DNA of 60,716 bases from a virus: the IMG/VR virus record IMGVR_UViG_3300010392_000328, positions 1 to 60,716 of that record. The stretch is one strand, 5' to 3'. Below are positions 1-60,716 of the stretch, one piece after another (within the stretch, counting starts at the first letter, position 1; every line of letters starts with the position of its first letter). Below the pieces are notes generated by a model that was not told the origin of the DNA, searched no databases, and worked only from the letters and a program-made list of their open reading frames with translations. A program made the translations under genes and the position numbers.

Positions 1-234
1 GGATCAAGTCGAGGATCAAGTCGAGGATCAAGTCTGGATTCAAGTCAGGGATCAAGTCGAGTATCAAGTCTGGGATCAAGTCAGGGATCAAGTCAGGGAT
101 CAAACTGTTCAATTATTCTGATGCAAATTACTAAATCAACACCGTCTGACCCTATTCGACTTGCGCCGGATGGCGATGAAGGATATCGCTCTGGTATTTA
201 CATTCCAAACTGCCGCGATTGGGACGGCTGTTAA
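1..234 (+). CDS. C-terminal end of a GSSx-repeat protein (partial)
   Basis: The reading frame is open from the first base to TAA at 232-234 (77 codons); its start lies outside the window. The first 36 residues are nine near-perfect tetrapeptides (GSSR, GSSL, GSSQ and variants) encoded by a 12-bp direct repeat. A non-repetitive tail follows with the motifs LAPDGDEGY and CRDWDGC. The repeat keeps the frame and the tail looks protein-like, so I read it as coding. Ser/Gly repeats suggest a flexible linker or fiber-like region. The function is unknown. Confidence 0.6.
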   Translation, partial: GSSRGSSRGSSLDSSQGSSRVSSLGSSQGSSQGSNCSIILMQITKSTPSDPIRLAPDGDEGYRSGIYIPNCRDWDGC

Positions 235-246
235 ACATAACACTTT

Positions 247-266
247 ACATGGCCCGAAGGCCATGT
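247..266 (+). terminator. Hairpin after the GSSx-repeat gene
   Basis: Perfect 8-bp inverted repeat ACATGGCC/GGCCATGT with a CGAA tetraloop, 13 bases after the stop of the partial first gene and just before the nadM leader. There is no long T tract, so termination may be partial. It could also serve as an RNA stability hairpin. Confidence 0.5.
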
Positions 267-269
267 TAT

Positions 270-277
270 AATAAATA
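270..277 (+). promoter_or_regulatory. T4-late-like box AATAAATA
   Basis: AATAAATA differs from the late-promoter consensus TATAAATA by one base. It lies 29 bases upstream of the nadM start, just after a hairpin. It could drive the NAD gene late or in addition to an early promoter outside the window. The single mismatch keeps confidence low. Confidence 0.3.
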
Positions 278-305
278 ACTATACATCAACTAAAGGAGTT
301 TTAGG

Positions 306-1364
306 ATGCATAATAAAAAATTCGACGCACTCGTCTTTATCGGGAGATTTTCTCCATTTCATAATGGACATAAGGCGGTAATTGACAAAGCACTAGAAAA
401 TGCACATGAAGTTGTGATTGTAGTGGGGTCCAGCTTCCAACCGCGAAGCACAAAAAATCCATTTACATTTGAAGAACGTAAAGCAATGATCAAGGCAGTC
501 TTCCCACAAGGTGCGGTCAAGGTGGTGCCTGTAATGGATTATCCGTATGACGATAATGCTTGGGTCAGTGCTGTTCAAAATGCTGTAAATGGTGCAGTAT
601 CATCTACTTGGAGCGATTTTCCGAAAAAGATTGGCCTTATCGGTCACTCAAAAGATAGTAGTTCTTACTATCTAAAAATCTTTCCGCAATGGCGCAACCA
701 CGTTGAAGTAGAAAATGTGAATGGTATTAACGCTACTGATATTCGTCACATGATGTTTTCTACTGACGGGACACCTGCCGATATTATGTCCGCAATGCCA
801 ATTGAGACATATAACTGGATGGCGAAGTTCATTTTAGAAAATGCGCGAGTGGGGGGTATTTGGGATCGCCTTTCTATTGAGTACGACCAGATCACCGAAT
901 ACCGCGAAAAATCTCAGATGAAAGGATTCAACTTTCCTAGTGTATTCGTAACAACTGATGCAGTTCTTACACAAAGTGGTTATATTTTGCTTATCAAGCG
1001 TGGCGGGTTCCCGTTCAAAGATTGTTGGGCATTGCCTGGCGGTTATCTTGACAAAGGCCAATTTGTGATTGAAAATATGATCAAGGAACTGCGGGAAGAA
1101 ACTTGTGTGAAAATTCCTGCAAAGGTTCTAAAGGGGTCTATCAAATCACAACAAATCTTTGATCATCCTGACCGTGATCCGCGTGGTCGTGTTATCACTC
1201 ACGGTTTCCACATTGACTTGGGATATCCCGATGAAAAGCTGCCCCGCGTAAAAGGCTCGGATGATGCTAGGGAAGCACGTTGGTTTCACCTTAGCGAAGT
1301 CACTAGTGAGATGATGGCCTTTGATCACTTCCACATCATCAAGCGATTTATCCCTACCTATTGA
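306..1364 (+). CDS. nadM: Bifunctional nicotinamide-nucleotide adenylyltransferase / Nudix hydrolase (NadM-Nudix)
   Basis: 352 aa, two domains. The N-terminal nucleotidyltransferase (about 1-185) has GRFSPFHNGH at 13-22 and INATDIR at about 141-147, the family's ATP-binding signatures; it joins NMN and ATP to make NAD. The C-terminal Nudix domain (about 205-352) has a box starting at G246 with the metal-binding ELREE core at 261-265. The first Glu of the Nudix consensus is Gln and the Arg of REU is Lys, so hydrolysis (ADP-ribose pyrophosphatase in relatives) may be altered. The start is set by AAAGGAG at 292-298. The family is known from vibriophage KVP40 and cyanobacteria. Together with the phosphoribosyltransferase at 5450 it completes nicotinamide-to-NAD salvage in the host cytoplasm. 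Confidence 0.93.
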   Translation: MHNKKFDALVFIGRFSPFHNGHKAVIDKALENAHEVVIVVGSSFQPRSTKNPFTFEERKAMIKAVFPQGAVKVVPVMDYPYDDNAWVSAVQNAVNGAVSSTWSDFPKKIGLIGHSKDSSSYYLKIFPQWRNHVEVENVNGINATDIRHMMFSTDGTPADIMSAMPIETYNWMAKFILENARVGGIWDRLSIEYDQITEYREKSQMKGFNFPSVFVTTDAVLTQSGYILLIKRGGFPFKDCWALPGGYLDKGQFVIENMIKELREETCVKIPAKVLKGSIKSQQIFDHPDRDPRGRVITHGFHIDLGYPDEKLPRVKGSDDAREARWFHLSEVTSEMMAFDHFHIIKRFIPTY

Positions 1365-1400
1365 CAAACATTCTGATACCTGATATATTTTAGGTATCAG
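1361..1400 (+). promoter_or_regulatory. Sigma70-type promoter with inverted repeat around the -10
   Basis: TTGACA (1361-1366), 17-bp spacer, TATATT (1384-1389). A perfect 9-bp inverted repeat, CTGATACCT (1373-1381) and AGGTATCAG (1392-1400), brackets the -10 box. Read-through RNA from nadM would carry a hairpin 12 bases before the next Shine-Dalgarno. RNA begun here would lack the first arm. The -35 overlaps the nadM stop codon. Confidence 0.7.
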
Positions 1401-1422
1401 AGAACACATTATGGAGAAGAAA

Positions 1423-1650
1423 ATGAAAACTGTAGTAATTTCTGCTATGACCTTTGTCATTCTTAGTTTTTTGCAGCACGTCTTTCTTGAAAGTGATATG
1501 CTGCAAACATTAAGCGATGAAGATGCTGCAATTCAGGCAAATGATTTTCTTGATAATTTGTGTGTTGCTACAAACCAGCGTGTAGTAACATTCCCAAATT
1601 ATCGACGAGTTCCTGATTATTCTGTTGTATATACCTGTGATGATTTTTAA
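1423..1650 (+). CDS. Small secreted or membrane-anchored protein
   Basis: 75 aa. Residues 1-18 (MKTVVISAMTFVILSFLQ) form a Lys-started hydrophobic segment, either a signal peptide or a membrane anchor. The rest is polar with two Cys (LCVAT and YTCDDF) that could pair outside the cytoplasm. I start at 1423 because GGAGA at 1413-1417 is a well-spaced Shine-Dalgarno. The upstream in-frame ATG at 1411 lacks one and would blunt the signal. It is the first gene after the promoter at 1361. The family is unknown. An envelope role such as superinfection exclusion is only a guess. Confidence 0.65.
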   Translation: MKTVVISAMTFVILSFLQHVFLESDMLQTLSDEDAAIQANDFLDNLCVATNQRVVTFPNYRRVPDYSVVYTCDDF

Positions 1651-1830
1651 ATGGTGACGGTATTGAACATCGGAAAAAAGCAGACCACTTGTCGCAAGTG
1701 CAATTCTCAATTGGAATATACACAACATGATGTTCAGCGTCATGAAATCAATCACGATTATCTTGGCGATTTTGATACGGTCTATGGCATCAAGTGTCCA
1801 GTGTGTAGTAATGTCGTAAAGGACAAATGA
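1651..1830 (+). CDS. Small zinc-ribbon protein
   Basis: 59 aa, starting directly after the preceding stop. Two Cys pairs, TTCRKC near residue 15 and KCPVC near residue 50, form a likely four-Cys zinc ribbon, with HEINHD between them. Small zinc ribbons opening NIGKKQTTCRKCNSQLEY are common among phage early genes. They may bind DNA, RNA or protein. The specific role is unknown. Confidence 0.7.
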   Translation: MVTVLNIGKKQTTCRKCNSQLEYTQHDVQRHEINHDYLGDFDTVYGIKCPVCSNVVKDK

Positions 1831-1848
1831 AAATAGAAAGGAAAACAT

Positions 1849-2118
1849 ATGAATAGTTATGCTGACGTATATTGTGATTTGGAAAAAATGTTACATGGGT
1901 CTGCTAGATTGCATGTAGCATTAGGACGTATGGATGATGTAGGTATTTCTACTAGAGGATGGTCTTACAATGAGTTGGTGACAGGTATTCTTAACATCAA
2001 TTCGACAAATGATGAATTCACTAAAATGCATTATTGTCTAGATACTCTTTTTGATACACTTGATGCGATTATTGAAATCGGTCCTAATGCTGTAAAATAT
2101 CTTAATCAGTGGATTTGA
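1849..2118 (+). CDS. Hypothetical protein
   Basis: 89 aa, acidic and mostly helical by composition, with no recognisable motif. It has a clear Shine-Dalgarno (AAAGGA about 8 bases before ATG) and lies in a tight same-strand array. No function can be assigned. Confidence 0.6.
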   Translation: MNSYADVYCDLEKMLHGSARLHVALGRMDDVGISTRGWSYNELVTGILNINSTNDEFTKMHYCLDTLFDTLDAIIEIGPNAVKYLNQWI

Positions 2119-2121
2119 ACA

Positions 2122-2331
2122 ATGGAACTACAGCGTCTTTATTTTAAAGCAGAAGGCATTGTCGCAAGCGATATGTCTTGGGAAGCAAAGTATGATCTGA
2201 TTTTTAGCCCAGAGATTTCCCAAAAGGTGTGCGAACTTGCCCGTGGGTTTGACTACTATGATCCCGATACAACGTATGAAGAAGATGCGATGGCATTTTT
2301 CAACAGTTTCAAAGAATATTTGTGGGGTTGA
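2122..2331 (+). CDS. Hypothetical protein
   Basis: 69 aa, acidic and rich in aromatic residues (GFDYYDPDTTYEED). It starts 3 bases after the previous stop and ends 1 base before the next start, which suggests translational coupling. No motif recognised. Confidence 0.6.
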   Translation: MELQRLYFKAEGIVASDMSWEAKYDLIFSPEISQKVCELARGFDYYDPDTTYEEDAMAFFNSFKEYLWG

Positions 2332-2332
2332 T

Positions 2333-2692
2333 ATGACTGTTACCGAATTAATTCAACATTTGAGTGATCACGATCCAAATATGGAAGTCTACGTCACCAC
2401 AAAAAAAGAAAACTGCAATGATATTGTCAATGTAGATTACGAGTTGTTTGCGTGTCATGGTCGGTATCGTGGTGTTTATATTGAAATTGGGGAAGAAGAA
2501 CGATCAATTTTTATCAAACTTGGAAAGATGAAAAAGAATCTGAACCAAAGAAAAAAGAAAGCGTGGTTCGCACCAATGCGTTTTGTGCGGAACATACGTC
2601 AATGGTCTAAAAGATCATATGGAAGGCGTTCATGGCAAAGGAACATACAAAAGATATGTATCTGCGGAAGAACAACTCAAAGAGCGACGTAG
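2333..2692 (+). CDS. Hypothetical protein, C-terminus probably frameshifted
   Basis: 119 aa as read. The first 62 residues (MTVTELIQHLSDHDPNMEVY and following) look like a small conserved phage fold. After IKLGK the frame turns into an Arg/Trp-rich tail that overlaps the next gene by 74 bases. One extra A in the short A run near 2525 would give a normal-looking acidic tail ending about 30 codons later (KDEKESEPKKKES). I therefore suspect a one-base deletion, real or technical. The start is ATG 2333, just after the upstream stop. Confidence 0.5.
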   Translation: MTVTELIQHLSDHDPNMEVYVTTKKENCNDIVNVDYELFACHGRYRGVYIEIGEEERSIFIKLGKMKKNLNQRKKKAWFAPMRFVRNIRQWSKRSYGRRSWQRNIQKICICGRTTQRAT

Positions 2693-2729
2693 GCAAGAAA
2701 TTATTGAAGTTATGAGAGGCATCAAATGA
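2619..2729 (+). CDS. Hypothetical 36-aa protein
   Basis: Short basic ORF (MEGVHGKGTYKRYVSAEEQL) ending in an ATGA overlap with the next gene. Its composition is typical of tiny phage genes. There is no strong Shine-Dalgarno, so expression would depend on coupling. Moderate to low confidence. Confidence 0.4.
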   Translation: MEGVHGKGTYKRYVSAEEQLKERRRQEIIEVMRGIK

Positions 2730-2914
2730 ACAAACTTGTTTTTGAATTTAGTGAAGAAATGATGACTATTGCACTTCTTGCAAATGGTTGGAAAGAAGGA
2801 TGGAAGACTGGCGATTGAGTTGGTCCTGATATGAATGCAGATTATGGTGGATTTAGCCTAAAAGAGGCATTTGGTCGTTTGTTATTGAGCAAAAACCTCG
2901 TCGGAAAAATTTAA
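2726..2914 (+). pseudogene. Small gene interrupted by an in-frame TGA
   Basis: The frame starts at ATG 2726 and stops at TGA 2816-2818 after 30 codons, yet continues open to TAA 2912-2914. Reading across gives GWKEGWKTGD-stop-VGPDMNADYGG, and a Trp (TGG) at the stop would restore a smooth sequence. Many neighbours end on TGA, so recoding is unlikely. A nonsense change, or two tiny ORFs (2726-2818 and 2831-2914), is more likely. WKEGWETG-type sequences occur in other small phage proteins. Confidence 0.45.
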
Positions 2915-2933
2915 ATGAATGTTGGAGAGTGAA

Positions 2934-3344
2934 ATGAGTTTTTATCAAATTGAATACAGCAAAAAAGACAATGGTTGGGTAACAAAACGTCGAACAAAAA
3001 GTTACAAATATCTTCGTGTTGCCAACAGTCCAGCACATTCAACTATTGAAGAAGCAGAACAATGGATTGAAGAAAACGACAAAGACAGACCGTGGATTGA
3101 TCATAAAATTGATGGACACACTGGTCATCTAATGACGCTTGAAGAATGGAAAGAGTGTTGCGATGATGGCGGTTTCATTGACTACGATGGGTTTGGGGAT
3201 GCCGTAGACAAAAATTACAAAATAATCGACATGGGGAAAGTAGATGATTTCTTTGATGAAATGATTTCACCTTCCGACTATGCGGACCGTGGCGGTGAAA
3301 AGATTCCACTTGACACCAAGTACATTTTGTGGTATAACCGTTAA
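2934..3344 (+). CDS. Hypothetical protein
   Basis: 136 aa, acidic, rich in Asp, Lys and Trp. I start at ATG 2934 because TTGGAGAG directly upstream is a good Shine-Dalgarno; the ATG at 2919 would place that site inside the gene. No domain recognised. It is probably a soluble cytoplasmic protein. Confidence 0.65.
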   Translation: MSFYQIEYSKKDNGWVTKRRTKSYKYLRVANSPAHSTIEEAEQWIEENDKDRPWIDHKIDGHTGHLMTLEEWKECCDDGGFIDYDGFGDAVDKNYKIIDMGKVDDFFDEMISPSDYADRGGEKIPLDTKYILWYNR

Positions 3345-3365
3345 GTAAAATTAAAGGAATAACAC

Positions 3366-3689
3366 ATGGCAGCAATGATTGACAAAAAATGCAAACACTG
3401 TAGCGGTGACATTACTGTTCGTCTTGCCGATCACAAACGTGGTTGGGGCAATTTTTGCAACAAGAGTTGTAAGGCAAAATATCAAGAAAAGCGGAATGGC
3501 CAATATGCTGCATATATGAATGGCCGTGGTGTTAGCAATCTGCATCCAGAACGGTTGGAGATGTATGACCGTTGCAGCGGTCTTAATACAATGTGGTATG
3601 ATGATAGCGATCCATTTAATGAAGAATGGAGAGAAAGCTATGATGTGCACCCTTTCTCAAGTGAAGCACTAGGACAGTGGGAGAATTAG
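3366..3689 (+). CDS. Zinc-finger protein (TRASH/MYM-like)
   Basis: 107 aa. The N-terminus has KCKHCSGD near residue 10 and NFCNKSCKAKY near residue 38. This CxxC...CxxxC spacing fits a treble-clef zinc finger of the type found in small nucleic-acid-binding phage proteins. The C-terminal 50 residues are acidic and unrecognised. The Shine-Dalgarno is AAGGAA. It ends 1 base before the NADAR gene, so the two are probably co-expressed. Confidence 0.65.
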   Translation: MAAMIDKKCKHCSGDITVRLADHKRGWGNFCNKSCKAKYQEKRNGQYAAYMNGRGVSNLHPERLEMYDRCSGLNTMWYDDSDPFNEEWRESYDVHPFSSEALGQWEN

Positions 3690-3690
3690 A

Positions 3691-4173
3691 ATGAAGTATT
3701 GGGAATATGAAGACGACAAAATAATTCTTTTTTGGGGAGGTGTATTGTCGAATTGGTACAAGTCTGATTTTATTTGCGATAACACTCAATTCAATTGTGT
3801 AGAGCAATATATGATGCGAAAGAAGGCTATTGTTTTTGGCGATTACGACGCAGCAAAAAAGGTAATGTCTACGAAAGATCCTAGAAAACAAAAAGCGATT
3901 GGCAGGACTGTCAGGAATTTCGACGGTGATGTGTGGCTAGAAAAATGCAGGGAAGAAGTATATCCGGGCATTAGAGCTAAATTTACCCAAAACGATAAAC
4001 TAGGCGATTTACTAAGAGGAACCGGCGCCAAGGTAATCGCGGAGGCATCACCTTACGATAAAATTTGGGGTATAGGTTTAAGCACAAACGACAAACGTGC
4101 GCAAAATCAATCATTTTGGCAAGGACTAAACATTCTTGGCGAATTGTTAATGAAAGCGAGAAAAGATATATGA
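3691..4173 (+). CDS. NADAR-family protein (YbiA/DUF1768), predicted N-glycosidase
   Basis: 160 aa, the full length of a single NADAR domain. Family landmarks are FWGGVLSNWY near 14-23, CVEQYMMRKKA with the conserved Glu near 37-47, the KAIGR block near 69, and the C-terminal IWGIGLS and FWQGLNILGELLM near 128-152. Characterised NADAR proteins act on N-glycosidic bonds of ribose-linked substrates; some remove ADP-ribose from guanine in DNA. That would reverse DarT-type toxins. It sits between the two NAD-synthesis genes and overlaps the MazG-like gene by ATGA, which suggests a shared nucleotide or counter-defence role. The function here is inferred from the family. Confidence 0.85.
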   Translation: MKYWEYEDDKIILFWGGVLSNWYKSDFICDNTQFNCVEQYMMRKKAIVFGDYDAAKKVMSTKDPRKQKAIGRTVRNFDGDVWLEKCREEVYPGIRAKFTQNDKLGDLLRGTGAKVIAEASPYDKIWGIGLSTNDKRAQNQSFWQGLNILGELLMKARKDI

Positions 4174-4466
4174 CCACACTAGTAAAAGATACTCTGAACA
4201 CCTGTTCGCAAATCGAAAATGACAGAACACTTCAAGATGTTTTGACACATCTTATGACAGAAGTAGGAGAACTTGCCCAAGAAATTCAGATTGCAGAAGG
4301 CAAGTCATATAAAGAACACGGCGAAGATGGCGTCGTCGGTGAAGCAGTTGATGTTATCAATTGTGTTCTTGACATCATCTACCAGTATGATAGTATGATT
4401 ACAGAAGAAGCCCTACGCAACTTGAATGCAGAAAAACTCAAAAAATGGAAAGAAACGGTAAAATGA
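4170..4466 (+). CDS. MazG-like nucleotide pyrophosphohydrolase
   Basis: 98 aa, a single all-alpha NTP-pyrophosphatase domain. The metal-binding Glu pair is in EVGELAQE (31-38) and the second acidic motif is EAVDVIN (about 59-65), the ExxE...ExxD layout of MazG. These enzymes cut NTPs or (p)ppGpp-like nucleotides to monophosphates. I start at ATG 4170, overlapping the NADAR stop by ATGA; the longer frame from 4065 merely shadows the NADAR gene. It overlaps the next gene by ATGA. Confidence 0.82.
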   Translation: MTTLVKDTLNTCSQIENDRTLQDVLTHLMTEVGELAQEIQIAEGKSYKEHGEDGVVGEAVDVINCVLDIIYQYDSMITEEALRNLNAEKLKKWKETVK

Positions 4467-4716
4467 TCAACGAAATGAGATCAATCGAAATTACCGTAAA
4501 AGCACCTTCTGGTTATGGCAAAAGCACGATTGCTTCACATATTGCAGCGTATTTGTATGATATTGGATTTTACGTTGTGCAGATGACAGCGACGAAATTA
4601 GTCCTAAATTTATTGAAAAAGAACGTTTGCAATCAATTATCGACAAAAATACAATGATTGAAATTTCAACAGAGCAGAAACCAAGTCACGTTGCAGAAAA
4701 AATCAAGAAATGTTAA
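4463..4716 (+). pseudogene. Small P-loop protein, frameshifted
   Basis: ATG 4463 overlaps the MazG-like stop. The N-terminus has a Walker A motif (APSGYGKST, about 14-22) and a hydrophobic helix. The frame then runs into unlikely sequence and stops at 4657. From about 4580 another frame gives DDSDEISPKFIEKERLQSII and continues to TAA 4714-4716. Small phage P-loop proteins of this design end in just such an acidic then helical tail. One base is probably missing near 4580. No homopolymer marks the spot, so real decay is possible. Confidence 0.55.
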
Positions 4717-4725
4717 AGATAATCG

Positions 4726-4754
4726 TTGACTTGTATTCTATATAACTATATAAA
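4726..4754 (+). promoter_or_regulatory. Sigma70-type promoter
   Basis: TTGACT (4726-4731), 17-bp spacer, TATAAA (4749-4754), 38 bases before the start of a secreted protein. An alternative -10-like TATAAC lies at 4741. It starts the unit with the 4792 gene. Unlike most promoters in this window, no long inverted repeat reaches the ribosome-binding site. Confidence 0.65.
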
Positions 4755-4791
4755 GAGTAAACGAAGCATAAAGTCTCGAAAGGACCTTTAA

Positions 4792-5085
4792 ATGAAACTA
4801 GTAACGTCCCTTATTATTGCAGCAACACTGGCTGTATCTTCTCCGGTGTACGCACAATCGACAAAAACCCAACTTTGCGAAGAAATCGGACTGATGGCGC
4901 TAAACATCGCAGTAGCTAGGGATCTATCGTCACCCAAAAACGATGTCAAAATGGGGCTGTACGAACTTAAACTGGGCCCTGGACTTACTATTCCCATTTT
5001 GGAAATGGTCGACCATATCTACGAATCGGATGCGGACCCGCTTACTCTAGGGAAAATGGTTTTCGTCGAGTGCATGGTAAACTAA
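4792..5085 (+). CDS. Secreted protein with cleavable signal peptide
   Basis: 97 aa. Residues 1-22 (MKLVTSLIIAATLAVSSPVY, then AQ) form a textbook signal peptide with a VYA-Q cleavage site. The mature part is about 75 residues with Cys near 32 and 94 that could form a disulfide. AAAGGA lies 8 bases upstream. It has its own promoter at 4726. No domain recognised. A periplasmic role early in infection (lysis control, exclusion) is possible but unproven. Confidence 0.7.
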   Translation: MKLVTSLIIAATLAVSSPVYAQSTKTQLCEEIGLMALNIAVARDLSSPKNDVKMGLYELKLGPGLTIPILEMVDHIYESDADPLTLGKMVFVECMVN

Positions 5086-5111
5086 TTCAGTCAGAGTAAA
5101 AAACACGGAAG

Positions 5112-5125
5112 GCCTCAATCGAGGC
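5112..5125. repeat. Palindromic element, copy 1
   Basis: GCCTCAATCGAGGC followed by AAA. A second copy, CCTCAATTGAGG then CAAA, lies at 5406-5417. Both sit in leaders close to TATAAATA late boxes, before the 5152 gene and before the NAMPT gene. They could be short leader hairpins or a protein-binding site. Confidence 0.5.
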
Positions 5126-5131
5126 AAAGAT

Positions 5132-5139
5132 TATAAATA
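5132..5139 (+). promoter_or_regulatory. T4-type late promoter
   Basis: Exact TATAAATA, 13 bases before the ATG at 5152, so the predicted leader is very short. It suggests the 5152 gene, and perhaps the NAMPT gene behind it, are transcribed late as well as early. Confidence 0.6.
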
Positions 5140-5151
5140 TAGAGGTATAAA

Positions 5152-5370
5152 ATGTATCCCGAACACAACATCAAATATGAAACCAACAGTAAAAAATTCT
5201 GGATGATCACTGGTGATGGAAATCAACCACGTGTTCGACACACAAACAAAAAACGTGCTACTGATGAAGCAGAGCGTCTTGCTCGTGCAAATCCTGGTAT
5301 CAAATTCTACGTGCTTGAAGCAGTAGAAGTTTTTGAACAACCCTGTGGCATTCGTCACGAAAAACTATAA
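5152..5370 (+). CDS. Hypothetical protein
   Basis: 72 aa, basic, of mixed alpha/beta character (KKFWMITGDGNQPRVRHTNK, then a helix DEAERLARANPG, then a strand IKFYVLEAVEVFE). The pattern resembles small phage proteins of unknown role. The Shine-Dalgarno (AGAGG) is weak. It lies alone between two late-type promoters, directly upstream of the NAMPT gene. Confidence 0.6.
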   Translation: MYPEHNIKYETNSKKFWMITGDGNQPRVRHTNKKRATDEAERLARANPGIKFYVLEAVEVFEQPCGIRHEKL

Positions 5371-5399
5371 ATAAATTTGTGGCATTCATTTGCCACAAA
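5366..5399 (+). promoter_or_regulatory. T4-type late promoter followed by a leader hairpin
   Basis: Exact TATAAATA (5366-5373) overlaps the stop of the preceding gene. It is followed by a 9-bp inverted repeat, TTTGTGGCA (5376-5384) and TGCCACAAA (5391-5399). The NAMPT start is at 5450, so the leader would be about 70 bases with a 5' hairpin. On the other strand the hairpin is followed by a T run and could act as a terminator. Confidence 0.55.
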
Positions 5400-5405
5400 A
5401 AAAGT

Positions 5406-5417
5406 CCTCAATTGAGG
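5406..5417. repeat. Palindromic element, copy 2
   Basis: CCTCAATTGAGG followed by CAAA, matching copy 1 at 5113-5124 with one central difference. It lies in the leader of the NAMPT gene. Confidence 0.5.
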
Positions 5418-5449
5418 CAAAATAAATCATCAATTATAGGAGTTATAAG

Positions 5450-6943
5450 ATGAAAAATATTTTACACCTACTAACCGCAATTATTCGCACAGATGGATAT
5501 AAGACCAGTCAGTTCTTGCAGTATCCAAAAGACACTACGCATATCAGTTCGTATATCGAATCGCGTGGTGGAGAACGTGAAAGTGTATTCTTTGGGGCGC
5601 AAGCATTTATCAAAGATTACATGATGAATCCATTCACAATGGCAGACATTAATTTTGCAGAAAAAGTTTTCCGCAAATATGGTGTTCCCTTCAACCGCAA
5701 AGGCTGGGAAATCATTGTCAATGAGTATGGTGGTATGCTCCCCGTCGAAATTGAAGCAGCCCCAGAAGGGACTGTTATGGAAACAAGTAATGTCCAACTT
5801 CAAATTGTCAATACAGATGACCGGTTGGGATGGTTGACTAGTTATGTAGAGACTGCACTGTTGCGCGGAATTTGGTATCCATCAACTGTTGCGACAAAGT
5901 CCCGTAAGATCAAAAAGATTATCGCAAAAGGTCTGTATAAGACAAGTGATATTCCGCTTGATATTTTGATGGGTCCGGTTCTGAAATTTACTCTAAACGA
6001 TTTCGGTGCCCGTGGAGCAAGTTCTACTGAAACTGCTGTTCTTGGCGGAATGGCACACTTGGTAAACTTCTGGGGTAGTGATACCATTGAAGGCATGATT
6101 GGCGCATATGCTTACTACAATGCGGATATTTTTGATCCAGAGACTACACCAGTAGCAGGGTCAATTCCCGCAAGTGAACATAGCACTATGACTAGTTGGG
6201 GAAAAGAGAACGAAGTTGACGCATATGAAAATATGATTGACCAATTCTCAGCACCTAGCAAAATCTATGCCTGCGTAAGTGACAGTTATGATATCTACAA
6301 TGCGGTAAAAAACCTATGGGGCGATGCTCTAAAAGTGAAAGTCATTGAAAGTGGTGGAACTTTGGTTGTGCGTCCCGACTCGGGTGATCCTACTACCGTT
6401 CCTATTGAAATTCTGGATATTCTTGCTGAAAAGTTTGGATATACTGTAAACTCAAAAGGATTTAAAGTTCTTGCACAACGCGAGGATGGTAGTGCTATCG
6501 TTAAGGTCATTCAAGGTGACGGATTGAATGAAGAGACTTTGCAGGTTTTGATTGACAATATCATCAAAGCAAGGTATAGTCTTGAAAACATTGCCTTTGG
6601 TATGGGTGGTGGCTTGCTGAATAATGTTAGTAGAGACACATTAAAATACGCTATGAAAGCAAGCGCACGGCGCGATGCAAATGGTGTGTGGCACTATGTA
6701 TTTAAAGACCCCATCACCGACAAAAGCAAAACTTCTAAGAAAGGTCGCCTTGCGCTTGTTTATAATTGTGGTCTTGGTAGTTGTTCTTATAAAACTGTTC
6801 CAGAATTTGTCGCACAAGAACGCGGCGAGAACCTTCTACGCAAAATTTTTCGCAATGGGGAATTGCTTGTAGAAGATGATTTTGAAACAGTTCGTGAACG
6901 TGCTGAATTGCTTGAGGAAGAATATATTCCTCAAGAAATTTAG
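5450..6943 (+). CDS. nadV: Nicotinamide phosphoribosyltransferase (NAMPT/NadV)
   Basis: 497 aa, the usual length of NAMPT. It makes NMN from nicotinamide and phosphoribosyl pyrophosphate. Key residues align with the human enzyme: D16 in RTDGYK, the catalytic His at 244 (PASEHSTMTSWG), RPDSGDP at 308-314 for the phosphate, and GMGGGLL at 384-390. With the NMN adenylyltransferase at 306 this is a complete two-step NAD salvage route, as in KVP40-type phages and the set called NARP2 in work on NAD-depleting defences. AGGAG lies upstream of ATG 5450. Late box and palindrome elements lie in the leader. A weak hairpin at 7001 may end the unit. Confidence 0.95.
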   Translation: MKNILHLLTAIIRTDGYKTSQFLQYPKDTTHISSYIESRGGERESVFFGAQAFIKDYMMNPFTMADINFAEKVFRKYGVPFNRKGWEIIVNEYGGMLPVEIEAAPEGTVMETSNVQLQIVNTDDRLGWLTSYVETALLRGIWYPSTVATKSRKIKKIIAKGLYKTSDIPLDILMGPVLKFTLNDFGARGASSTETAVLGGMAHLVNFWGSDTIEGMIGAYAYYNADIFDPETTPVAGSIPASEHSTMTSWGKENEVDAYENMIDQFSAPSKIYACVSDSYDIYNAVKNLWGDALKVKVIESGGTLVVRPDSGDPTTVPIEILDILAEKFGYTVNSKGFKVLAQREDGSAIVKVIQGDGLNEETLQVLIDNIIKARYSLENIAFGMGGGLLNNVSRDTLKYAMKASARRDANGVWHYVFKDPITDKSKTSKKGRLALVYNCGLGSCSYKTVPEFVAQERGENLLRKIFRNGELLVEDDFETVRERAELLEEEYIPQEI

Positions 6944-7000
6944 CGTTACTAAAAGGAGGATGTGATGACATTCGAAAAAAGAGTAGGTATATAAAAAACA

Positions 7001-7025
7001 GTGGGGCAGGGAAACTTGCCCCCAC
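7001..7025 (+). terminator. Imperfect hairpin after the NAMPT gene
   Basis: GTGGGGCA pairs with TGCCCCCAC with one bulged C. It lies 58 bases after the NAMPT stop and is followed by an AT-rich stretch without a clean T run. A strong Shine-Dalgarno (AAGGAGG, 6953-6959) and a 9-codon ORF (6965-6994) lie between the stop and the hairpin; I do not call that ORF a gene. Confidence 0.45.
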
Positions 7026-7086
7026 ATATTATAGTTAATGATGAGATAAGTTACCTTGAGGTATCTTCAACTACTAAGGACACATT

Positions 7087-7470
7087 ATGGATATTGACCT
7101 GAACACATTCGCAGAACAAAACGAAGAATTAGATAATAAGGCAAGTATGTTGTTCTACGACATCGAAAAGTTAGAACGTCGTTATGGAAACAAGTATAGG
7201 GAACATTATGACTATGATTACTTTGTAATCGACACATGTGGTTATATAAGTTTGAAGGGTAGCTACTATTGGCAAGGTTCAACAGACGAAATTGAATATG
7301 CCGTGACCTTTGATCAGTTTCTTAGCCCAGAAGAGTATATAAAAAAACACGAAGCCGACCTTATAGCCAAAGCCGAAGAAGCCCGAAAAAAGGTAGAAGC
7401 GCAGAAAGCTAAAGAACGCCAAAAAGAATATGAAGAATTCTTGAAACTGAAAGCCAAGTTCGGCGAATAA
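7087..7470 (+). CDS. Hypothetical protein with C-terminal coiled coil
   Basis: 127 aa. The N-terminal half has alternating strands and aromatics (YDYDYFVIDTCGYISLKGSY). Residues about 85-127 are an Ala/Lys/Glu coiled coil (IAKAEEARKKVEAQKAKERQ). AAGGA lies upstream. It is the first gene of a run of small genes reaching to 10.7 kb. No family recognised. Confidence 0.65.
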   Translation: MDIDLNTFAEQNEELDNKASMLFYDIEKLERRYGNKYREHYDYDYFVIDTCGYISLKGSYYWQGSTDEIEYAVTFDQFLSPEEYIKKHEADLIAKAEEARKKVEAQKAKERQKEYEEFLKLKAKFGE

Positions 7471-7471
7471 A

Positions 7472-7648
7472 ATGAATAATTCAGTACAACCAAAATACAA
7501 AAACACTGTTGTCTGTAACCATTGTCATGCAGAATACAACCCAAATTTGAATTGGGTTTCTGGATATTACGAAACAGGAACAACTGGCAATTTCATCGCA
7601 ACTTCAAAAATTGAAAAAGGAAAATGCCCTATTTGCAGGAGAAAATAA
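7472..7648 (+). CDS. Small zinc-ribbon protein
   Basis: 58 aa with two Cys pairs, VVCNHCHAEY near residue 15 and KCPICRRK at the C-terminus, forming a likely zinc ribbon. Its stop overlaps the next start (TAATG). Probably a nucleic-acid- or protein-binding early protein. Confidence 0.65.
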   Translation: MNNSVQPKYKNTVVCNHCHAEYNPNLNWVSGYYETGTTGNFIATSKIEKGKCPICRRK

Positions 7649-7839
7649 TGAAACCTTATATTTGCACAAAAAACGATTGGGATTACGAAGTTATTGATGT
7701 ATTTCTTGTCATTGAAAATATGGATGATATTCATTTAAAAGTATTTGATGACTTTGAATGGCGAGAAGCAGATGAATATGCTAAAACTATGGCATCCGCA
7801 TTGGATATTGAATTTGTTGGAGATAGGACAGATACATGA
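7648..7839 (+). CDS. Hypothetical protein
   Basis: 63 aa from ATG 7648, coupled to the preceding stop; the frame also extends upstream to 7624 inside that gene. Acidic, no motif recognised. Its last codons (VGDRTDT) lie in a 19-bp sequence that recurs at 8090-8108, so its 3' end appears duplicated. Confidence 0.55.
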   Translation: MKPYICTKNDWDYEVIDVFLVIENMDDIHLKVFDDFEWREADEYAKTMASALDIEFVGDRTDT

Positions 7840-7880
7840 ATAATATACACAATGTCTTGATTATATAGAAAGAAAAGAAA

Positions 7881-8084
7881 ATGTTTTATATTAGAGACGA
7901 AGGCGAACCAGTTAAAAACGGATTCAACTTTTATCCGTTAAGTTCAACCAACAGCAGAGGTGTTGTTATCCGTATATGGAAGATTTCTATTTGGATGAGA
8001 TATAGTCTACTAACAAAGAGAATATCCATTAGTTTTAAAAGACAACACAATGATTTGCTTTGTGTCTTAAATAAAAAATGCTAA
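7881..8084 (+). CDS. Hypothetical protein in a segment between direct repeats
   Basis: 67 aa, basic and hydrophobic in the middle (VVIRIWKISIWMRYSLL). The whole ORF lies between two copies of a 19-bp direct repeat (about 7818 and 8090), so it may be an inserted or duplicated segment. The Shine-Dalgarno (AAAGAAAAG) is weak. Confidence 0.45.
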   Translation: MFYIRDEGEPVKNGFNFYPLSSTNSRGVVIRIWKISIWMRYSLLTKRISISFKRQHNDLLCVLNKKC

Positions 8085-8108
8085 AATTCTTGGAGATAGG
8101 ACAGATAC

Positions 8109-8372
8109 GTGACAATTGAAAATATAAAAGCAGGGTTTTGGCAAGTTCAAGACAAAGTTGATAAATCAACTATCCAAAAATTCACAAGTTCATGTGACCG
8201 TGATGATTGCTGTGTCAGTGCCAGAATGATTAGCGAAACAACTTGTATGGGAATATCAGACCATTATTATAAACAGGGTAGATTAATTATCAGCGATCAC
8301 AACAGGCATAAAGTTTCTATGTGTTGTAGTAAATGTTGGCGTCATGAAGTGATGAATAATTATGAAAATTGA
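8109..8372 (+). CDS. Cys-rich hypothetical protein
   Basis: 87 aa with a GTG start at 8109. Seven Cys in SSCDRDDCCV, TTCMG and SMCCSKCW suggest metal binding. GGAGA lies upstream within the repeated 19-bp sequence. It overlaps the next gene by 11 bases. Confidence 0.5.
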   Translation: MTIENIKAGFWQVQDKVDKSTIQKFTSSCDRDDCCVSARMISETTCMGISDHYYKQGRLIISDHNRHKVSMCCSKCWRHEVMNNYEN

Positions 8373-8562
8373 AACAGAAGATTATTTTTGGGAATGCGGC
8401 GATGGTTGCTGCACTCAATACGGAACCTATCTGTATATTGATGGAAAGCTACTGGAAGATCGTGAGTTTAGTAGTTCTGGAGATGCTTATCAGTATGTTC
8501 TAAAAGAAATGCTAGGTCACGAAGTAGATTATATCTACAATGAGGATGAGGATGAAGAATGA
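8362..8562 (+). CDS. Acidic hypothetical protein
   Basis: 66 aa, strongly acidic with an EDEDEE tail and ECGDGCCTQYG near the N-terminus. It overlaps both neighbours, ending in an ATGA junction. Small acidic early proteins sometimes mimic DNA or bind host enzymes. No family recognised. Confidence 0.55.
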   Translation: MKIETEDYFWECGDGCCTQYGTYLYIDGKLLEDREFSSSGDAYQYVLKEMLGHEVDYIYNEDEDEE

Positions 8563-8723
8563 AACCTGATGGAAAATTAATAGCAGAACAACTTGCAAAA
8601 GAATTGGCAAGTGTTCAACCAATGCCTAGTGATTGCTTGAAAAATTTATATGAAGCAAGCAAATCGGAAGATGAACTTAGGAAAGATGGATATGAACCTG
8701 TTAGCGGTTTGGGTCTTATGTGA
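8559..8723 (+). CDS. Hypothetical protein
   Basis: 54 aa, helical (AEQLAKELASVQ). It starts by ATGA overlap with the preceding stop. No motif recognised. Size and spacing fit the array. Confidence 0.5.
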   Translation: MKPDGKLIAEQLAKELASVQPMPSDCLKNLYEASKSEDELRKDGYEPVSGLGLM

Positions 8724-8730
8724 GTAAAAG

Positions 8731-8868
8731 ATGAGTAACAATTGGATAAACTGGCGATTTGGTAAATATCATTTGCAAATCGGACCAGATGAAAGGTTTT
8801 GGATTAGTTTTAGGAAGAACACTTTTTGGGTTTCTCATTCTTATGAGAAATGGTTTGAGAGGTATTAA
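8731..8868 (+). CDS. Hypothetical aromatic-rich protein
   Basis: 45 aa with seven Trp/Tyr-bearing short strands (NNWINWRFGKYHLQIGPDER). It starts 7 bases after the previous stop with a weak Shine-Dalgarno. It probably folds as a small beta sheet. Function unknown. Confidence 0.45.
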   Translation: MSNNWINWRFGKYHLQIGPDERFWISFRKNTFWVSHSYEKWFERY

Positions 8869-9076
8869 ATGAAAATAAAAGCATCAACTACAATTCAACT
8901 ACCAAAATGTATTGACAAATTTCCTACGGAAACTTGGTGCAGAAAAAAGGAAACGTATCCTAACATTCTTTGGACTTTGGACAGCAGAAGATGAATTGTA
9001 TGAAATTCTGTCGGAAGAAATCCGTAATGAAATTGACAAAGAAATTCTTGCAAAGGTGAAAATAAATGAAAACTAA
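8869..9076 (+). pseudogene. Small gene with frameshift
   Basis: From ATG 8869 the frame gives a sensible start (MKIKASTTIQLPKCIDK) and then poor sequence to TGA 8992. A different frame from about 8921 gives a convincing helical tail (FLRKLGAEKRKRILTFFGLW, then EDELYEILSEEIRNEIDKE) ending at TAA 9074-9076. One indel near 8920 would join them. The tail overlaps the next start. Confidence 0.5.
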
Positions 9077-9386
9077 TTGTATTATATGTAAATGCGAAAT
9101 TGACAATTGGGACATTGCCTATCCCGAAAATGAAGCACAAGTTCATCCAATTGGAGGCACTGCATTCCGAACATATGGTCATTATGGTTCTACTATTTTT
9201 GACCCTATGGATGCGACATACCTAGAAGTTGTGTTCTGCGATGATTGCTTGAAAGAAAGATTGGAATATACATATGAAGGTGTCAACCAAAAATACAAAG
9301 CAGAATTGGAGGAACAACGCAAAGAACAAGATGAACTGATAAACTTTATTTTAGAAGAAAGAGAAAATGATGACAACGGTTCGTGA
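9066..9386 (+). CDS. Zinc-ribbon protein
   Basis: 106 aa. NCIICKCEI near residue 6 and VFCDDCLKERLE near residue 58 form a four-Cys zinc site. The C-terminal 35 residues are a charged coiled coil (KAELEEQRKEQDELINFILE). It is probably a small regulatory or scaffolding protein. It overlaps the next gene by 20 bases. Confidence 0.6.
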   Translation: MKTNCIICKCEIDNWDIAYPENEAQVHPIGGTAFRTYGHYGSTIFDPMDATYLEVVFCDDCLKERLEYTYEGVNQKYKAELEEQRKEQDELINFILEERENDDNGS

Positions 9387-9735
9387 ACAAGCAAAGCAAG
9401 AAGCACTGAAAAAACTAGAAGGTCGCAAATCATTGAGAGATGGTATGACATCAGAACAGTTAGATTTTCTTGCGAATTATAACGGTCCTATTGAAGTTGG
9501 GGCAGTTACAAACGCGCACCCACATCATACATCAGAATATGTAGAATGGATGGCAGGGGTTTGGAAAGAAAATTCCGAACGCCAACAATGTAATGTTGCT
9601 TTTGACTTTCTTTCCCCACACAACGGCGAGTACTGGTACAAATGCACCACCTGCGGAGCAAAAGATTGGTTTGCTCGTTACGATCTGCCGTCGAGCAACG
9701 AGCCGATAAAGGGGTGCAAGAATAGTGACTTATGA
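9367..9735 (+). CDS. Hypothetical protein with Cys pair
   Basis: 122 aa. The N-terminal 30 residues are helical, then HPHHTSEYVEWMAGVW and YKCTTCGAKDWF. The CxxC and His cluster may bind a metal. A second ATG directly follows the first (9370). No family recognised. Confidence 0.55.
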   Translation: MMTTVREQAKQEALKKLEGRKSLRDGMTSEQLDFLANYNGPIEVGAVTNAHPHHTSEYVEWMAGVWKENSERQQCNVAFDFLSPHNGEYWYKCTTCGAKDWFARYDLPSSNEPIKGCKNSDL

Positions 9736-10078
9736 TAAGCTTCTCGCATTGGCTCAAAAGCGACGCCAATTAGAAAAAGAAAAACTCCGTAGACATATTG
9801 AAATGGGGTATATCAAAGGAGAGGTGCATCCTAACGGGTCTATATCTTACCAGACTAAACCGAAGGGTATTCGGAATTGGTACGATACTCGCACCCTAAT
9901 AAATCGTGTAGAGAAACGAATGGACATGAATGGGTCATCAGGCGGAGAGAGGTATTGCCCGATCAACGGAAAGTGGCAACTACAGATTCGCGGTAAACAC
10001 ATGCGAAGACTTTTGAAAGCGAGACCGCACTGGAAACAAGTAGGTCGAAAAATAATTGATATGGAGAATGTAAAATGA
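9725..10078 (+). CDS. Basic hypothetical protein
   Basis: 117 aa, GTG start, strongly basic (KRRQLEKEKLRRHIEMGYIK; GKHMRRLLKARPHWKQVGRK), so nucleic-acid binding is plausible. It overlaps both neighbours by a few bases. No domain recognised. Confidence 0.55.
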   Translation: MTYDKLLALAQKRRQLEKEKLRRHIEMGYIKGEVHPNGSISYQTKPKGIRNWYDTRTLINRVEKRMDMNGSSGGERYCPINGKWQLQIRGKHMRRLLKARPHWKQVGRKIIDMENVK

Positions 10079-10371
10079 ATATAGATACAGAAGCGTTTCA
10101 AGAAATAATGTGGGGCGATAACGAAGATTTTAAAGCATTGACCGACACCACAATCGAAGAACAAAGCCGATGGTCAGTTTATAAATCTTGTGTATACAAG
10201 CAGTTGTCTACAGGTAAGCTGTTCGAAGCATACTGGGGCGAAGGCGCGACCGAATATCAAGAAGGCCAATCAGAACCGTGGTCATTAACAGAAGTCGTGC
10301 CTGTAGAAGTTACTGTCACCAAATACAAAACAGCAAAAGACGGTATTCGTTTCGAAGGATACACAGAATGA
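10075..10371 (+). CDS. Hypothetical protein
   Basis: 98 aa, acidic. It contains a run typical of small beta-sandwich phage proteins (YKQLSTGKLFEAYWGEGATE, then VPVEVTVTKYKT). ATGA coupling at both ends. Function unknown. Confidence 0.6.
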   Translation: MNIDTEAFQEIMWGDNEDFKALTDTTIEEQSRWSVYKSCVYKQLSTGKLFEAYWGEGATEYQEGQSEPWSLTEVVPVEVTVTKYKTAKDGIRFEGYTE

Positions 10372-10715
10372 GCAGTAATGTAATGAGCACCGGAATGATG
10401 GTCCCTCTTAATCGTAAGCTAACCGAAGAAGAGCGCGACGACTGGAGCGAAGTTCTTTGGGATCAAAATAGCAATGTAAATTTCAACTACGAAGGGACCA
10501 TGGCGTACACCGACGAAGGCGGTAGCGAATATGGCGTCTACTTCGGCGAGATGACAAGCCTTGATATGTCCAATTTTGATGATCTAAAACAGTTTGGTCT
10601 ATCTATAGTCGAAGATCAAGCTCGACCTTACCGCGAATACTGGTATAACGGAGCAGACTCAGACCACAACATGATGACCCTTGAGGATTTTCTAAAACGA
10701 ACCAAACAAATCTAA
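10368..10715 (+). CDS. Acidic hypothetical protein
   Basis: 115 aa from ATG 10368, coupled to the previous stop; the frame also runs upstream to 10278 inside that gene. Met- and acid-rich, with repeated EYG, FGEM and DMSNFDD segments. It is the last gene before the promoter at 10734. Confidence 0.55.
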   Translation: MSSNVMSTGMMVPLNRKLTEEERDDWSEVLWDQNSNVNFNYEGTMAYTDEGGSEYGVYFGEMTSLDMSNFDDLKQFGLSIVEDQARPYREYWYNGADSDHNMMTLEDFLKRTKQI

Positions 10716-10733
10716 AAAATATTTAGAAAACTA

Positions 10734-10808
10734 TTGACATATCTTGAAGGAGTAGTTACTTTCATACTATAGACAAAAGAGGTCAAGTATGGATTTCACT
10801 ACTCCTTC
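10734..10808 (+). promoter_or_regulatory. Sigma70-type promoter with long-range inverted repeat
   Basis: TTGACA (10734-10739), 17-bp spacer, TACTTT (10757-10762). A perfect 11-bp inverted repeat joins GAAGGAGTAGT in the spacer (10746-10756) to ACTACTCCTTC in codons 4-7 of the HNH gene (10798-10808). The loop of 41 bases holds the RBS and start codon. Only read-through RNA would contain both arms. Confidence 0.6.
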
Positions 10809-11337
10809 TATCATCACAGATGAACCGTCAAAACAGCCATACATTGAAGAATACGGAAAAGTTATGTGTGCTGATCTAGCATTTAAGCAAGCGAAGAAAG
10901 TGCACCTACGTACTCGCCTAGCAGAAGCACAAAATTGGAAGTGTTGTTTCTGTGGCGTCGAAATGATGCAACATCCCAAACAACGAAACAGTGCTACTAT
11001 CGAACATGTGACGCCGCGTTCACAAGGTGGGGCGAATTCAGAAGAAAACTACGCCATTTCTTGCTACACTTGTAACCACAATCGCGGCGATCTTGATTGG
11101 CAAATTTTCATGGATCGTAAACATGAAGTGACCCAAAAAGAAAAAAACAAGCGACAACGTGATATGGAAAAACGCCTCGAAAAGTGGTTGAAAAAAGCAC
11201 ATAAACATGCAGAACTTGATTGGAAAATCAACGATGTTGTTCAGTGTTTTGACGACTGGTTGAACACTCTGAAACTAGGCAAATACAAGGATCAATTCAT
11301 GCAGATGCTTGACGAATCTGGTGTGAAATATACTTGA
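10789..11337 (+). CDS. HNH endonuclease
   Basis: 182 aa. The HNH fold is clear: zinc-binding CCFCG at 52-56, IEHVTPRSQGG with the catalytic His at 73, and SCYTCNHNRG at 91-100. A Lys/Arg-rich helix follows (about 115-145). The early-type position, own promoter and lack of NUMOD repeats suit either a free-standing homing nuclease or a host-DNA nuclease. No neighbour appears interrupted. GAGGT serves as a modest Shine-Dalgarno. Confidence 0.82.
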   Translation: MDFTTPSIITDEPSKQPYIEEYGKVMCADLAFKQAKKVHLRTRLAEAQNWKCCFCGVEMMQHPKQRNSATIEHVTPRSQGGANSEENYAISCYTCNHNRGDLDWQIFMDRKHEVTQKEKNKRQRDMEKRLEKWLKKAHKHAELDWKINDVVQCFDDWLNTLKLGKYKDQFMQMLDESGVKYT

Positions 11338-11362
11338 CATTCGAGCGTCTTTGTAATATCAC
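11334..11362 (+). promoter_or_regulatory. Sigma70-type promoter
   Basis: TTGACA (11334-11339), 17-bp spacer, TATCAC (11357-11362), with an overlapping TAATAT at 11354. The -35 overlaps the HNH stop codon. It would drive the genes at 11393-12421. Only a 6-bp AATATC/GATATT pairing reaches the next start. Confidence 0.5.
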
Positions 11363-11392
11363 GTATGTATGTAAAAAGAAGGTACGATATTT

Positions 11393-11569
11393 ATGTACAA
11401 AGTTAAATACTACTTCGCAACTGGCCGTACGATCACAACCAAATACACTACTGCTAAGCGAGCAAAGCAAGCTGCTATAGAGGAAGTAGAAAGCGGCAAG
11501 TTCGTTAAAGCAGAGTACCTCGGTAAAACCAAACACAAAGCCTGGTGCCCTCGCCAGCACATCGCTTGA
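11393..11569 (+). CDS. Small basic protein
   Basis: 58 aa (MYKVKYYFATGRTITTKYTT), basic, with a strand-strand-helix pattern (AKRAKQAAIEEVESGKFVKA). AAGAAGG lies upstream and the promoter at 11334 is close. Short basic early proteins often bind nucleic acid. No family recognised. Confidence 0.6.
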   Translation: MYKVKYYFATGRTITTKYTTAKRAKQAAIEEVESGKFVKAEYLGKTKHKAWCPRQHIA

Positions 11570-11582
11570 TAGGAGAATGATT

Positions 11583-11858
11583 ATGTCCTTAGATCCCAAC
11601 TATAAAGAAGTGTCTATTTGGGTTGACCGCACCACATATAATGGATATATGGTGTTTGACCATCTAGGAAGTTTCGTTATCACTCAAGATGTGACAAAAG
11701 CAATTGCGTGGGCATTGGATAGGTCAAAAATCATCGGAAGTAGCGAATCCGTCAAAGTGTATTACATAGGCACCGTGGGGCAATACGCAGAAAACCCCGG
11801 TGAGCGGTTTTCGGAACCTTACGATTGGGAGCGCGGTGCTCGAGAGTTGATGGGGTAA
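11583..11858 (+). CDS. Hypothetical protein
   Basis: 91 aa. I start at ATG 11583 because AGGAG at 11571-11575 is spaced correctly for it; ATG 11577 is too close. It is a mixed alpha/beta protein (VSIWVDRTTYNGYMVFDHLG). No motif recognised. Confidence 0.6.
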   Translation: MSLDPNYKEVSIWVDRTTYNGYMVFDHLGSFVITQDVTKAIAWALDRSKIIGSSESVKVYYIGTVGQYAENPGERFSEPYDWERGARELMG

Positions 11859-11872
11859 TTATGGAGCATACC

Positions 11873-12421
11873 ATGGAAGAAGACAAAATCGAGTTTGAAG
11901 AAAATTCGGAACCGATTGAACCAAAAGATTACTTCAATGATCTGAAAGAAAAGATTACTGACGTACAACTGGAGCAACTCGAACGTAACCGAGAATTTCT
12001 CGCAAAAGAGTTGAAGAAGGCGCATTTGATGGGTCAGAAAAACCTGACCCATCAGGCATCTTTCATGTGGGAAATTCTCGAAAAGGAAATGATCCTACAT
12101 GCGACCGGCATTCGCAAATATGTACACCGACAAGATGTTGTGAAACTTATTGATAACGTTTCTCCTAAAAATTCGGTCAAAATTGTCGAGCTGGAAAACT
12201 ACCCTCGATCTATTCCGGACGAGAATATGGAAGATATCATCAAAGCTCAAGATTTGGGATTGTTTGATGTTCTTCTAGTTTTGTATACCGACTTGACCGA
12301 TGAAGAAGTGAATACACCAGAACAAAAAGAATTTGCAGCACGCAATCGTGATCCTGTTGTTTTTGGTATGTTCGTCGAAGATAAAATTAACCTAAACCTC
12401 CAAGAACCAGAGGAATATTGA
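11873..12421 (+). CDS. Hypothetical conserved-looking phage protein
   Basis: 182 aa from ATG 11873, preceded by GGAG at 11863; ATG 11861 is an alternative giving four more residues. It is acidic and helical in the first half. The second half has well-formed segments (NYPRSIPDENMEDIIKAQDL, then LFDVLLVLYTDLTDEE) that look conserved. It is probably soluble. I do not recognise the family. It lies just upstream of the homing-endonuclease insertion. Confidence 0.6.
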   Translation: MEEDKIEFEENSEPIEPKDYFNDLKEKITDVQLEQLERNREFLAKELKKAHLMGQKNLTHQASFMWEILEKEMILHATGIRKYVHRQDVVKLIDNVSPKNSVKIVELENYPRSIPDENMEDIIKAQDLGLFDVLLVLYTDLTDEEVNTPEQKEFAARNRDPVVFGMFVEDKINLNLQEPEEY

Positions 12422-12446
12422 TAATGGAAAAACTAGAGTTCGTTCT

Positions 12447-13260
12447 TTACGATCTATTCAAACGCCCTTTATTCCACCCGTCTGGTATAGGGTTATCAAC
12501 TTCAACTAATAGTTCTTTATCTTTACCGTTATTAACCCATACTCTCTTTACTTTCTTTTTAAATAGACCTTCTTTCCAACCTTTTGGTGGCATATCATCT
12601 ATCGGAATTCTTTTGTTTATTTTTCCGTTATTGATGAATCTTGTTTTTGGTTCTTTTTTTTGTCATCCCCTTATAAAAACCAATAGGTATATCATCTTCT
12701 TTTGATATGTAAAAATTTTCGAAACCGTTTGTGATGCAAATTTTATTTTCTGTCCCCGAATAACCGTTTTTTCTTATTTTATTTTTATGTTCATCGGATA
12801 AAACTCTACCTCTCATTTTTCGGATTGTCTTTTTTTCATTGCATTTGTGCGTTTCTTACCTTTATTGCCTTCTGATATTTTTCTTTTATGTTCTTCTGAT
12901 TTAGGAACACCCTTCCTTCTTATAGACATTCTTTTTTTTACTTTCTTCTGATAATATTGGAAAGTCGTTATTGTGTCGGTTATAAAAACTTTCGTTATAT
13001 TTTGCATTCACTTTATTCAAAAATTTTGTTTCGTATGCTTTCGTATCATCAGCAGTTTGAAATATCTTTATTTTTCTTATGATAAATGCTGACAATCCAT
13101 GTTTTCCAACTATTCTATTGATTATTATCGAAGACGTTTTATACCCCGAATCTACCATGAATTTTTGGGGGTCTGCATCACGCCCCCATTTCGCACCAGC
13201 ATAATACATGCCATTACGAATATCTTGAATGACATAAAAGTAAGGTTGATAAATAGTCAT
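12447..13260 (-). pseudogene. GIY-YIG homing endonuclease with NUMOD3 repeats, three frameshifts
   Basis: Read right to left, the start at 13260 gives a GIY-YIG domain (FYVIQDIRNGMYYAGAKWG). NUMOD3 DNA-binding repeats follow (SEEHKRKISEGNKGKK and SDEHKNKIRK), then NG...IP.GW repeats to TAA at 12447. The frame is broken three times, each inside a run of A on the coding strand: T8 at 12932-12939, T7 at 12830-12836 and T8 at 12654-12661 on the plus strand. Shifts of -1, +1 and -1 restore one continuous protein of about 270 aa. It has its own late-type promoter (13328) and splits a plus-strand gene between two copies of AAAACTAG. It is either decayed or affected by homopolymer errors. Confidence 0.8.
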
Positions 13261-13327
13261 AGCTGTAACTCCTTTGTTGTTATAGAGTAGTTGGGATGCC
13301 TGCCAAAAAATCCGCGAACTACGCTTT

Positions 13328-13335
13328 TATTTATA
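13328..13335 (-). promoter_or_regulatory. T4-type late promoter for the homing endonuclease
   Basis: TATTTATA on the plus strand reads TATAAATA on the minus strand, 68 bases upstream of the endonuclease start at 13260. It lies directly beside the AAAACTAG boundary at 13336, so it appears to belong to the mobile element. Confidence 0.6.
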
Positions 13336-13343
13336 AAAACTAG

Positions 13344-13598
13344 TATTTTATCACAGATTGGGAAGACGAGTTTTGTGACTTGACTTTCACTAAAATGCTC
13401 GATAAAATGTCAGAAATAGGCATCAAAAACCCAGAAAAAACCATTACGGTTGATATTGACCAAATCAATAGTATTGTTGTCAATTCAAAACAAGAAGTAG
13501 ATAAAGTCGATCTTCGTGGTTCTGGCGTTTTTATCCCACAGAACAAACAAAAGAAAACATTTGTGTCTTGGATAAAAGGATTTTTCAAAAATGTCTAA
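13344..13598 (+). pseudogene. 3' part of a small gene split by the homing endonuclease
   Basis: The open frame reads DWEDEFCDLTFTKMLDKMSE and on to a basic tail ending KGFFKNV. The 5' piece appears to be ATG 12424 (MEKL...) with AAAACTAG at 12429-12436; the same octamer recurs at 13336-13343. Joining the pieces at AAAACTAG and removing one T gives MEKLVFITDWEDEFCDLTF, a natural protein start. A short product could still start at TTG 13380 or ATG 13395. Function unknown. Confidence 0.55.
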
Positions 13599-13848
13599 AA
13601 TTCCATATGAGAAAATATCTGATGGTTACTGCGGCTTTTATTACAAACAAGTCGTACTGACAGGAAAATGCAAAACCATCACTGGTGGGCCAATCCACCA
13701 AAACGGGACGAATTACAGGCAAGTGCAAAGATTTTTATTTAGAATGCCGATTTGGAAATCATGGGTTTGTTCGAATAAAATTTGTTTCTTCGAAGAAACA
13801 AAAGAAAAGATTTACGATTGTTCGTGCGGAGAAGAAAATGACTCCTGA
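13591..13848 (+). CDS. Hypothetical protein, probably frameshifted
   Basis: 85 aa as read, starting inside the previous gene end. The N-terminal half (MSKIPYEKISDGYCGFYYKQ) looks natural. From about 13715 another frame gives a better protein (TGKCKDFYLECRFGNHGFVR, then FVSSKKQKKRFTIVRAEKK) that runs in frame into the next gene start. I suspect one indel between 13680 and 13725. Possibly a Cys-containing metal-binding protein. Confidence 0.45.
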   Translation: MSKIPYEKISDGYCGFYYKQVVLTGKCKTITGGPIHQNGTNYRQVQRFLFRMPIWKSWVCSNKICFFEETKEKIYDCSCGEENDS

Positions 13849-14275
13849 TAATGATAAGACCCTACGGGGTCTTTTTCACCACCATAAAATTGGAGTTGAT
13901 GAATGGAACGATCGTCGTGATTATCGCCTTCAATATGAGAAGCAATTTTCTTTAAACGGAAAAGGAAATTTTAGAAATCAAATGGTAGATTTCCTAATCG
14001 CGAATTCTCGTGAAGTCACTATTGTTGAAGATGATCCAAGGTATAAGCAAAACGAAGAAGACTATATCATGTCTTTGGGGAAATATTTTCATGAAAGCAA
14101 AATATACCAATCAATGCGTTACATATGGTCATTCGGGATGTGCCGCGATGAAGATGGCAATTTTACTACATGTGATTGTTGTGGAAGGCAGTTGAACGTT
14201 TTCAACACAACAGGTTATGGGATGTGCGATAGTTGCGAATTAGAAAAAAATATAGAATTAAGCAATATGATATAA
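13838..14275 (+). CDS. Hypothetical protein with C-terminal zinc ribbon
   Basis: 145 aa from ATG 13838 (GGAGAAG upstream). The C-terminus has TTCDCCGRQLN and GYGMCDSCELE, a clear CxxC...CxxC zinc ribbon. The N-terminal 100 residues are charged and helical. It may be a small regulator or nucleic-acid-binding protein. No family recognised. Confidence 0.6.
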   Translation: MTPDNDKTLRGLFHHHKIGVDEWNDRRDYRLQYEKQFSLNGKGNFRNQMVDFLIANSREVTIVEDDPRYKQNEEDYIMSLGKYFHESKIYQSMRYIWSFGMCRDEDGNFTTCDCCGRQLNVFNTTGYGMCDSCELEKNIELSNMI

Positions 14276-14287
14276 GATGAGGTAAAA

Positions 14288-14566
14288 ATGGAGAAACCAA
14301 ACATAGATGATATGACACGTCAAGTTATTTCATGGCGGGGAGAGAATCCACATACAAATGACTTTGAAAAATTTATCAACACACCAAGAGAAGATTTGAT
14401 TATTTACCATTCAACTCTTGGAAGATATATCCGCAACTATTTTAGTTTGTGGTCATACAAACACACACCAGAATTAGTAAATGGGGTAGATGTGTCTCCA
14501 AATCATCCAGACGCTATCAGTATGCGTGTCATCGAAAAGGTTTGGGAGCATTTCCAAAATGTATGA
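14288..14566 (+). CDS. Hypothetical protein
   Basis: 92 aa, helical, with Trp and Tyr (LGRYIRNYFSLWSYKHTPEL). AGGTAAAA upstream is a weak ribosome-binding site. It overlaps the next start by 8 bases. No motif recognised. Confidence 0.55.
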   Translation: MEKPNIDDMTRQVISWRGENPHTNDFEKFINTPREDLIIYHSTLGRYIRNYFSLWSYKHTPELVNGVDVSPNHPDAISMRVIEKVWEHFQNV

Positions 14567-15098
14567 AAAATTCCACTCTGCAAGATTAAAAACAAAATCT
14601 TTCAAAAAAGAAACACCTTATGTGGTCACACGTAAGGTCAACCATCGTTTCAAAGATTGGTTATTTGAAAAAATGTTCCCATTGTTTCAGAAGTGGGGTC
14701 ATTTTAAAGTGTATATGGAAGATGTTGTGGTCGAAACCTTTGACTTTACAGAATCAAAAAAGACAAAAATCACAGAAAAAATCATCGAAGAAATCAACTT
14801 ACGTGAGTGTGATCACTATGAGAGAATAACTCCAGATAAATACATAATATTAATGGGCGAAGATACTTTCTTCGAATATATCTCCGAAGAAAGAAACAAC
14901 AGTCCTTTCTTTGGCGATAATGTTGAATTTATGTCGAATGATATATATTATCATGACCCATATAATGGGAAACGCGCAATGCAGTTTTCTTGTCATATAG
15001 TAAGGGGAATGAAAGGGTTTGCATTTGTTCCCAAAGTAATTTTGGAGGTTAAGAAGAATGGAAGCGATTTCGGTCCCAGAAAAGATTACACCATCTAA
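14559..15098 (+). CDS. Hypothetical protein
   Basis: 179 aa from ATG 14559; the frame extends upstream to 14490 within the previous gene but has no better start. N-terminal basic helices (RLKTKSFKKETPYVVTRKVN) are followed by a mixed domain (MGEDTFFEYISEERNNSPFF). It overlaps the next gene by 41 bases. Not recognised. Confidence 0.55.
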   Translation: MYEKFHSARLKTKSFKKETPYVVTRKVNHRFKDWLFEKMFPLFQKWGHFKVYMEDVVVETFDFTESKKTKITEKIIEEINLRECDHYERITPDKYIILMGEDTFFEYISEERNNSPFFGDNVEFMSNDIYYHDPYNGKRAMQFSCHIVRGMKGFAFVPKVILEVKKNGSDFGPRKDYTI

Positions 15099-15327
15099 AA
15101 ACTACATTTCGTTTTGGAGTACAGACTATCCTGATTATGTTGAAACCATAGAAAGACAGGATCGTCTAGCAAAAAAAATTTACACGTGGTTGAATGATAA
15201 TAACAAAGAGTGGTCAGTTGATTTTGATAGGGGCAATTTTGGCGAAGGTTCTTTATGCGTGTTTATATATTTCAAAACAGAAGAACAGATGAACAATTTT
15301 GTGAAAGAATGGAAACGCAATGAGTAA
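15058..15327 (+). CDS. Hypothetical protein
   Basis: 89 aa, preceded by a strong TTGGAGG. Ferredoxin-like alternation of strands and helices is possible (YISFWSTDYPDYVETIERQD; GEGSLCVFIYFKTEEQMNNF). Its 5' end lies inside the preceding gene. Function unknown. Confidence 0.6.
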   Translation: MEAISVPEKITPSKNYISFWSTDYPDYVETIERQDRLAKKIYTWLNDNNKEWSVDFDRGNFGEGSLCVFIYFKTEEQMNNFVKEWKRNE

Positions 15328-15574
15328 ACACATAATACACGTGAACAGACAACATATTGCTATGAATGCAAAGGATGGTAAAGACCGCCCTGTTTACACA
15401 ATCAAGACTGGTTCAAAAACTCGCTATGCACGTGAAGTTTTGATTGACGGACCATCTAAAATGGTGTATGATGGCAGTCAATTGAAGTGTGGGGCAAGGG
15501 CATGGATAGAAACAGATTCAAACCTCACATTGATTGATGAAATGTCTTTCAAAGAAGCAAGGAATGTGCAATGA
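15320..15574 (+). CDS. Hypothetical protein
   Basis: 84 aa, basic, beta-rich (HIIHVNRQHIAMNAKDGKDR; VYTIKTGSKTRYAREVLIDG). ATGA-type overlaps link it to both neighbours. Proteins of this pattern are frequent in phage early regions. Role unknown. Confidence 0.6.
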   Translation: MSKHIIHVNRQHIAMNAKDGKDRPVYTIKTGSKTRYAREVLIDGPSKMVYDGSQLKCGARAWIETDSNLTLIDEMSFKEARNVQ

Positions 15575-15734
15575 GTAAGGATAAGAAAATAATAACTGGT
15601 TTCATACCAGTTATTGAAAACAAGCAAAGTTTTCTATTTTCTGTAATGAATGCGATGCATCTAATGCCCAAATTCGAACAGAGTACATCGAAGCGAGAAG
15701 AGATTTTTTGCGTAAAAAAGGCATTGACGCCTAA
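15571..15734 (+). pseudogene. Small zinc-ribbon gene with frameshift
   Basis: ATG 15571 gives MSKDKKIITGFIPVIE, then unlikely sequence to TAA 15742. Adding one A to the A4 run at 15617-15620 joins it to KQAKFSIFCNECDASNAQIR and on to TAA 15732-15734, a coherent 54-aa protein with a CxxC pair. The break is therefore in a homopolymer. Confidence 0.55.
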
Positions 15735-15783
15735 CCAAGAATAAGTTATCTTGTAAAAGTAGTCGGATAGAAAGGTAATCCAA

Positions 15784-16572
15784 ATGACCAAACAAACCAA
15801 ACGCGATAAGATGCTTCAACGTGTTATGAATCTCCGTGCCCGTGCGTCTGATGATGCATCTTCCGAAGCAGAAATGAACATGGCTTTGAACATGGCTGCA
15901 AAGTTGATGGATTCTTATAACATCGAAGAGGCAGAACTTGCCCTTGCAGAATCCGAAGGTCGTATTGTTCTTGATGTCGTTAACAAAGTCGTAGATACTT
16001 CGGCCCTCAAAGGAAAACATCGCCACAAGATTGTAGCAGCTCTTTCGGGTATTGCCGCGATGACAGAAACCAAAGTCGTTTATAACTCTTACAGCGGCAG
16101 TATTACTTTTACTGGCCATCGACCCGACGTCGAACTTGCCAATTATCTTGTTGCTGTTGTTCGCGAAGCACTGGATCGCGAATACGACAACTACCGCAAA
16201 AACAACAAAGCAGTCGGTTATGGCGCAAAAGCGTCCTTCCAAACGGCAATGGCAAATCGAGTTTCTTCTCGCCTTTACGATATGACTCGCGAACGCGAAA
16301 AGTCTCGCCGTGAAGAAAAAGAAAAGGCACAGAAACTCCAAATCGAAAATGCCTCTACAGCATCCTCTACCGCACTGGTGATTTCTGAGATCGCAGAACA
16401 AAAGCGCAAAGAAGTGAATGAAGCGTATGCTAAAGCACACCCCCGCCTCCGGACAGCGCCCGGATTTAGTTATGGGCGTAATACTTCTGCCCACTCTGCC
16501 GGTCGTAGTGCAGGCGATCGTGTTAACCTTGGTCGTGCGGTTTCCGGTGGTTCTCGCAAGATGATTGGATAA
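15784..16572 (+). CDS. DUF2786-like protein
   Basis: 262 aa. The N-terminal 45 residues match the DUF2786 pattern (KMLQRVMNLRARASDDASSEAEMN..AAKLMDSYNI). The middle domain (about 70-135) has TGHRPDVELANYLVAVVREA. After a charged coiled coil (about 165-190) comes a flexible Gly/Ser/Arg tail. DUF2786 proteins are common in phages and bacteria and their biochemistry is unknown; some occur near DNA-metabolism genes. AAAGG lies upstream, and a strong terminator follows at 16582. Confidence 0.75.
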   Translation: MTKQTKRDKMLQRVMNLRARASDDASSEAEMNMALNMAAKLMDSYNIEEAELALAESEGRIVLDVVNKVVDTSALKGKHRHKIVAALSGIAAMTETKVVYNSYSGSITFTGHRPDVELANYLVAVVREALDREYDNYRKNNKAVGYGAKASFQTAMANRVSSRLYDMTREREKSRREEKEKAQKLQIENASTASSTALVISEIAEQKRKEVNEAYAKAHPRLRTAPGFSYGRNTSAHSAGRSAGDRVNLGRAVSGGSRKMIG

Positions 16573-16581
16573 CTAAACTAG

Positions 16582-16607
16582 GTGGGGAGAAATCCCCACT
16601 TTTCTTT
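16582..16607 (+). terminator. Rho-independent terminator
   Basis: GTGGGGA, GAAA loop, TCCCCAC, then TTTTCTTT: the cleanest intrinsic terminator on the plus strand. It lies 10 bases after the DUF2786-like gene. The next gene starts only 12 bases later without a visible promoter, so it may act as an attenuator. Confidence 0.85.
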
Positions 16608-16618
16608 ATGGAGAAAAA

Positions 16619-17287
16619 ATGTCAAACCCATTTCTTTATACAAAAAACCCTTGTAGCAAATTCGAAGCACAACAAAATGTAAATTATTGGTGGTTCGAAA
16701 GTATGGGTGGTTGTCCGCCAAATGCGATTGAAGCAAATTGGAATACATATATTCGTGAAATGAAGCGTGAAGCGAACAAGGTGTTGTCATATTTTTTCTT
16801 GACAACACCTTTTGATTCGTATATAAACAATATACGAAAAGGGAGAAATATAATGCTTCATAATCTTGATTTTACAGGTTGGGAAAACGTCACTGCATGG
16901 TGTGTACCCACTGCAATATCCCTATTAACTGGCGCGCCTGTTGGACACATGCATAGTCGAGCTGCATTCATGCAGAATAAAGCACGTAAAGATGTAAAAG
17001 GCGTCTTTCTTGAAGAAGCAGTTCTTCTTCTTCGTGAGCAAGGATATAAAGCAATTACGATTGATATGGAAAGTCGTTGGGCGACGCCGCCTACTATTCG
17101 CAAATTTCTTGATGATCGGAATGCATATGAAATGTCCATGCCAGTGATGTTTGCGACGAATGATCATATGATGACTGCGCATTATGGGTTTGCTGCCGAC
17201 AACTGGACCAAAAAACCAGTCCCCGTTTCGCAATTTCCTAAACTAAATCGTAAGGTTGTTGCGTCATGGGTAGTAATGGAGGCATAA
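16619..17287 (+). CDS. Long frame joining a small ORF to the peptidase-like gene
   Basis: Open from ATG 16619 (TGGAG upstream) to TAA 17287, 222 aa. The first about 60 residues (MSNPFLYTKNPCSKFEAQQN, then NYWWFESMGGCPP) look like a separate small protein. They read straight through a 12-bp inverted repeat, a sigma70-type promoter and the RBS of the gene starting at 16853, which share the same frame by chance or by fusion. Two products are possible from one frame: 222 aa from read-through RNA and 144 aa from the internal promoter. Confidence 0.45.
   Translation: MSNPFLYTKNPCSKFEAQQNVNYWWFESMGGCPPNAIEANWNTYIREMKREANKVLSYFFLTTPFDSYINNIRKGRNIMLHNLDFTGWENVTAWCVPTAISLLTGAPVGHMHSRAAFMQNKARKDVKGVFLEEAVLLLREQGYKAITIDMESRWATPPTIRKFLDDRNAYEMSMPVMFATNDHMMTAHYGFAADNWTKKPVPVSQFPKLNRKVVASWVVMEA
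16778..16838 (+). promoter_or_regulatory. Promoter with two nested inverted repeats inside an open frame
   Basis: A 12-bp perfect repeat AAGGTGTTGTCA (16778-16789) / TGACAACACCTT (16800-16811) with a T-rich loop contains the -35 TTGACA (16799-16804) in its second arm. After 17 bp comes TATAAA (16822-16827). A second 8-bp repeat, TTCGTATA (16816-16823) / TATACGAA (16831-16838), overlaps the -10 and ends just before the Shine-Dalgarno AAGGGAG of the 16853 gene. Confidence 0.7.
16853..17287 (+). CDS. Putative papain/C39-like cysteine peptidase-fold protein
   Basis: 144 aa from the internal ATG 16853, with AAGGGAG upstream and a dedicated promoter; I consider this the main product. The N-terminus has NVTAWCVPTAISLLTG, where a Cys at a helix start followed by PTA resembles papain-like catalytic sites. 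MMTAHYGFAADNW near residue 110 supplies a His and an Asn/Asp. The fold assignment is by motif only; activity is unproven. It could process phage or host proteins. Confidence 0.55.
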   Translation: MLHNLDFTGWENVTAWCVPTAISLLTGAPVGHMHSRAAFMQNKARKDVKGVFLEEAVLLLREQGYKAITIDMESRWATPPTIRKFLDDRNAYEMSMPVMFATNDHMMTAHYGFAADNWTKKPVPVSQFPKLNRKVVASWVVMEA

Positions 17288-17599
17288 TTGAAAAATTTGA
17301 TTTATGGGAAAGTTAACCCAAGCATAGTATCTAGAATCAAATGGTATAAAGGATATAGGATGGATCGTGTTCATCCTTATTTCTATAGACTACACAATAA
17401 AAAATATGGTCTTTTTGCGTGGAAAAAACCCAGTGGATTTATTTTTGATTGGTGGCAAAAACCAACTGTAGAAGTATTCGGTTCTGATGGCAATCGCGTT
17501 TTGAAGATACCTTGTAGATCGAATGCCCATGCAGAAAAATTGAAAAAAGAATTGGAAACCCAACTTGATGAATGGGTAGGGAGTGGAAAGTATGAGTAG
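17288..17599 (+). CDS. Hypothetical basic protein
   Basis: 103 aa with a TTG start at 17288, supported by GGAGG five bases upstream (17278-17282). Basic and aromatic (IVSRIKWYKGYRMDRVHPYF), with a C-terminal amphipathic helix. It overlaps the phosphatase gene by 8 bases. No family recognised. Confidence 0.55.
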   Translation: MKNLIYGKVNPSIVSRIKWYKGYRMDRVHPYFYRLHNKKYGLFAWKKPSGFIFDWWQKPTVEVFGSDGNRVLKIPCRSNAHAEKLKKELETQLDEWVGSGKYE

Positions 17600-18146
17600 A
17601 GATATTTGGGTGATCAGTGATACTCACCTGATGCACGAAAACATTTTGAAATTCAAAGACAACAACACCGGAAATTTTGTTCGTGGTCATTTGTTTTCAA
17701 ATGTTGATGAAATGAACGAACACATCCTTGACAAATGGAATTCTGTAGTAAAGCAGGGCGATATCGTCTACCACTTGGGCGATGTGTTCATTGGCGATAA
17801 AGAAAAGTTCAAAAAGATTTGGCCAAAGTTTCATGGCAGAAAGCGTTTGATAGTCGGGAATCATGATACGATTGACTGGATTAGTTCAGGTAATTTTTTT
17901 CAAAAAGTCCAGATGTGGAGAATGTTTCCAGAGTTTGGTTTGGTGCTCAGCCATGTTCCATTACATGAAAGTAATCTTTTGCGTCTAGTAGATCGAAAAG
18001 GCAAGTATCCTGATGATTGTATCACGTTAAAAAATCTTCATGGACATATTCATCAAAATCCAAGTCCAGAAGGACCATATCAGAATATGTCAGTCGAAGC
18101 AATCAACTACACACCGATGAACATTGATGAACTGAGGATCATGTAA
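17592..18146 (+). CDS. Calcineurin-like metallophosphoesterase
   Basis: 184 aa from ATG 17592 (GGGAG upstream). All metal-binding motifs are present: SDTH (9-12), GDV near 65, GNHD near 92, SHVP near 120 and HGHIH near 149. Such phage enzymes hydrolyse phosphodiesters or phosphomonoesters. The substrate is unknown; nucleotides, RNA ends or phosphoproteins are possible. It lies in a tight array, with TAATG coupling to the next gene. Confidence 0.85.
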   Translation: MSRDIWVISDTHLMHENILKFKDNNTGNFVRGHLFSNVDEMNEHILDKWNSVVKQGDIVYHLGDVFIGDKEKFKKIWPKFHGRKRLIVGNHDTIDWISSGNFFQKVQMWRMFPEFGLVLSHVPLHESNLLRLVDRKGKYPDDCITLKNLHGHIHQNPSPEGPYQNMSVEAINYTPMNIDELRIM

Positions 18147-18331
18147 TGGATCATATGTTTATACCTCTAGAAGAAGGTGTTCCAGATGGTTGTGTTACAT
18201 TAGAAATTCTTTATCTGGAAGGCAATAGGGTTGAAAAAACATGTTCTTGTGATATACATTGGAATATATATAAAAACGAACCACTTCCCGATTTTTATAG
18301 GATATCCATAGAAGAATTGGAGGATGGATGA
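18146..18331 (+). CDS. Hypothetical protein
   Basis: 61 aa, acidic, coupled at both ends (TAATG, ATGA). It contains VEKTCSCDIHWN in the middle. No family recognised. Confidence 0.5.
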   Translation: MDHMFIPLEEGVPDGCVTLEILYLEGNRVEKTCSCDIHWNIYKNEPLPDFYRISIEELEDG

Positions 18332-18730
18332 GATTATTTCAAAAAGCAAAAGATGGCGGTCCAGAGTCACCTGTTGATGGATATTTCTTAATTGAAATCA
18401 AATCACTTTTTTCTATTGCCTTGTTGAAATTTAATAATGGTGGTAGAGAAAATTACCATACACACGCCATTTAATGCATTGACATGGTTCATCAAAGGTG
18501 ATATGGTCGAACAAGACTATAATGGTGAATATTATGTATATGAACGTAGTATTCTCCCAAATGTCACACGCAAATCAAAAAACCATCGTGTTGTTGCTAT
18601 GGCAGATTCATGGTGTTTTACCATACGTGGTCCATGGCAAAAAACTTGGACAGAAGATAGCAAAAAAGAAACTATAACATTTACACATGGCAGAAAAGTT
18701 GTCAAAACAAGCAGAAAGTGGTTATCATGA
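18328..18730 (+). pseudogene. Cupin-like protein, frameshifted
   Basis: ATG 18328 gives MRLFQKAKDGGPESPVDGYF and on to NYHTHAI-stop at about 18474. A second frame from there continues FNALTWFIKGDMVEQDYNGE to TGA 18730. Dropping one C of the CC at 18467-18468 fuses them through YHTHAFNALTWF. The HTH...F..L layout and C-terminal FRGPWQKTW and THGRKVV fit a small cupin-type barrel (about 133 aa) found in many phages. It is broken as read. Confidence 0.65.
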
Positions 18731-19101
18731 AAATGTATATTGCAGTTTTGGATGAATTTCCAGATTATATGACTCCTACCCTTGTGGCACATAGTGTTCT
18801 TGGTGCTCACCTACATTTTATTAGAACTCATACGGAACTTAGTAGAATAATGGATGACGGGCCATATGTATATCCACAATACATTGACTGGCTCAAAAAC
18901 AGTTTTCGCAAGTGCGTAGTTCGTGTCAACCAAAAAGAATTTGATCGTATTGCCACACTACCAAATGTGTATCTTGGTCATGAAAATAACACTCTAGAAG
19001 GTAGGAAATCTTGTGCTGTAGTCTGCCCAATGCCAAATGAAGAACTACCAAACGTATTGAAATTTGCCAAACTATGGCAACCTAAAAAAGAAGGATTATA
19101 A
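18727..19101 (+). CDS. Conserved phage protein, possibly Pth2-like fold
   Basis: 124 aa from ATG 18727 (ATGA overlap). The order of elements resembles peptidyl-tRNA hydrolase 2: an N-terminal strand (MYIAVLDEF), a helix with TLVAHSVLGAHL where Pth2 has GK.AAQ.AHA, then RKCVVRVNQKEFDRIATLPN, a loop, and a final strand SCAVVCPMPN. The catalytic residues do not clearly match. A true Pth2 is present at 24491. The assignment is an inference. Confidence 0.55.
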   Translation: MKMYIAVLDEFPDYMTPTLVAHSVLGAHLHFIRTHTELSRIMDDGPYVYPQYIDWLKNSFRKCVVRVNQKEFDRIATLPNVYLGHENNTLEGRKSCAVVCPMPNEELPNVLKFAKLWQPKKEGL

Positions 19102-19102
19102 A

Positions 19103-19663
19103 ATGGAAGTATTTATCGCCGCAGCTGGTGGCACTTGGTTTGCAATTTTTGCACTGATTGTTCTGATTGGAGGAATTGTATCTGCCGAATTCGATAGTTT
19201 CTTTGGAGGGACTTTCACGCTTATTGTTGGTCTGCTTGGTGCAGATTTCATTTTCGGATACCCTATCGTTGCATCAATCATGGCAAATCCACTTATTGCA
19301 ATTCTAGCGATTGCTCTTTATAGTCTTATCGGGTCTGCTTATACCGGATTTTGGAAGTGGCCAGATTACATTCGTAGTAATTCAGACCTAATTGACGCAA
19401 AATTCAATGAATGGTTGAGAAAAGATAAACAGAACCATTCTTTTGACGAATTCTTGGAATCGGATGAATACAGACCTTTTGGTGCATCTAAAAACAAAGA
19501 ACGTCTATCTGCATGGGTAATGATGTGGCCATTCTCTATGTTTTGGGAACTATCTCGTAAACCTGCTATTTGGGTATTCAACACTAGTTACGAAATGCTC
19601 GGAAGCACGTTCGAAAGTGTCGGCAAAAGCACTGCCAAGAAAATGCATGAGAAAAGCAAATGA
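19103..19663 (+). CDS. Integral membrane protein
   Basis: 186 aa from ATG 19103 (AAGAAGGA upstream). The first 80 residues hold three hydrophobic spans (IAAAGGTWFAIFALIVLIGG; TFTLIVGLLGADFIFGYPIV; PLIAILAIALYSLIGSAY). The C-terminal half is soluble and charged with one further hydrophobic patch (MMWPFSMFWEL). Probably in the host inner membrane. Possible roles include holin-like or exclusion functions, not supported further. Confidence 0.65.
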   Translation: MEVFIAAAGGTWFAIFALIVLIGGIVSAEFDSFFGGTFTLIVGLLGADFIFGYPIVASIMANPLIAILAIALYSLIGSAYTGFWKWPDYIRSNSDLIDAKFNEWLRKDKQNHSFDEFLESDEYRPFGASKNKERLSAWVMMWPFSMFWELSRKPAIWVFNTSYEMLGSTFESVGKSTAKKMHEKSK

Positions 19664-19875
19664 ACTACAAAATTCATTCAAGGCGGTTGAAATCGGTTTA
19701 TTCTCCATATACATTCGATCAACTTGATTATGAATGTGAAAAGGGGAAAGAGCATATCGGTAGGTTTGAATTCGATTATGGATATCCTACCGATATCGAC
19801 AAAGTTTGGGAACAACGAAACAAAATTCAAGATGAAATTGCGAAAGCATTTGCAGTTCCAAGGAGTATGTTATGA
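19660..19875 (+). CDS. Hypothetical protein
   Basis: 71 aa, basic N-terminus and acidic middle, ending ... AFAVPRSML. ATGA overlap with the membrane protein. No motif recognised. Confidence 0.5.
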   Translation: MNYKIHSRRLKSVYSPYTFDQLDYECEKGKEHIGRFEFDYGYPTDIDKVWEQRNKIQDEIAKAFAVPRSML

Positions 19876-19882
19876 AAACGTG

Positions 19883-19934
19883 TTGACTTAGAAAATAAAA
19901 CCAGTTAATGTTGTGTCAGAAGGAGACACAACAT
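19883..19934 (+). promoter_or_regulatory. Sigma70-type promoter with RBS-covering inverted repeat
   Basis: TTGACT (19883-19888), 17 bp, TAATGT (19906-19911). A 10-bp inverted repeat, ATGTTGTGTC (19908-19917) and GACACAACAT (19925-19934), puts the Shine-Dalgarno (AGAAGGAG) in the loop and the start codon at 19933 in the stem. The first arm overlaps the -10, so only read-through RNA would fold it. Confidence 0.7.
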
Positions 19935-20205
19935 GTCATACGACACGAACCAACTAGAAAAAGATATTTGCCTTATTGTTGATACATTTGGCAAGCTAAC
20001 ACCTTTTGGATTTTATACTGTAGGTATCTATGAAGAAGATGATGTCAAACTCATAGATACCTACATTTATGAAAAGTATGTCATGTACAAAGGTGAATTG
20101 GTCGACACCCAAAACATAAAGATCAATTCGTACATAGGCAAACTAATTCTAGAAAAAGCGATTAAAGCAGAAGAAATAAAGGAAGGTTTGCACAAACAAA
20201 AATAA
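19933..20205 (+). CDS. Hypothetical protein
   Basis: 90 aa, mixed alpha/beta (CLIVDTFGKLTPFGFYTVGI; YIYEKYVMYKGELVDTQNIK). AGAAGGAG upstream is in the hairpin loop described for the promoter at 19883. It is the only gene of its unit before a 119-bp gap. Function unknown. Confidence 0.6.
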   Translation: MSYDTNQLEKDICLIVDTFGKLTPFGFYTVGIYEEDDVKLIDTYIYEKYVMYKGELVDTQNIKINSYIGKLILEKAIKAEEIKEGLHKQK

Positions 20206-20324
20206 AACGAACAGTGAGAAAATAAAAAAAACTATACTATTACTTTCCGCCGTTGTATAAACGAGTTTAACACCATTCTCAAATCTGTCAAGCACAAAAT
20301 AGCCATAAAGAGGAGAAAATTGCC
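20206..20324. other. Intergenic region, nothing firm
   Basis: 119 bases, AT-rich, with an A8 run and a TATACT that lacks a convincing -35. AGAGGAG close to the 20325 start is the RBS. I see no hairpin or gene. Confidence 0.4.
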
Positions 20325-20561
20325 ATGTTTTTAACCAACCTCACTCAAGAACAGAAACAAATTCTAGAACATATGTGGGCTAAAAACACCAAGGAAGAAC
20401 TATTCACATGGATTAACAATCGACCTCCCCGAATAAAAAGGGAAGCGTACACCTTATATGAAATGTTGATTCTATCTGCTATAGATGAACTGCCCGAAGA
20501 ACAACTAACTACCCGCAACATCCGGCATCGGGCTAGGTTGGTTCAAAAATATCTCAAATAA
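20325..20561 (+). CDS. Hypothetical helical protein
   Basis: 78 aa, entirely helical in appearance (TNLTQEQKQILEHMWAKNTK), rich in Arg near the C-terminus (TRNIRHRARLVQKYL). AGAGGAG lies upstream. It might bind nucleic acid. No family recognised. Confidence 0.55.
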   Translation: MFLTNLTQEQKQILEHMWAKNTKEELFTWINNRPPRIKREAYTLYEMLILSAIDELPEEQLTTRNIRHRARLVQKYLK

Positions 20562-20575
20562 AAGCTAGAATAGTG

Positions 20576-20604
20576 TTGACACCATTAGCATATAATGTTA
20601 GGTA
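20576..20604 (+). promoter_or_regulatory. Possible sigma70-type promoter
   Basis: TTGACA (20576-20581). A perfect TATAAT lies only 9 bp downstream (20591-20596); at the standard 17-bp spacing the hexamer is TAGGTA. One of the two boxes may be used with a partner I cannot see. It is positioned to drive the tRNA-related cluster starting at 20627. Confidence 0.4.
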
Positions 20605-20626
20605 TGTTTAACAAAGGAGATACAAC

Positions 20627-20911
20627 ATGAACGTAGCAACTATTATTCGTGACCAGATCAAAACACTCGACAAGTGGGCTTTTGGCGCTTGGGGAGCTAA
20701 AGAAATGGTGAACACCGGAAACGGCCTGCGCTTCAAAAGTAGCGGAATGGTCAAATGGAAAGGTTATGTCCATGTTGTTTACGACGAAGGCAATGATCTT
20801 TACAATGTTGTTTTCGGTAAGATTCGTAAAATGGAATGGAAAACTGTAAAAGAGGTCAAAGGCGTATTCGTCGAAGATCTGGTAAATGTAATTGACGCAC
20901 AAGTGGGCTAA
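20627..20911 (+). CDS. Hypothetical beta-rich protein
   Basis: 94 aa with strong alternating strands (GLRFKSSGMVKWKGYVHVVY; DLYNVVFGKIRKMEWKTVKE). The pattern resembles small phage beta-barrel proteins next to RNA ligase or polynucleotide kinase genes in T4 relatives, but I cannot name the family. Strong AAAGGAGA upstream. First gene of the tRNA-related cluster. Confidence 0.6.
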   Translation: MNVATIIRDQIKTLDKWAFGAWGAKEMVNTGNGLRFKSSGMVKWKGYVHVVYDEGNDLYNVVFGKIRKMEWKTVKEVKGVFVEDLVNVIDAQVG

Positions 20912-20920
20912 GGAAATAAT

Positions 20921-22093
20921 ATGAAATACGAATTTCCAGAAATCAAAACAATCGACGACGTCCTTCCTCATATCGAAGGTCGCAAAGATTTTATCGTTGC
21001 CGAGCGAGACTTTGGTTTCGTAATCAACTATAACGTCACACTGCCGGATTCCTTTCCTCCTATCAAATCTGCAGGTGGGTCGGCCAAAGACCGTGCTGCT
21101 CGTCAGCTAACTGCAAAGATGCGTCGTGAATGCCGAGGCATTAAGTTTTACCCTGACGGCAAAATTGCAGCACGTACAATGCAGAAGTTCTTCAACGTCA
21201 ACGAAAAAGACGAGACCCAATTCAAAAATATCGACCTGTCGGAGAATCACGTTATTCTAGACAAGCTGGACGGATCTATGATTCATCCTATCCTGCACAA
21301 AGGCAAGGTTCGTCTATGTACAAAAATGGGCTTCACGGAAATCGCCGAAGATGCTGAGAAGTGGCTGCGCGATAAAACTCGAATCACTACAGAATGGCTT
21401 TATGATCGACTGTCGGCAGGTATCACCGACACTTTCGAGTGGACATCACCTAATAACCGTATTGTTGTGTCGTACGACGAACCTATGCTAACTCTACTAG
21501 CATCGAGGGAGAACATTAGCGGTAAATACGTTGTTCCGGAATGGTGTCCTTTTGAGGTGGTCAAATCATATGGGTCTGCTAAAGAAATCCGGGATTTTGT
21601 AGATTCGGTTAAAGACCAAAAAGGCATTGAGGGATTCATTGGTCGTTTCTCTGATGGACATATGTTTAAGATCAAGACTGATGAGTACGTCTTTATCCAT
21701 AAGACTCTCGACAATATTCGTTTTGACCGTCATATTGTGGACGCTATCTTGAAGGGAGAGATTGACGACACTGTTTCAAAACTTCCCGAGCAAGATCAAA
21801 ACCATGTCCGCGAGTTTGAAAAACATTTCTGGAAGGCATTTGAACAGAAAGAAAATAGGCTGTATGGTCTTCGTATTCGAGCTCAGCAATCGTATAACGA
21901 TGACCGCAAGCGAATCGCAATTGACATGATTCCTAATCTTGAAAATAAGGCCGACGCATCTTTTGTCTTTCGAATGATTGACGGGCATGACCTCAGGAAT
22001 ATGATGCTGGAACACATTAAACAAAATACCAACACCAATGTTAAATGGGACGCATGTGCTATTTGGATGGGTATGGAAAAGAAAACTACATGA
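20921..22093 (+). CDS. rnlA: RNA ligase 1 (T4 Rnl1 family)
   Basis: 390 aa, close to T4 gp63 length. The ATP-charged lysine is K115 in KLDGS (115-119). RECRGIKF near 69-76 precedes it as in Rnl1. Downstream are EWTSPNNRIVVSY, GIEGFIGRF and MFKIKTDEY, the later nucleotidyltransferase motifs. The enzyme joins RNA 3'-OH and 5'-phosphate ends. In T4 it reseals the anticodon loop cut by PrrC, after kinase/phosphatase healing. No polynucleotide kinase gene is in this window. The CCA enzyme, YqeY-like and Pth2 genes follow, so tRNA repair is the likely task. Confidence 0.93.
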   Translation: MKYEFPEIKTIDDVLPHIEGRKDFIVAERDFGFVINYNVTLPDSFPPIKSAGGSAKDRAARQLTAKMRRECRGIKFYPDGKIAARTMQKFFNVNEKDETQFKNIDLSENHVILDKLDGSMIHPILHKGKVRLCTKMGFTEIAEDAEKWLRDKTRITTEWLYDRLSAGITDTFEWTSPNNRIVVSYDEPMLTLLASRENISGKYVVPEWCPFEVVKSYGSAKEIRDFVDSVKDQKGIEGFIGRFSDGHMFKIKTDEYVFIHKTLDNIRFDRHIVDAILKGEIDDTVSKLPEQDQNHVREFEKHFWKAFEQKENRLYGLRIRAQQSYNDDRKRIAIDMIPNLENKADASFVFRMIDGHDLRNMMLEHIKQNTNTNVKWDACAIWMGMEKKTT

Positions 22094-22108
22094 AAGGCCA
22101 TTTATTAA

Positions 22109-22399
22109 ATGAGCACAGATCTAAGCATTAGAGACGAAGCTGTAAATAAGTTTTTTGACCCGGGAGAGAATTTCGAAGTATTCACAAAAGTGGTCCGCGA
22201 TATTCGTCCTAGTTATGGCGAGTTGGAAGTATATGACGTGTCTTTGGGTGTCGAAGAAGATTTAAGTATGTCTATGATGGCCGGAAAGTTTGAAAACGGT
22301 ATCTTAGTAGAAGATCCAATCGAGGTGGTTTTATCGAAGGTGTGGTTTGCCGAGTACCTAATCGAAAAAGATGTTGACTTGCCCGAAATAACTCTTTAA
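22109..22399 (+). CDS. Hypothetical acidic protein
   Basis: 96 aa, acidic (FDPGENFEVFTKVVRDIRPS; YDVSLGVEEDLSMSMMAGKF). Its 3' end contains the -35 and spacer of the promoter at 22374. Not recognised. Confidence 0.55.
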   Translation: MSTDLSIRDEAVNKFFDPGENFEVFTKVVRDIRPSYGELEVYDVSLGVEEDLSMSMMAGKFENGILVEDPIEVVLSKVWFAEYLIEKDVDLPEITL

Positions 22400-22421
22400 G
22401 TTAAAGACAACAAAAGGAGTT
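22374..22421 (+). promoter_or_regulatory. Sigma70-type promoter with anti-Shine-Dalgarno in the spacer
   Basis: TTGACT (22374-22379), 17 bp, TAAGTT (22397-22402). AACTCTTT at 22390-22397 is complementary, with one bulge, to AAAGGAGTT at 22413-22421, the ribosome-binding site of the next gene. The first arm would be absent from RNA begun at this promoter. Confidence 0.55.
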
Positions 22422-22426
22422 ACAAG

Positions 22427-22771
22427 ATGACAGAGACATTTAACTTTTTGGTCAGAATCGAAAAAGGCGCAGTCAACAGCGGTAAAGATGTTACCTTCGC
22501 AATTGTACCTGTCGAAGTTGCTTCTAACATTATGTACAACGACATTCGCATTCAAATCGAAGATGCTCTCGCCGACATTAAACCGGCCGGACATTTCCAT
22601 AGTGTGATTGCTAATTGGCAAGGTGATCTTATGTCGGCATTAGAAGAGGCATCTCGCAATGCTTCCGAAGGCAAATTTCTCCCCGCTATTATGGCAGAAC
22701 ACAGAAACAAAGTAAAAGAGCTAGTAAAAGCTGTGGACATTTGCTACGAAAATAAGGTATTGGAACTGTGA
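22427..22771 (+). CDS. Hypothetical protein
   Basis: 114 aa, helical C-terminus (FLPAIMAEHRNKVKELVKAV). Strong AAAGGAG. It is coupled to the CCA enzyme by TGATG. No family recognised, but its position suggests a partner in RNA metabolism. Confidence 0.55.
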   Translation: MTETFNFLVRIEKGAVNSGKDVTFAIVPVEVASNIMYNDIRIQIEDALADIKPAGHFHSVIANWQGDLMSALEEASRNASEGKFLPAIMAEHRNKVKELVKAVDICYENKVLEL

Positions 22772-23994
22772 TGAAAACTTACTTGGTCGGAGGTGCGGTG
22801 CGAGACATGCTAATGGGTGTCGCATCTAAAGATAAAGATTATGTTGTTGTTGGTGCGACACAAGAAGATATGCTAGACTTGGGATTTACGAAGGTGGGTG
22901 CAGACTTTCCTGTTTTCTTTAGTTACGGCGGCCAAGAATATGCTCTTGCTCGTCGCGAAAAGAAAACAGGAAAAGGTTACTTGGGTTTCGAATCTGAGTT
23001 TGGTGTTGATGTTACCCTCGAAGAGGATTTGTCGAGGAGAGATCTTACGATGAACTCTATCGCATTCCATGTAGATGGTTATGCAGGATACATCGATCCC
23101 TTTAACGGAGAAGATGATATTCGCAACAAAGTTCTTCGCCACACGTCTGATGCATTTCAGGAAGATCCGGTTCGTGTACTTCGACTGGCTCGGTTTAAGG
23201 CTCGCCTTGGGCCCGATTGGACTGTAGCTCCAGAGACAAAGGAAATGGTCTACAATATGGCCAAAAAGGGTGTATTGGATGAGCTCCAGGCAGAGCGAGT
23301 TTGGAAAGAAATGAGTCGTGCGCTTATGGAGGATCATCCGCGCCTATTCTTCGACACTCTGCTAGAGTGCGATGCTCTGCATGTAGTGTTCCCCGAAATC
23401 TATCGGCTCAAGACCGCACTTGAATCTATTCGTTGGCACCCGGAAGGTGACGCATTTGAGCATACGATGTTGGTCCTGACACAAGCCGCAAAAATGGGGT
23501 ATGGTCTAGAGGATCGTATGGCTGCTCTTTGTCATGATTTCGGAAAAGGTCTTACTAGTCGCGACAAACTTCCAAGGCATTACGGTCACGACGTTAACGG
23601 CGTTGCTGTTGTTGATGCTTTTTGCGATAGGCTGAAAGTACCTTCGAAGATGCGAGACCGTCTCAAAAAGGCGACGCGGTACCACATGTATATGCATCGG
23701 CTTGACGAACTCAATTCAAAGACTTTTGTTAAGATGTTCTCCGATATGGATGCTTGGCGAGACCCGGATGTTGTTGTTACTCTTTGGCGCCTAGGCATTT
23801 GCGATGAGCGCGGGCGACTGGGTTCCGAAAATAACAACGTAGGTCACCTGAAAAAGATTGTGGATATCTTTTCTGCTGCTAACGATGTTAAATTTGGCGA
23901 TGTTTTCCCGAATGGAGAAACAAACCCAAATAAGATCAAAGAAGGCATGAGAAAAGCGAGAACTGTCGCAGTCTCGAATGTGCGAAAAAAGTAA
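22771..23994 (+). CDS. cca: CCA-adding tRNA nucleotidyltransferase with HD domain
   Basis: 407 aa. Class II signatures: GGAVRD (7-12), DKDYVVVG near 21-28 with the metal-binding acidic pair, RRDLTMNSIAF near 90-100, and EDPVRVLRLARFKAR near 128-142. The C-terminal half has an HD domain (FEHTMLVL then LCHDFGKG), as in bacterial multifunctional CCA proteins with phosphatase and 2',3'-cyclic phosphodiesterase activity. It rebuilds the 3' CCA end of tRNAs, and the HD part could heal cleaved RNA ends. ATG 22771 is preferred over the GTG just upstream. Confidence 0.93.
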   Translation: MKTYLVGGAVRDMLMGVASKDKDYVVVGATQEDMLDLGFTKVGADFPVFFSYGGQEYALARREKKTGKGYLGFESEFGVDVTLEEDLSRRDLTMNSIAFHVDGYAGYIDPFNGEDDIRNKVLRHTSDAFQEDPVRVLRLARFKARLGPDWTVAPETKEMVYNMAKKGVLDELQAERVWKEMSRALMEDHPRLFFDTLLECDALHVVFPEIYRLKTALESIRWHPEGDAFEHTMLVLTQAAKMGYGLEDRMAALCHDFGKGLTSRDKLPRHYGHDVNGVAVVDAFCDRLKVPSKMRDRLKKATRYHMYMHRLDELNSKTFVKMFSDMDAWRDPDVVVTLWRLGICDERGRLGSENNNVGHLKKIVDIFSAANDVKFGDVFPNGETNPNKIKEGMRKARTVAVSNVRKK

Positions 23995-24013
23995 ATCTTT
24001 TGAAATGGCTACA

Positions 24014-24062
24014 ATATGTTGTGGTTTTTAAGTCGAATTTGCACCAAAAAACCACAACATAT
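24014..24062. promoter_or_regulatory. Long perfect inverted repeat in the YqeY-gene leader
   Basis: 16-bp arms ATATGTTGTGGTTTTT (24014-24029) and AAAAACCACAACATAT (24047-24062) with a 17-base loop. It begins 20 bases after the CCA gene. A TATAAT lies downstream at about 24082 but without a correctly spaced -35. It could be a terminator, an RNA processing site or a protein-binding palindrome. Confidence 0.6.
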
Positions 24063-24128
24063 AGTGTTGTCAAAAAGTCATGTATAATTACACACGAAAA
24101 TGAGAAAACAGAGAAAACGGAGAAAATG

Positions 24129-24491
24129 ATGAAACAAGAGCTAAAAGATCTGTCAATGAAGCTACGTAAAGATCGGTCTCCTTTGGCGTCGACGGTTGTG
24201 TTTCACTTGTCGGAAGTAGCTAAGATCGGCAAAGCAAAAAATCGAGAAACGACCGACGACGAAGCGCTGCAATACGTCAAAAAGGCAGTACAAAAACTGA
24301 AAGAGAACGAGTTTTCAAACAAAGACGAACTCCTTATGCTCGAGACACTTATGCCAAAAATGGCAAGCGAAGCCGAAGTTAAGGCGTTCTTGGATTCTAT
24401 CGACACTTCAAACAAAGGTGCGGTTATGAAAGCTGTCAAGGAAAAGTTTGGCGTTATGGTCGATATGAAAATGGTAGCGGGGATGCTGTAA
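24129..24491 (+). CDS. YqeY-like (GatB/YqeY domain) protein
   Basis: 120 aa, slightly shorter than bacterial YqeY (about 148). It matches the family in order: N-terminal helix ELKDLSMKLRKDRSPLASTV, the TDDEALQYVKKAVQKLKENE segment, ELLMLETLMPKM in place of the usual E..iL..yLP motif, and the C-terminal KGAVMKAVKEKFG. The YqeY domain occurs at the tail of the tRNA amidotransferase subunit GatB and binds tRNA. ATG 24129 has GGAG at the right spacing; the frame upstream to 24000 crosses an inverted repeat and is not coding. Confidence 0.75.
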   Translation: MKQELKDLSMKLRKDRSPLASTVVFHLSEVAKIGKAKNRETTDDEALQYVKKAVQKLKENEFSNKDELLMLETLMPKMASEAEVKAFLDSIDTSNKGAVMKAVKEKFGVMVDMKMVAGML

Positions 24492-24892
24492 TGGATCCTA
24501 TTCTTTACATTATTATGCGTAGCGATATCTCGGACATGAATCCCGGCAAACTGGCGGCTCAGGCAGCACATGTTGCTAGTGATTTCGAGATGTGGGTTAA
24601 GTTTATCGAGAGTCAAGACGGATACGGTGAGCTGCTAGGTGAGATTCATAAGTGGCGAGAAGGCGCGTCAACTTGCGGTACCACGATATGCTTGTCGGCT
24701 ACTCGGGAAGAAATTCAAGATACCGTGAAAAAAGTGTGCTTTTCTCGAGAGTTCGTAGACCCTACATATCCTTGGGAAAACTGGTACGGAGAATCGTTTC
24801 TTTCAAGTGAGATGACAGGTGCTTGGGTTTTTGTGTGCGAAGAAAACTCGGAAGACTTGGATGTAACAAAAAAGTTCGCCCTGCATTATTAA
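24491..24892 (+). CDS. pth2: Peptidyl-tRNA hydrolase 2 (Pth2)
   Basis: 133 aa. The catalytic-face signature NPGKLAAQAAHV is at 17-28, preceded by the family strand ILYIIMRSD. The middle (CGTTICLSATREEIQDTVKK) and final strand (GAWVFVCEEN) fit the fold. Pth2 frees tRNA from peptidyl-tRNA released by stalled ribosomes. It starts on the last base of the YqeY-gene stop (TAATG), so translation is coupled. Pth2 is typical of archaea and eukaryotes but occurs in some phages and bacteria. Confidence 0.85.
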   Translation: MDPILYIIMRSDISDMNPGKLAAQAAHVASDFEMWVKFIESQDGYGELLGEIHKWREGASTCGTTICLSATREEIQDTVKKVCFSREFVDPTYPWENWYGESFLSSEMTGAWVFVCEENSEDLDVTKKFALHY

Positions 24893-24903
24893 CAAGAAAG
24901 TTG

Positions 24904-24958
24904 TTGACTAGAGGCTGCGTTTGTTTTATGTTTGTTTGTAACATTAAAACAAACGCAG
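24904..24958 (+). promoter_or_regulatory. Sigma70-type promoter with 13-bp inverted repeat reaching the RBS
   Basis: TTGACT (24904-24909), 17 bp, TATGTT (24927-24932). Perfect arms CTGCGTTTGTTTT (24915-24927) and AAAACAAACGCAG (24946-24958). The second arm runs into the AGGTG Shine-Dalgarno of the gene at 24967. The first arm spans spacer and -10, so transcripts starting here lose it. Confidence 0.7.
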
Positions 24959-24966
24959 GTGAAAAA

Positions 24967-25521
24967 ATGAAAATCACTACAGCAATTAAAGGCTTTATTT
25001 CTGCAGGTGTTACGGCGGGCATGGTAGCTACTTATTTTACTGCCCCAGAAAATGCTTATGCCAACACTTCTTCAAATGAAGATTTCGAAATGGGTGTCGA
25101 ATTGAGCGACAAAAGCCTAAACTGTATGGCAAAAAATATCTATTTTGAAGCGCGTTCGGAAAGCGACGAGGGGCAGAAAGCAGTTGCTTGGGTTACACTA
25201 AACCGCGTTAATGATACAAAATATCCAGACACTGTTTGTGGTGTTGTGTACCAAGCAAAGAAAGATTCGTCTGGCAACTTGATTAGGCATAAATGTCAAT
25301 TCAGCTGGTACTGCGATGGTAAGTCGGACAAGATTGTCGACAAGAAAGCCTGGGCCAAAGCTAAGGCCATAGCAATTAACGTTGCTGATATGTACCACAA
25401 AGAATACGACCCCACTAGCGGTGCTATCATGTACCATGTAGAAACTGTGAAACCTTATTGGCGCACAGCATACGCACAAACGACACAGATCGAGGCGCAT
25501 ATCTTTTACGCCTACAAGTAA
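24967..25521 (+). CDS. SleB-type cell-wall hydrolase with signal peptide
   Basis: 184 aa from ATG 24967. Residues 1-34 form a signal or signal-anchor segment (ISAGVTAGMVATYFTAPENA). The rest is a Hydrolase_2/SleB domain: LNCMAKNIYFEARSES with the catalytic Glu, GQKAVAWVTLNRV, and CQFSWYCDG. These enzymes cut peptidoglycan between MurNAc and GlcNAc; in phages of alphaproteobacteria they serve as endolysins. The export signal suggests sec-dependent release. It lies apart from the late genes, with its own hairpin-controlled promoter. Confidence 0.85.
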   Translation: MKITTAIKGFISAGVTAGMVATYFTAPENAYANTSSNEDFEMGVELSDKSLNCMAKNIYFEARSESDEGQKAVAWVTLNRVNDTKYPDTVCGVVYQAKKDSSGNLIRHKCQFSWYCDGKSDKIVDKKAWAKAKAIAINVADMYHKEYDPTSGAIMYHVETVKPYWRTAYAQTTQIEAHIFYAYK

Positions 25522-25538
25522 AAAAGTATGAGGAATAA

Positions 25539-26870
25539 ATGATAGAACTAATTAATGAGTTGAATGAAAGTAACTCGTCCCTACATAAAATTGACGTCCT
25601 TAAGAAATATAAAGACAACGAGCTAGCCAAAAGAATTTTGAAGTTGGCTTATGATCGCGCTTCATACACATACGGTGTGTCTTTTAACACGCATTGGAAG
25701 GACGAGGACTTCTCCTTTAACGGTAACGGTTCTCTGGGGGATGCTCTAGATTTCCTAGAGCAAAAGTTGGCGACTCGAGAATTGACAGGACACGCAGCCA
25801 TCGAAGCAACATTCGACACTCTAAATTCTTTGAGTCACGATGATTTCGTTATTGTTAAAGGTGTACTTAACAGAGACCTGAAAGTAAATGTAGGTCGCAC
25901 CGTAATCAATAAAGTAATGAAAAACTTGATCGTTAAGCCGGCATATATGCGTTGTGGGTTATTCGACAAAAAATCCACAAAAAAGATCGAGTTTCCTGCT
26001 GTTATTCAACTGAAAGCTGACGGTACATATCGAGAAGCTCTTGTTGAGAACGGTAAAGTATCATTCACATCTCGCTCGGGAATCACTTATGAATACCCAA
26101 TTCTCGAAAGTCAGCTTTCGAAGGCTCCTTCTGGGTATTATTTTGGTGAGTTAGTTGTAGAAGGCACTACCAACAGAGCCGAAAGCAACGGCATGATTAA
26201 TTCGGACACTCCGCCACACGACAAGATCATCTTCCATGTTTGGGATTTTGTCGAACAAGACGAGTATGTGGCCGCAAAATCTCGAGATAAGAAGAATGTG
26301 CCTACTACGCCGTATTCGACACGATTCGTAACTCTGAAATCTATTGTGGATGTTGCAAATCTAAGTAACGTTAAGGTGATTGAGTCGCATGAGGTAAATA
26401 ACCCACAAGAAGCAATGGTTTGGGTCGCCGAATGGATGAATGCTGGTCTTGAGGGCGGAGTACTAAAAGACAAGCGAGGTGTGTTCAAAGATGGCACAAG
26501 TCCGCACCAACTTAAAATGAAACTCGACATTGAGATCGAGGTTCGTGTGTCAGGCTTCCGCGAAGGCACTCCGGGTACTGTGCGCGAAAAGACATTTGGC
26601 GCTATACTTTTCGAGACTGACGATGGTATGATTAAAGGTTCTACTAGCGGGTTTAGCGATGCGCAGCTAAAAGACTTCAATTCTAGGCGTCAAGAAATTA
26701 TAGGTAAGGTAATGACTGTTCGTTGTAACGATATCACGCGTGGTTCTGGCAGCGACCATTATGCTTTGTCGCATCCTAGATTCATCGAATTTAGAGACGA
26801 CAAGGACGAAACAGATACTATTGATCGTGCATTCGAGGCAAAGAAAATGGCAATGGAGCTTAAATTTTGA
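25539..26870 (+). CDS. 30: ATP-dependent DNA ligase (T4 gp30-like)
   Basis: 443 aa. The adenylated lysine is K159 in KADGTYRE. Motif III-like HVWDFVE, motif IV EGGVLKDK and motif V HQLKMKLD follow in order, then an OB domain (SGFREGTPGTVREKTFGAIL). An N-terminal helical DNA-binding domain (1-140) is present as in T4 ligase. It seals nicks in phage DNA during replication and recombination. GAGGAA precedes the start. Confidence 0.92.
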   Translation: MIELINELNESNSSLHKIDVLKKYKDNELAKRILKLAYDRASYTYGVSFNTHWKDEDFSFNGNGSLGDALDFLEQKLATRELTGHAAIEATFDTLNSLSHDDFVIVKGVLNRDLKVNVGRTVINKVMKNLIVKPAYMRCGLFDKKSTKKIEFPAVIQLKADGTYREALVENGKVSFTSRSGITYEYPILESQLSKAPSGYYFGELVVEGTTNRAESNGMINSDTPPHDKIIFHVWDFVEQDEYVAAKSRDKKNVPTTPYSTRFVTLKSIVDVANLSNVKVIESHEVNNPQEAMVWVAEWMNAGLEGGVLKDKRGVFKDGTSPHQLKMKLDIEIEVRVSGFREGTPGTVREKTFGAILFETDDGMIKGSTSGFSDAQLKDFNSRRQEIIGKVMTVRCNDITRGSGSDHYALSHPRFIEFRDDKDETDTIDRAFEAKKMAMELKF

Positions 26871-27031
26871 TAGACAAAACAGACTATGAGTTGTATGTTA
26901 TTCGAGGAGAAGAGTCTGTTCTCATTTATCGTTCTCAATCTTTGGAAGAAATTGTCAGGATGAAATCCAAATCATCCCACCATCACAAGATTGTCGAGCG
27001 AAAAATATCTTATAAAGAAATTAAGGAGTGA
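26867..27031 (+). CDS. Small hypothetical protein, TTG start
   Basis: 54 aa overlapping the ligase stop (TTG at 26867-26869, GGAG at 26853). Strand-rich first half (YELYVIRGEESVLIYRSQSL) and basic His-rich tail (KSSHHHKIVERK). No other start fits. No family recognised. Confidence 0.5.
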   Translation: MIDKTDYELYVIRGEESVLIYRSQSLEEIVRMKSKSSHHHKIVERKISYKEIKE

Positions 27032-27033
27032 AT

Positions 27034-27183
27034 ATGGATAAGCGTATAGCTTACGAAGATGGTGTCGCAGCCTGGAAATTTGGTCTTGTGCTTTCCGATT
27101 GTCCGTATGAAGACGACGAGTACCAAAAATATTGGACAGACGGATATATCGATGCCAAGGAAAAGGAAAAGGAAAAATCATAA
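27034..27183 (+). CDS. RMF-like (ribosome modulation factor fold) small protein
   Basis: 49 aa. The core AYEDGVAAWKFGL...DCPYEDDEYQKYWTDGY matches the RMF/CrpP pattern (G...G, CPY, then a W..G repeat). RMF dimerises and inactivates bacterial ribosomes. Many phages and plasmids carry short RMF-fold proteins of unclear role. Strong AAGGAG upstream. Coupled to the next gene by TAATG. The family assignment rests on the CPY...W..G motif. Confidence 0.6.
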   Translation: MDKRIAYEDGVAAWKFGLVLSDCPYEDDEYQKYWTDGYIDAKEKEKEKS

Positions 27184-27902
27184 TGAGTGTGGCGAAAAAG
27201 AAAATCGAATTGGTCAACTTTTCTGATCTTGCGCGAGAAGTTGCTGGGATCACAGGCAAAAGTGTACGATGGGCATATGAGAAAAAAGACAAAGGATTCA
27301 TCGACACGATTAAGATGGGAAACAATTATTATATTACCTCGGATACATATAATAAAGTCATTGACGGCGCAAAGAAAACAGGTCTAATCGGAAATAGTCG
27401 CCCCAAACGAGGCGGAGTTTGTATCAATAAGCTATGTCGAGATTTGGATGTTTCTCAAACCGAAATGGCGGAAATCTTGTATGACGCAAAACTGCCTTTC
27501 AGCAAAAAACAAGAAGGGCTATTCGTTAATAACGATAATGTAAAAGATGTCTATTCGGCATTTGCTAAACATAAAGATTATATCCTTGTTCAAGACTTCG
27601 CCAAAGAACGCGGAATTGACGAAAGCACTGTATTCAAATGGCGCAAACGAGACCTGCTTGATATCCACAAACTGGGAACTAAGAGTTATCTAGATAAACC
27701 CACATATGATCGACTTATGCGCGTCAACGACGCAACATTGTCAGAATTCATCGAGTCTAATAAGGTAGATAGTGACCCTCAAACCTCTATGGATTTTTCC
27801 GCTAATGTTGCAGATATTATGGTTGAGAAATACCTAAATGCGCAGTCAGAACTCGAAAGGTTTGAGCTGTTTAGGGCTGTAGCACATAAGGCATATGGAT
27901 AA
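27183..27902 (+). CDS. Predicted DNA-binding protein with repeated HTH-like segments
   Basis: 239 aa from ATG 27183. Three segments resemble MerR/helix-turn-helix units followed by a small wing: LVNFSDLAREVAGITGKSVR...GNNYYITSDTYN (about 9-55), CINKLCRDLDVSQTEMAEIL (about 79-120), and LVQDFAKERGIDESTVFKWR...GTKSYLDKPTYD (about 138-180). The last 50 residues are helical. Likely a transcription or replication-origin factor. It sits directly upstream of the glycosyltransferase with coupled start. Confidence 0.6.
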   Translation: MSVAKKKIELVNFSDLAREVAGITGKSVRWAYEKKDKGFIDTIKMGNNYYITSDTYNKVIDGAKKTGLIGNSRPKRGGVCINKLCRDLDVSQTEMAEILYDAKLPFSKKQEGLFVNNDNVKDVYSAFAKHKDYILVQDFAKERGIDESTVFKWRKRDLLDIHKLGTKSYLDKPTYDRLMRVNDATLSEFIESNKVDSDPQTSMDFSANVADIMVEKYLNAQSELERFELFRAVAHKAYG

Positions 27903-28840
27903 TGGGCAGTAGAATTACCGGCGGTGTTTTAGAACACGATGATATGACTAAAAACGCTAGGGGTGGGACCGAACTCCTAGCAGAACGACTTGTTGGTATC
28001 ATCGACCCTGATATGATGTCACAATACCAAATACATTTGTCCAGAACAACGTCAAAGGACGACACGAAGAAACAAATTCTCTGGGCTCATGATCTTGCGA
28101 CAGACCCTGCTGTGTCTCACCTGAAAGATGGTGGGTGGCAAGAATACGATAAGATTGTTTTTGTGTCTCACTGGCAACAAGAAATGTTCAATCTATACCT
28201 GGGAGTCCCTTACTCTCACGGTGTAGTCATAGAAAATTTTATAGATCCTATAGATAACCACACTAAGCCAAATGACAAGATACGACTAGTTTACTTCTCT
28301 ACGCCCCATAGGGGTCTGGCTATACTATATCCCGTATTTGATGCGCTTAGTAAACTATATCCTAACGAGCTTGAGCTACGAGTGTTCTCGTCGTTTGATT
28401 TGTATGGGTGGGAAGATCGCGATAAGCCTTTCAAAGATCTTTTCGAAAAACTTGAATCGCACCCTGACATTGTGTATTCTAAATCTGTACCTAACGAACA
28501 AATCCGAGAAGAATTGAAGGAATGTCACGTTTTTGCTTATCCGTCTATGTGGCAAGAAACATCTTGCCTGTGTCTAATAGAAGCCATGTCGGCAGGTCTG
28601 TCTTGTGTCCATTCTTCCTACGGCGCTTTGCCAGAAACATCTGGTGGCATCACTAGTATGTACTCTTACGAAGAAGACCATAATATTCACGCGAATAAAC
28701 TTTTCAACACTTTACAACGGTGTATAGAGCATATAAAAACACATGGTGTTAGCAACGACGGGGTAAAAAACATAGCAGACTATAGATTCAACACAAAAAA
28801 AGCTAAAGAAAAATGGGAATATATCCTTTCTAGCCTATAA
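27902..28840 (+). CDS. Family 4 (GT-B) glycosyltransferase
   Basis: 312 aa. GT4 hallmarks: N-terminal GGTELLAERLVG, the middle strand KIVFVSHWQQEMF and EYxx-type IRLVYFSTPHRGL start of the second Rossmann domain. The sugar-nucleotide site follows, AYPSMWQETSCLCLIEAMSA (about 219-238) with the EX7E pair. It could decorate phage DNA against restriction, as T4 glucosyltransferases do, or alter host surface sugars. The sequence does not decide between them. Its N-terminus is short compared with full GT4 enzymes. Confidence 0.8.
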   Translation: MGSRITGGVLEHDDMTKNARGGTELLAERLVGIIDPDMMSQYQIHLSRTTSKDDTKKQILWAHDLATDPAVSHLKDGGWQEYDKIVFVSHWQQEMFNLYLGVPYSHGVVIENFIDPIDNHTKPNDKIRLVYFSTPHRGLAILYPVFDALSKLYPNELELRVFSSFDLYGWEDRDKPFKDLFEKLESHPDIVYSKSVPNEQIREELKECHVFAYPSMWQETSCLCLIEAMSAGLSCVHSSYGALPETSGGITSMYSYEEDHNIHANKLFNTLQRCIEHIKTHGVSNDGVKNIADYRFNTKKAKEKWEYILSSL

Positions 28841-28843
28841 ATA
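28836..28843 (+). promoter_or_regulatory. T4-type late promoter
   Basis: Exact TATAAATA overlapping the glycosyltransferase stop, 24 bases before the GTG start of the small membrane protein at 28867. Very short leader with a strong AGGAGG. Confidence 0.6.
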
Positions 28844-28866
28844 ATTAAAAGGCTTAGGAGGTTGGA

Positions 28867-29124
28867 GTGGGCAACAAAATATTCATGTATTTCGAAAGAA
28901 TCGGAATAGCACTTTCTGTATTGTTAAACGTGATAACGGGAGGTTATAGTAACCAAACGTTATCCGCTAGGATGTATGGCAGGAAGCGAGATGGTAAATG
29001 GAATATTGTATGCATTATAGACTATATGTTTTACGTGTTGTTCGATCAAGAAGACCACTGTATGATGAGTTGGACATATTGGCGCTGTAGAAAACACTAC
29101 GGCTGGAAAAATGAAAGTAAATGA
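28867..29124 (+). CDS. Small membrane protein
   Basis: 85 aa, GTG start at 28867 with AGGAGG 5 bases upstream. Hydrophobic span near 10-27 (RIGIALSVLLNVITGGY), then NQTLSARMYGRKRDGKWN and a second span (IVCIIDYMFYVLF). The layout is common in tailed phages of proteobacteria, often close to lysis genes, but the role is unknown. A late-type box in front suggests late expression. Confidence 0.65.
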   Translation: MGNKIFMYFERIGIALSVLLNVITGGYSNQTLSARMYGRKRDGKWNIVCIIDYMFYVLFDQEDHCMMSWTYWRCRKHYGWKNESK

Positions 29125-29136
29125 AGGAGCAATATA

Positions 29137-29403
29137 ATGGCGAAAAAAGGCGGTAAATCGAAGGGCGAAGTGTCTGCAGGAATTCACAGTAATGTGAAAA
29201 AATCTACACTTCGTGATATGCGTGCCCAACGAACTGTGATTCAAAAATGGCTAGACCTTAAGGCGGCTTGGCAAAAAGGCAAAAACCCTTGGCTTACTAT
29301 CGAAAACCCAGATAAAAGCGAAACGAACAAGAAGTTCATTAGGGTTCGCGCTAACGAACATTGGGGTTCTTACAAAGCAAAGAATCAAGTAAAGAGTGCG
29401 TAA
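29137..29403 (+). CDS. Small basic protein
   Basis: 88 aa, Lys-rich (MAKKGGKSKGEVSAGIHSNV), with helices (LRDMRAQRTVIQKWLDLKAA). Strong GGAGC upstream; ends right before the glutaredoxin start. Probably nucleic-acid binding or structural. Family not recognised. Confidence 0.6.
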   Translation: MAKKGGKSKGEVSAGIHSNVKKSTLRDMRAQRTVIQKWLDLKAAWQKGKNPWLTIENPDKSETNKKFIRVRANEHWGSYKAKNQVKSA

Positions 29404-29661
29404 ATGATAGAAATTTATGGTAAGGACTCTTGCCCTTGGTGCGACAGAGCCAAGAACTTATGTGATTCTTATGGCTTAAAATACATCTATAAGAATGTAA
29501 GTTTGGACGAAAAATTGAAGAAAGAACTTCTGTCGAAAAAACCTGACACCAAAACCGTACCGCAAATTTGGTGGTACGGAGAACACATAGGCGGCTACGA
29601 AGATCTAGCCAAAGCATTTGAAGATCGCAATATTAGCGATTGCGGTAATGGTACACTTTGA
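29404..29661 (+). CDS. grx: Glutaredoxin
   Basis: 85 aa, a complete thioredoxin-fold glutaredoxin. Active site CPWC at 10-13, cis-proline segment KTVPQIWWYGEHIGGYEDL near 55-73. It supplies electrons to ribonucleotide reductase (not in this window) or reduces protein disulfides, using glutathione. T4 carries a similar gene (nrdC). It starts directly at the end of the basic protein. Confidence 0.9.
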   Translation: MIEIYGKDSCPWCDRAKNLCDSYGLKYIYKNVSLDEKLKKELLSKKPDTKTVPQIWWYGEHIGGYEDLAKAFEDRNISDCGNGTL

Positions 29662-29670
29662 GGAATAATA

Positions 29671-29889
29671 ATGAAAATTACGCGAAAAAGCGCAATCTCG
29701 GGTCTGACTCGGACAAAGTACATCAATGTGGATCCTGTGGATGTTGCAAAATGGCAAAGTGGGTTTTCGATCTATGATGCTATGCCATACTTGAGCGATT
29801 CTGATCGAGAATTTATTTTGGTCGGTGTCACCCAAGATGAATGGGACGAAGCCTTTCGAAGGGGTGTCTCAGAATTAGTAACGGCATAG
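29671..29889 (+). CDS. Hypothetical phage protein
   Basis: 72 aa (ISGLTRTKYINVDPVDVAKW, then SDREFILVGVTQDEWDEAF). Proteins with the pattern RT.....V....W..G..IQ..MP.L....REFI..G.T..EWD are widespread in tailed phages, without known function. Good Shine-Dalgarno (GAGGAA). Confidence 0.65.
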   Translation: MKITRKSAISGLTRTKYINVDPVDVAKWQSGFSIYDAMPYLSDSDREFILVGVTQDEWDEAFRRGVSELVTA

Positions 29890-29892
29890 GTT

Positions 29893-29927
29893 GCATAAAT
29901 AACTGGGAGTAATTATTATTCCCAGTT
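29893..29927 (+). promoter_or_regulatory. Late-like box CATAAATA with adjacent inverted repeat
   Basis: CATAAATA (29893-29900) is followed at once by AACTGGGA (29901-29908) and TCCCAGTT (29920-29927). The second arm ends 3 bases before the RBS of the 29940 gene. A start about 7 bases after the box would remove most of the first arm from the RNA, the same layout as at the sigma70-type sites. Confidence 0.5.
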
Positions 29928-29939
29928 ATAAGGAATACC

Positions 29940-30176
29940 ATGGCACAAACCAAAAAAATTTTTTTAGAAAACCCTTATGATATGGAAACATATCTAGAAT
30001 CGCTTAATATAGCTACACTGTTGAATAAAGAGTATATTTTTATGGACAGGTTCGTAGCCGGCATTAGGTTAGACCCGTTAATAGACGTTACTGATTTGTG
30101 TTATAAAATTCTTACAGAACTGGAATTGATACTTGTCTCTTCGTATGATCTGACTAATTTTACCAACAACAAATAG
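29940..30176 (+). CDS. Hypothetical protein
   Basis: 78 aa, acidic, helical (YDMETYLESLNIATLLNKEY). AAGGAA upstream. First gene after the late-like box at 29893. No family recognised. Confidence 0.55.
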   Translation: MAQTKKIFLENPYDMETYLESLNIATLLNKEYIFMDRFVAGIRLDPLIDVTDLCYKILTELELILVSSYDLTNFTNNK

Positions 30177-30183
30177 GATGTTT

Positions 30184-30534
30184 ATGAGCGATAATGTAGT
30201 TATATTCCCAAAATTAAAAAAAGATACACTTCCTCAAACTAAAGAAGAGATAACTTCGAAAGTTGCAGAAAAAAGAACCGAATACGCCAGGATGGTAGCC
30301 GAAGATTTGTCTTTCGGGGTTGTGGAAAAAATACTTAAAGAGGGTATGTCTTTTGATGACCCTAAAGTGGCAGCGAATTTGATGTTGATGTTCGGTGTCA
30401 TTGAATCTATATGTATGAGGTGTATAGGTCAAGAACATGAGGTAAGTGATCTAGCAGACAACGTTGTGGAAATAAATGACCATAGAGCATTGATAGACGA
30501 GGTCCTAGATTACCTTAGTGAAGAAATACCTTAA
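30184..30534 (+). CDS. Hypothetical conserved-looking phage protein
   Basis: 116 aa from ATG 30184 (AGGATG six bases upstream; ATG 30178 is too close to it). The N-terminus MSDNVVIFPKLKKD resembles T4-like proteins beginning with a short FP strand. The rest is helical and acidic. It lies directly before RNase H and may take part in replication. Unproven. Confidence 0.55.
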   Translation: MSDNVVIFPKLKKDTLPQTKEEITSKVAEKRTEYARMVAEDLSFGVVEKILKEGMSFDDPKVAANLMLMFGVIESICMRCIGQEHEVSDLADNVVEINDHRALIDEVLDYLSEEIP

Positions 30535-30546
30535 CGGAGAAATATT

Positions 30547-31404
30547 ATGATTTTAGTAGACTATAATCAGGTGGTTATAGCAACTCTTTTTGCATCTATA
30601 GGTAATCACCATGATGTGGATGTTGACGAAGACCTTCTTAGGCATATGATACTTAACAGTATCCGAGCCATAAACAACAAATTCAAAAACGAATACGGAA
30701 ATCTTGTTATATGCGCAGATGGTAGAAACTCTTGGCGCAAAAGCTATTTTCCCTACTACAAAGCCTCCAGAAAAAAGAATCGGGAAGAATCAGAAATAAA
30801 CTGGGAGCATGTATTTTCTGCTCTAAATAATGTCAGAAATGAACTTATAGAATTCTTCCCATATAAAGTCCTGCACTTTGAGAATGCAGAAGCAGATGAC
30901 TGCATAGGGGCTCTATGTCACGAATACGGTGCGTTGCTAGGAGACGGGCAAGAAAAGATATTGATTGTTTCTAGTGATAAAGACTACATTCAATTGCAGA
31001 AATATTCTAATGTCAACCAATACGACAATATTCGCAACAGGTGGTTGACTAACTCGGACCCCGACCAGTACCTTGTGGAACACGTTCTGAAAGGTGACAG
31101 AGGAGACGGTATACCTAATATCCTTTCTTCCGATGACTGTATTGTCGCAGGTGTTCGCATGAAACCAATGACCAAAAAGCGAATCGAAGAATACGGCGAC
31201 CCTAGCAACATAACCGACGAAACAATTCTTAAAAACTATAACCGAAATAAACTGATGATCGATCTGGCTATGATACCTGAAGACATCTATAATGCAATTA
31301 TCGAAGAATACAAAAACCAAAAAGTAGTTGGCAGGGATAAATTGTTCAGTTATTTTGTATCGAAGAAACTCAAGAACCTACTTACAGATATAGGAGACTT
31401 TTAA
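30547..31404 (+). CDS. rnh: RNase H / 5'-3' exonuclease (T4 Rnh, FEN-1 family)
   Basis: 285 aa, near T4 RNase H length (305). Metal-binding acidic residues appear in order: D5 in MILVDYN, CADGRNSWRK near 57-66, NAEADDCIGAL near 117-127, VSSDKDYIQL near 144-153, and GDRGDGIPNI (helix-hairpin motif) near 182-191. It removes RNA primers and flaps from lagging-strand fragments, working with the DNA ligase at 25539. Weak AACGGAG upstream. Confidence 0.9.
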   Translation: MILVDYNQVVIATLFASIGNHHDVDVDEDLLRHMILNSIRAINNKFKNEYGNLVICADGRNSWRKSYFPYYKASRKKNREESEINWEHVFSALNNVRNELIEFFPYKVLHFENAEADDCIGALCHEYGALLGDGQEKILIVSSDKDYIQLQKYSNVNQYDNIRNRWLTNSDPDQYLVEHVLKGDRGDGIPNILSSDDCIVAGVRMKPMTKKRIEEYGDPSNITDETILKNYNRNKLMIDLAMIPEDIYNAIIEEYKNQKVVGRDKLFSYFVSKKLKNLLTDIGDF

Positions 31405-31406
31405 CA

Positions 31407-31850
31407 GTGGCTAAAAAATCTATAGGCGAAATCGTTTTCGAGGCAGCCGAGATGAAAAACCGCAAAGACAAGATCGAATGGCTACAAAAATGGGACAACC
31501 AAGCCATTCGAATCGTATTGAAATATATGTACGATAAGAATATTAAATTTCTTATCCCCGATACTCCGCCCCCATATAAGCCTTCAGAATTCCACGACAT
31601 TGAAGGCATGATGTATAAAGAAGCACGTCGTCTTCGTATATTCGTAGAAGGTGGCGGCTACGACAATCTCAACCAATTGAAGCGGGAGTCTTTGTTTATC
31701 TCTCTCCTTCAAGATGTGGATAAAAGAGACGCGAAACTTTTGTGTGCGATGATAACAAAAAAAGCCTTGAAGGGTTTGCCTAAAAGTGTTATTAATGAAG
31801 CGTACCCGGGACTAATTGAAGAAGTAGCTAATGAGGAAAAAAGTGGCTAA
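31407..31850 (+). CDS. Conserved T4-superfamily protein of unknown function
   Basis: 147 aa with GTG start. The segment FLIPDTPPPYKPSEFHDIEG followed by a Tyr/Arg helix and RESLFISLLQDVDKRDAKLL resembles a family common in T4-like cyanophages and other marine phages, always of similar length and near replication genes. No catalytic motif is visible. Its first 15 coding bases (GTGGCTAAAAAATCT) recur at the start of the next gene. Confidence 0.65.
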   Translation: MAKKSIGEIVFEAAEMKNRKDKIEWLQKWDNQAIRIVLKYMYDKNIKFLIPDTPPPYKPSEFHDIEGMMYKEARRLRIFVEGGGYDNLNQLKRESLFISLLQDVDKRDAKLLCAMITKKALKGLPKSVINEAYPGLIEEVANEEKSG

Positions 31851-32004
31851 AAAATCTTATCGCAAATTTCGTACAGAATTTGAAGACGAATGGGGCGACG
31901 ATGATGAGAATATTCGCCGTAAAAACGACAAATTGAAATCTCGAAGAGATAAACGTCGAGATAAGAATAAGGATCGTTACGGTTTTGATGAGGATACCGA
32001 ATGA
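31843..32004 (+). CDS. Small, highly charged protein
   Basis: 53 aa from GTG 31843 (GAGGA upstream; ATG 31831 is an alternative without RBS). Alternating acidic and basic runs (FEDEWGDDDENIRRKNDKLK; SRRDKRRDKNKDRYGFDEDT), probably disordered. It overlaps both neighbours. It may be a small scaffold or RNA-binding peptide. Function unknown. Confidence 0.55.
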   Translation: MAKKSYRKFRTEFEDEWGDDDENIRRKNDKLKSRRDKRRDKNKDRYGFDEDTE

Positions 32005-32606
32005 GACGTAATTTGTATGAGGATGTTATTTTAACAGACATCGACGGTGTTGTACTTAATTGGGTGCATAGTTTTGACCAACTAGCTACCCTGAACGGTT
32101 TGCAATGTGTGGTATATGACCAATATAGCATCCATAAGCGGTATGGCATTTCTCCCGAGCTTTCTAAAAGGTTGGTGGATGACCACAACAACGGCCCTAG
32201 GGTCGGGAACATTAAACCATTGCGAGATGCGGTAAAATACATTCGCATGTTGCACGAAGAGTTTGGTTATGTATTCCACGGAATAACCGCTTTGTCTCCC
32301 ACATCCGAAAATTACAAGTACAGGCGAGAAAACCTGGATAGGCTATTCGGTGAAGGTGTTTTTGAAAAGATTGTATTGACAGACAATTCCGAAGCTAAAG
32401 ATGGTGTGTTGGAAGATTACAAAGATACCTCTTGTTTGTGGGTTGAAGATCTTTCTGAAGCTGCACATATGGGAATTAAGCATGGGCTTAGGCCCGTACT
32501 TATGAAACAACTTTGGAATCAAGATGACATTCTATATCCCGAAGTGAGTAGGGTAAACTCTTGGAAAGAAATTTACCAAATGGTTAAGGACGAAGCCACG
32601 TTTTAA
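32001..32606 (+). CDS. HAD-superfamily phosphatase
   Basis: 201 aa. The nucleophile motif is LTDIDGVVLNW (about 10-20), with DxDG typical of HAD phosphatases. ALSPTSENYKYRRENL supplies the second-motif Ser/Thr region. LWVEDLSEAAHMG near 152 gives the acidic motif in modified form. Possible substrates are nucleotides or polynucleotide 3' phosphates; a healing role for the RNA ligase would need such an activity, but no kinase domain is attached. ATGA overlap at the start. A terminator follows. Confidence 0.75.
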   Translation: MRRNLYEDVILTDIDGVVLNWVHSFDQLATLNGLQCVVYDQYSIHKRYGISPELSKRLVDDHNNGPRVGNIKPLRDAVKYIRMLHEEFGYVFHGITALSPTSENYKYRRENLDRLFGEGVFEKIVLTDNSEAKDGVLEDYKDTSCLWVEDLSEAAHMGIKHGLRPVLMKQLWNQDDILYPEVSRVNSWKEIYQMVKDEATF

Positions 32607-32612
32607 AATATA

Positions 32613-32634
32613 GGGTAGGTCTAATAACCTACCC
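32613..32634 (+). terminator. Intrinsic terminator
   Basis: GGGTAGGT, six-base loop, ACCTACCC, then TTAT. It lies 6 bases after the HAD gene. The T tract is short. A late promoter follows at 32645. Confidence 0.65.
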
Positions 32635-32644
32635 TTATAGGCAT

Positions 32645-32652
32645 TATAAATA
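32645..32652 (+). promoter_or_regulatory. T4-type late promoter
   Basis: Exact TATAAATA 33 bases before ATG 32686. CTTTG at 32654-32658 can pair with CAAAG at 32674-32678, which covers the Shine-Dalgarno CAAAGGA. A start about 7 bases after the box would remove the first arm. Confidence 0.6.
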
Positions 32653-32685
32653 ACTTTGTAGAATAAATTTTTGCAAAGGACTATT

Positions 32686-32919
32686 ATGCCTATATATTCA
32701 ATGAAGAACACCGAAACAGGTGAAGAATTTGAAATAGTTTTGAGTATGGCCGAAAGAGAGTCGTACCTGTCAGAAAATACCCATATAATACAACAGTTTA
32801 AGAAATTTCCGGGAATCTGTGACCCGGTTAGAATCGGTGTACATAAGACCGATTCAAATTTTCGTGATGTTCTCCACAAAGCAAAATCAGCTCATGCGGG
32901 GTCAACCATAGAAACTTAA
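32686..32919 (+). CDS. FmdB-like phage protein
   Basis: 77 aa from ATG 32686. MPIYSMKNTETGEEFEIVLS and SMAERESYLSENTHI follow the start of FmdB-type regulatory proteins, but the zinc-binding Cys pairs are absent. The C-terminus (IGVHKTDSNFRDVLHKAKSA) matches T4-superfamily homologues of unknown function. Late promoter in front. Confidence 0.6.
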   Translation: MPIYSMKNTETGEEFEIVLSMAERESYLSENTHIIQQFKKFPGICDPVRIGVHKTDSNFRDVLHKAKSAHAGSTIET

Positions 32920-32938
32920 ACAAACAGATGAGGTATTG

Positions 32939-33670
32939 ATGTCATCAAAACGCCGTTCACGCAAATCAAAAAAACAAGTAGAGCGCGGAGCAAAGTGTAT
33001 TCTAAATAGTAATTTTGGAATGTGCGAGATATTCCCTTCTACAAAGAATCAAGAAAAAGTATTCGAGTTTTACGATAGCGGAAAAAACATCGTACTGCAC
33101 GGCAGTGCGGGGACAGGTAAAACTTTCTTATCGCTTTATTTAGCACTTAAAGATGTATTTGAAGGGGGCGAATATAACAAAGTCGTAATAGTTCGCTCGG
33201 CTGTCCAGACTAGAGACCAAGGTTTCATGCCAGGAAACGGTCAAGAGAAAGAGGCTTATTACGAGGCACCATATGTTGGTCTTGTTAATGAGTTGTTCGG
33301 TAGGGGCGATGCGCACGAAATACTAAAGAAGAAGAAAATTGTTTCGTTTACAACCACATCATTCATCAGAGGCTTAACATACGATAATGCTATTGTTATA
33401 GTCGACGAATGCCAGTCTATGTCAGCACATGAACTAGACACAGTAATAACAAGAGTCGGCAAGAATAGTAAAATCTTGTTTTGTGGAGATACAGCACAGG
33501 ATGACCTAATAAAATCTAAACACGATAAGTCGGGTCTATCTGTCTTTATGCGTATATTGGAAGATGTCCCTAGTTTCGAAAGGGTAAATTTTACCTGCGA
33601 TGATATTGTTAGGTCTGGTCTTGTTAAAGATTACATAAAAGCCAAAGAAAAAGCAGGCGTGGTAATATAA
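32939..33670 (+). CDS. phoH: PhoH-like P-loop ATPase
   Basis: 243 aa. Walker A GSAGTGKT at 55-62, Walker B AIVIVDECQ near 156, and NSKILFCGDTAQDDL near 180, the PhoH signature. Family members are ATPases, linked to the Pho regulon in E. coli, with RNA-helicase-like ties. The gene is a common marker in marine phages. ATG 32939 is preferred to the TTG directly upstream. The N-terminal 20 residues are strongly basic. Confidence 0.9.
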   Translation: MSSKRRSRKSKKQVERGAKCILNSNFGMCEIFPSTKNQEKVFEFYDSGKNIVLHGSAGTGKTFLSLYLALKDVFEGGEYNKVVIVRSAVQTRDQGFMPGNGQEKEAYYEAPYVGLVNELFGRGDAHEILKKKKIVSFTTTSFIRGLTYDNAIVIVDECQSMSAHELDTVITRVGKNSKILFCGDTAQDDLIKSKHDKSGLSVFMRILEDVPSFERVNFTCDDIVRSGLVKDYIKAKEKAGVVI

Positions 33671-33680
33671 GGAGAAGAAT

Positions 33681-33983
33681 ATGCCCGAGATAGCTAGAGG
33701 AAACCAAACAGACACAGTTTCTACAGGACACGGGTGTGACAGTACGACAACAACGGACACTTGCTCTGCTAAGGTCTTTGTTAACGGTATAGGCGTTGTC
33801 AGAGAAGGCGACACCAACACCGTACATACTGTACCCTCTGGGGCGGTTTGTGTGCCTCACACTGTTGCTCTATCTACGTTTTCTTCGAAGGTTTTCGTGG
33901 AAGGTCTCGGCATAGGAAGAAAAGGCGATGGGTATGGTTCTGAGGTTATTACCTCAGGATCAGCCCAAGCATACGCAGGTTGA
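33681..33983 (+). CDS. PAAR-domain spike-tip protein
   Basis: 100 aa: IARGNQTDTVSTGHGCD, VFVNGIGVVREGDTNTVHTV, VFVEGLGIGRKGDGYGS. Repeated G-D-x turns with His and Cys for a metal are typical of PAAR tips that sharpen the central spike of contractile tails (T4 gp5.4). It is encoded among replication genes on the plus strand, far from the virion block. GGAGAAG upstream. Confidence 0.85.
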   Translation: MPEIARGNQTDTVSTGHGCDSTTTTDTCSAKVFVNGIGVVREGDTNTVHTVPSGAVCVPHTVALSTFSSKVFVEGLGIGRKGDGYGSEVITSGSAQAYAG

Positions 33984-33984
33984 T

Positions 33985-34653
33985 ATGTTTAGACACGTAC
34001 CCAATAAAGTTTCTTTGCCTGAATTAGAGTGCGAAACTAAGGATACTGGAAGAGTATACATAACGCCAGAAGGAAATATTTATCCTTCTATAACGACTGT
34101 CCTTGGTGCTAAACCTAAAGACGGGTTAGACGAATGGCGTAAAAGAGTTGGTAGTGCCGAAGCAGATAAAGTCCTAAGACAGGCCGGCGTCAGAGGCACT
34201 ATTATTCACCAAATGGCCGAAGATTACCTGAATAATAAACCGGACTGGGCACAAGGTGCGATGCCGGTCAATATGTTCACATTCAATTCCATAAAGCCCA
34301 TACTAGATAGATCTGTCGATAACATATGGGCTCAAGAAGTTCCTCTTTACAGTGACAGATTTAAGATTGCGGGTAGAGTGGATTGCATAGCAGAGTTTGA
34401 CGGTGTGTTGTCTGTCATCGACTTCAAAACATCTCGAAAAGAGAAAAAGAGAGAATGGATAACCGACTACTTTAGGCAAGCCGCATTTTATGCTGCAGCA
34501 TTTTACGAAAGAACAGGTGTCGCCATTAAGCAATCCGCTATCATCATGTCTGTAGATGACGGAAATCCGTTAGTGTTTAGACAAGGTACGTTCGAATATC
34601 TTGACGGTCTGGTAGAAGCAAGAAACTATTACAAAAAAGTAAGAGGCATATAA
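33985..34653 (+). CDS. PD-(D/E)XK exonuclease (Cas4/RecB/MGME1-like)
   Basis: 222 aa from ATG 33985. VRGTIIHQMAEDYL near 68-81 supplies the upstream His/Glu motif. GRVDCIAEFDG near 131 and LSVIDFKTSRKEKKRE near 143-158 give the D...DxK catalytic core, and FRQAAFYAAAFYERTG the downstream Gln helix. Such enzymes degrade single-stranded DNA ends in recombination-based replication. It starts 1 base after the PAAR stop. The longer frame from 33928 only shadows the PAAR gene. Confidence 0.85.
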   Translation: MFRHVPNKVSLPELECETKDTGRVYITPEGNIYPSITTVLGAKPKDGLDEWRKRVGSAEADKVLRQAGVRGTIIHQMAEDYLNNKPDWAQGAMPVNMFTFNSIKPILDRSVDNIWAQEVPLYSDRFKIAGRVDCIAEFDGVLSVIDFKTSRKEKKREWITDYFRQAAFYAAAFYERTGVAIKQSAIIMSVDDGNPLVFRQGTFEYLDGLVEARNYYKKVRGI

Positions 34654-34664
34654 TAGGAGATACT

Positions 34665-35006
34665 ATGCAATTCATTAGTGTGAATGAACACAAATACGTT
34701 ATTATGGACGCCATAGTTACAAACCACAAGGGCGTCAATGAATATTGTCTCACGTTTACATTCTTCGAAGAATACCCCGATGGTGCTAACAATAAAGGGT
34801 TTACTCTAGATACTGGAATCTACGGAACGAGTATCTGTGATTTATTTATGAAAGTCAAACAAATTTCGTACACCGGAATGTTAGATGAACTAGAAGTAGC
34901 TTCTATAGGTATTGTCATAGACAGCACCACAGGGGACAAGGTAGAAGATATCGACTGGAATCAATGCGAACAGTTGGTGTCAGGCGAGGCGTACAATATC
35001 CATTAA
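34665..35006 (+). CDS. Hypothetical protein
   Basis: 113 aa, acidic, beta-rich (HKYVIMDAIVTNHKGVNEYC; NNKGFTLDTGIYGTSICDLF). TAGGAG upstream. No family recognised. Confidence 0.6.
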   Translation: MQFISVNEHKYVIMDAIVTNHKGVNEYCLTFTFFEEYPDGANNKGFTLDTGIYGTSICDLFMKVKQISYTGMLDELEVASIGIVIDSTTGDKVEDIDWNQCEQLVSGEAYNIH

Positions 35007-35013
35007 AAAGGTG

Positions 35014-35042
35014 TAGACACACTAAAGAAGTTCACTTATAAC
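35014..35042 (+). promoter_or_regulatory. Sigma70-type promoter
   Basis: TAGACA (35014-35019), 17 bp, TATAAC (35037-35042), 28 bases before ATG 35071. It would drive the 35071 gene and the Dda-like helicase. No long inverted repeat is visible here. Confidence 0.6.
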
Positions 35043-35070
35043 TATGGCATACACAAGGAGATAAAACACT

Positions 35071-35598
35071 ATGATGTATGATCGTAACGGACTTCAACTT
35101 TCACCCGCAGACAACACTCTTAACTCGTACCGTAACACTTCTGTTGACCTTAAGCGCGGTGTGTATAACGCGTATGCCCGGGCAGCGTATCGCGGAAAAA
35201 ATGTTTGGAGCATGTACACTATCGGAAAATTTAAAGATCCTCGCGATGCGGCATTTGTGGCGCAAGAATTCGAACAGACCCACGATAAAGAGTTCGTCCG
35301 CCAAATGACCACAGACGGTCTTTGGGCAGAATACGCTAAAGAGTTTGCCGAGAAAATTGACATTCCGGTCTGGAGCTTTCCTGCCGAAGGTCTTCTGATT
35401 GAAGACATTAAAAACGACTACGGGTATAAACAGAACTACGTCTCCGACGCGAAAGCAGCATTGGTAGAAGCGCTGAAAGTGTTTGGTGTCACACCCCCTG
35501 CTCTCAAAGAAGTACCTAGTTTCATCAAAAAAGTCGAAAAATATTATGAAATGGGCCTCTCCTATCGAGAAGCCGCAAAGAAAGTAATCGGAGCATAA
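35071..35598 (+). CDS. Hypothetical protein, possible AP2-like DNA-binding segment
   Basis: 175 aa with AAGGAG upstream. Residues about 31-65 (YNAYARAAYRGKNVWSMYTI, then GKFKDPRDAAFVAQEF) resemble the three strands and helix of an AP2 DNA-binding domain. The C-terminal 45 residues are helical with a likely HTH (YYEMGLSYREAAKKVIG). DNA binding is therefore plausible. It starts the unit with the Dda-like helicase (TAATG coupling). Confidence 0.55.
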   Translation: MMYDRNGLQLSPADNTLNSYRNTSVDLKRGVYNAYARAAYRGKNVWSMYTIGKFKDPRDAAFVAQEFEQTHDKEFVRQMTTDGLWAEYAKEFAEKIDIPVWSFPAEGLLIEDIKNDYGYKQNYVSDAKAALVEALKVFGVTPPALKEVPSFIKKVEKYYEMGLSYREAAKKVIGA

Positions 35599-36704
35599 TG
35601 AATTTAACAGAACAACAAGGCAAAGCAATTGCTGAAGTGACCAATTGGCTAAAGCATCTTTCGAAAAAGAAGCAGATATTTAGGCTGTTTGGTTACGCAG
35701 GAACCGGCAAGACTACTATTGCGAAGTATCTAGCAGACAATACAGAAACAAAGGTGGTCTATGCCGCATTTACAGGTAAAGCAGCACTGATGATGGCCAA
35801 AAAAGGTTGTCGCGGTGCGTCTACTATCCATAGTCTAATATACAAGACGGAAGAAAAAGCTGATGGTAGTGTAAAGTTTATCATCAACAAAAACAGTCCG
35901 ATTAAGTATTCTGACATCGTAGTGATTGACGAATGCTCTATGGTGAATGAGGAGTTAGCCAAAGACATTATGTCTTTTCGGAAGCCTATTCTGGTTATTG
36001 GAGATCCGGCCCAGCTGGCCCCCGTGAAAGGTACCGGTTTTTTCACCAATGCCGAACCAGATTTTCTACTTACAGAAATTCACCGGCAAGCCAAAGATAA
36101 CCCTGTACTATACCTAGCAACTAGAGTAAGAGAAGGCATGTCAATTGACGTCGGAACTTATGGCGAAAGTAGAGTCGCTTCTATTGGCAAAGTGACTGAA
36201 AGTGATATTATTCAAGCGGATCAAATCTTAGTAGGGAAGAATAACACTCGAATTTCGCTCAACAAATTTGTCAGAGCCCACAAAGGCTTTCCGGGAGTTT
36301 TTCCTTTGAAAGGCGATAAGTTGGTTTGTCTTAGAAACGATAATACTATGGGCATTTTTAACGGTGGTATATTCAATGTTTCTGCCGATAGTATGCCCGC
36401 AAGGTCGAAGAAGGGGTGTACTCTTATTCCGGTTACTAGCGAAGATTTCCCTAACAGACCAGCTATATCTGTAAAGGTTCGAGATGAGTTCTTTAACGGT
36501 GATCCTAATACTGTAGATTGGCGAATACTGAAAGACACACAGCAATTCGATTACGGTTACGCTTTGACTACACATAAATCACAAGGATCTCAGTGGGAAA
36601 ATGTTATGATTTTTGACGAAAGTAATGTTTTCCGAGAACAATCTAGAGAATGGCTTTATACAGCACTAACGCGTGCTAGCGAAAAGGTGACATTGGTAAG
36701 ATGA
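35598..36704 (+). CDS. dda: Dda-like SF1B DNA helicase
   Basis: 368 aa (T4 Dda is 439). Walker A GYAGTGKTT at 32-40, AAFTGKAAL (motif Ia), VVIDECSMV (motif II), IGDPAQLAPV (motif III), LTEIHRQ (motif IV-like), YALTTHKSQGSQW (motif V) and LYTALTRAS (motif VI). A 5'-3' helicase used at replication forks and in recombination. It is shorter than T4 Dda between motifs III and V, so the tower or hook domain may be reduced. Confidence 0.9.
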   Translation: MNLTEQQGKAIAEVTNWLKHLSKKKQIFRLFGYAGTGKTTIAKYLADNTETKVVYAAFTGKAALMMAKKGCRGASTIHSLIYKTEEKADGSVKFIINKNSPIKYSDIVVIDECSMVNEELAKDIMSFRKPILVIGDPAQLAPVKGTGFFTNAEPDFLLTEIHRQAKDNPVLYLATRVREGMSIDVGTYGESRVASIGKVTESDIIQADQILVGKNNTRISLNKFVRAHKGFPGVFPLKGDKLVCLRNDNTMGIFNGGIFNVSADSMPARSKKGCTLIPVTSEDFPNRPAISVKVRDEFFNGDPNTVDWRILKDTQQFDYGYALTTHKSQGSQWENVMIFDESNVFREQSREWLYTALTRASEKVTLVR

Positions 36705-37048
36705 ATACAAACGAAACAATAACGGTTTTTTCTGCTCTTGTGCAGGTAATATTTATGGTGTTGGTGGGTTATGGTTTTTTGTGGGCTGTTTATCTGTTAA
36801 TCGCACTAATATTGACGAATTCTGCATTGACAATGCTAGAATTGTTTGTTATATCTTACAACAGGGGAAGTATAGACGTAGAAAGTCAGATACCTAAAAG
36901 ATTGGCATTTTTGCAAAGCGCGGTTGTGTTGGCTTCTACAGTAACAGTGTATGTTAGCGGTTATGCACTTATCGCAGGATTTGCAGGTTTTTCGACTATA
37001 TTCAACGCATTGCTTAGCTTTGTGCCCGAAAAAGAAAAACAAGACTAG
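36701..37048 (+). CDS. Integral membrane protein
   Basis: 115 aa with three hydrophobic spans (VFSALVQVIFMVLVGYGFLW; YLLIALILTNSALTMLELFV; VVLASTVTVYVSGYALIAGF) and a charged C-terminus (VPEKEKQD). ATGA overlap with the helicase gene. Function unknown; the topology is not holin-specific. Confidence 0.65.
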   Translation: MNTNETITVFSALVQVIFMVLVGYGFLWAVYLLIALILTNSALTMLELFVISYNRGSIDVESQIPKRLAFLQSAVVLASTVTVYVSGYALIAGFAGFSTIFNALLSFVPEKEKQD

Positions 37049-37059
37049 GATAAATACCG

Positions 37060-37248
37060 ATGCTGAAAGCAGTTTTTAATTTGGTCGACTCGGAAAAGGT
37101 CGATAGGATTAAATCGAAATACGAATATTGGGAAGAGTGGTCAGGTAGTCGATTTATTAGGCGACTTAACCCCAACCCAACTAAAGAAACAGTTGCAGGA
37201 TCCGTGTGTGTTTCTGACCCTGTAACCGGAGAATGGAAAGCACTTTAA
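37060..37248 (+). CDS. Hypothetical protein
   Basis: 62 aa, basic (LVDSEKVDRIKSKYEYWEEW). GATAAATA just upstream is one base from the late box, but the spacing is short. No family recognised. Confidence 0.5.
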   Translation: MLKAVFNLVDSEKVDRIKSKYEYWEEWSGSRFIRRLNPNPTKETVAGSVCVSDPVTGEWKAL

Positions 37249-37268
37249 TTATTATGGAGAATATTGAA

Positions 37269-37526
37269 ATGGACAACACTAACGAAAACAGCTACCGTGT
37301 AGCAGCAGAAGAACTTCGCTCATTTGTCGAGCGGTACGAACGCCTGGCTGTTGAGAAGCAAGATATTGCAGAAACACAGAAAGAAGTATTGGCAGAAGCC
37401 AAATCTCGAGGCTACGATACTAAAACTATTCGTAAAATTATCGCACTTCGTAAACGTGACCAGAATGACATCAGCGAAGAAGAAGCAATTCTGGAGATGT
37501 ATAAAGAAGCTCTCGGCATGAGTTAA
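37269..37526 (+). CDS. GapR-like (DUF2312) DNA-binding protein
   Basis: 85 aa from ATG 37269 (GGAG upstream). It follows DUF2312 closely: EELRSFVERYERLAVEKQDI, then EVLAEAKSRGYDTKTIRKII, and the C-terminal EEEAILEMYKEALGM. GapR of Caulobacter forms tetramers that clamp overtwisted DNA ahead of replication forks and stimulate gyrase/topoisomerase IV. The family is characteristic of alphaproteobacteria, hence the host inference. In a phage it could support replication or condense DNA. Confidence 0.8.
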   Translation: MDNTNENSYRVAAEELRSFVERYERLAVEKQDIAETQKEVLAEAKSRGYDTKTIRKIIALRKRDQNDISEEEAILEMYKEALGMS

Positions 37527-37532
37527 ATGTTG

Positions 37533-37582
37533 TTGACATGTGTGTCTCCCTATGTTAAGTTAAGCAAAAGGAGACACACATG
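37533..37582 (+). promoter_or_regulatory. Sigma70-type promoter with 13-bp inverted repeat over RBS and start codon
   Basis: TTGACA (37533-37538), 17 bp, TAAGTT (37556-37561). Perfect arms CATGTGTGTCTCC (37537-37549) and GGAGACACACATG (37570-37582). The second arm contains the Shine-Dalgarno GGAG and the ATG at 37580. The first arm starts within the -35, so it is absent from RNA made by this promoter. Confidence 0.75.
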
Positions 37583-37888
37583 TCTAAAGCAACAGCACAG
37601 AAACTTGTAAATACCGCTAACGAGATGGGATGGTCTGTTGATGTTAGGAATGATGTACTGACAATCACAAAAAACATTAAAGTCGACGATAAAGAATCTT
37701 TCGTGTCGGCAGACTCAGAGTATTACAGCATCCTGAGCATCTTGCCACAAACAAGACCAGGAAGTATTTGGGGCACTGACGGCGGAGGTATCGGTGCTTT
37801 GAGTGCAAGTAAATCTGGTTTGTTTGTTATGAATAAAAGTGGCGGAAATAAGCGAGTCCTGAACGCAATCAAGAAATTTGTAGGATAA
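37580..37888 (+). CDS. Hypothetical protein
   Basis: 102 aa, mixed alpha/beta (QKLVNTANEMGWSVDVRNDV; RPGSIWGTDGGGIGALSASK). A Gly-rich loop in the middle and basic C-terminal helix. Translation is likely gated by the hairpin described at 37533. No family recognised. Confidence 0.6.
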   Translation: MSKATAQKLVNTANEMGWSVDVRNDVLTITKNIKVDDKESFVSADSEYYSILSILPQTRPGSIWGTDGGGIGALSASKSGLFVMNKSGGNKRVLNAIKKFVG

Positions 37889-37892
37889 TGCA

Positions 37893-38420
37893 ATGAATTA
37901 TAACGAAATTAAAGAAGCACTCGAATCTGTCAAAGGCGGATCGTTCATCGGACTTGACACCAAATCCGAGGTAAAATTGAAGGGCGGCAAAAAGAACCCG
38001 ATGCAGGGCAGGGTCACCAAAATTACAACTGGCGCAAATACTATGGTTTTCGCTACAGAAAGCGGAAGTCCATATGAGGCTATGGTTAAGCGTCGGCTAG
38101 AAGAAGAAGGAAAAGACCCCGAATCTTTTACAGTAGGTCCCCGCGCCTGGGGCACTCGAATTAAAGGAACCCCCTTTATCGAACACAAAGATAACCATTA
38201 CCTAGAGGTTATTTACATTAGCCCAGGCAAAACAGAATATTTTCTGGATGGCGAACCCATCGAAAAAGATGAAATCGAAGGTTTGGGGGTAGATACCGAA
38301 AAAACCGAAAAGGGACAAGGCGGTCTAGAAAATAAAGTGGTTATTCGAACGTTTAAAACAGATTCGATCGTGGCCATCAGGACAAACGGCCAAGAATACA
38401 AAACAAAAGAAAATGAATAA
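37893..38420 (+). CDS. Conserved-looking phage protein, nucleic-acid-binding character
   Basis: 175 aa. SFIGLDTKSEVKLKGGKKNP and GRVTKITTGANTMVFATES give a basic beta region. RAWGTRIKGTPFIEHKDNHY and LEVIYISPGKTEYFLDGEPI look conserved; similar GTRI.GTP..EH...YLE proteins occur widely in tailed phages. Function unknown. It overlaps the SLOG gene by 8 bases. Confidence 0.6.
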   Translation: MNYNEIKEALESVKGGSFIGLDTKSEVKLKGGKKNPMQGRVTKITTGANTMVFATESGSPYEAMVKRRLEEEGKDPESFTVGPRAWGTRIKGTPFIEHKDNHYLEVIYISPGKTEYFLDGEPIEKDEIEGLGVDTEKTEKGQGGLENKVVIRTFKTDSIVAIRTNGQEYKTKENE

Positions 38421-38928
38421 AACCTACGCCGGAATAGGATCTAGGGAAACGCCATATAAAGTCATAGAGACTATGCAAGCAACGTCTAAATTTTTGTCGA
38501 AATATGGCTATTCCCTTTATTCTGGAGGTGCTGAAGGTGCTGACGAAGCCTTCGAAAAAGGTGCCACAAACAAAACAATATGGTTACCCTGGGATGGGTT
38601 TAACGGCAAGTTCGAAAACGGATTGGATTATGTAGTTCCAGAAGAAGCGAAAGAGTTTGTGTCTAAATACCACCCCAACCCCAAAAGATTGAGTGAGAAA
38701 GCGTTTATGTTAATGTCTCGCAATGCTTATCAAGTTTTGGGCCCAGACTTAAAAAGCCCTGTAGAATTTGTTTTGTGTTGGACCAAAAACGGCAAAGCAT
38801 CAGGCGGGACAGGACAAGCTATGCGCATAGCTAAAGACTATAACATACCGATATACAACTTCAAAACAGACTCAAGACTCATAGAAACTTTACTAAGAGG
38901 CATTAGATGGGAAAATGGAAAAATCTAA
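38413..38928 (+). CDS. SLOG-domain protein (DprA-like Rossmann fold)
   Basis: 171 aa. The start YAGIGSRETPYKV (4-16) and LYSGGAEGADEAFEKG (about 35-50) are the two glycine loops of the SLOG/DprA nucleotide-binding fold. VEFVLCWTKNGKASGGTGQA and IPIYNF complete it. Such stand-alone proteins are widespread in phages. SLOG domains bind nucleotides or NAD-derived signals (for example in Thoeris ThsA), so ligand binding is likely. A DNA-processing role is less likely because the DNA-binding parts of DprA are missing. Specific function unknown. Confidence 0.78.
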   Translation: MNKTYAGIGSRETPYKVIETMQATSKFLSKYGYSLYSGGAEGADEAFEKGATNKTIWLPWDGFNGKFENGLDYVVPEEAKEFVSKYHPNPKRLSEKAFMLMSRNAYQVLGPDLKSPVEFVLCWTKNGKASGGTGQAMRIAKDYNIPIYNFKTDSRLIETLLRGIRWENGKI

Positions 38929-39203
38929 GCATCGGAGTATTTGTTGCTATGTTCGGTTACAGGGCAGAGTTAGATTTCGTTCCTTTTAAATTTGCGAAAC
39001 CTCAAGTAGGATTCTCGCCAAGTTTAGCCAGAGCAAAACGCCTACCTTCCTTCAAAATTGGGCCTTTACACTTTTGGACTATGACTGCCGATAATGTAGA
39101 GATAGGTATCGATTTTAGAGCCTTCTTTCACACAACGCCCTTCTCCGAAGTTTACGAAAATTCATTCGTATGGCCAAAATATAGCAATAAAGATGTTGAA
39201 TGA
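38907..39203 (+). CDS. Hypothetical beta-rich protein
   Basis: 98 aa, hydrophobic and aromatic (IGVFVAMFGYRAELDFVPFK; FKIGPLHFWTMTADNVEIGI). It overlaps the SLOG gene by 22 bases. No signal peptide. Not recognised. Confidence 0.55.
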   Translation: MGKWKNLSIGVFVAMFGYRAELDFVPFKFAKPQVGFSPSLARAKRLPSFKIGPLHFWTMTADNVEIGIDFRAFFHTTPFSEVYENSFVWPKYSNKDVE

Positions 39204-39215
39204 CTCTCTATCGTA

Positions 39216-39241
39216 GTTTAACTTAGTTTTATAAATTAAAC
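39216..39241 (+). promoter_or_regulatory. Late-like box inside a short inverted repeat
   Basis: GTTTAA (39216-39221) and TTAAAC (39236-39241) flank TATAAATT (39230-39237), one base from the late box. TTGAAT-17 bp-TAACTT (39196-39224) is also possible. The gene starts at 39257 with AAGGA. Both assignments are weak. Confidence 0.35.
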
Positions 39242-39256
39242 ACAAGGACACGAAAA

Positions 39257-39493
39257 ATGGCAAAACTTGGTCGTAAAGAAACATTCGCAACTAGCAAAGC
39301 TATCGCCAAAGCACTGAAAACTGTCGGCACCAGTGACCAACCTAGTACGTTTCTACTCAAGAAACTCGAAGACAAAGGCTTTGTGGAATTCAAGCCGGTA
39401 AAAGTGACCGAAGGGCGTGGTCGACCTAAACTGGTAGCACAACTGACCGGCAAAGGTCGAGGCTTTGTGGCATTGAGTTCTCGCTGGAAGTGA
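39257..39493 (+). CDS. Small basic winged-helix-like protein
   Basis: 78 aa, net basic. TSKAIAKALKTVGTSDQPST then FLLKKLEDKGFVEFKPVKVT, then GRGRPKLVAQLTGKGRGF: helix-turn-helix followed by a two-strand wing with a GRGRPK basic loop. It is probably a DNA-binding regulator. AAGGACACG upstream. Confidence 0.6.
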   Translation: MAKLGRKETFATSKAIAKALKTVGTSDQPSTFLLKKLEDKGFVEFKPVKVTEGRGRPKLVAQLTGKGRGFVALSSRWK

Positions 39494-39499
39494 GGGAAT

Positions 39500-40960
39500 T
39501 TGAACAATATAGAATTAGCAAACAAAGTAGAAGAGCTAATACCTAATAAGAAACAGTTCAAGATGAAGGTTCTCCGCAACCTTCATCTTGACCTATATAA
39601 TGAGGTATTAAATAAAACCGGTTTCCTGAGTGAGGGTAGCAATCTTTCGCTCAGGATTGCTTTCTTAAAAGCAGACTTGAATGGGAAGAAAGTTTGTGTT
39701 ATCTGCAACAAAGAGCACGAAAGAATAGACAGCGACTACTGTTGTATTAAATGTTATTATTCTGATTCTCAATCTATGAAAAGAAGGACGTCTAAAGTAG
39801 ACCAAAAGGCGAAGGTCGCTAAACAGAAAAAGACTATGCTCGAAAAATACGGGTACGAGACCAATAGCCAACGCCCCGAGATAAAAACAATTCTTTCCAA
39901 ATCGAAATTAGAAAAGTCGAATCCCGAGGCGCTTGAGAAGCTATTGGATCGAGAATGGCTAGAGAATGAATATTCGTCAAAATCTTCAGTAGAAATAGCA
40001 GAAGAGCTAGGTGTATATTATGGCACAGTTACTAGTTATCTGTCGTCACATCACGGCATAGAAATAAAACCGCACTCAAACGAATCATCTGTAGAAAGAA
40101 AGATAAAGGAATTCTTATTAAGCGAATTTCCGGATATTGTGGTCGAATCACATGACAGAAATATCCTTAGCGGCAAAGAAATAGACATATACATTCCTGA
40201 ATACAAATTCGCTATAGAAGTGAATGGACTTTATTGGCACAGTGTATCCGATACAAAAAAGTCCAACACAAACAAACACCTAGAAAAAACACTGGGGTGT
40301 TTAGAGAAAGGCATTTCAGTCATTCATATAACACAAGAAAAATGGGAAACCAAACAAGAGTTGGTCAAGTCTATGATACGTAACCATTTAGGCGCTACGC
40401 CAAACAGAGTGTTTGCTAGGAAATGCGAAGTGCGTCCCATAACGCCATCCGAGTATAGAATTTTCTGCAACAATAACCACATCAATGGCACTGCTGTTGC
40501 TTCGATAAAGTTGGGTTTGTTTTACAAAGACGAACTTGTGCAAGTCATGAGCTTCTCAAAACCCAGATACAATAGGCATTACGAGTATGAGCTTATTCGA
40601 TTATGTAGTGCTAAAAATACATCTGTTGTAGGTGGTGCTTCCAGATTGTTCAATCACTTTTTGAGTTTATACACACCAAAGTCTATATTGTGTTATGCCG
40701 ACAGGCAATACGGAGAGGGTAACGTATACGGGAAAATAGGAATGACTCTAAAAGACACCACCCCGCCAGGCTACCGCTGGACTGACGGCAACTCGACTTT
40801 TAGTAGGATAGAGTTTCAAAAACATAAACTTCAAGCAAAACTCAAAAACTTTGATTCGAATTTGTCGGAAAGAGAAAATATGCTAAACAACGGCTATAGA
40901 ATGTATTTTGACTGCGGCAACATTGTTTGGGAATGGACAAATACAGAAAAGTTGACATAA
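39500..40960 (+). CDS. Free-standing homing endonuclease of the EDxHD (VSR-like) family
   Basis: 486 aa, TTG start with GAGGG upstream. An N-terminal zinc-finger-like region (KVCVICNKEHERIDSDYCCI) precedes a helix-turn-helix segment (SSVEIAEELGVYYGTVTSYL). The nuclease core reads GKEIDIYIPEYKFAIEVNGL then YWH, and HITQEKWE, the EDxHD pattern of VSR-type endonucleases described for split-intein-associated homing genes and I-Bth0305I. The C-terminal 200 residues (VRPITPSEYRIFCNNNHING and on) resemble a second conserved domain. It lies at the end of the plus-strand block. Confidence 0.75.
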   Translation: MNNIELANKVEELIPNKKQFKMKVLRNLHLDLYNEVLNKTGFLSEGSNLSLRIAFLKADLNGKKVCVICNKEHERIDSDYCCIKCYYSDSQSMKRRTSKVDQKAKVAKQKKTMLEKYGYETNSQRPEIKTILSKSKLEKSNPEALEKLLDREWLENEYSSKSSVEIAEELGVYYGTVTSYLSSHHGIEIKPHSNESSVERKIKEFLLSEFPDIVVESHDRNILSGKEIDIYIPEYKFAIEVNGLYWHSVSDTKKSNTNKHLEKTLGCLEKGISVIHITQEKWETKQELVKSMIRNHLGATPNRVFARKCEVRPITPSEYRIFCNNNHINGTAVASIKLGLFYKDELVQVMSFSKPRYNRHYEYELIRLCSAKNTSVVGGASRLFNHFLSLYTPKSILCYADRQYGEGNVYGKIGMTLKDTTPPGYRWTDGNSTFSRIEFQKHKLQAKLKNFDSNLSERENMLNNGYRMYFDCGNIVWEWTNTEKLT

Positions 40961-41005
40961 AAAAGGCCGGGTAAAACCCGGCCCTTAAAACTAGTTAACA
41001 GTGTT
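40939..41005. repeat. 67-bp direct repeat, copy A
   Basis: This holds the end of the EDxHD gene, a bidirectional terminator and AAAACTAGTTAACAGTGTT. A near-identical copy lies at 41926-41993. The two flank the GIY-YIG endonuclease gene. Differences are confined to a few bases near the terminator loop and A run. Confidence 0.85.
40965..40983. terminator. Bidirectional terminator, copy A
   Basis: GGCCGGGT, AAA loop, ACCCGGCC, with A runs on the left and TTAAAA on the right. It serves the EDxHD gene on the plus strand and the GIY-YIG gene on the minus strand. Confidence 0.85.
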
Positions 41006-41810
41006 TGCAATTCTTAAAATGAAACCTATATATGTTAGGCGACCTACCCTCGTGCCCACAATGAGGACATGTTAGCGGAGTCTTTTGTCTTTCTTTAGCT
41101 GCTTCGCCTATTTTTCGAGAATGCTCTTCACTCCTAACCTTACCCTTTAACGCCTTTGATATCTTTTCCTTTGTTTCCTCAGAATGTTTGTCGTTACCAT
41201 TTAAACGTCTAGTTTCTAAACCCCGCTCTATTTGCTCTTTTGTTGGCTTGGGTCTATTATCATACGCGCCTTCTTCCCATGCGCGCTTTGTGTTAGATGA
41301 TCGCACTTCAGTAGGAACATATGGCTTTTTGCCATTCTTTCTTCCCTCTGATATGGATGGACATACCTTTCCTTTGTTCCAAGTAGATTTGCCTTTGTTT
41401 GGCTTATAAGTCATTGACATTGTACTAACCCGTTTCCTTTGTTCCGCACTTCTTTCGTCATCGTCCCAATATGCCTGTCTTATCCGAGAAGCAACAACAC
41501 CAGATAAACCCTCAGCGTTTTTCTTCATATTGTAATACCTACAGTTAGGCATCCCTTCCAATTCGTCGTCATTTATCATATTGAGAAAATACTGCTCCTT
41601 ATTACGCAACTCCTTTACGTTGGCGCTATAATGTTCGTATAATATCTTCCTCTTAAAATCTTCAGGTCTCGATTTATATGCTCGCATCATATACCCGGTA
41701 GACGTAACATACCCGTCATCTAAAGAACCCATATGAGACCCTATACAGAACTTTTTCTGCTTCGCGTCATACCATAAATACACAAACCCCGTTAAATTTT
41801 TATTTGACAT
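40995..41810 (-). CDS. GIY-YIG homing endonuclease with NUMOD3 repeats
   Basis: 271 aa. N-terminal GIY-YIG domain (GFVYLWYDAKQKKFCIGSHM). Several NUMOD3-type DNA-binding units follow (NKGKSTWNKGK, HSEETKEKISKALKGKVRSE, EEHSRKIGEAAKERQKTP), and a C-terminal zinc finger (CPHCGHEGRSPN then FKNCKHC). Its last codons and stop lie in the duplicated 67-bp repeat. A late-type promoter is at 41883. Intact, unlike its relative at 12447. It lies between the duplicated junction copies, next to the capsid gene. Confidence 0.85.
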   Translation of the reverse strand: MSNKNLTGFVYLWYDAKQKKFCIGSHMGSLDDGYVTSTGYMMRAYKSRPEDFKRKILYEHYSANVKELRNKEQYFLNMINDDELEGMPNCRYYNMKKNAEGLSGVVASRIRQAYWDDDERSAEQRKRVSTMSMTYKPNKGKSTWNKGKVCPSISEGRKNGKKPYVPTEVRSSNTKRAWEEGAYDNRPKPTKEQIERGLETRRLNGNDKHSEETKEKISKALKGKVRSEEHSRKIGEAAKERQKTPLTCPHCGHEGRSPNIYRFHFKNCKHC

Positions 41811-41882
41811 GCTGATATCTTTTCCTTTTTCTTTGTGGATGTTAGAGTAGGTGGAAACTGTATATTTCGCGACCTACACAAC

Positions 41883-41890
41883 TATTTATA
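41883..41890 (-). promoter_or_regulatory. T4-type late promoter for the GIY-YIG gene
   Basis: TATTTATA on the plus strand (TATAAATA on the minus), 73 bases upstream of the start at 41810. Confidence 0.65.
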
Positions 41891-41925
41891 AAGGTTTGCA
41901 TACTAAGCCTAATGTAAAAGAAAAT

Positions 41926-41993
41926 AAATACAGAAAAGTTGACATTAAAAAGGGCCGGGTTTTACCCGGCCCTTAAAACTAGTTAACAGTGTT
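41926..41993. repeat. 68-bp direct repeat, copy B
   Basis: Matches copy A at 40939-41005 apart from the hairpin loop and one or two bases. It includes a relic of the last codons of the EDxHD gene (AAATACAGAAAAGTTGACAT), so copy A is probably the original junction on the left and copy B the one beside the capsid gene. Confidence 0.85.
41952..41972. terminator. Bidirectional terminator, copy B
   Basis: GGGCCGGGT, TTT loop, ACCCGGCCC. On the minus strand it follows the capsid gene and is flanked by TTTT; a strong terminator for the virion block. Confidence 0.88.
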
Positions 41994-41998
41994 AACAA

Positions 41999-43309
41999 TT
42001 ACATAAGATTGGAAATCCTAACGCGGCGGTAATATTGGTTAGTATTCGCTGTTAGTGCGCCAGAACCTTGGTCAGCACCTTGTGCAAACGGATTCGCAAC
42101 CATGCCGTAGCGTGTTTTGAAGCCGATCTTAGGCTGGAATGTGTTTTCACCAACCGCACGAACCATCTGTAGCGGAACGTATGGGCAGTAAAATAGACCT
42201 GCATCAAATGCGCTTGCGCCTTTGTAGCCTACTACCATGTAGTTAGCACCCGCATATGGGTCAATGTAAACACGGAAGCGACCGTTTAGAACACCAGCAA
42301 AAGTGTTGCCTGTGTCGTCTACGTTCAATGCGTTGCTGTTAAGAGCAGGAGCATAGTCTAGGACGCCTGCCATCTGTAGAGCCGATGCAACATCGCTCGA
42401 ACAAATGATTATGTTACCTTTACCTCTGCGTGTTCCTTTTGCGATAGCGTTAGCTTCACGCTCGATCTGGAACATAAGACCTTTAAACTTCTCAACGCTC
42501 CAACGACCGTTTGCGTCTACGTCTAAGTCAAATACACCGGCAGTTGCTGTACCTTCAGAAGCACCTGTTACCGCAGTGTTGTATATAGTACGAACAACTT
42601 CACGGTTGATTTCTGCAAGAACTTCACTTGCTAGGATGTTTGAAAGTTCAGTTTCGGCGTCTAGACCGTGTACCGCTTTCAAGTCCTGAGCTAGTTCAGT
42701 AGTGTATTCTGCCTTAAGCGCGCGGCTCTTAGCTTCCACAGCTACTTTCTCGATTGAGAACGCCATTTCTGCAAACGCTGTACCGCCAGTAACACCTAGT
42801 GCTTCTGCGTCGCCAGTAGCAATACCAGTACCAGTGTTAGCAGTAGCTGCTGTACCAGTAGTGCCTTCCATAGTGCCTGTACCTGCGAAGTCAGTATCTG
42901 CTTCGTTGTACATTGCTTCGGTCCAAGTTGCGTTGTTTGCAGGTGTGTTAGCATACTTAGAACGCATAGCAAAGATCAAGCCAGTTGGGCCAGTCATTGG
43001 CTGTACGCCTGCGATGTCGTATGCGATTAGGTTAGGCACGGAACGACGAACTAAGCTTATCAACACAGGGTCATAACCTGCAGTTGGGCCAGTTGCTGTT
43101 GCGCTGCTACTAAAACCACCAGTGCCAGAAACGTTAGTTGTTTCCATCAAAGAAGTCATTCTTGCGGAAGTAGGATCTTCTTTAAGAGCGATTTCAGTGT
43201 TCTCTAGAATAGTGGCGGTAACGCTTTTTCTGTGAGAGTCTTTGATCGAATCAAAAGATTCGTGCTCAAGAATTGGCTGCCACTTGTTAACAATAGAGTT
43301 GTTATCCAT
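41999..43309 (-). CDS. 23: Major capsid protein (gp23)
   Basis: 436 aa. It matches T4-type gp23: an acidic N-terminal prepeptide, then a likely prohead-protease site LME at 54-56 ((L/I)xE), and the mature HK97-fold protein with VRRSVPNLIAYDIAGVQPMT and GPTGLIFAMR. The C-terminus has QPKIGFKTRYGMVANPF. It forms the capsid hexamers after cleavage by gp21. Last gene of the virion block, with a strong terminator 27 bases after its stop. AAGGAGA precedes the start. Late box at 43341. Confidence 0.97.
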   Translation of the reverse strand: MDNNSIVNKWQPILEHESFDSIKDSHRKSVTATILENTEIALKEDPTSARMTSLMETTNVSGTGGFSSSATATGPTAGYDPVLISLVRRSVPNLIAYDIAGVQPMTGPTGLIFAMRSKYANTPANNATWTEAMYNEADTDFAGTGTMEGTTGTAATANTGTGIATGDAEALGVTGGTAFAEMAFSIEKVAVEAKSRALKAEYTTELAQDLKAVHGLDAETELSNILASEVLAEINREVVRTIYNTAVTGASEGTATAGVFDLDVDANGRWSVEKFKGLMFQIEREANAIAKGTRRGKGNIIICSSDVASALQMAGVLDYAPALNSNALNVDDTGNTFAGVLNGRFRVYIDPYAGANYMVVGYKGASAFDAGLFYCPYVPLQMVRAVGENTFQPKIGFKTRYGMVANPFAQGADQGSGALTANTNQYYRRVRISNLM

Positions 43310-43340
43310 TTCTATCTCCTTGTAAATTAATTATCACGTT

Positions 43341-43348
43341 TATTTATA
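43341..43348 (-). promoter_or_regulatory. T4-type late promoter for gene 23
   Basis: Exact TATAAATA on the minus strand, 32 bases upstream of the gp23 start. It gives the capsid gene its own strong late transcript. Confidence 0.75.
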
Positions 43349-43353
43349 AATTC

Positions 43354-44328
43354 TTATTTTTCTCTAGCCGTACGAGCACGGATAGCTTCTGCCAGTGCGT
43401 TTACACCGTCATAATCAGACATTTTCGAAGGCTTAACTGCTTCTTCGATTTCTTCTAATTCATCGTCTGCTTCTTCTACGATTACTTTTTTGTCCGAAGC
43501 AAAGAATGATTCTTTAAGGGTGTTTAAGTCTTTAGCATATTCGACGGCGTCAGAAGCATTTAGCTTTTCTGCCAATACACGCATTCTGTCCACCTGGGTG
43601 TCTGTTAGACCTTCGCAAACGGTGTCAAATGCTATCTCGGCTTTAAGGCTCTGGATTTCTTCTTCTAGTGCCAATTTCTCTTTGAGTGCGGCGTTAGTTA
43701 CTTTTTCTGCCTCATTGATTTGAGCTTCCATCTCTGCAACAACGTCGATTGTTTCTTCGTCAATTTTAACATTGTGCTCATAGAATAGCTCTTTCAAACT
43801 TTCCATCATGTTTTCGGCACGTTCGACTTTTATACCGCTTTCGATAGCAAGTTTGTTTTCTTCCATCCATGTTTCAACAACATAGTCTAGGTAAGAATTG
43901 AGGTTCTCAGATATGTCGGAAATAGCCGAGTCGACAGCTTCGTTGAGATCGACATCAAACTTTTCTGTTAGTGCCTTAACCTCAGCTTCGTATTTTTCCT
44001 TTAACTCGGATTCTACAATCGCAGTCTTATTCGTAACAGCTTCGTTTACAGCCGCTTCAAAAACTAGAGTTGCTTTAGATTTGAAGTCTTCAGAAAGTTC
44101 TTCGCCGACAAACAAATCGGAGAAAGACTCTTTCATTTCTTCGTCTTCCATCTCTTCTTTGTCTTCGTCTTTGTCTGCATAATCGCCTTCTTTTAGCGAT
44201 TCTGCCTCTTCTCTAGATGCGTCGTCGCCGTCAATGTCTGCTTCTCCGCCTTCTGGAGTTACAGGATCTTCTACAGCAGACACGCCATCATCAGAAACAA
44301 ACTTTTCTTCAAGTTCTTCTTTAGCCAT
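43354..44328 (-). CDS. 22: Prohead core scaffold protein (gp22)
   Basis: 324 aa, very acidic and almost entirely helical/coiled coil, as for the T4 main core protein. An acidic N-terminus (DADIDG-type runs, KEEMEDEEMKES) is followed by long heptads (ALKEKLALEEEIQSLKAEIA). Several LxE/IxE sites suit gp21 cleavage. It fills the prohead and is degraded on maturation. It is separated from gp23 only by the late promoter at 43341. Confidence 0.92.
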   Translation of the reverse strand: MAKEELEEKFVSDDGVSAVEDPVTPEGGEADIDGDDASREEAESLKEGDYADKDEDKEEMEDEEMKESFSDLFVGEELSEDFKSKATLVFEAAVNEAVTNKTAIVESELKEKYEAEVKALTEKFDVDLNEAVDSAISDISENLNSYLDYVVETWMEENKLAIESGIKVERAENMMESLKELFYEHNVKIDEETIDVVAEMEAQINEAEKVTNAALKEKLALEEEIQSLKAEIAFDTVCEGLTDTQVDRMRVLAEKLNASDAVEYAKDLNTLKESFFASDKKVIVEEADDELEEIEEAVKPSKMSDYDGVNALAEAIRARTAREK

Positions 44329-44369
44329 ATTTACTTCTCCTTTAATTGAGTGTATTGTCTCATCTTAAT

Positions 44370-44377
44370 TATTTATA
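44370..44377 (-). promoter_or_regulatory. T4-type late promoter for gene 22
   Basis: Exact TATAAATA on the minus strand, 42 bases upstream of the gp22 start. Confidence 0.72.
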
Positions 44378-44388
44378 AAAATCTTTTT

Positions 44389-45054
44389 TTACCCTTTACG
44401 CAAGGAACCGACGAAAGACTCGAACATACGCAATGCTTCAGATTCGTCAATTTTCTTAGATTCTTTTATCGCCTTAACAGTTTCCTCAACAATTTGTTCG
44501 GCTATCCAATTTCCGGAAGCTATATCGTAATAATATTCGGTATTTTCCATTATACCTTTAACAAACGCATCAGGTGCAGAAGGGTCAGATACGATATCTC
44601 CAGCAGTAGCCAACATAAAATCGTTCTGTACTTCCATTATGCCTTTTTTGTTAGGTTTGATAGAACCCAAACCTCTAGATGAGATACCCAACTGAGCACC
44701 TTCGTCTATGAAGTTTTTTACTATCTTGCCCATAGGGGTGTCCATTATTTTGGCTTTACCTACCACATTAGGGCCTTCTTCTCTTAATTCTACGAACATG
44801 TGAGATACACGGTCAAGATTTATTGTCGGGCCTTCAGGGTGACCTAGTTCCCCATATGCCCTATTTTTTGAGACATACGATTCGTTGTACCTATTCATTT
44901 CTCTGATGAGAACTTCTTTAGGATATACACGCCCGTTGCGATTTTTTATGTCGCCTTGCATGATTATACCTTCGATGAAGTAGTTCTTTTTACCATCTTC
45001 CGATGACTCTTTAAGATACTGTACGTCTTCGTTTATTTCTTTTATGAGCTTCAT
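44389..45054 (-). CDS. 21: Prohead core protein and protease (gp21)
   Basis: 221 aa. Catalytic landmarks of the T4 prohead protease (family S80) are present: His72 in YGELGHPEGP and Ser125/126 in LGISSRG. GRVYPKEVLIREM near 41-53 is typical of the fold. It self-activates in the prohead and cleaves gp22, gp23 and other core proteins at (L/I)xE sites. It ends just before the gp22 promoter. Confidence 0.95.
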   Translation of the reverse strand: MKLIKEINEDVQYLKESSEDGKKNYFIEGIIMQGDIKNRNGRVYPKEVLIREMNRYNESYVSKNRAYGELGHPEGPTINLDRVSHMFVELREEGPNVVGKAKIMDTPMGKIVKNFIDEGAQLGISSRGLGSIKPNKKGIMEVQNDFMLATAGDIVSDPSAPDAFVKGIMENTEYYYDIASGNWIAEQIVEETVKAIKESKKIDESEALRMFESFVGSLRKG

Positions 45055-45078
45055 GGTAGTTCCTTTCTTACGTTCTTT

Positions 45079-45086
45079 TATTTATA
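45079..45086 (-). promoter_or_regulatory. T4-type late promoter for gene 21
   Basis: Exact TATAAATA on the minus strand, 25 bases before the gp21 start. Confidence 0.7.
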
Positions 45087-45088
45087 AG

Positions 45089-45364
45089 TTAAGGAGTTTC
45101 AACCAACACACTTGACCTACCTGACATTGCTTTAGCATATACATAGTTAGGTGTAGAGGTGTATGTCAGATCAGTAACTGTCTTTTTGACCTCTTTTTGC
45201 CAAGAGGTATAAACAAGACCTACTGCTTCTACCGGCGCGGTATTAGATGCGCTAAAGTTAACATATATAGGAAATTGGCTAACATTTTGGAATGTTATGC
45301 TAGCCACATTGTCACCTATTAATGTCCATTCGCTATCTACTAACTCTATTTTACTGAAAGCCAT
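45089..45364 (-). CDS. Hypothetical virion-block protein
   Basis: 91 aa, beta-rich (SEWTLIGDNVASITFQNVSQ; PNYVYAKAMSGRSSVLVETP), no helix, typical of a small jelly-roll or decoration-type protein. It lies between the gp68-position gene and gp21. GAGGAA upstream. A capsid-surface role is plausible but not shown. Confidence 0.65.
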   Translation of the reverse strand: MAFSKIELVDSEWTLIGDNVASITFQNVSQFPIYVNFSASNTAPVEAVGLVYTSWQKEVKKTVTDLTYTSTPNYVYAKAMSGRSSVLVETP

Positions 45365-45375
45365 GTGTCATTTCC

Positions 45376-46032
45376 TCACATAGCTTCTTTGGCAAAACCT
45401 AGAATTTCTTCATAGCCTGCTTCATCAGTTTTAAGAACCTTCATCATGCTCTTTTGGTTTTTAGGTGTTAGATCTTTGAAAAGGTCGTTGAGTAGTTTCG
45501 CATCTTTGGCAGAAATATCTACATTAGAACCGTCGTCTAATTCCATACTTCCTCTTTTGAAAGCCTCTTCTATCACTTCTTCATTAGCTACAGCTTTCGT
45601 TATTACTTTACGACGATTTTTTAGATACCTGTCAGAGTCATCAACATCACCATCGTTGTCGATATCGTCATCTTCCTTGCCGACAGGATCAAGTGCTTCT
45701 TTCAAGGCTTGTTTTGTGGCTATAGCATATACTACATCTTTCCACTTATCGCCATAGCGCTTCTTCATATCCGCACCGCTATCTTTAATGATCGCATCCG
45801 CAATTTCGTCGCGCTTTTCGATTTGATCTTCACTCATTTCTTCATACACAATTTCGTCTTCACCTGCAGAATAGTCAGCTAACCTAGGCTCGACATCTTT
45901 ATCGCAAGTGAATTGACTTTCTTCTGCTTCGGGATGACCCATTTTCTGGATAACATGCTTAGCTTTGAAACGCTTTTCGTCGCCCGATTTTGGCTGTGCG
46001 ACTTCCATTACTAGTTCGGAAAATCTTTTCAT
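45376..46032 (-). CDS. Putative prohead core protein with EF-hand-like loop
   Basis: 218 aa, acidic and helical, in the T4 gp67/gp68 position between portal and protease. A DxDxDG loop ([16 protein letters not shown], about 122-137) resembles a calcium-binding EF-hand or dockerin loop. This motif recurs in core-region proteins of marine T4-like phages. Function by position: prohead assembly. Confidence 0.65.
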
Positions 46033-46053
46033 CTGTTGTTCCTTTAAGTTGGT

Positions 46054-47553
46054 TTAAAATTCATCAGTGGCTAAGGGAGGCTCTTCTTTCCTCTCTTCTT
46101 CCATTTGTTCTTTCATAGTATTTATGTCTTCTTCGCTCATTTTGAGGATTTCTTTGCGGACCCATTCTTTAGAGAAATATACACCTACATGTTCTTCTAT
46201 ATCTCTAAGCGAATTGATTCTTTCTCTCAACACTTCGGCTTCTTTTAATTCTTCAAAGAAGTTGTCTTTATTGAAGCGATATCTAAGACGATTCTGTATA
46301 TGGTCCCAATCCTCTGGCGATATTATACCCTTTAAGATAAGTTGCTTCTCAAGGAGTTTGTCAAACAGAACAGAGAATTTCGAACGTAAACGCCTAATAA
46401 ATTTGGCGAATTTAACTTCATCTCTCGAAATTTCGGATGCCCTTCCCAATGAGAACATGGCGTCGTTATCTATTCTGGAAGTAGGTACGTTGAGAGACTT
46501 ATACAATTTTCGCTGAAAGAAAGCGAGATTATCGTTATCGCCAAGTCCCGTACCTGCAGGCAACGTATCTATTTCTGTACCTCTACTGCCTTCTCTACGC
46601 GGAAACCAGAAGTCTTCAGTCATAGTCATCATTTTGCGATCGTCTCTGGTTTCGCCTGTGGTGACGTCATACACTAATTTGTTCTTGTGACGGACCATCA
46701 TTTCGTGCAAATATTGCTCAGCGCGAGCTTTAGGTAAGTTACCCACATCTATATAGAATACTCTGCGCTCGGGTGCTCGCGTCAATGTATATATGACAGT
46801 AGCATCTTCCAACATTCTAAGCTGGTTCAGAGGTTTTATTGCTTTATGTAAATACGACAAAATAGCAGTGTTGTTCTCATTCAACACCCCCGACGTAACC
46901 CTAGCTATAGAATCTTTAGCTATACGATATCCAGAAACAGACGCAGTTGAACTAGCAACAGCATTTTGGAACCCTAGTTCCGAATACATGTAATATTCGT
47001 TTTTTAACTTTTTAAGTCTAATTCCCGATTTGTCGAATTCCCTATCGTCGACTTCTCTGATAAGGCGTATTTTTCTAGGATCTAAATACCTTAACTCTTT
47101 GATGCCTTCTCTGGGGTTTTCTTCGTCCACCATGATATGGTAGTTGAGACGACCATCGACATACCATTTACTAAATATGTCATATGCGTTATTAGAAAAG
47201 TCAAGTAAAGAAAGTATGTTTTGGAACTCTTCCGATATCTTTTCCTTAACTTTATCAGAGTAGTCTATTTCATCACAAACAACATCAACGACAGTATTGT
47301 CTTCACCTACGTTTATAGCGTCGTTGACAATATCTTCTACAGCTATGTTTATTTCTGGCTCCATAGCCATTTTTCTATATCGCGTAACAAGTTCTGCCTC
47401 TGTTGCGGCAGATCCTTCCATGTCGAGCATGGTGCCGTAGGCGCCACCTAACGCGCCCCCGACAGTAACAGCACCTTCTTCGTTAGTAGGTTCTGCGAAA
47501 GACACTAATTCTTTCGCAGACTCTCTTTTTATCTCAAACCCAAAAAGCTTCAT
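46054..47553 (-). CDS. 20: Portal vertex protein (gp20)
   Basis: 499 aa, the T4-type portal. Recognisable blocks: MAMEPEINIAVEDIVNDAI (about 62-80), ELRYLDPRKIRLIREV, TLTRAPERRVFYIDVGNLPK, and the conserved FWFPRREGSRGTEIDTLPAG (about 316-335), widely used as a marine myovirus marker. Twelve copies form the DNA channel and dock the terminase gp17. It starts directly after gp19. Confidence 0.96.
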   Translation of the reverse strand: MKLFGFEIKRESAKELVSFAEPTNEEGAVTVGGALGGAYGTMLDMEGSAATEAELVTRYRKMAMEPEINIAVEDIVNDAINVGEDNTVVDVVCDEIDYSDKVKEKISEEFQNILSLLDFSNNAYDIFSKWYVDGRLNYHIMVDEENPREGIKELRYLDPRKIRLIREVDDREFDKSGIRLKKLKNEYYMYSELGFQNAVASSTASVSGYRIAKDSIARVTSGVLNENNTAILSYLHKAIKPLNQLRMLEDATVIYTLTRAPERRVFYIDVGNLPKARAEQYLHEMMVRHKNKLVYDVTTGETRDDRKMMTMTEDFWFPRREGSRGTEIDTLPAGTGLGDNDNLAFFQRKLYKSLNVPTSRIDNDAMFSLGRASEISRDEVKFAKFIRRLRSKFSVLFDKLLEKQLILKGIISPEDWDHIQNRLRYRFNKDNFFEELKEAEVLRERINSLRDIEEHVGVYFSKEWVRKEILKMSEEDINTMKEQMEEERKEEPPLATDEF

Positions 47554-47570
47554 AAATATACCTTACCTGT

Positions 47571-48122
47571 TTAGCTAGTAGAAGTGCCGGTTCTTCCGCC
47601 AGATACTCTCCAGTAATCATACTGGAATGTTACTGTAAATTCCGATACAGTATCTGTGGTCTCCCAGTTAAGATCTATGTTGGAAATCTCTGTGGGGAAC
47701 AACCCATCAAAGGTATATTCTCTTAGAACACCACCGTCTTTAGAATACTGGAAAACTTGCGCTTGCGACTTGTACTCTGCCGGCGATGCGGTTCCGAATT
47801 CTATTAGGTTGCCTTCGTGAGTGTTGATGGCGTTCATCCAAGATTCCATAGCATTTCTTACTAGGAAATCTTCATCGTTTATTACGGTGATCGTCCAGGG
47901 CTCGTCAAAGTTCCTGTCACCTGCTAGCTTTATTTTTCTTCCGAAATAAGGCACCGATATCATACCTGTTGTAGAACTAGGTATAGAAGAAGCCTTAGCC
48001 ATAAACGGCACTTTCAAGTCTGCAGCAGCGTCTACAGGGTTAGTTATCGAAACTTGGAAAAGGGACGGCCTAGCGCCCCCTCCTGTTAATGCCGATCTAA
48101 ATTCGTTTATAGAAAAGCTCAT
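47571..48122 (-). CDS. 19: Tail tube protein (gp19)
   Basis: 183 aa, of the T4 gp19 family: N-terminal RPSLFQVSITNP, a central FDEPWTITVINDEDFLVRNA, and the C-terminal EFTVTFQYDYWRVS. Hexameric rings form the inner tube inside the sheath. Late-like box at 48141. Confidence 0.95.
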   Translation of the reverse strand: MSFSINEFRSALTGGGARPSLFQVSITNPVDAAADLKVPFMAKASSIPSSTTGMISVPYFGRKIKLAGDRNFDEPWTITVINDEDFLVRNAMESWMNAINTHEGNLIEFGTASPAEYKSQAQVFQYSKDGGVLREYTFDGLFPTEISNIDLNWETTDTVSEFTVTFQYDYWRVSGGRTGTSTS

Positions 48123-48140
48123 TTGTTTACTCCTTTTTAG

Positions 48141-48148
48141 TATTTATT
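48141..48148 (-). promoter_or_regulatory. Late-like box for gene 19
   Basis: AATAAATA on the minus strand (one mismatch to TATAAATA), 19 bases upstream of the gp19 start, overlapping the gp18 stop. Confidence 0.45.
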
Positions 48149-49976
48149 AAAGGTTTTGACCGACGATTTCGTCAAATTGTACGCCGGTTCTTGTAGCAAC
48201 AAACACTAGATCGATATAATTTATTGAACGAGCAGGCTTGATGAACAAATTAGCTCTAAATGTGTTAGCATCGACGACGTCTGGCGTGTTTACTGTAGAA
48301 TCAGATACAACCCTGAAGTCGTATATGCCTCTCTTACCTTGTATGTCTCTCAAGTAAGGCTCTACCATGTTCTTAAACTGGGACTGAGTGAACTCGTCGT
48401 TGAAATCGAACAAGAAGTATTTGGAAGTAGTTGCTATTGCCTTTTCTACAGTTATGAACAATCTACGCACATTGATCCTACTAAATGCCGACGATTCGAT
48501 ACCTAACGCAGTCTTGTCGCCAAACAATAGAGTTCCGTGACCAGGCTGGGTTATTACAGAGTTGACGTTCAAACCATAAAGCTCATCTCTGTGTGCTTTA
48601 GGTGGATTATATGCTAGTTTAATAACATTCTTTATCACGCCGCGCTTATAACCAGCAGGTGACTCCCAAGGCTGTATTCTAGCAGAAGTGCCAGCAATAT
48701 CGCCATTCATCGGAACCCAACGATACTTGTCGTTGTATTTGTCGTATCTGTATTTGTATCCAGAGTCTATAAATGCATATGAAGAAGCGTTTATAGATCC
48801 CGCAAATGTCTTAATAGCAGATAGTTTATCGTTAGCTGTGCTAGGAGATACGCTATCAGTTAAGGCAGGCGAAACAAATACCATGCAGTCTTTTCTTGTC
48901 TCGCATATATTGTCTATGATGTAGTTAGCAACGCCCGTGTCGTTAGCACCACCTAGTGCCTTACCTTGTAGCAAGAACGCAATGTCTACTTCATCGGCAT
49001 TTTTGTACAAATCATAGCCTTGAGCAATAGCACCGAAAGAAACAACCGTTTCTGTTCTTTCGCCCTTACCATCTAAACCACCAGTTAAAGACTGGTAGCT
49101 GACAGTATCTCCGGATGCATCTACATCGGCGGAACCTGCTGTTATAAACGAAGATCTAGATTCGATAACGTCTTTGTAATATAAGCTAGTGCCGTCGTCT
49201 GCCTTTACAGATGTCGATGTGGATACGTTTTCAAATACCTCCAGGACAGTCCCCGCTTCTCCAGAAAAACTACCATCTTCGTCGATAACAGCGATGTGGA
49301 ATCTGTTTGTATCGGGTGCGCTGCTAACAGTTGAGTTATACGCCCACAATCTCTCGATGGAAACATCTGCGAAGCTATCGGCAGTTAAGCTGAATCGGTT
49401 GTTAGCAGTAACGCTATATGTGGTTGTGTTCACATCAACGACCGTCTCAGATATACCTTCAACTTTAATGTCTTGATAGCCTATTGTATTATTGCCTATC
49501 CTTAAAATATCACCAGCAACGATATCGAAATCAGGGTCGCTAGAGAATTCTAATGATGTGGATCCAAATGTTATAGAGCCCGTAGCGTTGCCTACAGTAG
49601 CTAAGGTTTCCCTGTAAGATGTAGGGCCTGTAACAACCGAAACCATAAGCGAGTTGCCTATTTCTCCAGGATACAAAGCATCGAATGTACTGTCAGAAAC
49701 AGAAGCTGTGTTTGCGTCTTCTGCTACTCTTGTAACGTATAGAGCATTAGAGTACGATAGGAAATCTGCTGCGGTAAAAAATGTTTCGAAATTAAAGTCG
49801 GACGGCTTACCAAACCTTTCGACTAGATTTGTTTCTGACGTTACAAGTGTTCTTTCACCAACAGGTCCCCAGTGGAAAACCCCGGCTATGGCTGCAACGG
49901 TCGAAGAAACTGTCGGGATAGATGCTGTCGCATCCACCTCACGGACCGTTACGGCCGGACTTACTGAAAATGCCAT
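48147..49976 (-). CDS. 18: Tail sheath protein (gp18)
   Basis: 609 aa from the ATG at 49976, which has AAGGAG upstream; the ATG 15 bases earlier would put that site inside the gene. N-terminal SPAVTVREVDATASIPTVSS, a central GVANYIIDNICETRKDCMVF, and C-terminal FIKPARSINYIDLVFVATRT define the contractile sheath family. It contracts during injection. Confidence 0.96.
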   Translation of the reverse strand: MAFSVSPAVTVREVDATASIPTVSSTVAAIAGVFHWGPVGERTLVTSETNLVERFGKPSDFNFETFFTAADFLSYSNALYVTRVAEDANTASVSDSTFDALYPGEIGNSLMVSVVTGPTSYRETLATVGNATGSITFGSTSLEFSSDPDFDIVAGDILRIGNNTIGYQDIKVEGISETVVDVNTTTYSVTANNRFSLTADSFADVSIERLWAYNSTVSSAPDTNRFHIAVIDEDGSFSGEAGTVLEVFENVSTSTSVKADDGTSLYYKDVIESRSSFITAGSADVDASGDTVSYQSLTGGLDGKGERTETVVSFGAIAQGYDLYKNADEVDIAFLLQGKALGGANDTGVANYIIDNICETRKDCMVFVSPALTDSVSPSTANDKLSAIKTFAGSINASSYAFIDSGYKYRYDKYNDKYRWVPMNGDIAGTSARIQPWESPAGYKRGVIKNVIKLAYNPPKAHRDELYGLNVNSVITQPGHGTLLFGDKTALGIESSAFSRINVRRLFITVEKAIATTSKYFLFDFNDEFTQSQFKNMVEPYLRDIQGKRGIYDFRVVSDSTVNTPDVVDANTFRANLFIKPARSINYIDLVFVATRTGVQFDEIVGQNL

Positions 49977-50020
49977 GTTTTTCTCCTTCAAATAATAAGT
50001 AGCGTGTTATTCATTCTTAT

Positions 50021-50028
50021 TATTTATA
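50021..50028 (-). promoter_or_regulatory. T4-type late promoter for gene 18
   Basis: Exact TATAAATA on the minus strand, 45 bases before the gp18 start. Confidence 0.72.
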
Positions 50029-50033
50029 ATATT

Positions 50034-51629
<1,596 letters not shown>

Positions 51630-51632
51630 TCA

Positions 51633-52031
51633 TTATTTATCAGTTTCGCCTTTGAGCATTTTCAACACATCAGCAGTAGACATAACTAAATTATTATTTG
51701 TGACGTTAGTCACAGAATCTGGTTCTGTTTTTGATAAATTATGTTTCTTCATAGAAGTATCGACATAATCCTTATTCGCTTTGAGCATAGTTTTCATAAG
51801 AGTTGCTAAAACTTCAAATGCCCTCGGGCTTTCGGATTGTTTCGCAAGCAAAGACATTTCTTCAATCGCGTCTTTGCCTGTTTCCATAACATCTTTTATG
51901 TTATTTTTAGCAAGCTGAAGATCTTCTTCTGTGGTTTCGGTAGTCGGCAACACCACAACTTCGGTGTCTCTTTTTTCTTCGACCTCAACTAAAGGTCTCA
52001 TCCCCAAAGCATCATCAATCTCTTTACTCAT
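51633..52031 (-). CDS. 16: Terminase small subunit (gp16)
   Basis: 132 aa, the T4 gp16 type: acidic N-terminus, central coiled coil (DLQLAKNNIKDVMETGKDAI and ALxTLMKTMLKANKDYVDT), and a short C-terminal NNNLVMSTADVLKMLKG motif. It forms a ring that selects DNA and regulates gp17. It overlaps gp15 by 4 bases. Confidence 0.9.
   Translation of the reverse strand: MSKEIDDALGMRPLVEVEEKRDTEVVVLPTTETTEEDLQLAKNNIKDVMETGKDAIEEMSLLAKQSESPRAFEVLATLMKTMLKANKDYVDTSMKKHNLSKTEPDSVTNVTNNNLVMSTADVLKMLKGETDK
51634..51641 (-). promoter_or_regulatory. Late-like box for gene 17
   Basis: GATAAATA on the minus strand, overlapping the gp16 stop, 17 bases before the gp17 start. One mismatch to the late consensus. 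Confidence 0.4.
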
Positions 52032-52834
52032 GATTCGTTATCCCCTATATAGGTTATGAAGCCCCAATCGTCATCTATATCTATGTTTGTCCAATCTATA
52101 GAGTCAGATATAGAAGATGTAGGCTCACCATTAGCTGTCAAGCCGGGCCTAGCAACAACATTCTCGGTGTATTCTGTGCTGTCCATACTTTCAAATATAT
52201 GAGTATCTACAAATTTTATGTATTTCTTTTCTTGGACAGGACCAAAGAAACTTGCCTTCATCGTAAAGTTTAGGGTCCACATGATAGAGCGCCTAGTAAC
52301 AAAATCGGATTCGTAAACATCCTCAGTAGATACGCTATTCAATATCACGGGCACATCTACAGGATTGTACCCACTTATCATTTCTACAGAAGCCGTTAGA
52401 TCCGGTGAGAAGAAAGGCAATATCTGCTCTATTATCTGGACACCGTCTTCCGCATATTTTGTCATTATATAAAGACTAAATTCTATATTGTACGGCGTGG
52501 GCGAATACAATACATGAGCAGAAGACCCCGAGTATTTCTTATCCACATAATTCAAAGAAGACAATTTTCTTTGTCCGTCGTAAGACATGCCGGTTATTTC
52601 GAAAGACATTCTAGGTAACGTTATGGCAGATTTTTGAGATAACTCTGGGTCTTGTGTTATCCTAGCTAAGAATTTCTGGTAAGGGCCGTAAGAAATAGGC
52701 ACCAGCAATCTTTGTTGTTCAGTCCCTGCGTTATCGTCTCTTATTATCGAAATTTCGTTAAAAAGAGTACCGAATACAGCTATATATTTCTTTGTGGATT
52801 CGTTATAAAAATGAGATGCTATAGGCATTACCAT
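52028..52834 (-). CDS. 15: Proximal tail sheath stabiliser (gp15)
   Basis: 268 aa. ASHFYNESTKKYIAVFGTLF and DNAGTEQQRLLVPISYGPYQ match the T4 gp15 family start. LARITQDPELSQKSAITLPR and PYNIEFSLYIMTKYAEDGVQ follow in order. It caps the tail and joins it to the neck. The start overlaps gp14 by a few bases. Confidence 0.92.
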   Translation of the reverse strand: MVMPIASHFYNESTKKYIAVFGTLFNEISIIRDDNAGTEQQRLLVPISYGPYQKFLARITQDPELSQKSAITLPRMSFEITGMSYDGQRKLSSLNYVDKKYSGSSAHVLYSPTPYNIEFSLYIMTKYAEDGVQIIEQILPFFSPDLTASVEMISGYNPVDVPVILNSVSTEDVYESDFVTRRSIMWTLNFTMKASFFGPVQEKKYIKFVDTHIFESMDSTEYTENVVARPGLTANGEPTSSISDSIDWTNIDIDDDWGFITYIGDNES

Positions 52835-53490
52835 TTACCTCCTTCACTAAACGGATTCGTTTCCGACCAATCCAATATTTCGTCCGCTTCGGTTTGGAGC
52901 TCCAAATTATCAGATATAACATCTATATCATCTAATTCTTCTATGGTGGTAGGTGTGCTAGGATCTATACCATCAAACATTGTGTCTATCTCAGATATTC
53001 CTGTTGAGAAGACCTCTCCGGAATATTCCAACAATTCGCACCTTAAATCGTATGTCTGCAAAGCACCCAACTGGTAGAATATTGCCTCATGCTCGGCGTG
53101 CATGATTTTAAATATTTTACCGTTCAAAGGCAAGTAAATCATATCCCCTTCATTGGGTCTGGCTTGCGCTATATTGGTTCCTATTTCTGTATCGAAAACT
53201 TTATTAGCAACGGTTAATGTCATACTGTCCCTAATCTGTAATCCGAATTTAGAAAGAAAGTCGCCTTCGCCTTCGAAAGAATCCACATTCTTAACATACA
53301 TTTCTATAAGATACGCAGAATCGAAAGAAGATAGGGAGTCCTCATGTAAGATACTATCTACCGAATTCAATGTCCTCGGCATATAATAAACATCTATACC
53401 GTGGATTCGTATCGACTCTATAATCAGATCTTCGACCAATCCCTGTTCCGAACTAGAACCATAATTATTAAAATAAGAATTTTTTGCCAT
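52828..53490 (-). CDS. 14: Neck protein (gp14)
   Basis: 220 aa. VEDLIIESIRIHGIDVYYMP and a central FGLQIRDSMTLTVANKVFDT are characteristic of gp14, with GDMIYLPLNGKIFKIMHAEH downstream. It forms the neck with gp13; a gp13 gene is not visible in this window. Confidence 0.92.
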   Translation of the reverse strand: MAKNSYFNNYGSSSEQGLVEDLIIESIRIHGIDVYYMPRTLNSVDSILHEDSLSSFDSAYLIEMYVKNVDSFEGEGDFLSKFGLQIRDSMTLTVANKVFDTEIGTNIAQARPNEGDMIYLPLNGKIFKIMHAEHEAIFYQLGALQTYDLRCELLEYSGEVFSTGISEIDTMFDGIDPSTPTTIEELDDIDVISDNLELQTEADEILDWSETNPFSEGGKW

Positions 53491-53493
53491 GAG

Positions 53494-53811
53494 TTACGCT
53501 ATCTCATCTATAATCTTTATTTTGATATAACCACCATTAGGGAATGTCTCGATAGTACCACCAGGATAAGTCACTTGGAATTCTCCAAGATTTAGACCAG
53601 ATCTAGACGTATCCCCAGCTACCCAATCATATTTTACGATGCCACTGTTAGCGCTCAATATACCCGCGTTAGCATTCACCATAATAGTCCCATCTTCGTG
53701 TTTCATATGAAATTCTACAGAAGCTGCGGTTAAATCTATTGCTGTGTTTGATGCATCTGTTAATGTCGCCCTTATGCTTGGCGATGTGTCATTCTGTTTT
53801 ATTGTAAACAT
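53494..53811 (-). CDS. BppU-N-like structural protein
   Basis: 105 aa. FTIKQNDTSPSIRATLTDAS, VEFHMKHEDGT and GEFQVTYPGGTIETFPNGGY are typical of the N-terminal domain found in Siphoviridae baseplate protein BppU and similar tail or neck appendage proteins. It is beta-sandwich-like. It lies next to the neck genes; a virion appendage role is likely. Confidence 0.72.
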   Translation of the reverse strand: MFTIKQNDTSPSIRATLTDASNTAIDLTAASVEFHMKHEDGTIMVNANAGILSANSGIVKYDWVAGDTSRSGLNLGEFQVTYPGGTIETFPNGGYIKIKIIDEIA

Positions 53812-53829
53812 AAATATCTCCTTTATTGG

Positions 53830-53837
53830 TATTTATG
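53830..53837 (-). promoter_or_regulatory. Late-like box
   Basis: CATAAATA on the minus strand, overlapping the stop of the 53833 gene and 19 bases before the 53811 start. One mismatch to TATAAATA. Confidence 0.4.
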
Positions 53838-55080
53838 CGACTTCAAGGAATTCTGACGCTACACCGGGAGGAGATAACGTATCATTTTCTCCATCGTATA
53901 ATATGACATGATTGCCGCCAGATATGTATAAATTAGCTCTGTTAGACGAGTCTGCTTCTATACTAACATACCTAGTCCTGTCTAGGGATAGTGGCCCATA
54001 ATCAACATCACCCACAACAGGGTTTTGACTCTCGACACCATTCGCGAACAATATGTGGTTTTGTTCGAGTGTCGAATTAGTTATAGAAACGATACCCGAG
54101 TCTACATCATCCATCAATATGATGTGGTTTGAAGTTATCGAAGAAGTGGATACGGCCGGGTTTTGGGATTCTACGGAATCTAAGAATATTACTTCGCCTA
54201 CACCAAATACCGCACTACCCACTTGGGTTGCTTGCGTCTCTAATGAATTCGCATATAAAATATGGTTTGATACTATGTCTACAGTATCTACATGAGTGTC
54301 GGTAGCGTCAACATTACCGCCATTTATGTTGTGCGTTTGTTCTAATGTCGGGGAAGTGATCGATACATTACCGGCAATGACATCATCACAAGACACAACT
54401 CCCGACTGGCCGATAGTTGCTGATTCTACTACAGGGTTGTCTGTATCGACACCAGAAGAATTAATGTTGTGTATCTGAGAAATATTGTTTTCAGAAACTA
54501 GAGTAGCACTCGAAGTTACCGAATTCGCAGTCAGTATATATTCGCTTAGGACAATAACATTATCGACATTCGGTGTTCCGCTTTGGACGCCATCGGCACC
54601 TAAAATATGTCTCTGGTCGATAGAAGCCTGGGAAATTGCTGGCGGCGAAGAAGTTACCTCTTCAGCGTAAATAACGCCTGCTTCGAATATTGTAGCATCG
54701 CCAACTAAAGTATTTTCGGTGGCTATGTCTGCACACTGTAAGGTATGGTTTTGCGTTATTGTAGAATCGGTCACGACCGGAGATTCGGACGTCACATCAC
54801 CAATATCTGGCGTGTGGGTTAGAGACACATCAATTGTAGATATATTAGGCGCAGGTGTCACTACATTGTTGACCGACATAGTATGGGTTTGTACTATCGC
54901 CGAAGCGTCGACGGTAGTGACACCAGATGATACGCTATCTACATCGAAAGTGTGTTCTTGTACTAGACTAAGATTGCCTATTAAAGGTTGACTAGACGTG
55001 AAACTTTGCGCCGAGAGTTCTACTAATGTCTCGGCTGAAGACGCTAATGGTGTTGAAGCTAGGGTCGAAAATCCTAACAT
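53833..55080 (-). CDS. Repeat-rich fiber-like structural protein
   Basis: 415 aa. From about 25 to 360 it consists of imperfect repeats of roughly 20 residues with the pattern T-Q-N-H-T/I-L-x-A-x-x-V-x-S-x-x-P-x-V-x (for example ITQNHTLQCADIATENTLVG and LEQNHILFANGVESQNPVVG). This suggests a beta-helical or trimeric shaft. The N-terminus (MLGFSTLASTPLASSAETLV) resembles virion proteins of marine phages. The C-terminal 45 residues are non-repetitive. It is likely a neck or tail appendage; I know no named family. Confidence 0.7.
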   Translation of the reverse strand: MLGFSTLASTPLASSAETLVELSAQSFTSSQPLIGNLSLVQEHTFDVDSVSSGVTTVDASAIVQTHTMSVNNVVTPAPNISTIDVSLTHTPDIGDVTSESPVVTDSTITQNHTLQCADIATENTLVGDATIFEAGVIYAEEVTSSPPAISQASIDQRHILGADGVQSGTPNVDNVIVLSEYILTANSVTSSATLVSENNISQIHNINSSGVDTDNPVVESATIGQSGVVSCDDVIAGNVSITSPTLEQTHNINGGNVDATDTHVDTVDIVSNHILYANSLETQATQVGSAVFGVGEVIFLDSVESQNPAVSTSSITSNHIILMDDVDSGIVSITNSTLEQNHILFANGVESQNPVVGDVDYGPLSLDRTRYVSIEADSSNRANLYISGGNHVILYDGENDTLSPPGVASEFLEVA

Positions 55081-55151
55081 ATGTGTCCGTTCCCTCTAGT
55101 CAGGTACATCCGGGGCGTTTGCTATATACCACAAACGCCCTAGAGTTTATC

Positions 55152-55159
55152 TATTTATG
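55152..55159 (-). promoter_or_regulatory. Late-like box
   Basis: CATAAATA on the minus strand at the end of the 55155 gene, 72 bases before the start at 55080. One mismatch. Confidence 0.35.
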
Positions 55160-55523
55160 CAGGGTCAGGTATTCCTACGGTAAATGATCCTAACGCGAAA
55201 CTATTACCGTCTGTGACAGGTTGACTCGCGGTCAATGAACCTGTTACCATTAGAACCGTGCTGTTAGCAACAGCAAAGAATGCCGCGTTTGCCGATGCAG
55301 TCACCGCACCGTTCGCGGCACCTATAGTTAATTCTCTACCTCCGCCCGATCTATCCGAAGGGCCGGTGAATTGTAGAGTTGTATTAGATGCACCCAATGT
55401 TATCGAAGTATTAGATAAATCACCTATAGTGGTGGGTTCTGTGTTGCATATGTATATGGTGTCCGCATTGTTAGCGATGATATTTAGAGCCCCGTCAAGG
55501 ACTTCATCTGAAAGCCATGCCAT
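55155..55523 (-). CDS. Small structural protein
   Basis: 122 aa. MAWLSDEVLDGALNIIANNA, YICNTEPT, and a Gly/Asn/Thr-rich beta region (RELTIGAANGAVTASANAAF). Small proteins with this start are common beside fiber genes in marine T4-like phages. A virion appendage is likely. Late promoter at 55553. Confidence 0.68.
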   Translation of the reverse strand: MAWLSDEVLDGALNIIANNADTIYICNTEPTTIGDLSNTSITLGASNTTLQFTGPSDRSGGGRELTIGAANGAVTASANAAFFAVANSTVLMVTGSLTASQPVTDGNSFALGSFTVGIPDPA

Positions 55524-55552
55524 GTTTTTCTCCTTTCGAAAATCGTTTTATT

Positions 55553-55560
55553 TATTTATA
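55553..55560 (-). promoter_or_regulatory. T4-type late promoter
   Basis: Exact TATAAATA on the minus strand, 29 bases before the 55523 start. Confidence 0.65.
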
Positions 55561-55623
55561 ACAAGAGCATTTTCGTGAATTTTAATACATAAATTTAATC
55601 CGCCGAATACGATTTTCTATGAT

Positions 55624-56867
55624 TTATAGGTTAATAGAGAAGAATTCTTCAGTTAGGTTTGCGTCTGCGCTAGTTAAGACTGCTGCTGTATCAGTTAAGA
55701 TTGCTGCTGTATCAGTTAAGAATGCTGATGTGTTAGTTAAGACTGCCGGTGCATCAGTTAAAACGCCATCTTGGTAGACTATATTACCGTAAATCCCATC
55801 ACCCAAACCATCAGGGTGAAGCTTAGCTACTAAAAAGTCATAACCCCCAGCACCGTCTGAATCAGCGTAGCTCGCTACAATGATATTATCTGAAGAGTCT
55901 ACGGTTACCTCTTGTCCAACCTCGCCCCCGTCCCACCTAACGTTTTACTCCACTGCAAAGTGCCTGAAGAGTTGTACTTAGCTACTAAAGCATCAAGACT
56001 CCCAGCACCGTCTAAGCGGTTGTACCCAACCACAATAATATTGTCTGAAGAGTCTACAGCTACTCCTCGACCAGAGTCAATGTCTGTACCGCCTAACAAT
56101 GCAATCCAGCTGCTACCAGGCGTTGTAATTGAACAAGTTATAGTAATATTACCGTCTGTGTTATTAAAAACAGTTACCGCGTCGCCCTCTGAGAACACTC
56201 CGTCCGGAATAGCGATACTACCGCCAACACCTACCTGAACATACTTTCCTACATCTCATGCCTGTAGAATATAACTCGAGGTTTTGGTTATGACCGGCGG
56301 AAGATTCAAATACCCAACAGAGTTTGTGCCATCTACAGTGAGTGTATTCGACGCACCACTTATAGTCTTGTTGCTAAAAGTGTCTGTACTCGACGCAGTA
56401 ACGGTCGAAGGTTCAGTAGCACCGCCTAGAACATAAACCTGCCAAGTGCTTCCGTCGTAGATAAGGTTGACAGATACGTTTCCAATATCCATAGTTAGAT
56501 CTTCAGCTACGCTCTCGATTGTAGAGCCGTTTCGAAGAACAGTAAGATTGTTTGTTGACCAGTCTGCACCATCGGATACAACAACAAGGTCACCTGCCGA
56601 GGGAGTTGCTGGCAACGTAAGCGACCAAGGACCTCCCGACGTATCGGCAATAACGCCTTCGCCGGCGGAAGCTGTGCATGTGGTGGTCTTCACTGTATAA
56701 ACAATGCCGCCTCCTCCAGATGAATCAGCAAATTCTAAATTACCTGCACCGTCAGTCTTTATTGCTTGCCCGTCAGTACCATCTACAGTAGGTAGCGTGA
56801 ATGTATCGGCAAAATCGTTTAGGTTTGTATTATCAGCAAAATTTGCTAAATCTCTAGCTTTGGTCAT
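55624..56867 (-). pseudogene. Tail-fiber gene with an in-frame TGA and a frameshift
   Basis: From ATG 56867 (MTKARDLANFADNTN) a fiber-like protein runs 203 codons to TGA 56256-56258. The same frame continues DVGKYVQVGVGGSIAIPDG, normal fiber sequence, then one beta-propeller repeat. In G5 (plus-strand C5, 55925-55929) one base is missing. Another frame then finishes a second repeat and a C-terminal VLTDTAA heptad array ending LTEEFFSINL at 55624. The repaired protein would be about 413 aa. The C-terminus is a paralogue of the intact gene at 57417 with two propeller repeats instead of six. It is decayed, or hit by two sequence errors. Confidence 0.7.
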
Positions 56868-56870
56868 TGT

Positions 56871-57401
56871 TTAGCTCCAATATTTGTCATCTCTGTAGTC
56901 TTCAGGGATAGGCACCGTCGCTTCTAAAATGTCAGACGCAGCTCTAATGGCCTTGATCTTATCCCACATAGCTTGTCCTGCTTCCCACTCTGCTTGTTCT
57001 TCCGGTGTCCAGTTTGCTTGACCCTTAGCCGCAAGCTCAGCAGCTCTAGCAGTCAAGTTTCTTTGTTTCCACTCAGGCAAGACAGCCAATACTCGAACTT
57101 GTGCTTCTTTTTTGACCTTAGCTATCATATTATCGTCATATGCTTGGATTTCTTCGGCGTCTTTTTGGCGTATTACCCAAGGCTTAGTCCAAGAACCTTC
57201 AACATTGACAAAGTCGCCCGGCTCCGCTGCTTGAGTGCGAGGATCGACTGTCGGTTTTTCGGGTGTCGTTAATGGGTATATGTCGTATTTGGCCAAAATT
57301 TCATTTGAAATTGATTTTGGAAAGGACACGTTTGGGTTGTCACGGCGTAGTTTTCCGATTGAGTAGTTCTCTGGAATGCCGTTTGTTATTTTAATATACA
57401 T
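56871..57401 (-). CDS. Fiber-locus accessory protein, possible tail-fiber chaperone
   Basis: 176 aa. N-terminal NGIPENYSIGKLRRDNPNVS and YPLTTPEKPTVDPRTQAAEP, then a helical C-terminus (AYDDNMIAKVKKEAQVRVLA; WTPEEQAEWEAGQAMWDKIK). The layout resembles small tail-fiber assembly proteins that follow fiber genes. It lies between the two propeller-fiber paralogues. Confidence 0.6.
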   Translation of the reverse strand: MYIKITNGIPENYSIGKLRRDNPNVSFPKSISNEILAKYDIYPLTTPEKPTVDPRTQAAEPGDFVNVEGSWTKPWVIRQKDAEEIQAYDDNMIAKVKKEAQVRVLAVLPEWKQRNLTARAAELAAKGQANWTPEEQAEWEAGQAMWDKIKAIRAASDILEATVPIPEDYRDDKYWS

Positions 57402-57416
57402 TTATTTTTCCTTAGT

Positions 57417-58580
57417 TTAAATAGTGATAGAAAAGAACTCTTCAGTTAGGGCTGCTGTAGCGTCAGTAAGAACTGCGGTGGCGTCGGTAAGAACTGCGGG
57501 TGCGTCGGTGAGAGTTGCCGTGGCGTCAGTAAGAACTGCTGTAGCGTCGGTAAGAACAGCGTCTTGGTAGACTATACTACCGTAAGTTCCATCACCCAAA
57601 CCGTCAGGGTGAAGTTTAGCTAACAATATGTCATAGCCGCCAGCACCCTCGGATCGCCCATAACCTGATACCAAAATATTGTCTGAAGAGTCTACGGCCA
57701 CCCCTAGGCTATTCTCGGTGTCGGGACTCCCTAACGTTTTAGCCCATAGTAACGTTCCCGAAGAGTTATACTTAGCCAATAAAATATCGCTACCACCAGC
57801 ACCGTCCGATCGAGTGAATCCCGATGCAATGATATTACCTGAAGAATCTACGGCTACTGCGTAAGCATAGTCAGTCCCAGTACCCCCCAGCGTTTTAGCC
57901 CATAGTAACGTTCCTGATGAATTGTACTTAGTCACTAAAAGATCATCATCACCAGCACCGTCAGAGTTAGTATTCCCTACCGCAATAATATTATCTGAGG
58001 AGTCTACGGTTACTTCTCTTCCATAGTCGTAGCCTGTGCCTCCTAACATTTTGGTCCACAGTAACGTTCCAGATGAGTTATACTTAGCTATCAGAAAGTC
58101 AGTTCCCCCCGCACCGGCAAAAGTATAGCCTGTTGCGATAATATTATCTAACGAGTCTACGGATACTCCGTAGCTGATCTCTCCTAAAGAGCTGCCTAAC
58201 GTTTTAGCCCATAGTAACGTTCCAGATGAGTTATACTTAGCTACCAGAAAGTCATCACTACCAGCACCGTCAGAGTTAGTAGTCCCTACCGCAATAATAT
58301 TATCTGAAGAATCTACAGCCACTCCTTGAGCATATTCAGAGCTGGAACCCCCTAACGTTTTAGCCCATAGTAACGTTCCTGATGAATTGTACTTAGCCAA
58401 TAAAAGATCATTACCACCAGCGCCAACAGATGTAGTGCGACCTAGTACGATGCTATTATCCAAAGAATCTACAGCTACATCGTAGTGGAAGTCGTCGCTG
58501 GTACCCCCCAGCAATGCAATCCAGTAACTGTCTGTAGCACCACCAAAACCAGCAGCACCGATTGATTTATTCCACAACAT
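57417..58580 (-). CDS. Six-repeat beta-propeller tail protein, probable receptor-binding fiber tip
   Basis: 387 aa from ATG 58580, which overlaps the previous stop (TAATG). After WNKSIGAAGFGGATDSYWIA come six repeats of about 52 residues, each with LGG, VAVDSSDNII, GAGxxDxLLAKY, and NSSGTLLWAK. These are SBBP-type blades that should close a six-bladed beta-propeller. The C-terminus is an array of seven-residue units (VLTDATA and variants) ending LTEEFFSITI. Blade repeats are nearly identical in DNA, so recombination could change their number. Likely a host-binding virion protein. Confidence 0.78.
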   Translation of the reverse strand: MLWNKSIGAAGFGGATDSYWIALLGGTSDDFHYDVAVDSLDNSIVLGRTTSVGAGGNDLLLAKYNSSGTLLWAKTLGGSSSEYAQGVAVDSSDNIIAVGTTNSDGAGSDDFLVAKYNSSGTLLWAKTLGSSLGEISYGVSVDSLDNIIATGYTFAGAGGTDFLIAKYNSSGTLLWTKMLGGTGYDYGREVTVDSSDNIIAVGNTNSDGAGDDDLLVTKYNSSGTLLWAKTLGGTGTDYAYAVAVDSSGNIIASGFTRSDGAGGSDILLAKYNSSGTLLWAKTLGSPDTENSLGVAVDSSDNILVSGYGRSEGAGGYDILLAKLHPDGLGDGTYGSIVYQDAVLTDATAVLTDATATLTDAPAVLTDATAVLTDATAALTEEFFSITI

Positions 58581-59488
58581 TATGAACCATCTCCTACAAG
58601 AGCAGCATAAACAACTCCACCTACTTTCCAAAGAGATACAACCGTATAGCCTGTAGTTGAAAGAGTAGGTGCCGCAGCGCCGTTATTAACAAAAGTCGCG
58701 TTCCAAGTTGTGATCGTACCGTCAGTGCCGTCGTTAACCATCAAAGTAATCGCTTCGCCGTTGACCATATTTGTGAATGTCAAGGTTCGGCCAGTACCTG
58801 TTAGAGTTAAAAGTTGAATTGAGCCGTTTCCGGGGTCAACGTCCACTGTTGCGTCATCTGTCAAAGTATATATGTCTTCAACGACTGTGCCGGTGATAGT
58901 AGGTTCCACAAGAGTTTTATTAGCCAATGTCTGGACACCGGATAGTGTAGTATTTTCAACAGGGTCAATAACGTACCCCAAGGAAATCCATGGAGTTGTG
59001 CCGTCTCCAATTTTTACTTTATCGGTGTCTGTTTCGAATCCTATTTCGCCCTCTGCGAGTATAGGATCAATTGCTACCCAATTTGATGATGTATCCCTTC
59101 TGTATTGTATCGTAATCGGCGAAGGACTATCTGCTGTCCCGCCATCAAAACTTCCAGATAATATATTTGTCGGGTTCCAGGCGACAACTTCAACTATATC
59201 GTTTAAAGACGCGCCGGTTGCTAGTACAATAGATGTACCGTTTGTTGCTGTATAATCCGACCCGCCCCCAATCAACTTAACGCCGTTTAACCACACATCA
59301 ACGTACCCTACGGTATAAGCTACCGAAAACGAAGTTTGCCCGGCAGTGGCGGTGAAGTCAGTTTTAACGTAGACATCTTGTGGGTTAGCGCCAATTAAAG
59401 CCCAGTAACTGCCCTTCCACACATAAGTTTTACCGTTGTAGGTGTATCTATCATTTAAACTAGGGGCTGCGGGAAAATTTAATGCCAT
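58580..59488 (-). CDS. Tail fiber protein with Mtd-N-like domain
   Basis: 302 aa. N-terminus NFPAAPSLNDRYTYNGKTYV then WKGSYW; a domain with VGYVDVWLNGVKLIGGGSDY; the Mtd-N-like segment ITIQYRRDTSSNW...LAEGEIGFETDTDKVKIGDG; and a C-terminal beta region with TLTFTNMVNGEAITLMVNDG. Such modular proteins form tail-fiber shafts and attach tips. It is coupled to the propeller gene, which may be its tip. Confidence 0.8.
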   Translation of the reverse strand: MALNFPAAPSLNDRYTYNGKTYVWKGSYWALIGANPQDVYVKTDFTATAGQTSFSVAYTVGYVDVWLNGVKLIGGGSDYTATNGTSIVLATGASLNDIVEVVAWNPTNILSGSFDGGTADSPSPITIQYRRDTSSNWVAIDPILAEGEIGFETDTDKVKIGDGTTPWISLGYVIDPVENTTLSGVQTLANKTLVEPTITGTVVEDIYTLTDDATVDVDPGNGSIQLLTLTGTGRTLTFTNMVNGEAITLMVNDGTDGTITTWNATFVNNGAAAPTLSTTGYTVVSLWKVGGVVYAALVGDGS

Positions 59489-59791
59489 TTACTGGGCCTC
59501 CTTTTCGTCGTACCAGTTAGACACGAGCGCAGTAACACTTTCGTCGCTCATCGTAGTACCTTCTTCGTCTAACATAGGTTCAACATGGTGCATTGTTATA
59601 ACCCTATCAATTGCATCCTGCTTTGTAAGCGTGACCACAGAGTCCGGAATGTAGTATTCTCGGTTAGCCAAATCGGGACTCCATCCCATCATCGTACAAG
59701 TTGCCGAGTCATAGAAATACCCGCCATCCTCAACCCATTCCGGAATCACAAGTTGTTTATTTTTTCTGTTTAACATATATTCGTAAATCAT
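59489..59791 (-). CDS. Hypothetical virion-block protein
   Basis: 100 aa, acidic, with YEYMLNRKNKQLVIPEWVED and YIPDSVVTLTKQDAIDRVIT. It lies between the 59788 gene (4-base overlap) and the fiber gene (ends 1 base before its start). Not recognised; possibly a small fiber-associated protein. Confidence 0.6.
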   Translation of the reverse strand: MIYEYMLNRKNKQLVIPEWVEDGGYFYDSATCTMMGWSPDLANREYYIPDSVVTLTKQDAIDRVITMHHVEPMLDEEGTTMSDESVTALVSNWYDEKEAQ

Positions 59792-60579
59792 TTTTCGATC
59801 CTTAGCATATATTCTGGGTTTGCGACGTCGGATTTACCGAACAATCTTTCGGCAGTTTCATCTGCATTCTTATAGTATTTATTAGACATCGAATCTAAAA
59901 ATTCTTCCAAATCATTACTATGGATTATAACTCCGGGTTGCTGCATTCTATTATTAACATCCGAAATATATTTACTTACTTCCATTATGGCAACTTGCGG
60001 GTGGACTCCGTACTGCTGTAGGTATTGAATAGTTGCTTCTTTTGCTCTACCAAGTTCTACTAAGTTACGGTACAATAAGTCAAAACCAAACCTTACATGG
60101 TGTTTTTTCTCTTCGCGTTCGAAGGTTTCTTCATCCCATTCGTCGATATTGTGAGTAGCCTTGATATTGTTATAGGCATCGATTAACGTGGCAATATCTT
60201 TAAAAGATCCATTAATTTTATTTTCAAGAGTCGAGAGAGTAACAGATTTCATCCTAATCTTGGCTTCGATTTTTTCGGTCGACTTTTTTCCGCACAAAAC
60301 CGAAATTTCTTCTTGAGTTTTGGCGTGTTTGTATTGTGCTTCGGACAACGCAAGTTTTCGCTTTTCGACTTCAGCCATAATCTGTCGCATCATCCTCATA
60401 GGTGATTGTCCGTTAAGTAAGGTGAGGGTATTCATCGAAAGCGTAGTTTGACTGTTAGACCTGTCGAACACTCTCGTCTTTTCTTCAAGTTCAGGAAGAT
60501 ATTCCTGCACCTTCGCAACTGCTTGGTGGTTCAAGTTTTTAGTTAGTTGTGTATTGTTAAATAGGGTTAAATCATTCAT
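59788..60579 (-). CDS. Hypothetical coiled-coil protein
   Basis: 263 aa from the ATG at 60579, which has AGGAG upstream; a longer frame from 60597 has no ribosome-binding site and overlaps the preceding fiber stop. Residues about 60-105 form a long helix (MRMMRQIMAEVEKRKLALSE). Acidic and soluble. Its place between fiber genes suggests a virion or assembly role. Family not recognised. Confidence 0.65.
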   Translation of the reverse strand: MNDLTLFNNTQLTKNLNHQAVAKVQEYLPELEEKTRVFDRSNSQTTLSMNTLTLLNGQSPMRMMRQIMAEVEKRKLALSEAQYKHAKTQEEISVLCGKKSTEKIEAKIRMKSVTLSTLENKINGSFKDIATLIDAYNNIKATHNIDEWDEETFEREEKKHHVRFGFDLLYRNLVELGRAKEATIQYLQQYGVHPQVAIMEVSKYISDVNNRMQQPGVIIHSNDLEEFLDSMSNKYYKNADETAERLFGKSDVANPEYMLRIEK

Positions 60580-60581
60580 AA

Positions 60582-60716
60582 TTATTCTCCTGAACATGAG
60601 GCCAGACCATTACGACCTACCGTCAAGTCGCCAAAGTCAGTAGCGTTACTTGGTGTTGATATAGTTACGTAGTCTATGATGTTGTGGGTGGCGTACCCAC
60701 CACCAAACAAACCATA
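60582..60716 (-). CDS. C-terminal end of a tail fiber protein (partial)
   Basis: Open frame from the window edge to TAA at 60582. The 44 residues GGGYATHNIIDYVTISTPSN and ATDFGDLTVGRNGLASCS match the tandem GGG...IDYVTI..P.NATDFGDLT..R motif found in large tail-fiber and appendage proteins of marine and alphaproteobacterial T4-like phages. The rest lies outside the window. Confidence 0.85.
   Translation of the reverse strand, partial: YGLFGGGYATHNIIDYVTISTPSNATDFGDLTVGRNGLASCSGE

Follow-up and report, generated by a model that had tools for sequence, protein, structure and literature searches.

A locus encoding an Rnl1-like RNA ligase, a CCA-adding enzyme with an HD domain, a YqeY-like protein, and a Pth2-like protein has been identified in the window, the whole 60,716-nucleotide stretch of viral DNA that was analysed. 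With a probability of about 0.6, the locus belongs to a genome-wide toolkit for tRNA upkeep, which finishes, heals, reseals, and recycles tRNAs in a T4-like phage. The analysis shows the identities of the genes with their folds and motifs, the 3′ ends of the tRNAs, the homology of the kinase, and the linkage in genomes, and we infer the enzymatic activities, the cooperation of the parts, and a defence against host systems that cut tRNA. The CCA-adding enzyme is predicted to add CCA to the tRNAs of the phage and to be able to re-tail damaged ones. Its HD domain would probably take 2′,3′-cyclic or 2′-phosphates off cut RNA ends, a separate kinase of the T4 PNK type would restore the 5′ phosphate at cut tRNA ends, and the ligase would then reseal them. 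The Pth2-like protein is predicted to free tRNA from dropped-off peptidyl-tRNA, and the YqeY-like protein has a putative translation-linked role.

The window is part of the genome of a T4-like phage, the host of which is probably an alphaproteobacterium. A fuller record of the same phage (IMG/VR 3300010430_000005, hereafter G001, 150 kb) differs from the window by one mismatch in the compared overlap. G001 further encodes 30 tRNAs and a permuted tmRNA. Among its proteins are Thg1, a second RNA ligase, one that resembles TilS, a stand-alone HAD phosphatase, and one with a macro domain. No tRNA or Rfam RNA was found inside the window, and the tRNA genes are located at 1–20 kb of G001. The nucleotidyltransferase RlaP, sought as a missing partner, is absent from G001. 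The window also contains NAD-salvage genes and a NADAR-like gene.

The sequence-only reading had placed four tRNA-acting genes together, and they do lie on one strand (+) within 4 kb. The order is Rnl1, two small open reading frames of unknown function, the CCA/HD enzyme, the YqeY-like gene, and the Pth2-like gene. The cluster does not start at 20,627, as had been proposed: the open reading frame there (20,627–20,911, 94 residues) belongs to a family without function (phrog_9437, E = 1.4e-8), lies immediately 5′ of Rnl1, and probably shares a transcript with it. The first of the two frames between Rnl1 and the CCA enzyme (22,109–22,399, 96 residues) has no Pfam or PHROGs match at E < 0.05. No confident Pfam or PHROGs family was found for the second (22,427–22,771, 114 residues), the stop codon of which overlaps the start of the CCA gene. 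The gap between the CCA and YqeY-like genes contains an A+T-rich inverted repeat with a stem of about 16 bp (24,011–24,062; fold z −2.8 for the 131-nt region), followed by a promoter-like element, AGTGTTGTCA-N10-TATAAT (24,063–24,088), 5′ of the YqeY–Pth2 half. A similar element, AGTGTTGACA-N9-TATAAT (20,572–20,596), precedes the Rnl1–CCA half. No further site of this kind occurs in the window or the rest of G001, and an exact match to a canonical sigma-70 promoter (TTGACA, 16–18 bp, TATAAT) was found in neither. Because the hairpin and the promoter-like element separate CCA from YqeY, the four genes probably form two transcription units.

The 390-residue ligase (20,921–22,093) matches PF09511 (E = 9.5e-27) and phrog_562 (3.4e-69), and its score against the Pfam family RNA_lig_T4_1 is 94.7 bits, above the cut-off of 28.3. 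Its KxDG motif (K115, D117, G118) is invariant in the alignment columns. The match to T4 Rnl1 (2c5u, E = 1.9e-26) covers residues 69–373 and includes the C-terminal domain. However, the protein scores 152.5 bits against the NCBIfam equivalog TIGR02308, the cut-off of which is 242. Judged by these profiles, the ligase is Rnl1-like, and the TIGR02308 score does not establish equivalence to RnlA. That no polynucleotide kinase is present holds for the window but not for the phage, which encodes one at 74,017–74,523 of G001, 38 kb from Rnl1. This kinase has a P-loop (GxPxxGKST), resembles T4 PNK (1ly1, E = 1.8e-13), and consists of a single domain with no fused HAD phosphatase. Its score to seryl-tRNA(Sec) kinase is similar to that to T4 PNK, and therefore RNA 5′ ends are only a candidate substrate. 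In ten cultivated phages a homologue of the kinase follows immediately downstream of Rnl1, with 54–304 bp between the matched stretches; one of them, RHph_I1_18, has a CCA–Thg1–Rnl1–kinase block. These neighbourhoods point to the T4 PNK-type kinase as a recurrent partner of Rnl1.

The CCA-adding enzyme (22,771–23,994, 407 residues; phrog_2244, E = 2.7e-122) is of class II and of the E. coli Cca type with a C-terminal HD domain. It passes NCBIfam NF008137, the family of E. coli multifunctional CCA addition and repair proteins, with 470.3 bits (cut-off 451). Its invariant motifs are GGxVRD (G7, G8, R11, D12), DxD (D21, D23), RRDLT (R89, R90, D91), and DPxR (D132, R135). The HD motif (H255-D256-G-K) is intact and invariant, and the HD region matches phrog_6931, a family of HD and kinase fusions that includes the HD plus kinase protein CP21_070. 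The motif, the NF008137 score, and the phrog_6931 match speak for the suggestion that the HD domain of the CCA enzyme could heal 3′ ends. According to PMC10673834, which cites Yakunin 2004, E. coli Cca has both CCA addition and 2′,3′-cyclic phosphodiesterase activity. Against healing by HD domains counts one study of the Deinococcus HD–kinase protein, in which HD-motif mutants kept 3′-phosphatase activity (PMC1997131); a search of the open-access literature by name found no dedicated paper on HD–kinase proteins beyond it. The HAD protein at 32,001, also put forward as an end healer, was rejected as the 3′ phosphatase. It is not counted in the set because in relatives it is found repeatedly beside PhoH rather than with RNA repair genes, and it follows the kinase in a single record (L040). 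HAD_SAK_2 (G001 57,578–58,093) is a better HAD candidate.

The 3′ CCA is encoded in 10 of the 30 tRNA genes of G001 and is missing from the other 20, of which 19–20 keep C74. Completing the phage's own tRNAs is therefore the best-supported task of the CCA enzyme, and it would account for the enzyme no less well than anti-defence would. In other phages CCA is encoded in 53/60 tRNA genes where a CCA enzyme is present and in 46/53 where it is not. On these counts, phage CCA genes are not tied to CCA-less tRNAs in general, and maturation therefore does not explain the gene across phages.

It is possible, although somewhat unlikely, that the locus is instead a dedicated counter-defence island, the genes of which are kept together mainly to undo the tRNA damage of host immunity, caused by anticodon nucleases like PrrC and VapC or by tail cutters such as Cas12a3. 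T4 Rnl1 and Pnkp act in this way, undoing the damage of PrrC to tRNA, and the presence of the NAD-salvage and NADAR-like genes in the window fits such a role. The authors of the study on Cas12a3, which cuts CCA tails, note that phages would need an unknown resistance (PMC12851939). However, with phage tRNAs that lack CCA the CCA enzyme has a housekeeping task, and the kinase required for anticodon repair lies outside the island.

The YqeY-like protein (120–121 residues, 24,126–24,491; phrog_1460, E = 1.4e-13) most likely starts at 24,126 or 24,129, not at the mechanical start 24,000. On its own it misses the Pfam PF09424 cut-off (18.7 bits versus 27); the family profile is matched by 13/13 relatives at E = 0.01 or better, and the profile of the protein matches the YqeY structure 8xjg (1.2e-15). 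The predicted structure (pLDDT 91) superposes on 8xje with Z = 12.9 and an rmsd of 2.5 over 116 residues, and together profile and model confirm the YqeY fold. The YqeY-related domain of GatB binds tRNA, but we know of no such binding by a stand-alone YqeY.

The Pth2-like protein (24,491–24,892, 133 residues; phrog_1866, E = 1.2e-17) belongs to a divergent phage branch. Its model (pLDDT 95.4) superposes on S. solfataricus Pth2 (1xty) with Z = 14.8 and an rmsd of 2.0 over 115 residues, which confirms the Pth2 fold at the level of the model. Among 48 diverse phage Pth2-like proteins, the positions of the catalytic Lys and Asp (K20 and D90) and H27 never vary and Q24 hardly does, and D90 aligns with the Asp of two solved Pth2-family proteins. 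In place of the third catalytic residue, the Thr four residues past the Asp (Thr90 in S. solfataricus), there is an invariant Pro (DPTYP), and the protein is therefore filed as Pth2-like and not as a proven Pth2. The replacement, together with a single-sequence Pfam score below the cut-off (20.1 versus 23), would suit a protein of Pth2 fold with another function, for example in binding or regulation, instead of a peptidyl-tRNA hydrolase. This is unlikely given the conserved residues, the fold similarity to a real Pth2, and the repeated linkage of the gene to tRNA genes and repair genes; PF01981 is found in 43/48 of its relatives.

A bolder version, which we regard as doubtful, is a tRNA life cycle in which the phage, with its 30 tRNAs and permuted tmRNA, is almost self-sufficient. 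The tRNAs, most of them CCA-less, would depend entirely on the phage CCA enzyme for completion, healing would be split between the HD domain and the separate kinase, YqeY would be an unrecognised factor of the tRNA cycle working with Pth2, and the common promoter-like element would mark both halves as one regulated set.

A survey of neighbourhoods in other phages bore out the pairwise linkage of the genes but not their order as a unit. All four genes occur together in 12 of the 28 Pth2-bearing records; an adjacent unit in the same order was met in no other record. Partial sets are Pth2–CCA–YqeY (L046 and L048), Rnl1–Pth2–CCA (L102), and Rnl1–YqeY (L035). Pairs within 10 kb were counted against a random-placement null, with PhoH and RNR as controls. 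Enrichment was found for Pth2–YqeY (9/14, expected 1.5), Pth2–Rnl1 (9/20, expected 2.0), CCA–YqeY (6/13, expected 1.3), and Rnl1–kinase (8/18, expected 1.8), and was absent for both controls. The counts within 10 kb were not significant for Pth2–CCA (5/21, expected 2.2, p = 0.057) and Rnl1–CCA. The recurrent Pth2–YqeY linkage is a genomic hint to the role of the widespread, unexplained YqeY family. Fortuitous proximity, in which each gene acts alone in an accessory-gene insertion site of the early or auxiliary region of a T4-like genome, would accommodate the unique order, the membership shuffled among relatives, the two non-significant pairs, and the second role of Rnl1 in T4, tail-fibre attachment, with which the phrog_562 annotation agrees, but is improbable in view of the four enriched pairs, the controls, and the contiguous block of RHph_I1_18.

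In recent work tRNA is a main target of anti-phage immunity, attacked by anticodon nucleases and by the CCA-tail cutter Cas12a3. A phage with a ligase, a CCA enzyme, a kinase, a Pth2-like protein, and tRNAs that need CCA offers a direct test of whether such genes repair tRNA tails and bodies or serve only the maturation of the phage's own tRNAs. It is well suited to such a test by its arrangement, its wider genome, and tRNA genes that mostly lack the tail. The type of toolkit has already been predicted for large phages, and the combination, which the sequence-only reading had not seen described, has precedents in a jumbo-phage survey (PMC7824862) and in RaK2 (PMC3622015).

The jumbo-phage set of RNA repair and ribosome rescue proteins (Iyer 2021, PMC7824862), which is predicted to undo what host attacks do to tRNA, likewise includes ATP-grasp RNA ligases, a kinase, HAD or HD phosphatases, a CCA enzyme, Thg1, and PTH2. 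By contrast, the phage described here is of about 150 kb or more, has four of the genes side by side, encodes an E. coli-type CCA enzyme with an HD domain and mostly CCA-less tRNAs, and has a YqeY-like protein, which is not mentioned in that survey. Klebsiella phage RaK2 encodes an RNA ligase, a kinase, a CCA enzyme, and Pth2; unlike in the present locus, its genes are scattered, as judged from the ORF numbers, and YqeY is not named in the available part of the report (PMC3622015). The T4 repair pair is resembled in the Rnl1-like ligase with its C-terminal domain and in the T4-PNK-type kinase. However, the kinase is single-domain here, unlike T4 Pnkp, and the 3′ healer may be the HD domain of the CCA enzyme, HAD_SAK_2, or another protein. 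In HD–kinase proteins (phrog_6931, phage RM378 PNKP, and D. radiodurans DRB0098), the HD motif aligns with that of the CCA enzyme, but HD and PNK domains are fused, whereas the present phage has its HD domain on the CCA enzyme and encodes the kinase as a protein of its own. Rhizobium phage RHph_I1_18 has the CCA, Thg1, Rnl1, and kinase families contiguous in 4 kb; however, its Pth2 lies tens of kilobases away and YqeY was not found in it by tblastn. The Sinorhizobium phages phiM12 and phiN3 (Emdodecavirus) share a portal protein that is 55% identical, a CCA enzyme (45%), Pth2 (34–36%), and Rnl1 (29%, phiN3), and also encode a YqeY-like protein, NMNAT/Nudix, NAMPT, a macro domain, and the kinase. 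Unlike the phage described here, both have few tRNA genes, and in phiN3 the genes corresponding to the locus are spread 5 to 78 kb from Pth2.

The four tRNA-related genes that the sequence-only reading placed together form a real cluster, and profiles, motifs and structure models show that their identities were correctly assigned. The gene for Rnl1 (20921–22093) is recognized with E-values of 1e-26 in Pfam and 3e-69 in PHROG. The match of its residues 69–373 to the solved T4 Rnl1 therefore includes the C-terminal domain; the protein is below the stricter NCBIfam equivalog cut-off. The CCA/HD enzyme (22771–23994) is above the equivalog cut-off of the E. coli "multifunctional CCA addition/repair" family, with every motif kept and H255-D256 of the HD domain invariant. 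The YqeY-like (24126–24491) and Pth2-like (24491–24892) proteins are weakly recognizable from their single sequences, and their identification is based on profiles and models. Profiles built from relatives match solved YqeY (1.2e-15) and solved Pth2-family proteins (4e-6). The YqeY-like model (pLDDT 91) matches Campylobacter jejuni YqeY with a Z of 12.9, and the Pth2-like model (pLDDT 95) matches Sulfolobus solfataricus Pth2 with a Z of 14.8. K20 and D90 are invariant across 48 phage Pth2-like proteins, in which the aspartate is followed by DPTYP, with no threonine at position +4. Because this position, which is catalytic in Pth2, is changed, the protein is classed as Pth2-like and its hydrolase activity as putative.

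The window is itself a virus record of 60,716 bases, and the phage is represented more fully by a 150,280-base record, G001 (IMG/VR 3300010430_000005). The first 8.3 kb of the window equal G001 91709–100000 with zero mismatches, and a 21-kb stretch spanning the locus differs by one base. The phage has a T4-like portal protein, which shares 55% identity with its counterpart in Sinorhizobium phages phiM12/phiM7/phiM19. G001 contains 30 tRNA genes (1618–15111), which share one 20-kb region with a permuted, two-piece tmRNA of the alphaproteobacterial type (18978–19299; RF04321, 105 bits; predicted tag ANDNYAPEMAIAA; CCA apparently encoded). The host is therefore probably an alphaproteobacterium, as judged from the tmRNA type.

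The genes for Rnl1 and the CCA enzyme are separated by two unknown ORFs. In the gap between the CCA and YqeY genes, a promoter-like element follows an A+T-rich hairpin with a stem of about 16 bp. The element, AGTGTTGWCA-N9/10-TATAAT, spotted post hoc, has only two copies in the window and the remainder of G001 combined, each at the head of one half of the cluster: one (window 20572–20596) precedes the ORF upstream of Rnl1, and the other (24063–24088) precedes YqeY. This suggests two putative transcription units with one kind of promoter. A strong A+T-rich hairpin (24915–24958; z −3.6), similar in style to that ahead of YqeY, precedes a cell-wall hydrolase gene.

The strongest direct evidence for the job of the CCA gene comes from tRNA 3' ends. 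CCA is encoded in 10 of the 30 tRNA genes of G001, so an enzyme must supply at least part of it for the other 20, which keep C74 but not C75 and in most cases read CTA (20/20 by eye, 19/20 by script). Four other phages with CCA genes encode it in 53/60 tRNA genes (Fisher p 2e-7 against G001), and five phages without a detected CCA gene in 46/53. The loss is thus peculiar to the G001 phage against the nine compared. Trimming back to a C stump might account for the retention of C74.

The sequence-only reading noted that a polynucleotide kinase was missing, which holds for the window only, since G001 encodes a T4-PNK-type kinase (74017–74523). The gene of an HD-type phosphohydrolase (73299–73976) ends 40 bases before it, and the two are possibly a split HD-kinase pair. 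The suggestion in that reading that the HD domain of the CCA enzyme heals 3' ends is plausible, with the kinase then acting in trans, because both that HD region and the separate kinase match phrog_6931, an HD and kinase fusion, and because HD-kinase enzymes are known from phage RM378 and Deinococcus radiodurans (DRB0098). The Campylobacter phage CP21 member of phrog_6931 has both halves, with an HD motif that can be aligned to the one in the CCA enzyme. In DRB0098, the kinase activity has been shown and the HD phosphatase activity has not (PMC1997131). An equal candidate for the 3' healer is the HAD_SAK_2 phosphatase (G001 57578). This HAD family is named after Swiss Army Knife RNA repair proteins.

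G001 also encodes Thg1 (76001–76831), a macro domain (69339) and a DRB0094-type RNA ligase (66853–68019; 129 bits, under the equivalog cut-off of 151); RlaP was not found in it. A TilS-like lysidine synthetase domain (48619–49242) is above the equivalog-domain cut-off and occurs alongside several tRNAs with a CAU anticodon; with it, the phage may produce lysidine tRNA-Ile for itself.

HMM searches of fetched loci from relatives found partial gene sets in shuffled order: Pth2-CCA-YqeY (L046, L048), Rnl1-Pth2-CCA (L102), Pth2-CCA (L006), Rnl1-YqeY (L035), Pth2-Rnl1-kinase (L117) and CCA-Thg1-Rnl1-kinase (RHph_I1_18). All four families occur together in 12 of 28 large Pth2-bearing records. Conservation lies in pairwise linkage and not in gene order. 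The records had been picked by a Pth2 match and are partly related. With one near-duplicate excluded, many pairs were tested against random placement, and a distance of no more than 10 kb was seen for Pth2-YqeY in 9/14 (expected 1.5), Pth2-Rnl1 in 9/20 (2.0), Rnl1-kinase in 8/18 (1.8) and CCA-YqeY in 6/13 (1.3, p 0.0006). Proximity of Pth2 to CCA was not significant (5/21, p 0.057). The placement null disregards genome modules; the control genes that guard against this, PhoH and RNR, had no significant proximity, and the results are unchanged without the window's own phage. In ten cultivated phages, a kinase homologue starts 54–304 bases past the end of the Rnl1 match.

Elsewhere in the window, genes for an NMNAT/Nudix protein (306–1364), a NADAR-like protein (3691–4173) and nicotinamide phosphoribosyltransferase (5450–6943) are likely an NAD+ salvage set, which could counter NAD-depleting defences. 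A homing-endonuclease-like ORF (39500–40960; phrog_3339) and an ORF that is GIY-YIG-like by eye (40995–41810) lie next to the point near 41 kb where the coding strand changes.

The interpretation in the sequence-only reading was partly over-read. The jumbo-phage toolkit and its logic, PTH2 included, had been set out before (Iyer et al. 2021, PMC7824862), and RaK2 carries four of the parts (PMC3622015). YqeY-like genes of T4-like phages were noted near tRNAs in pf16, and in Aeh1 alongside a gene of the poly A polymerase family. Phage tRNAs overcome tRNA-cutting defence (PMC11555353). Cas12a3 cleaves CCA tails, and according to its authors any means of phage resistance is unknown (PMC12851939). 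For such resistance, an obvious candidate would be a CCA enzyme encoded by the phage, a proposal not found stated in the literature examined. The toolkit is of a known type and is of fresh interest in three respects: its association with YqeY, the decay of the encoded CCA ends, and a split layout of end healing.
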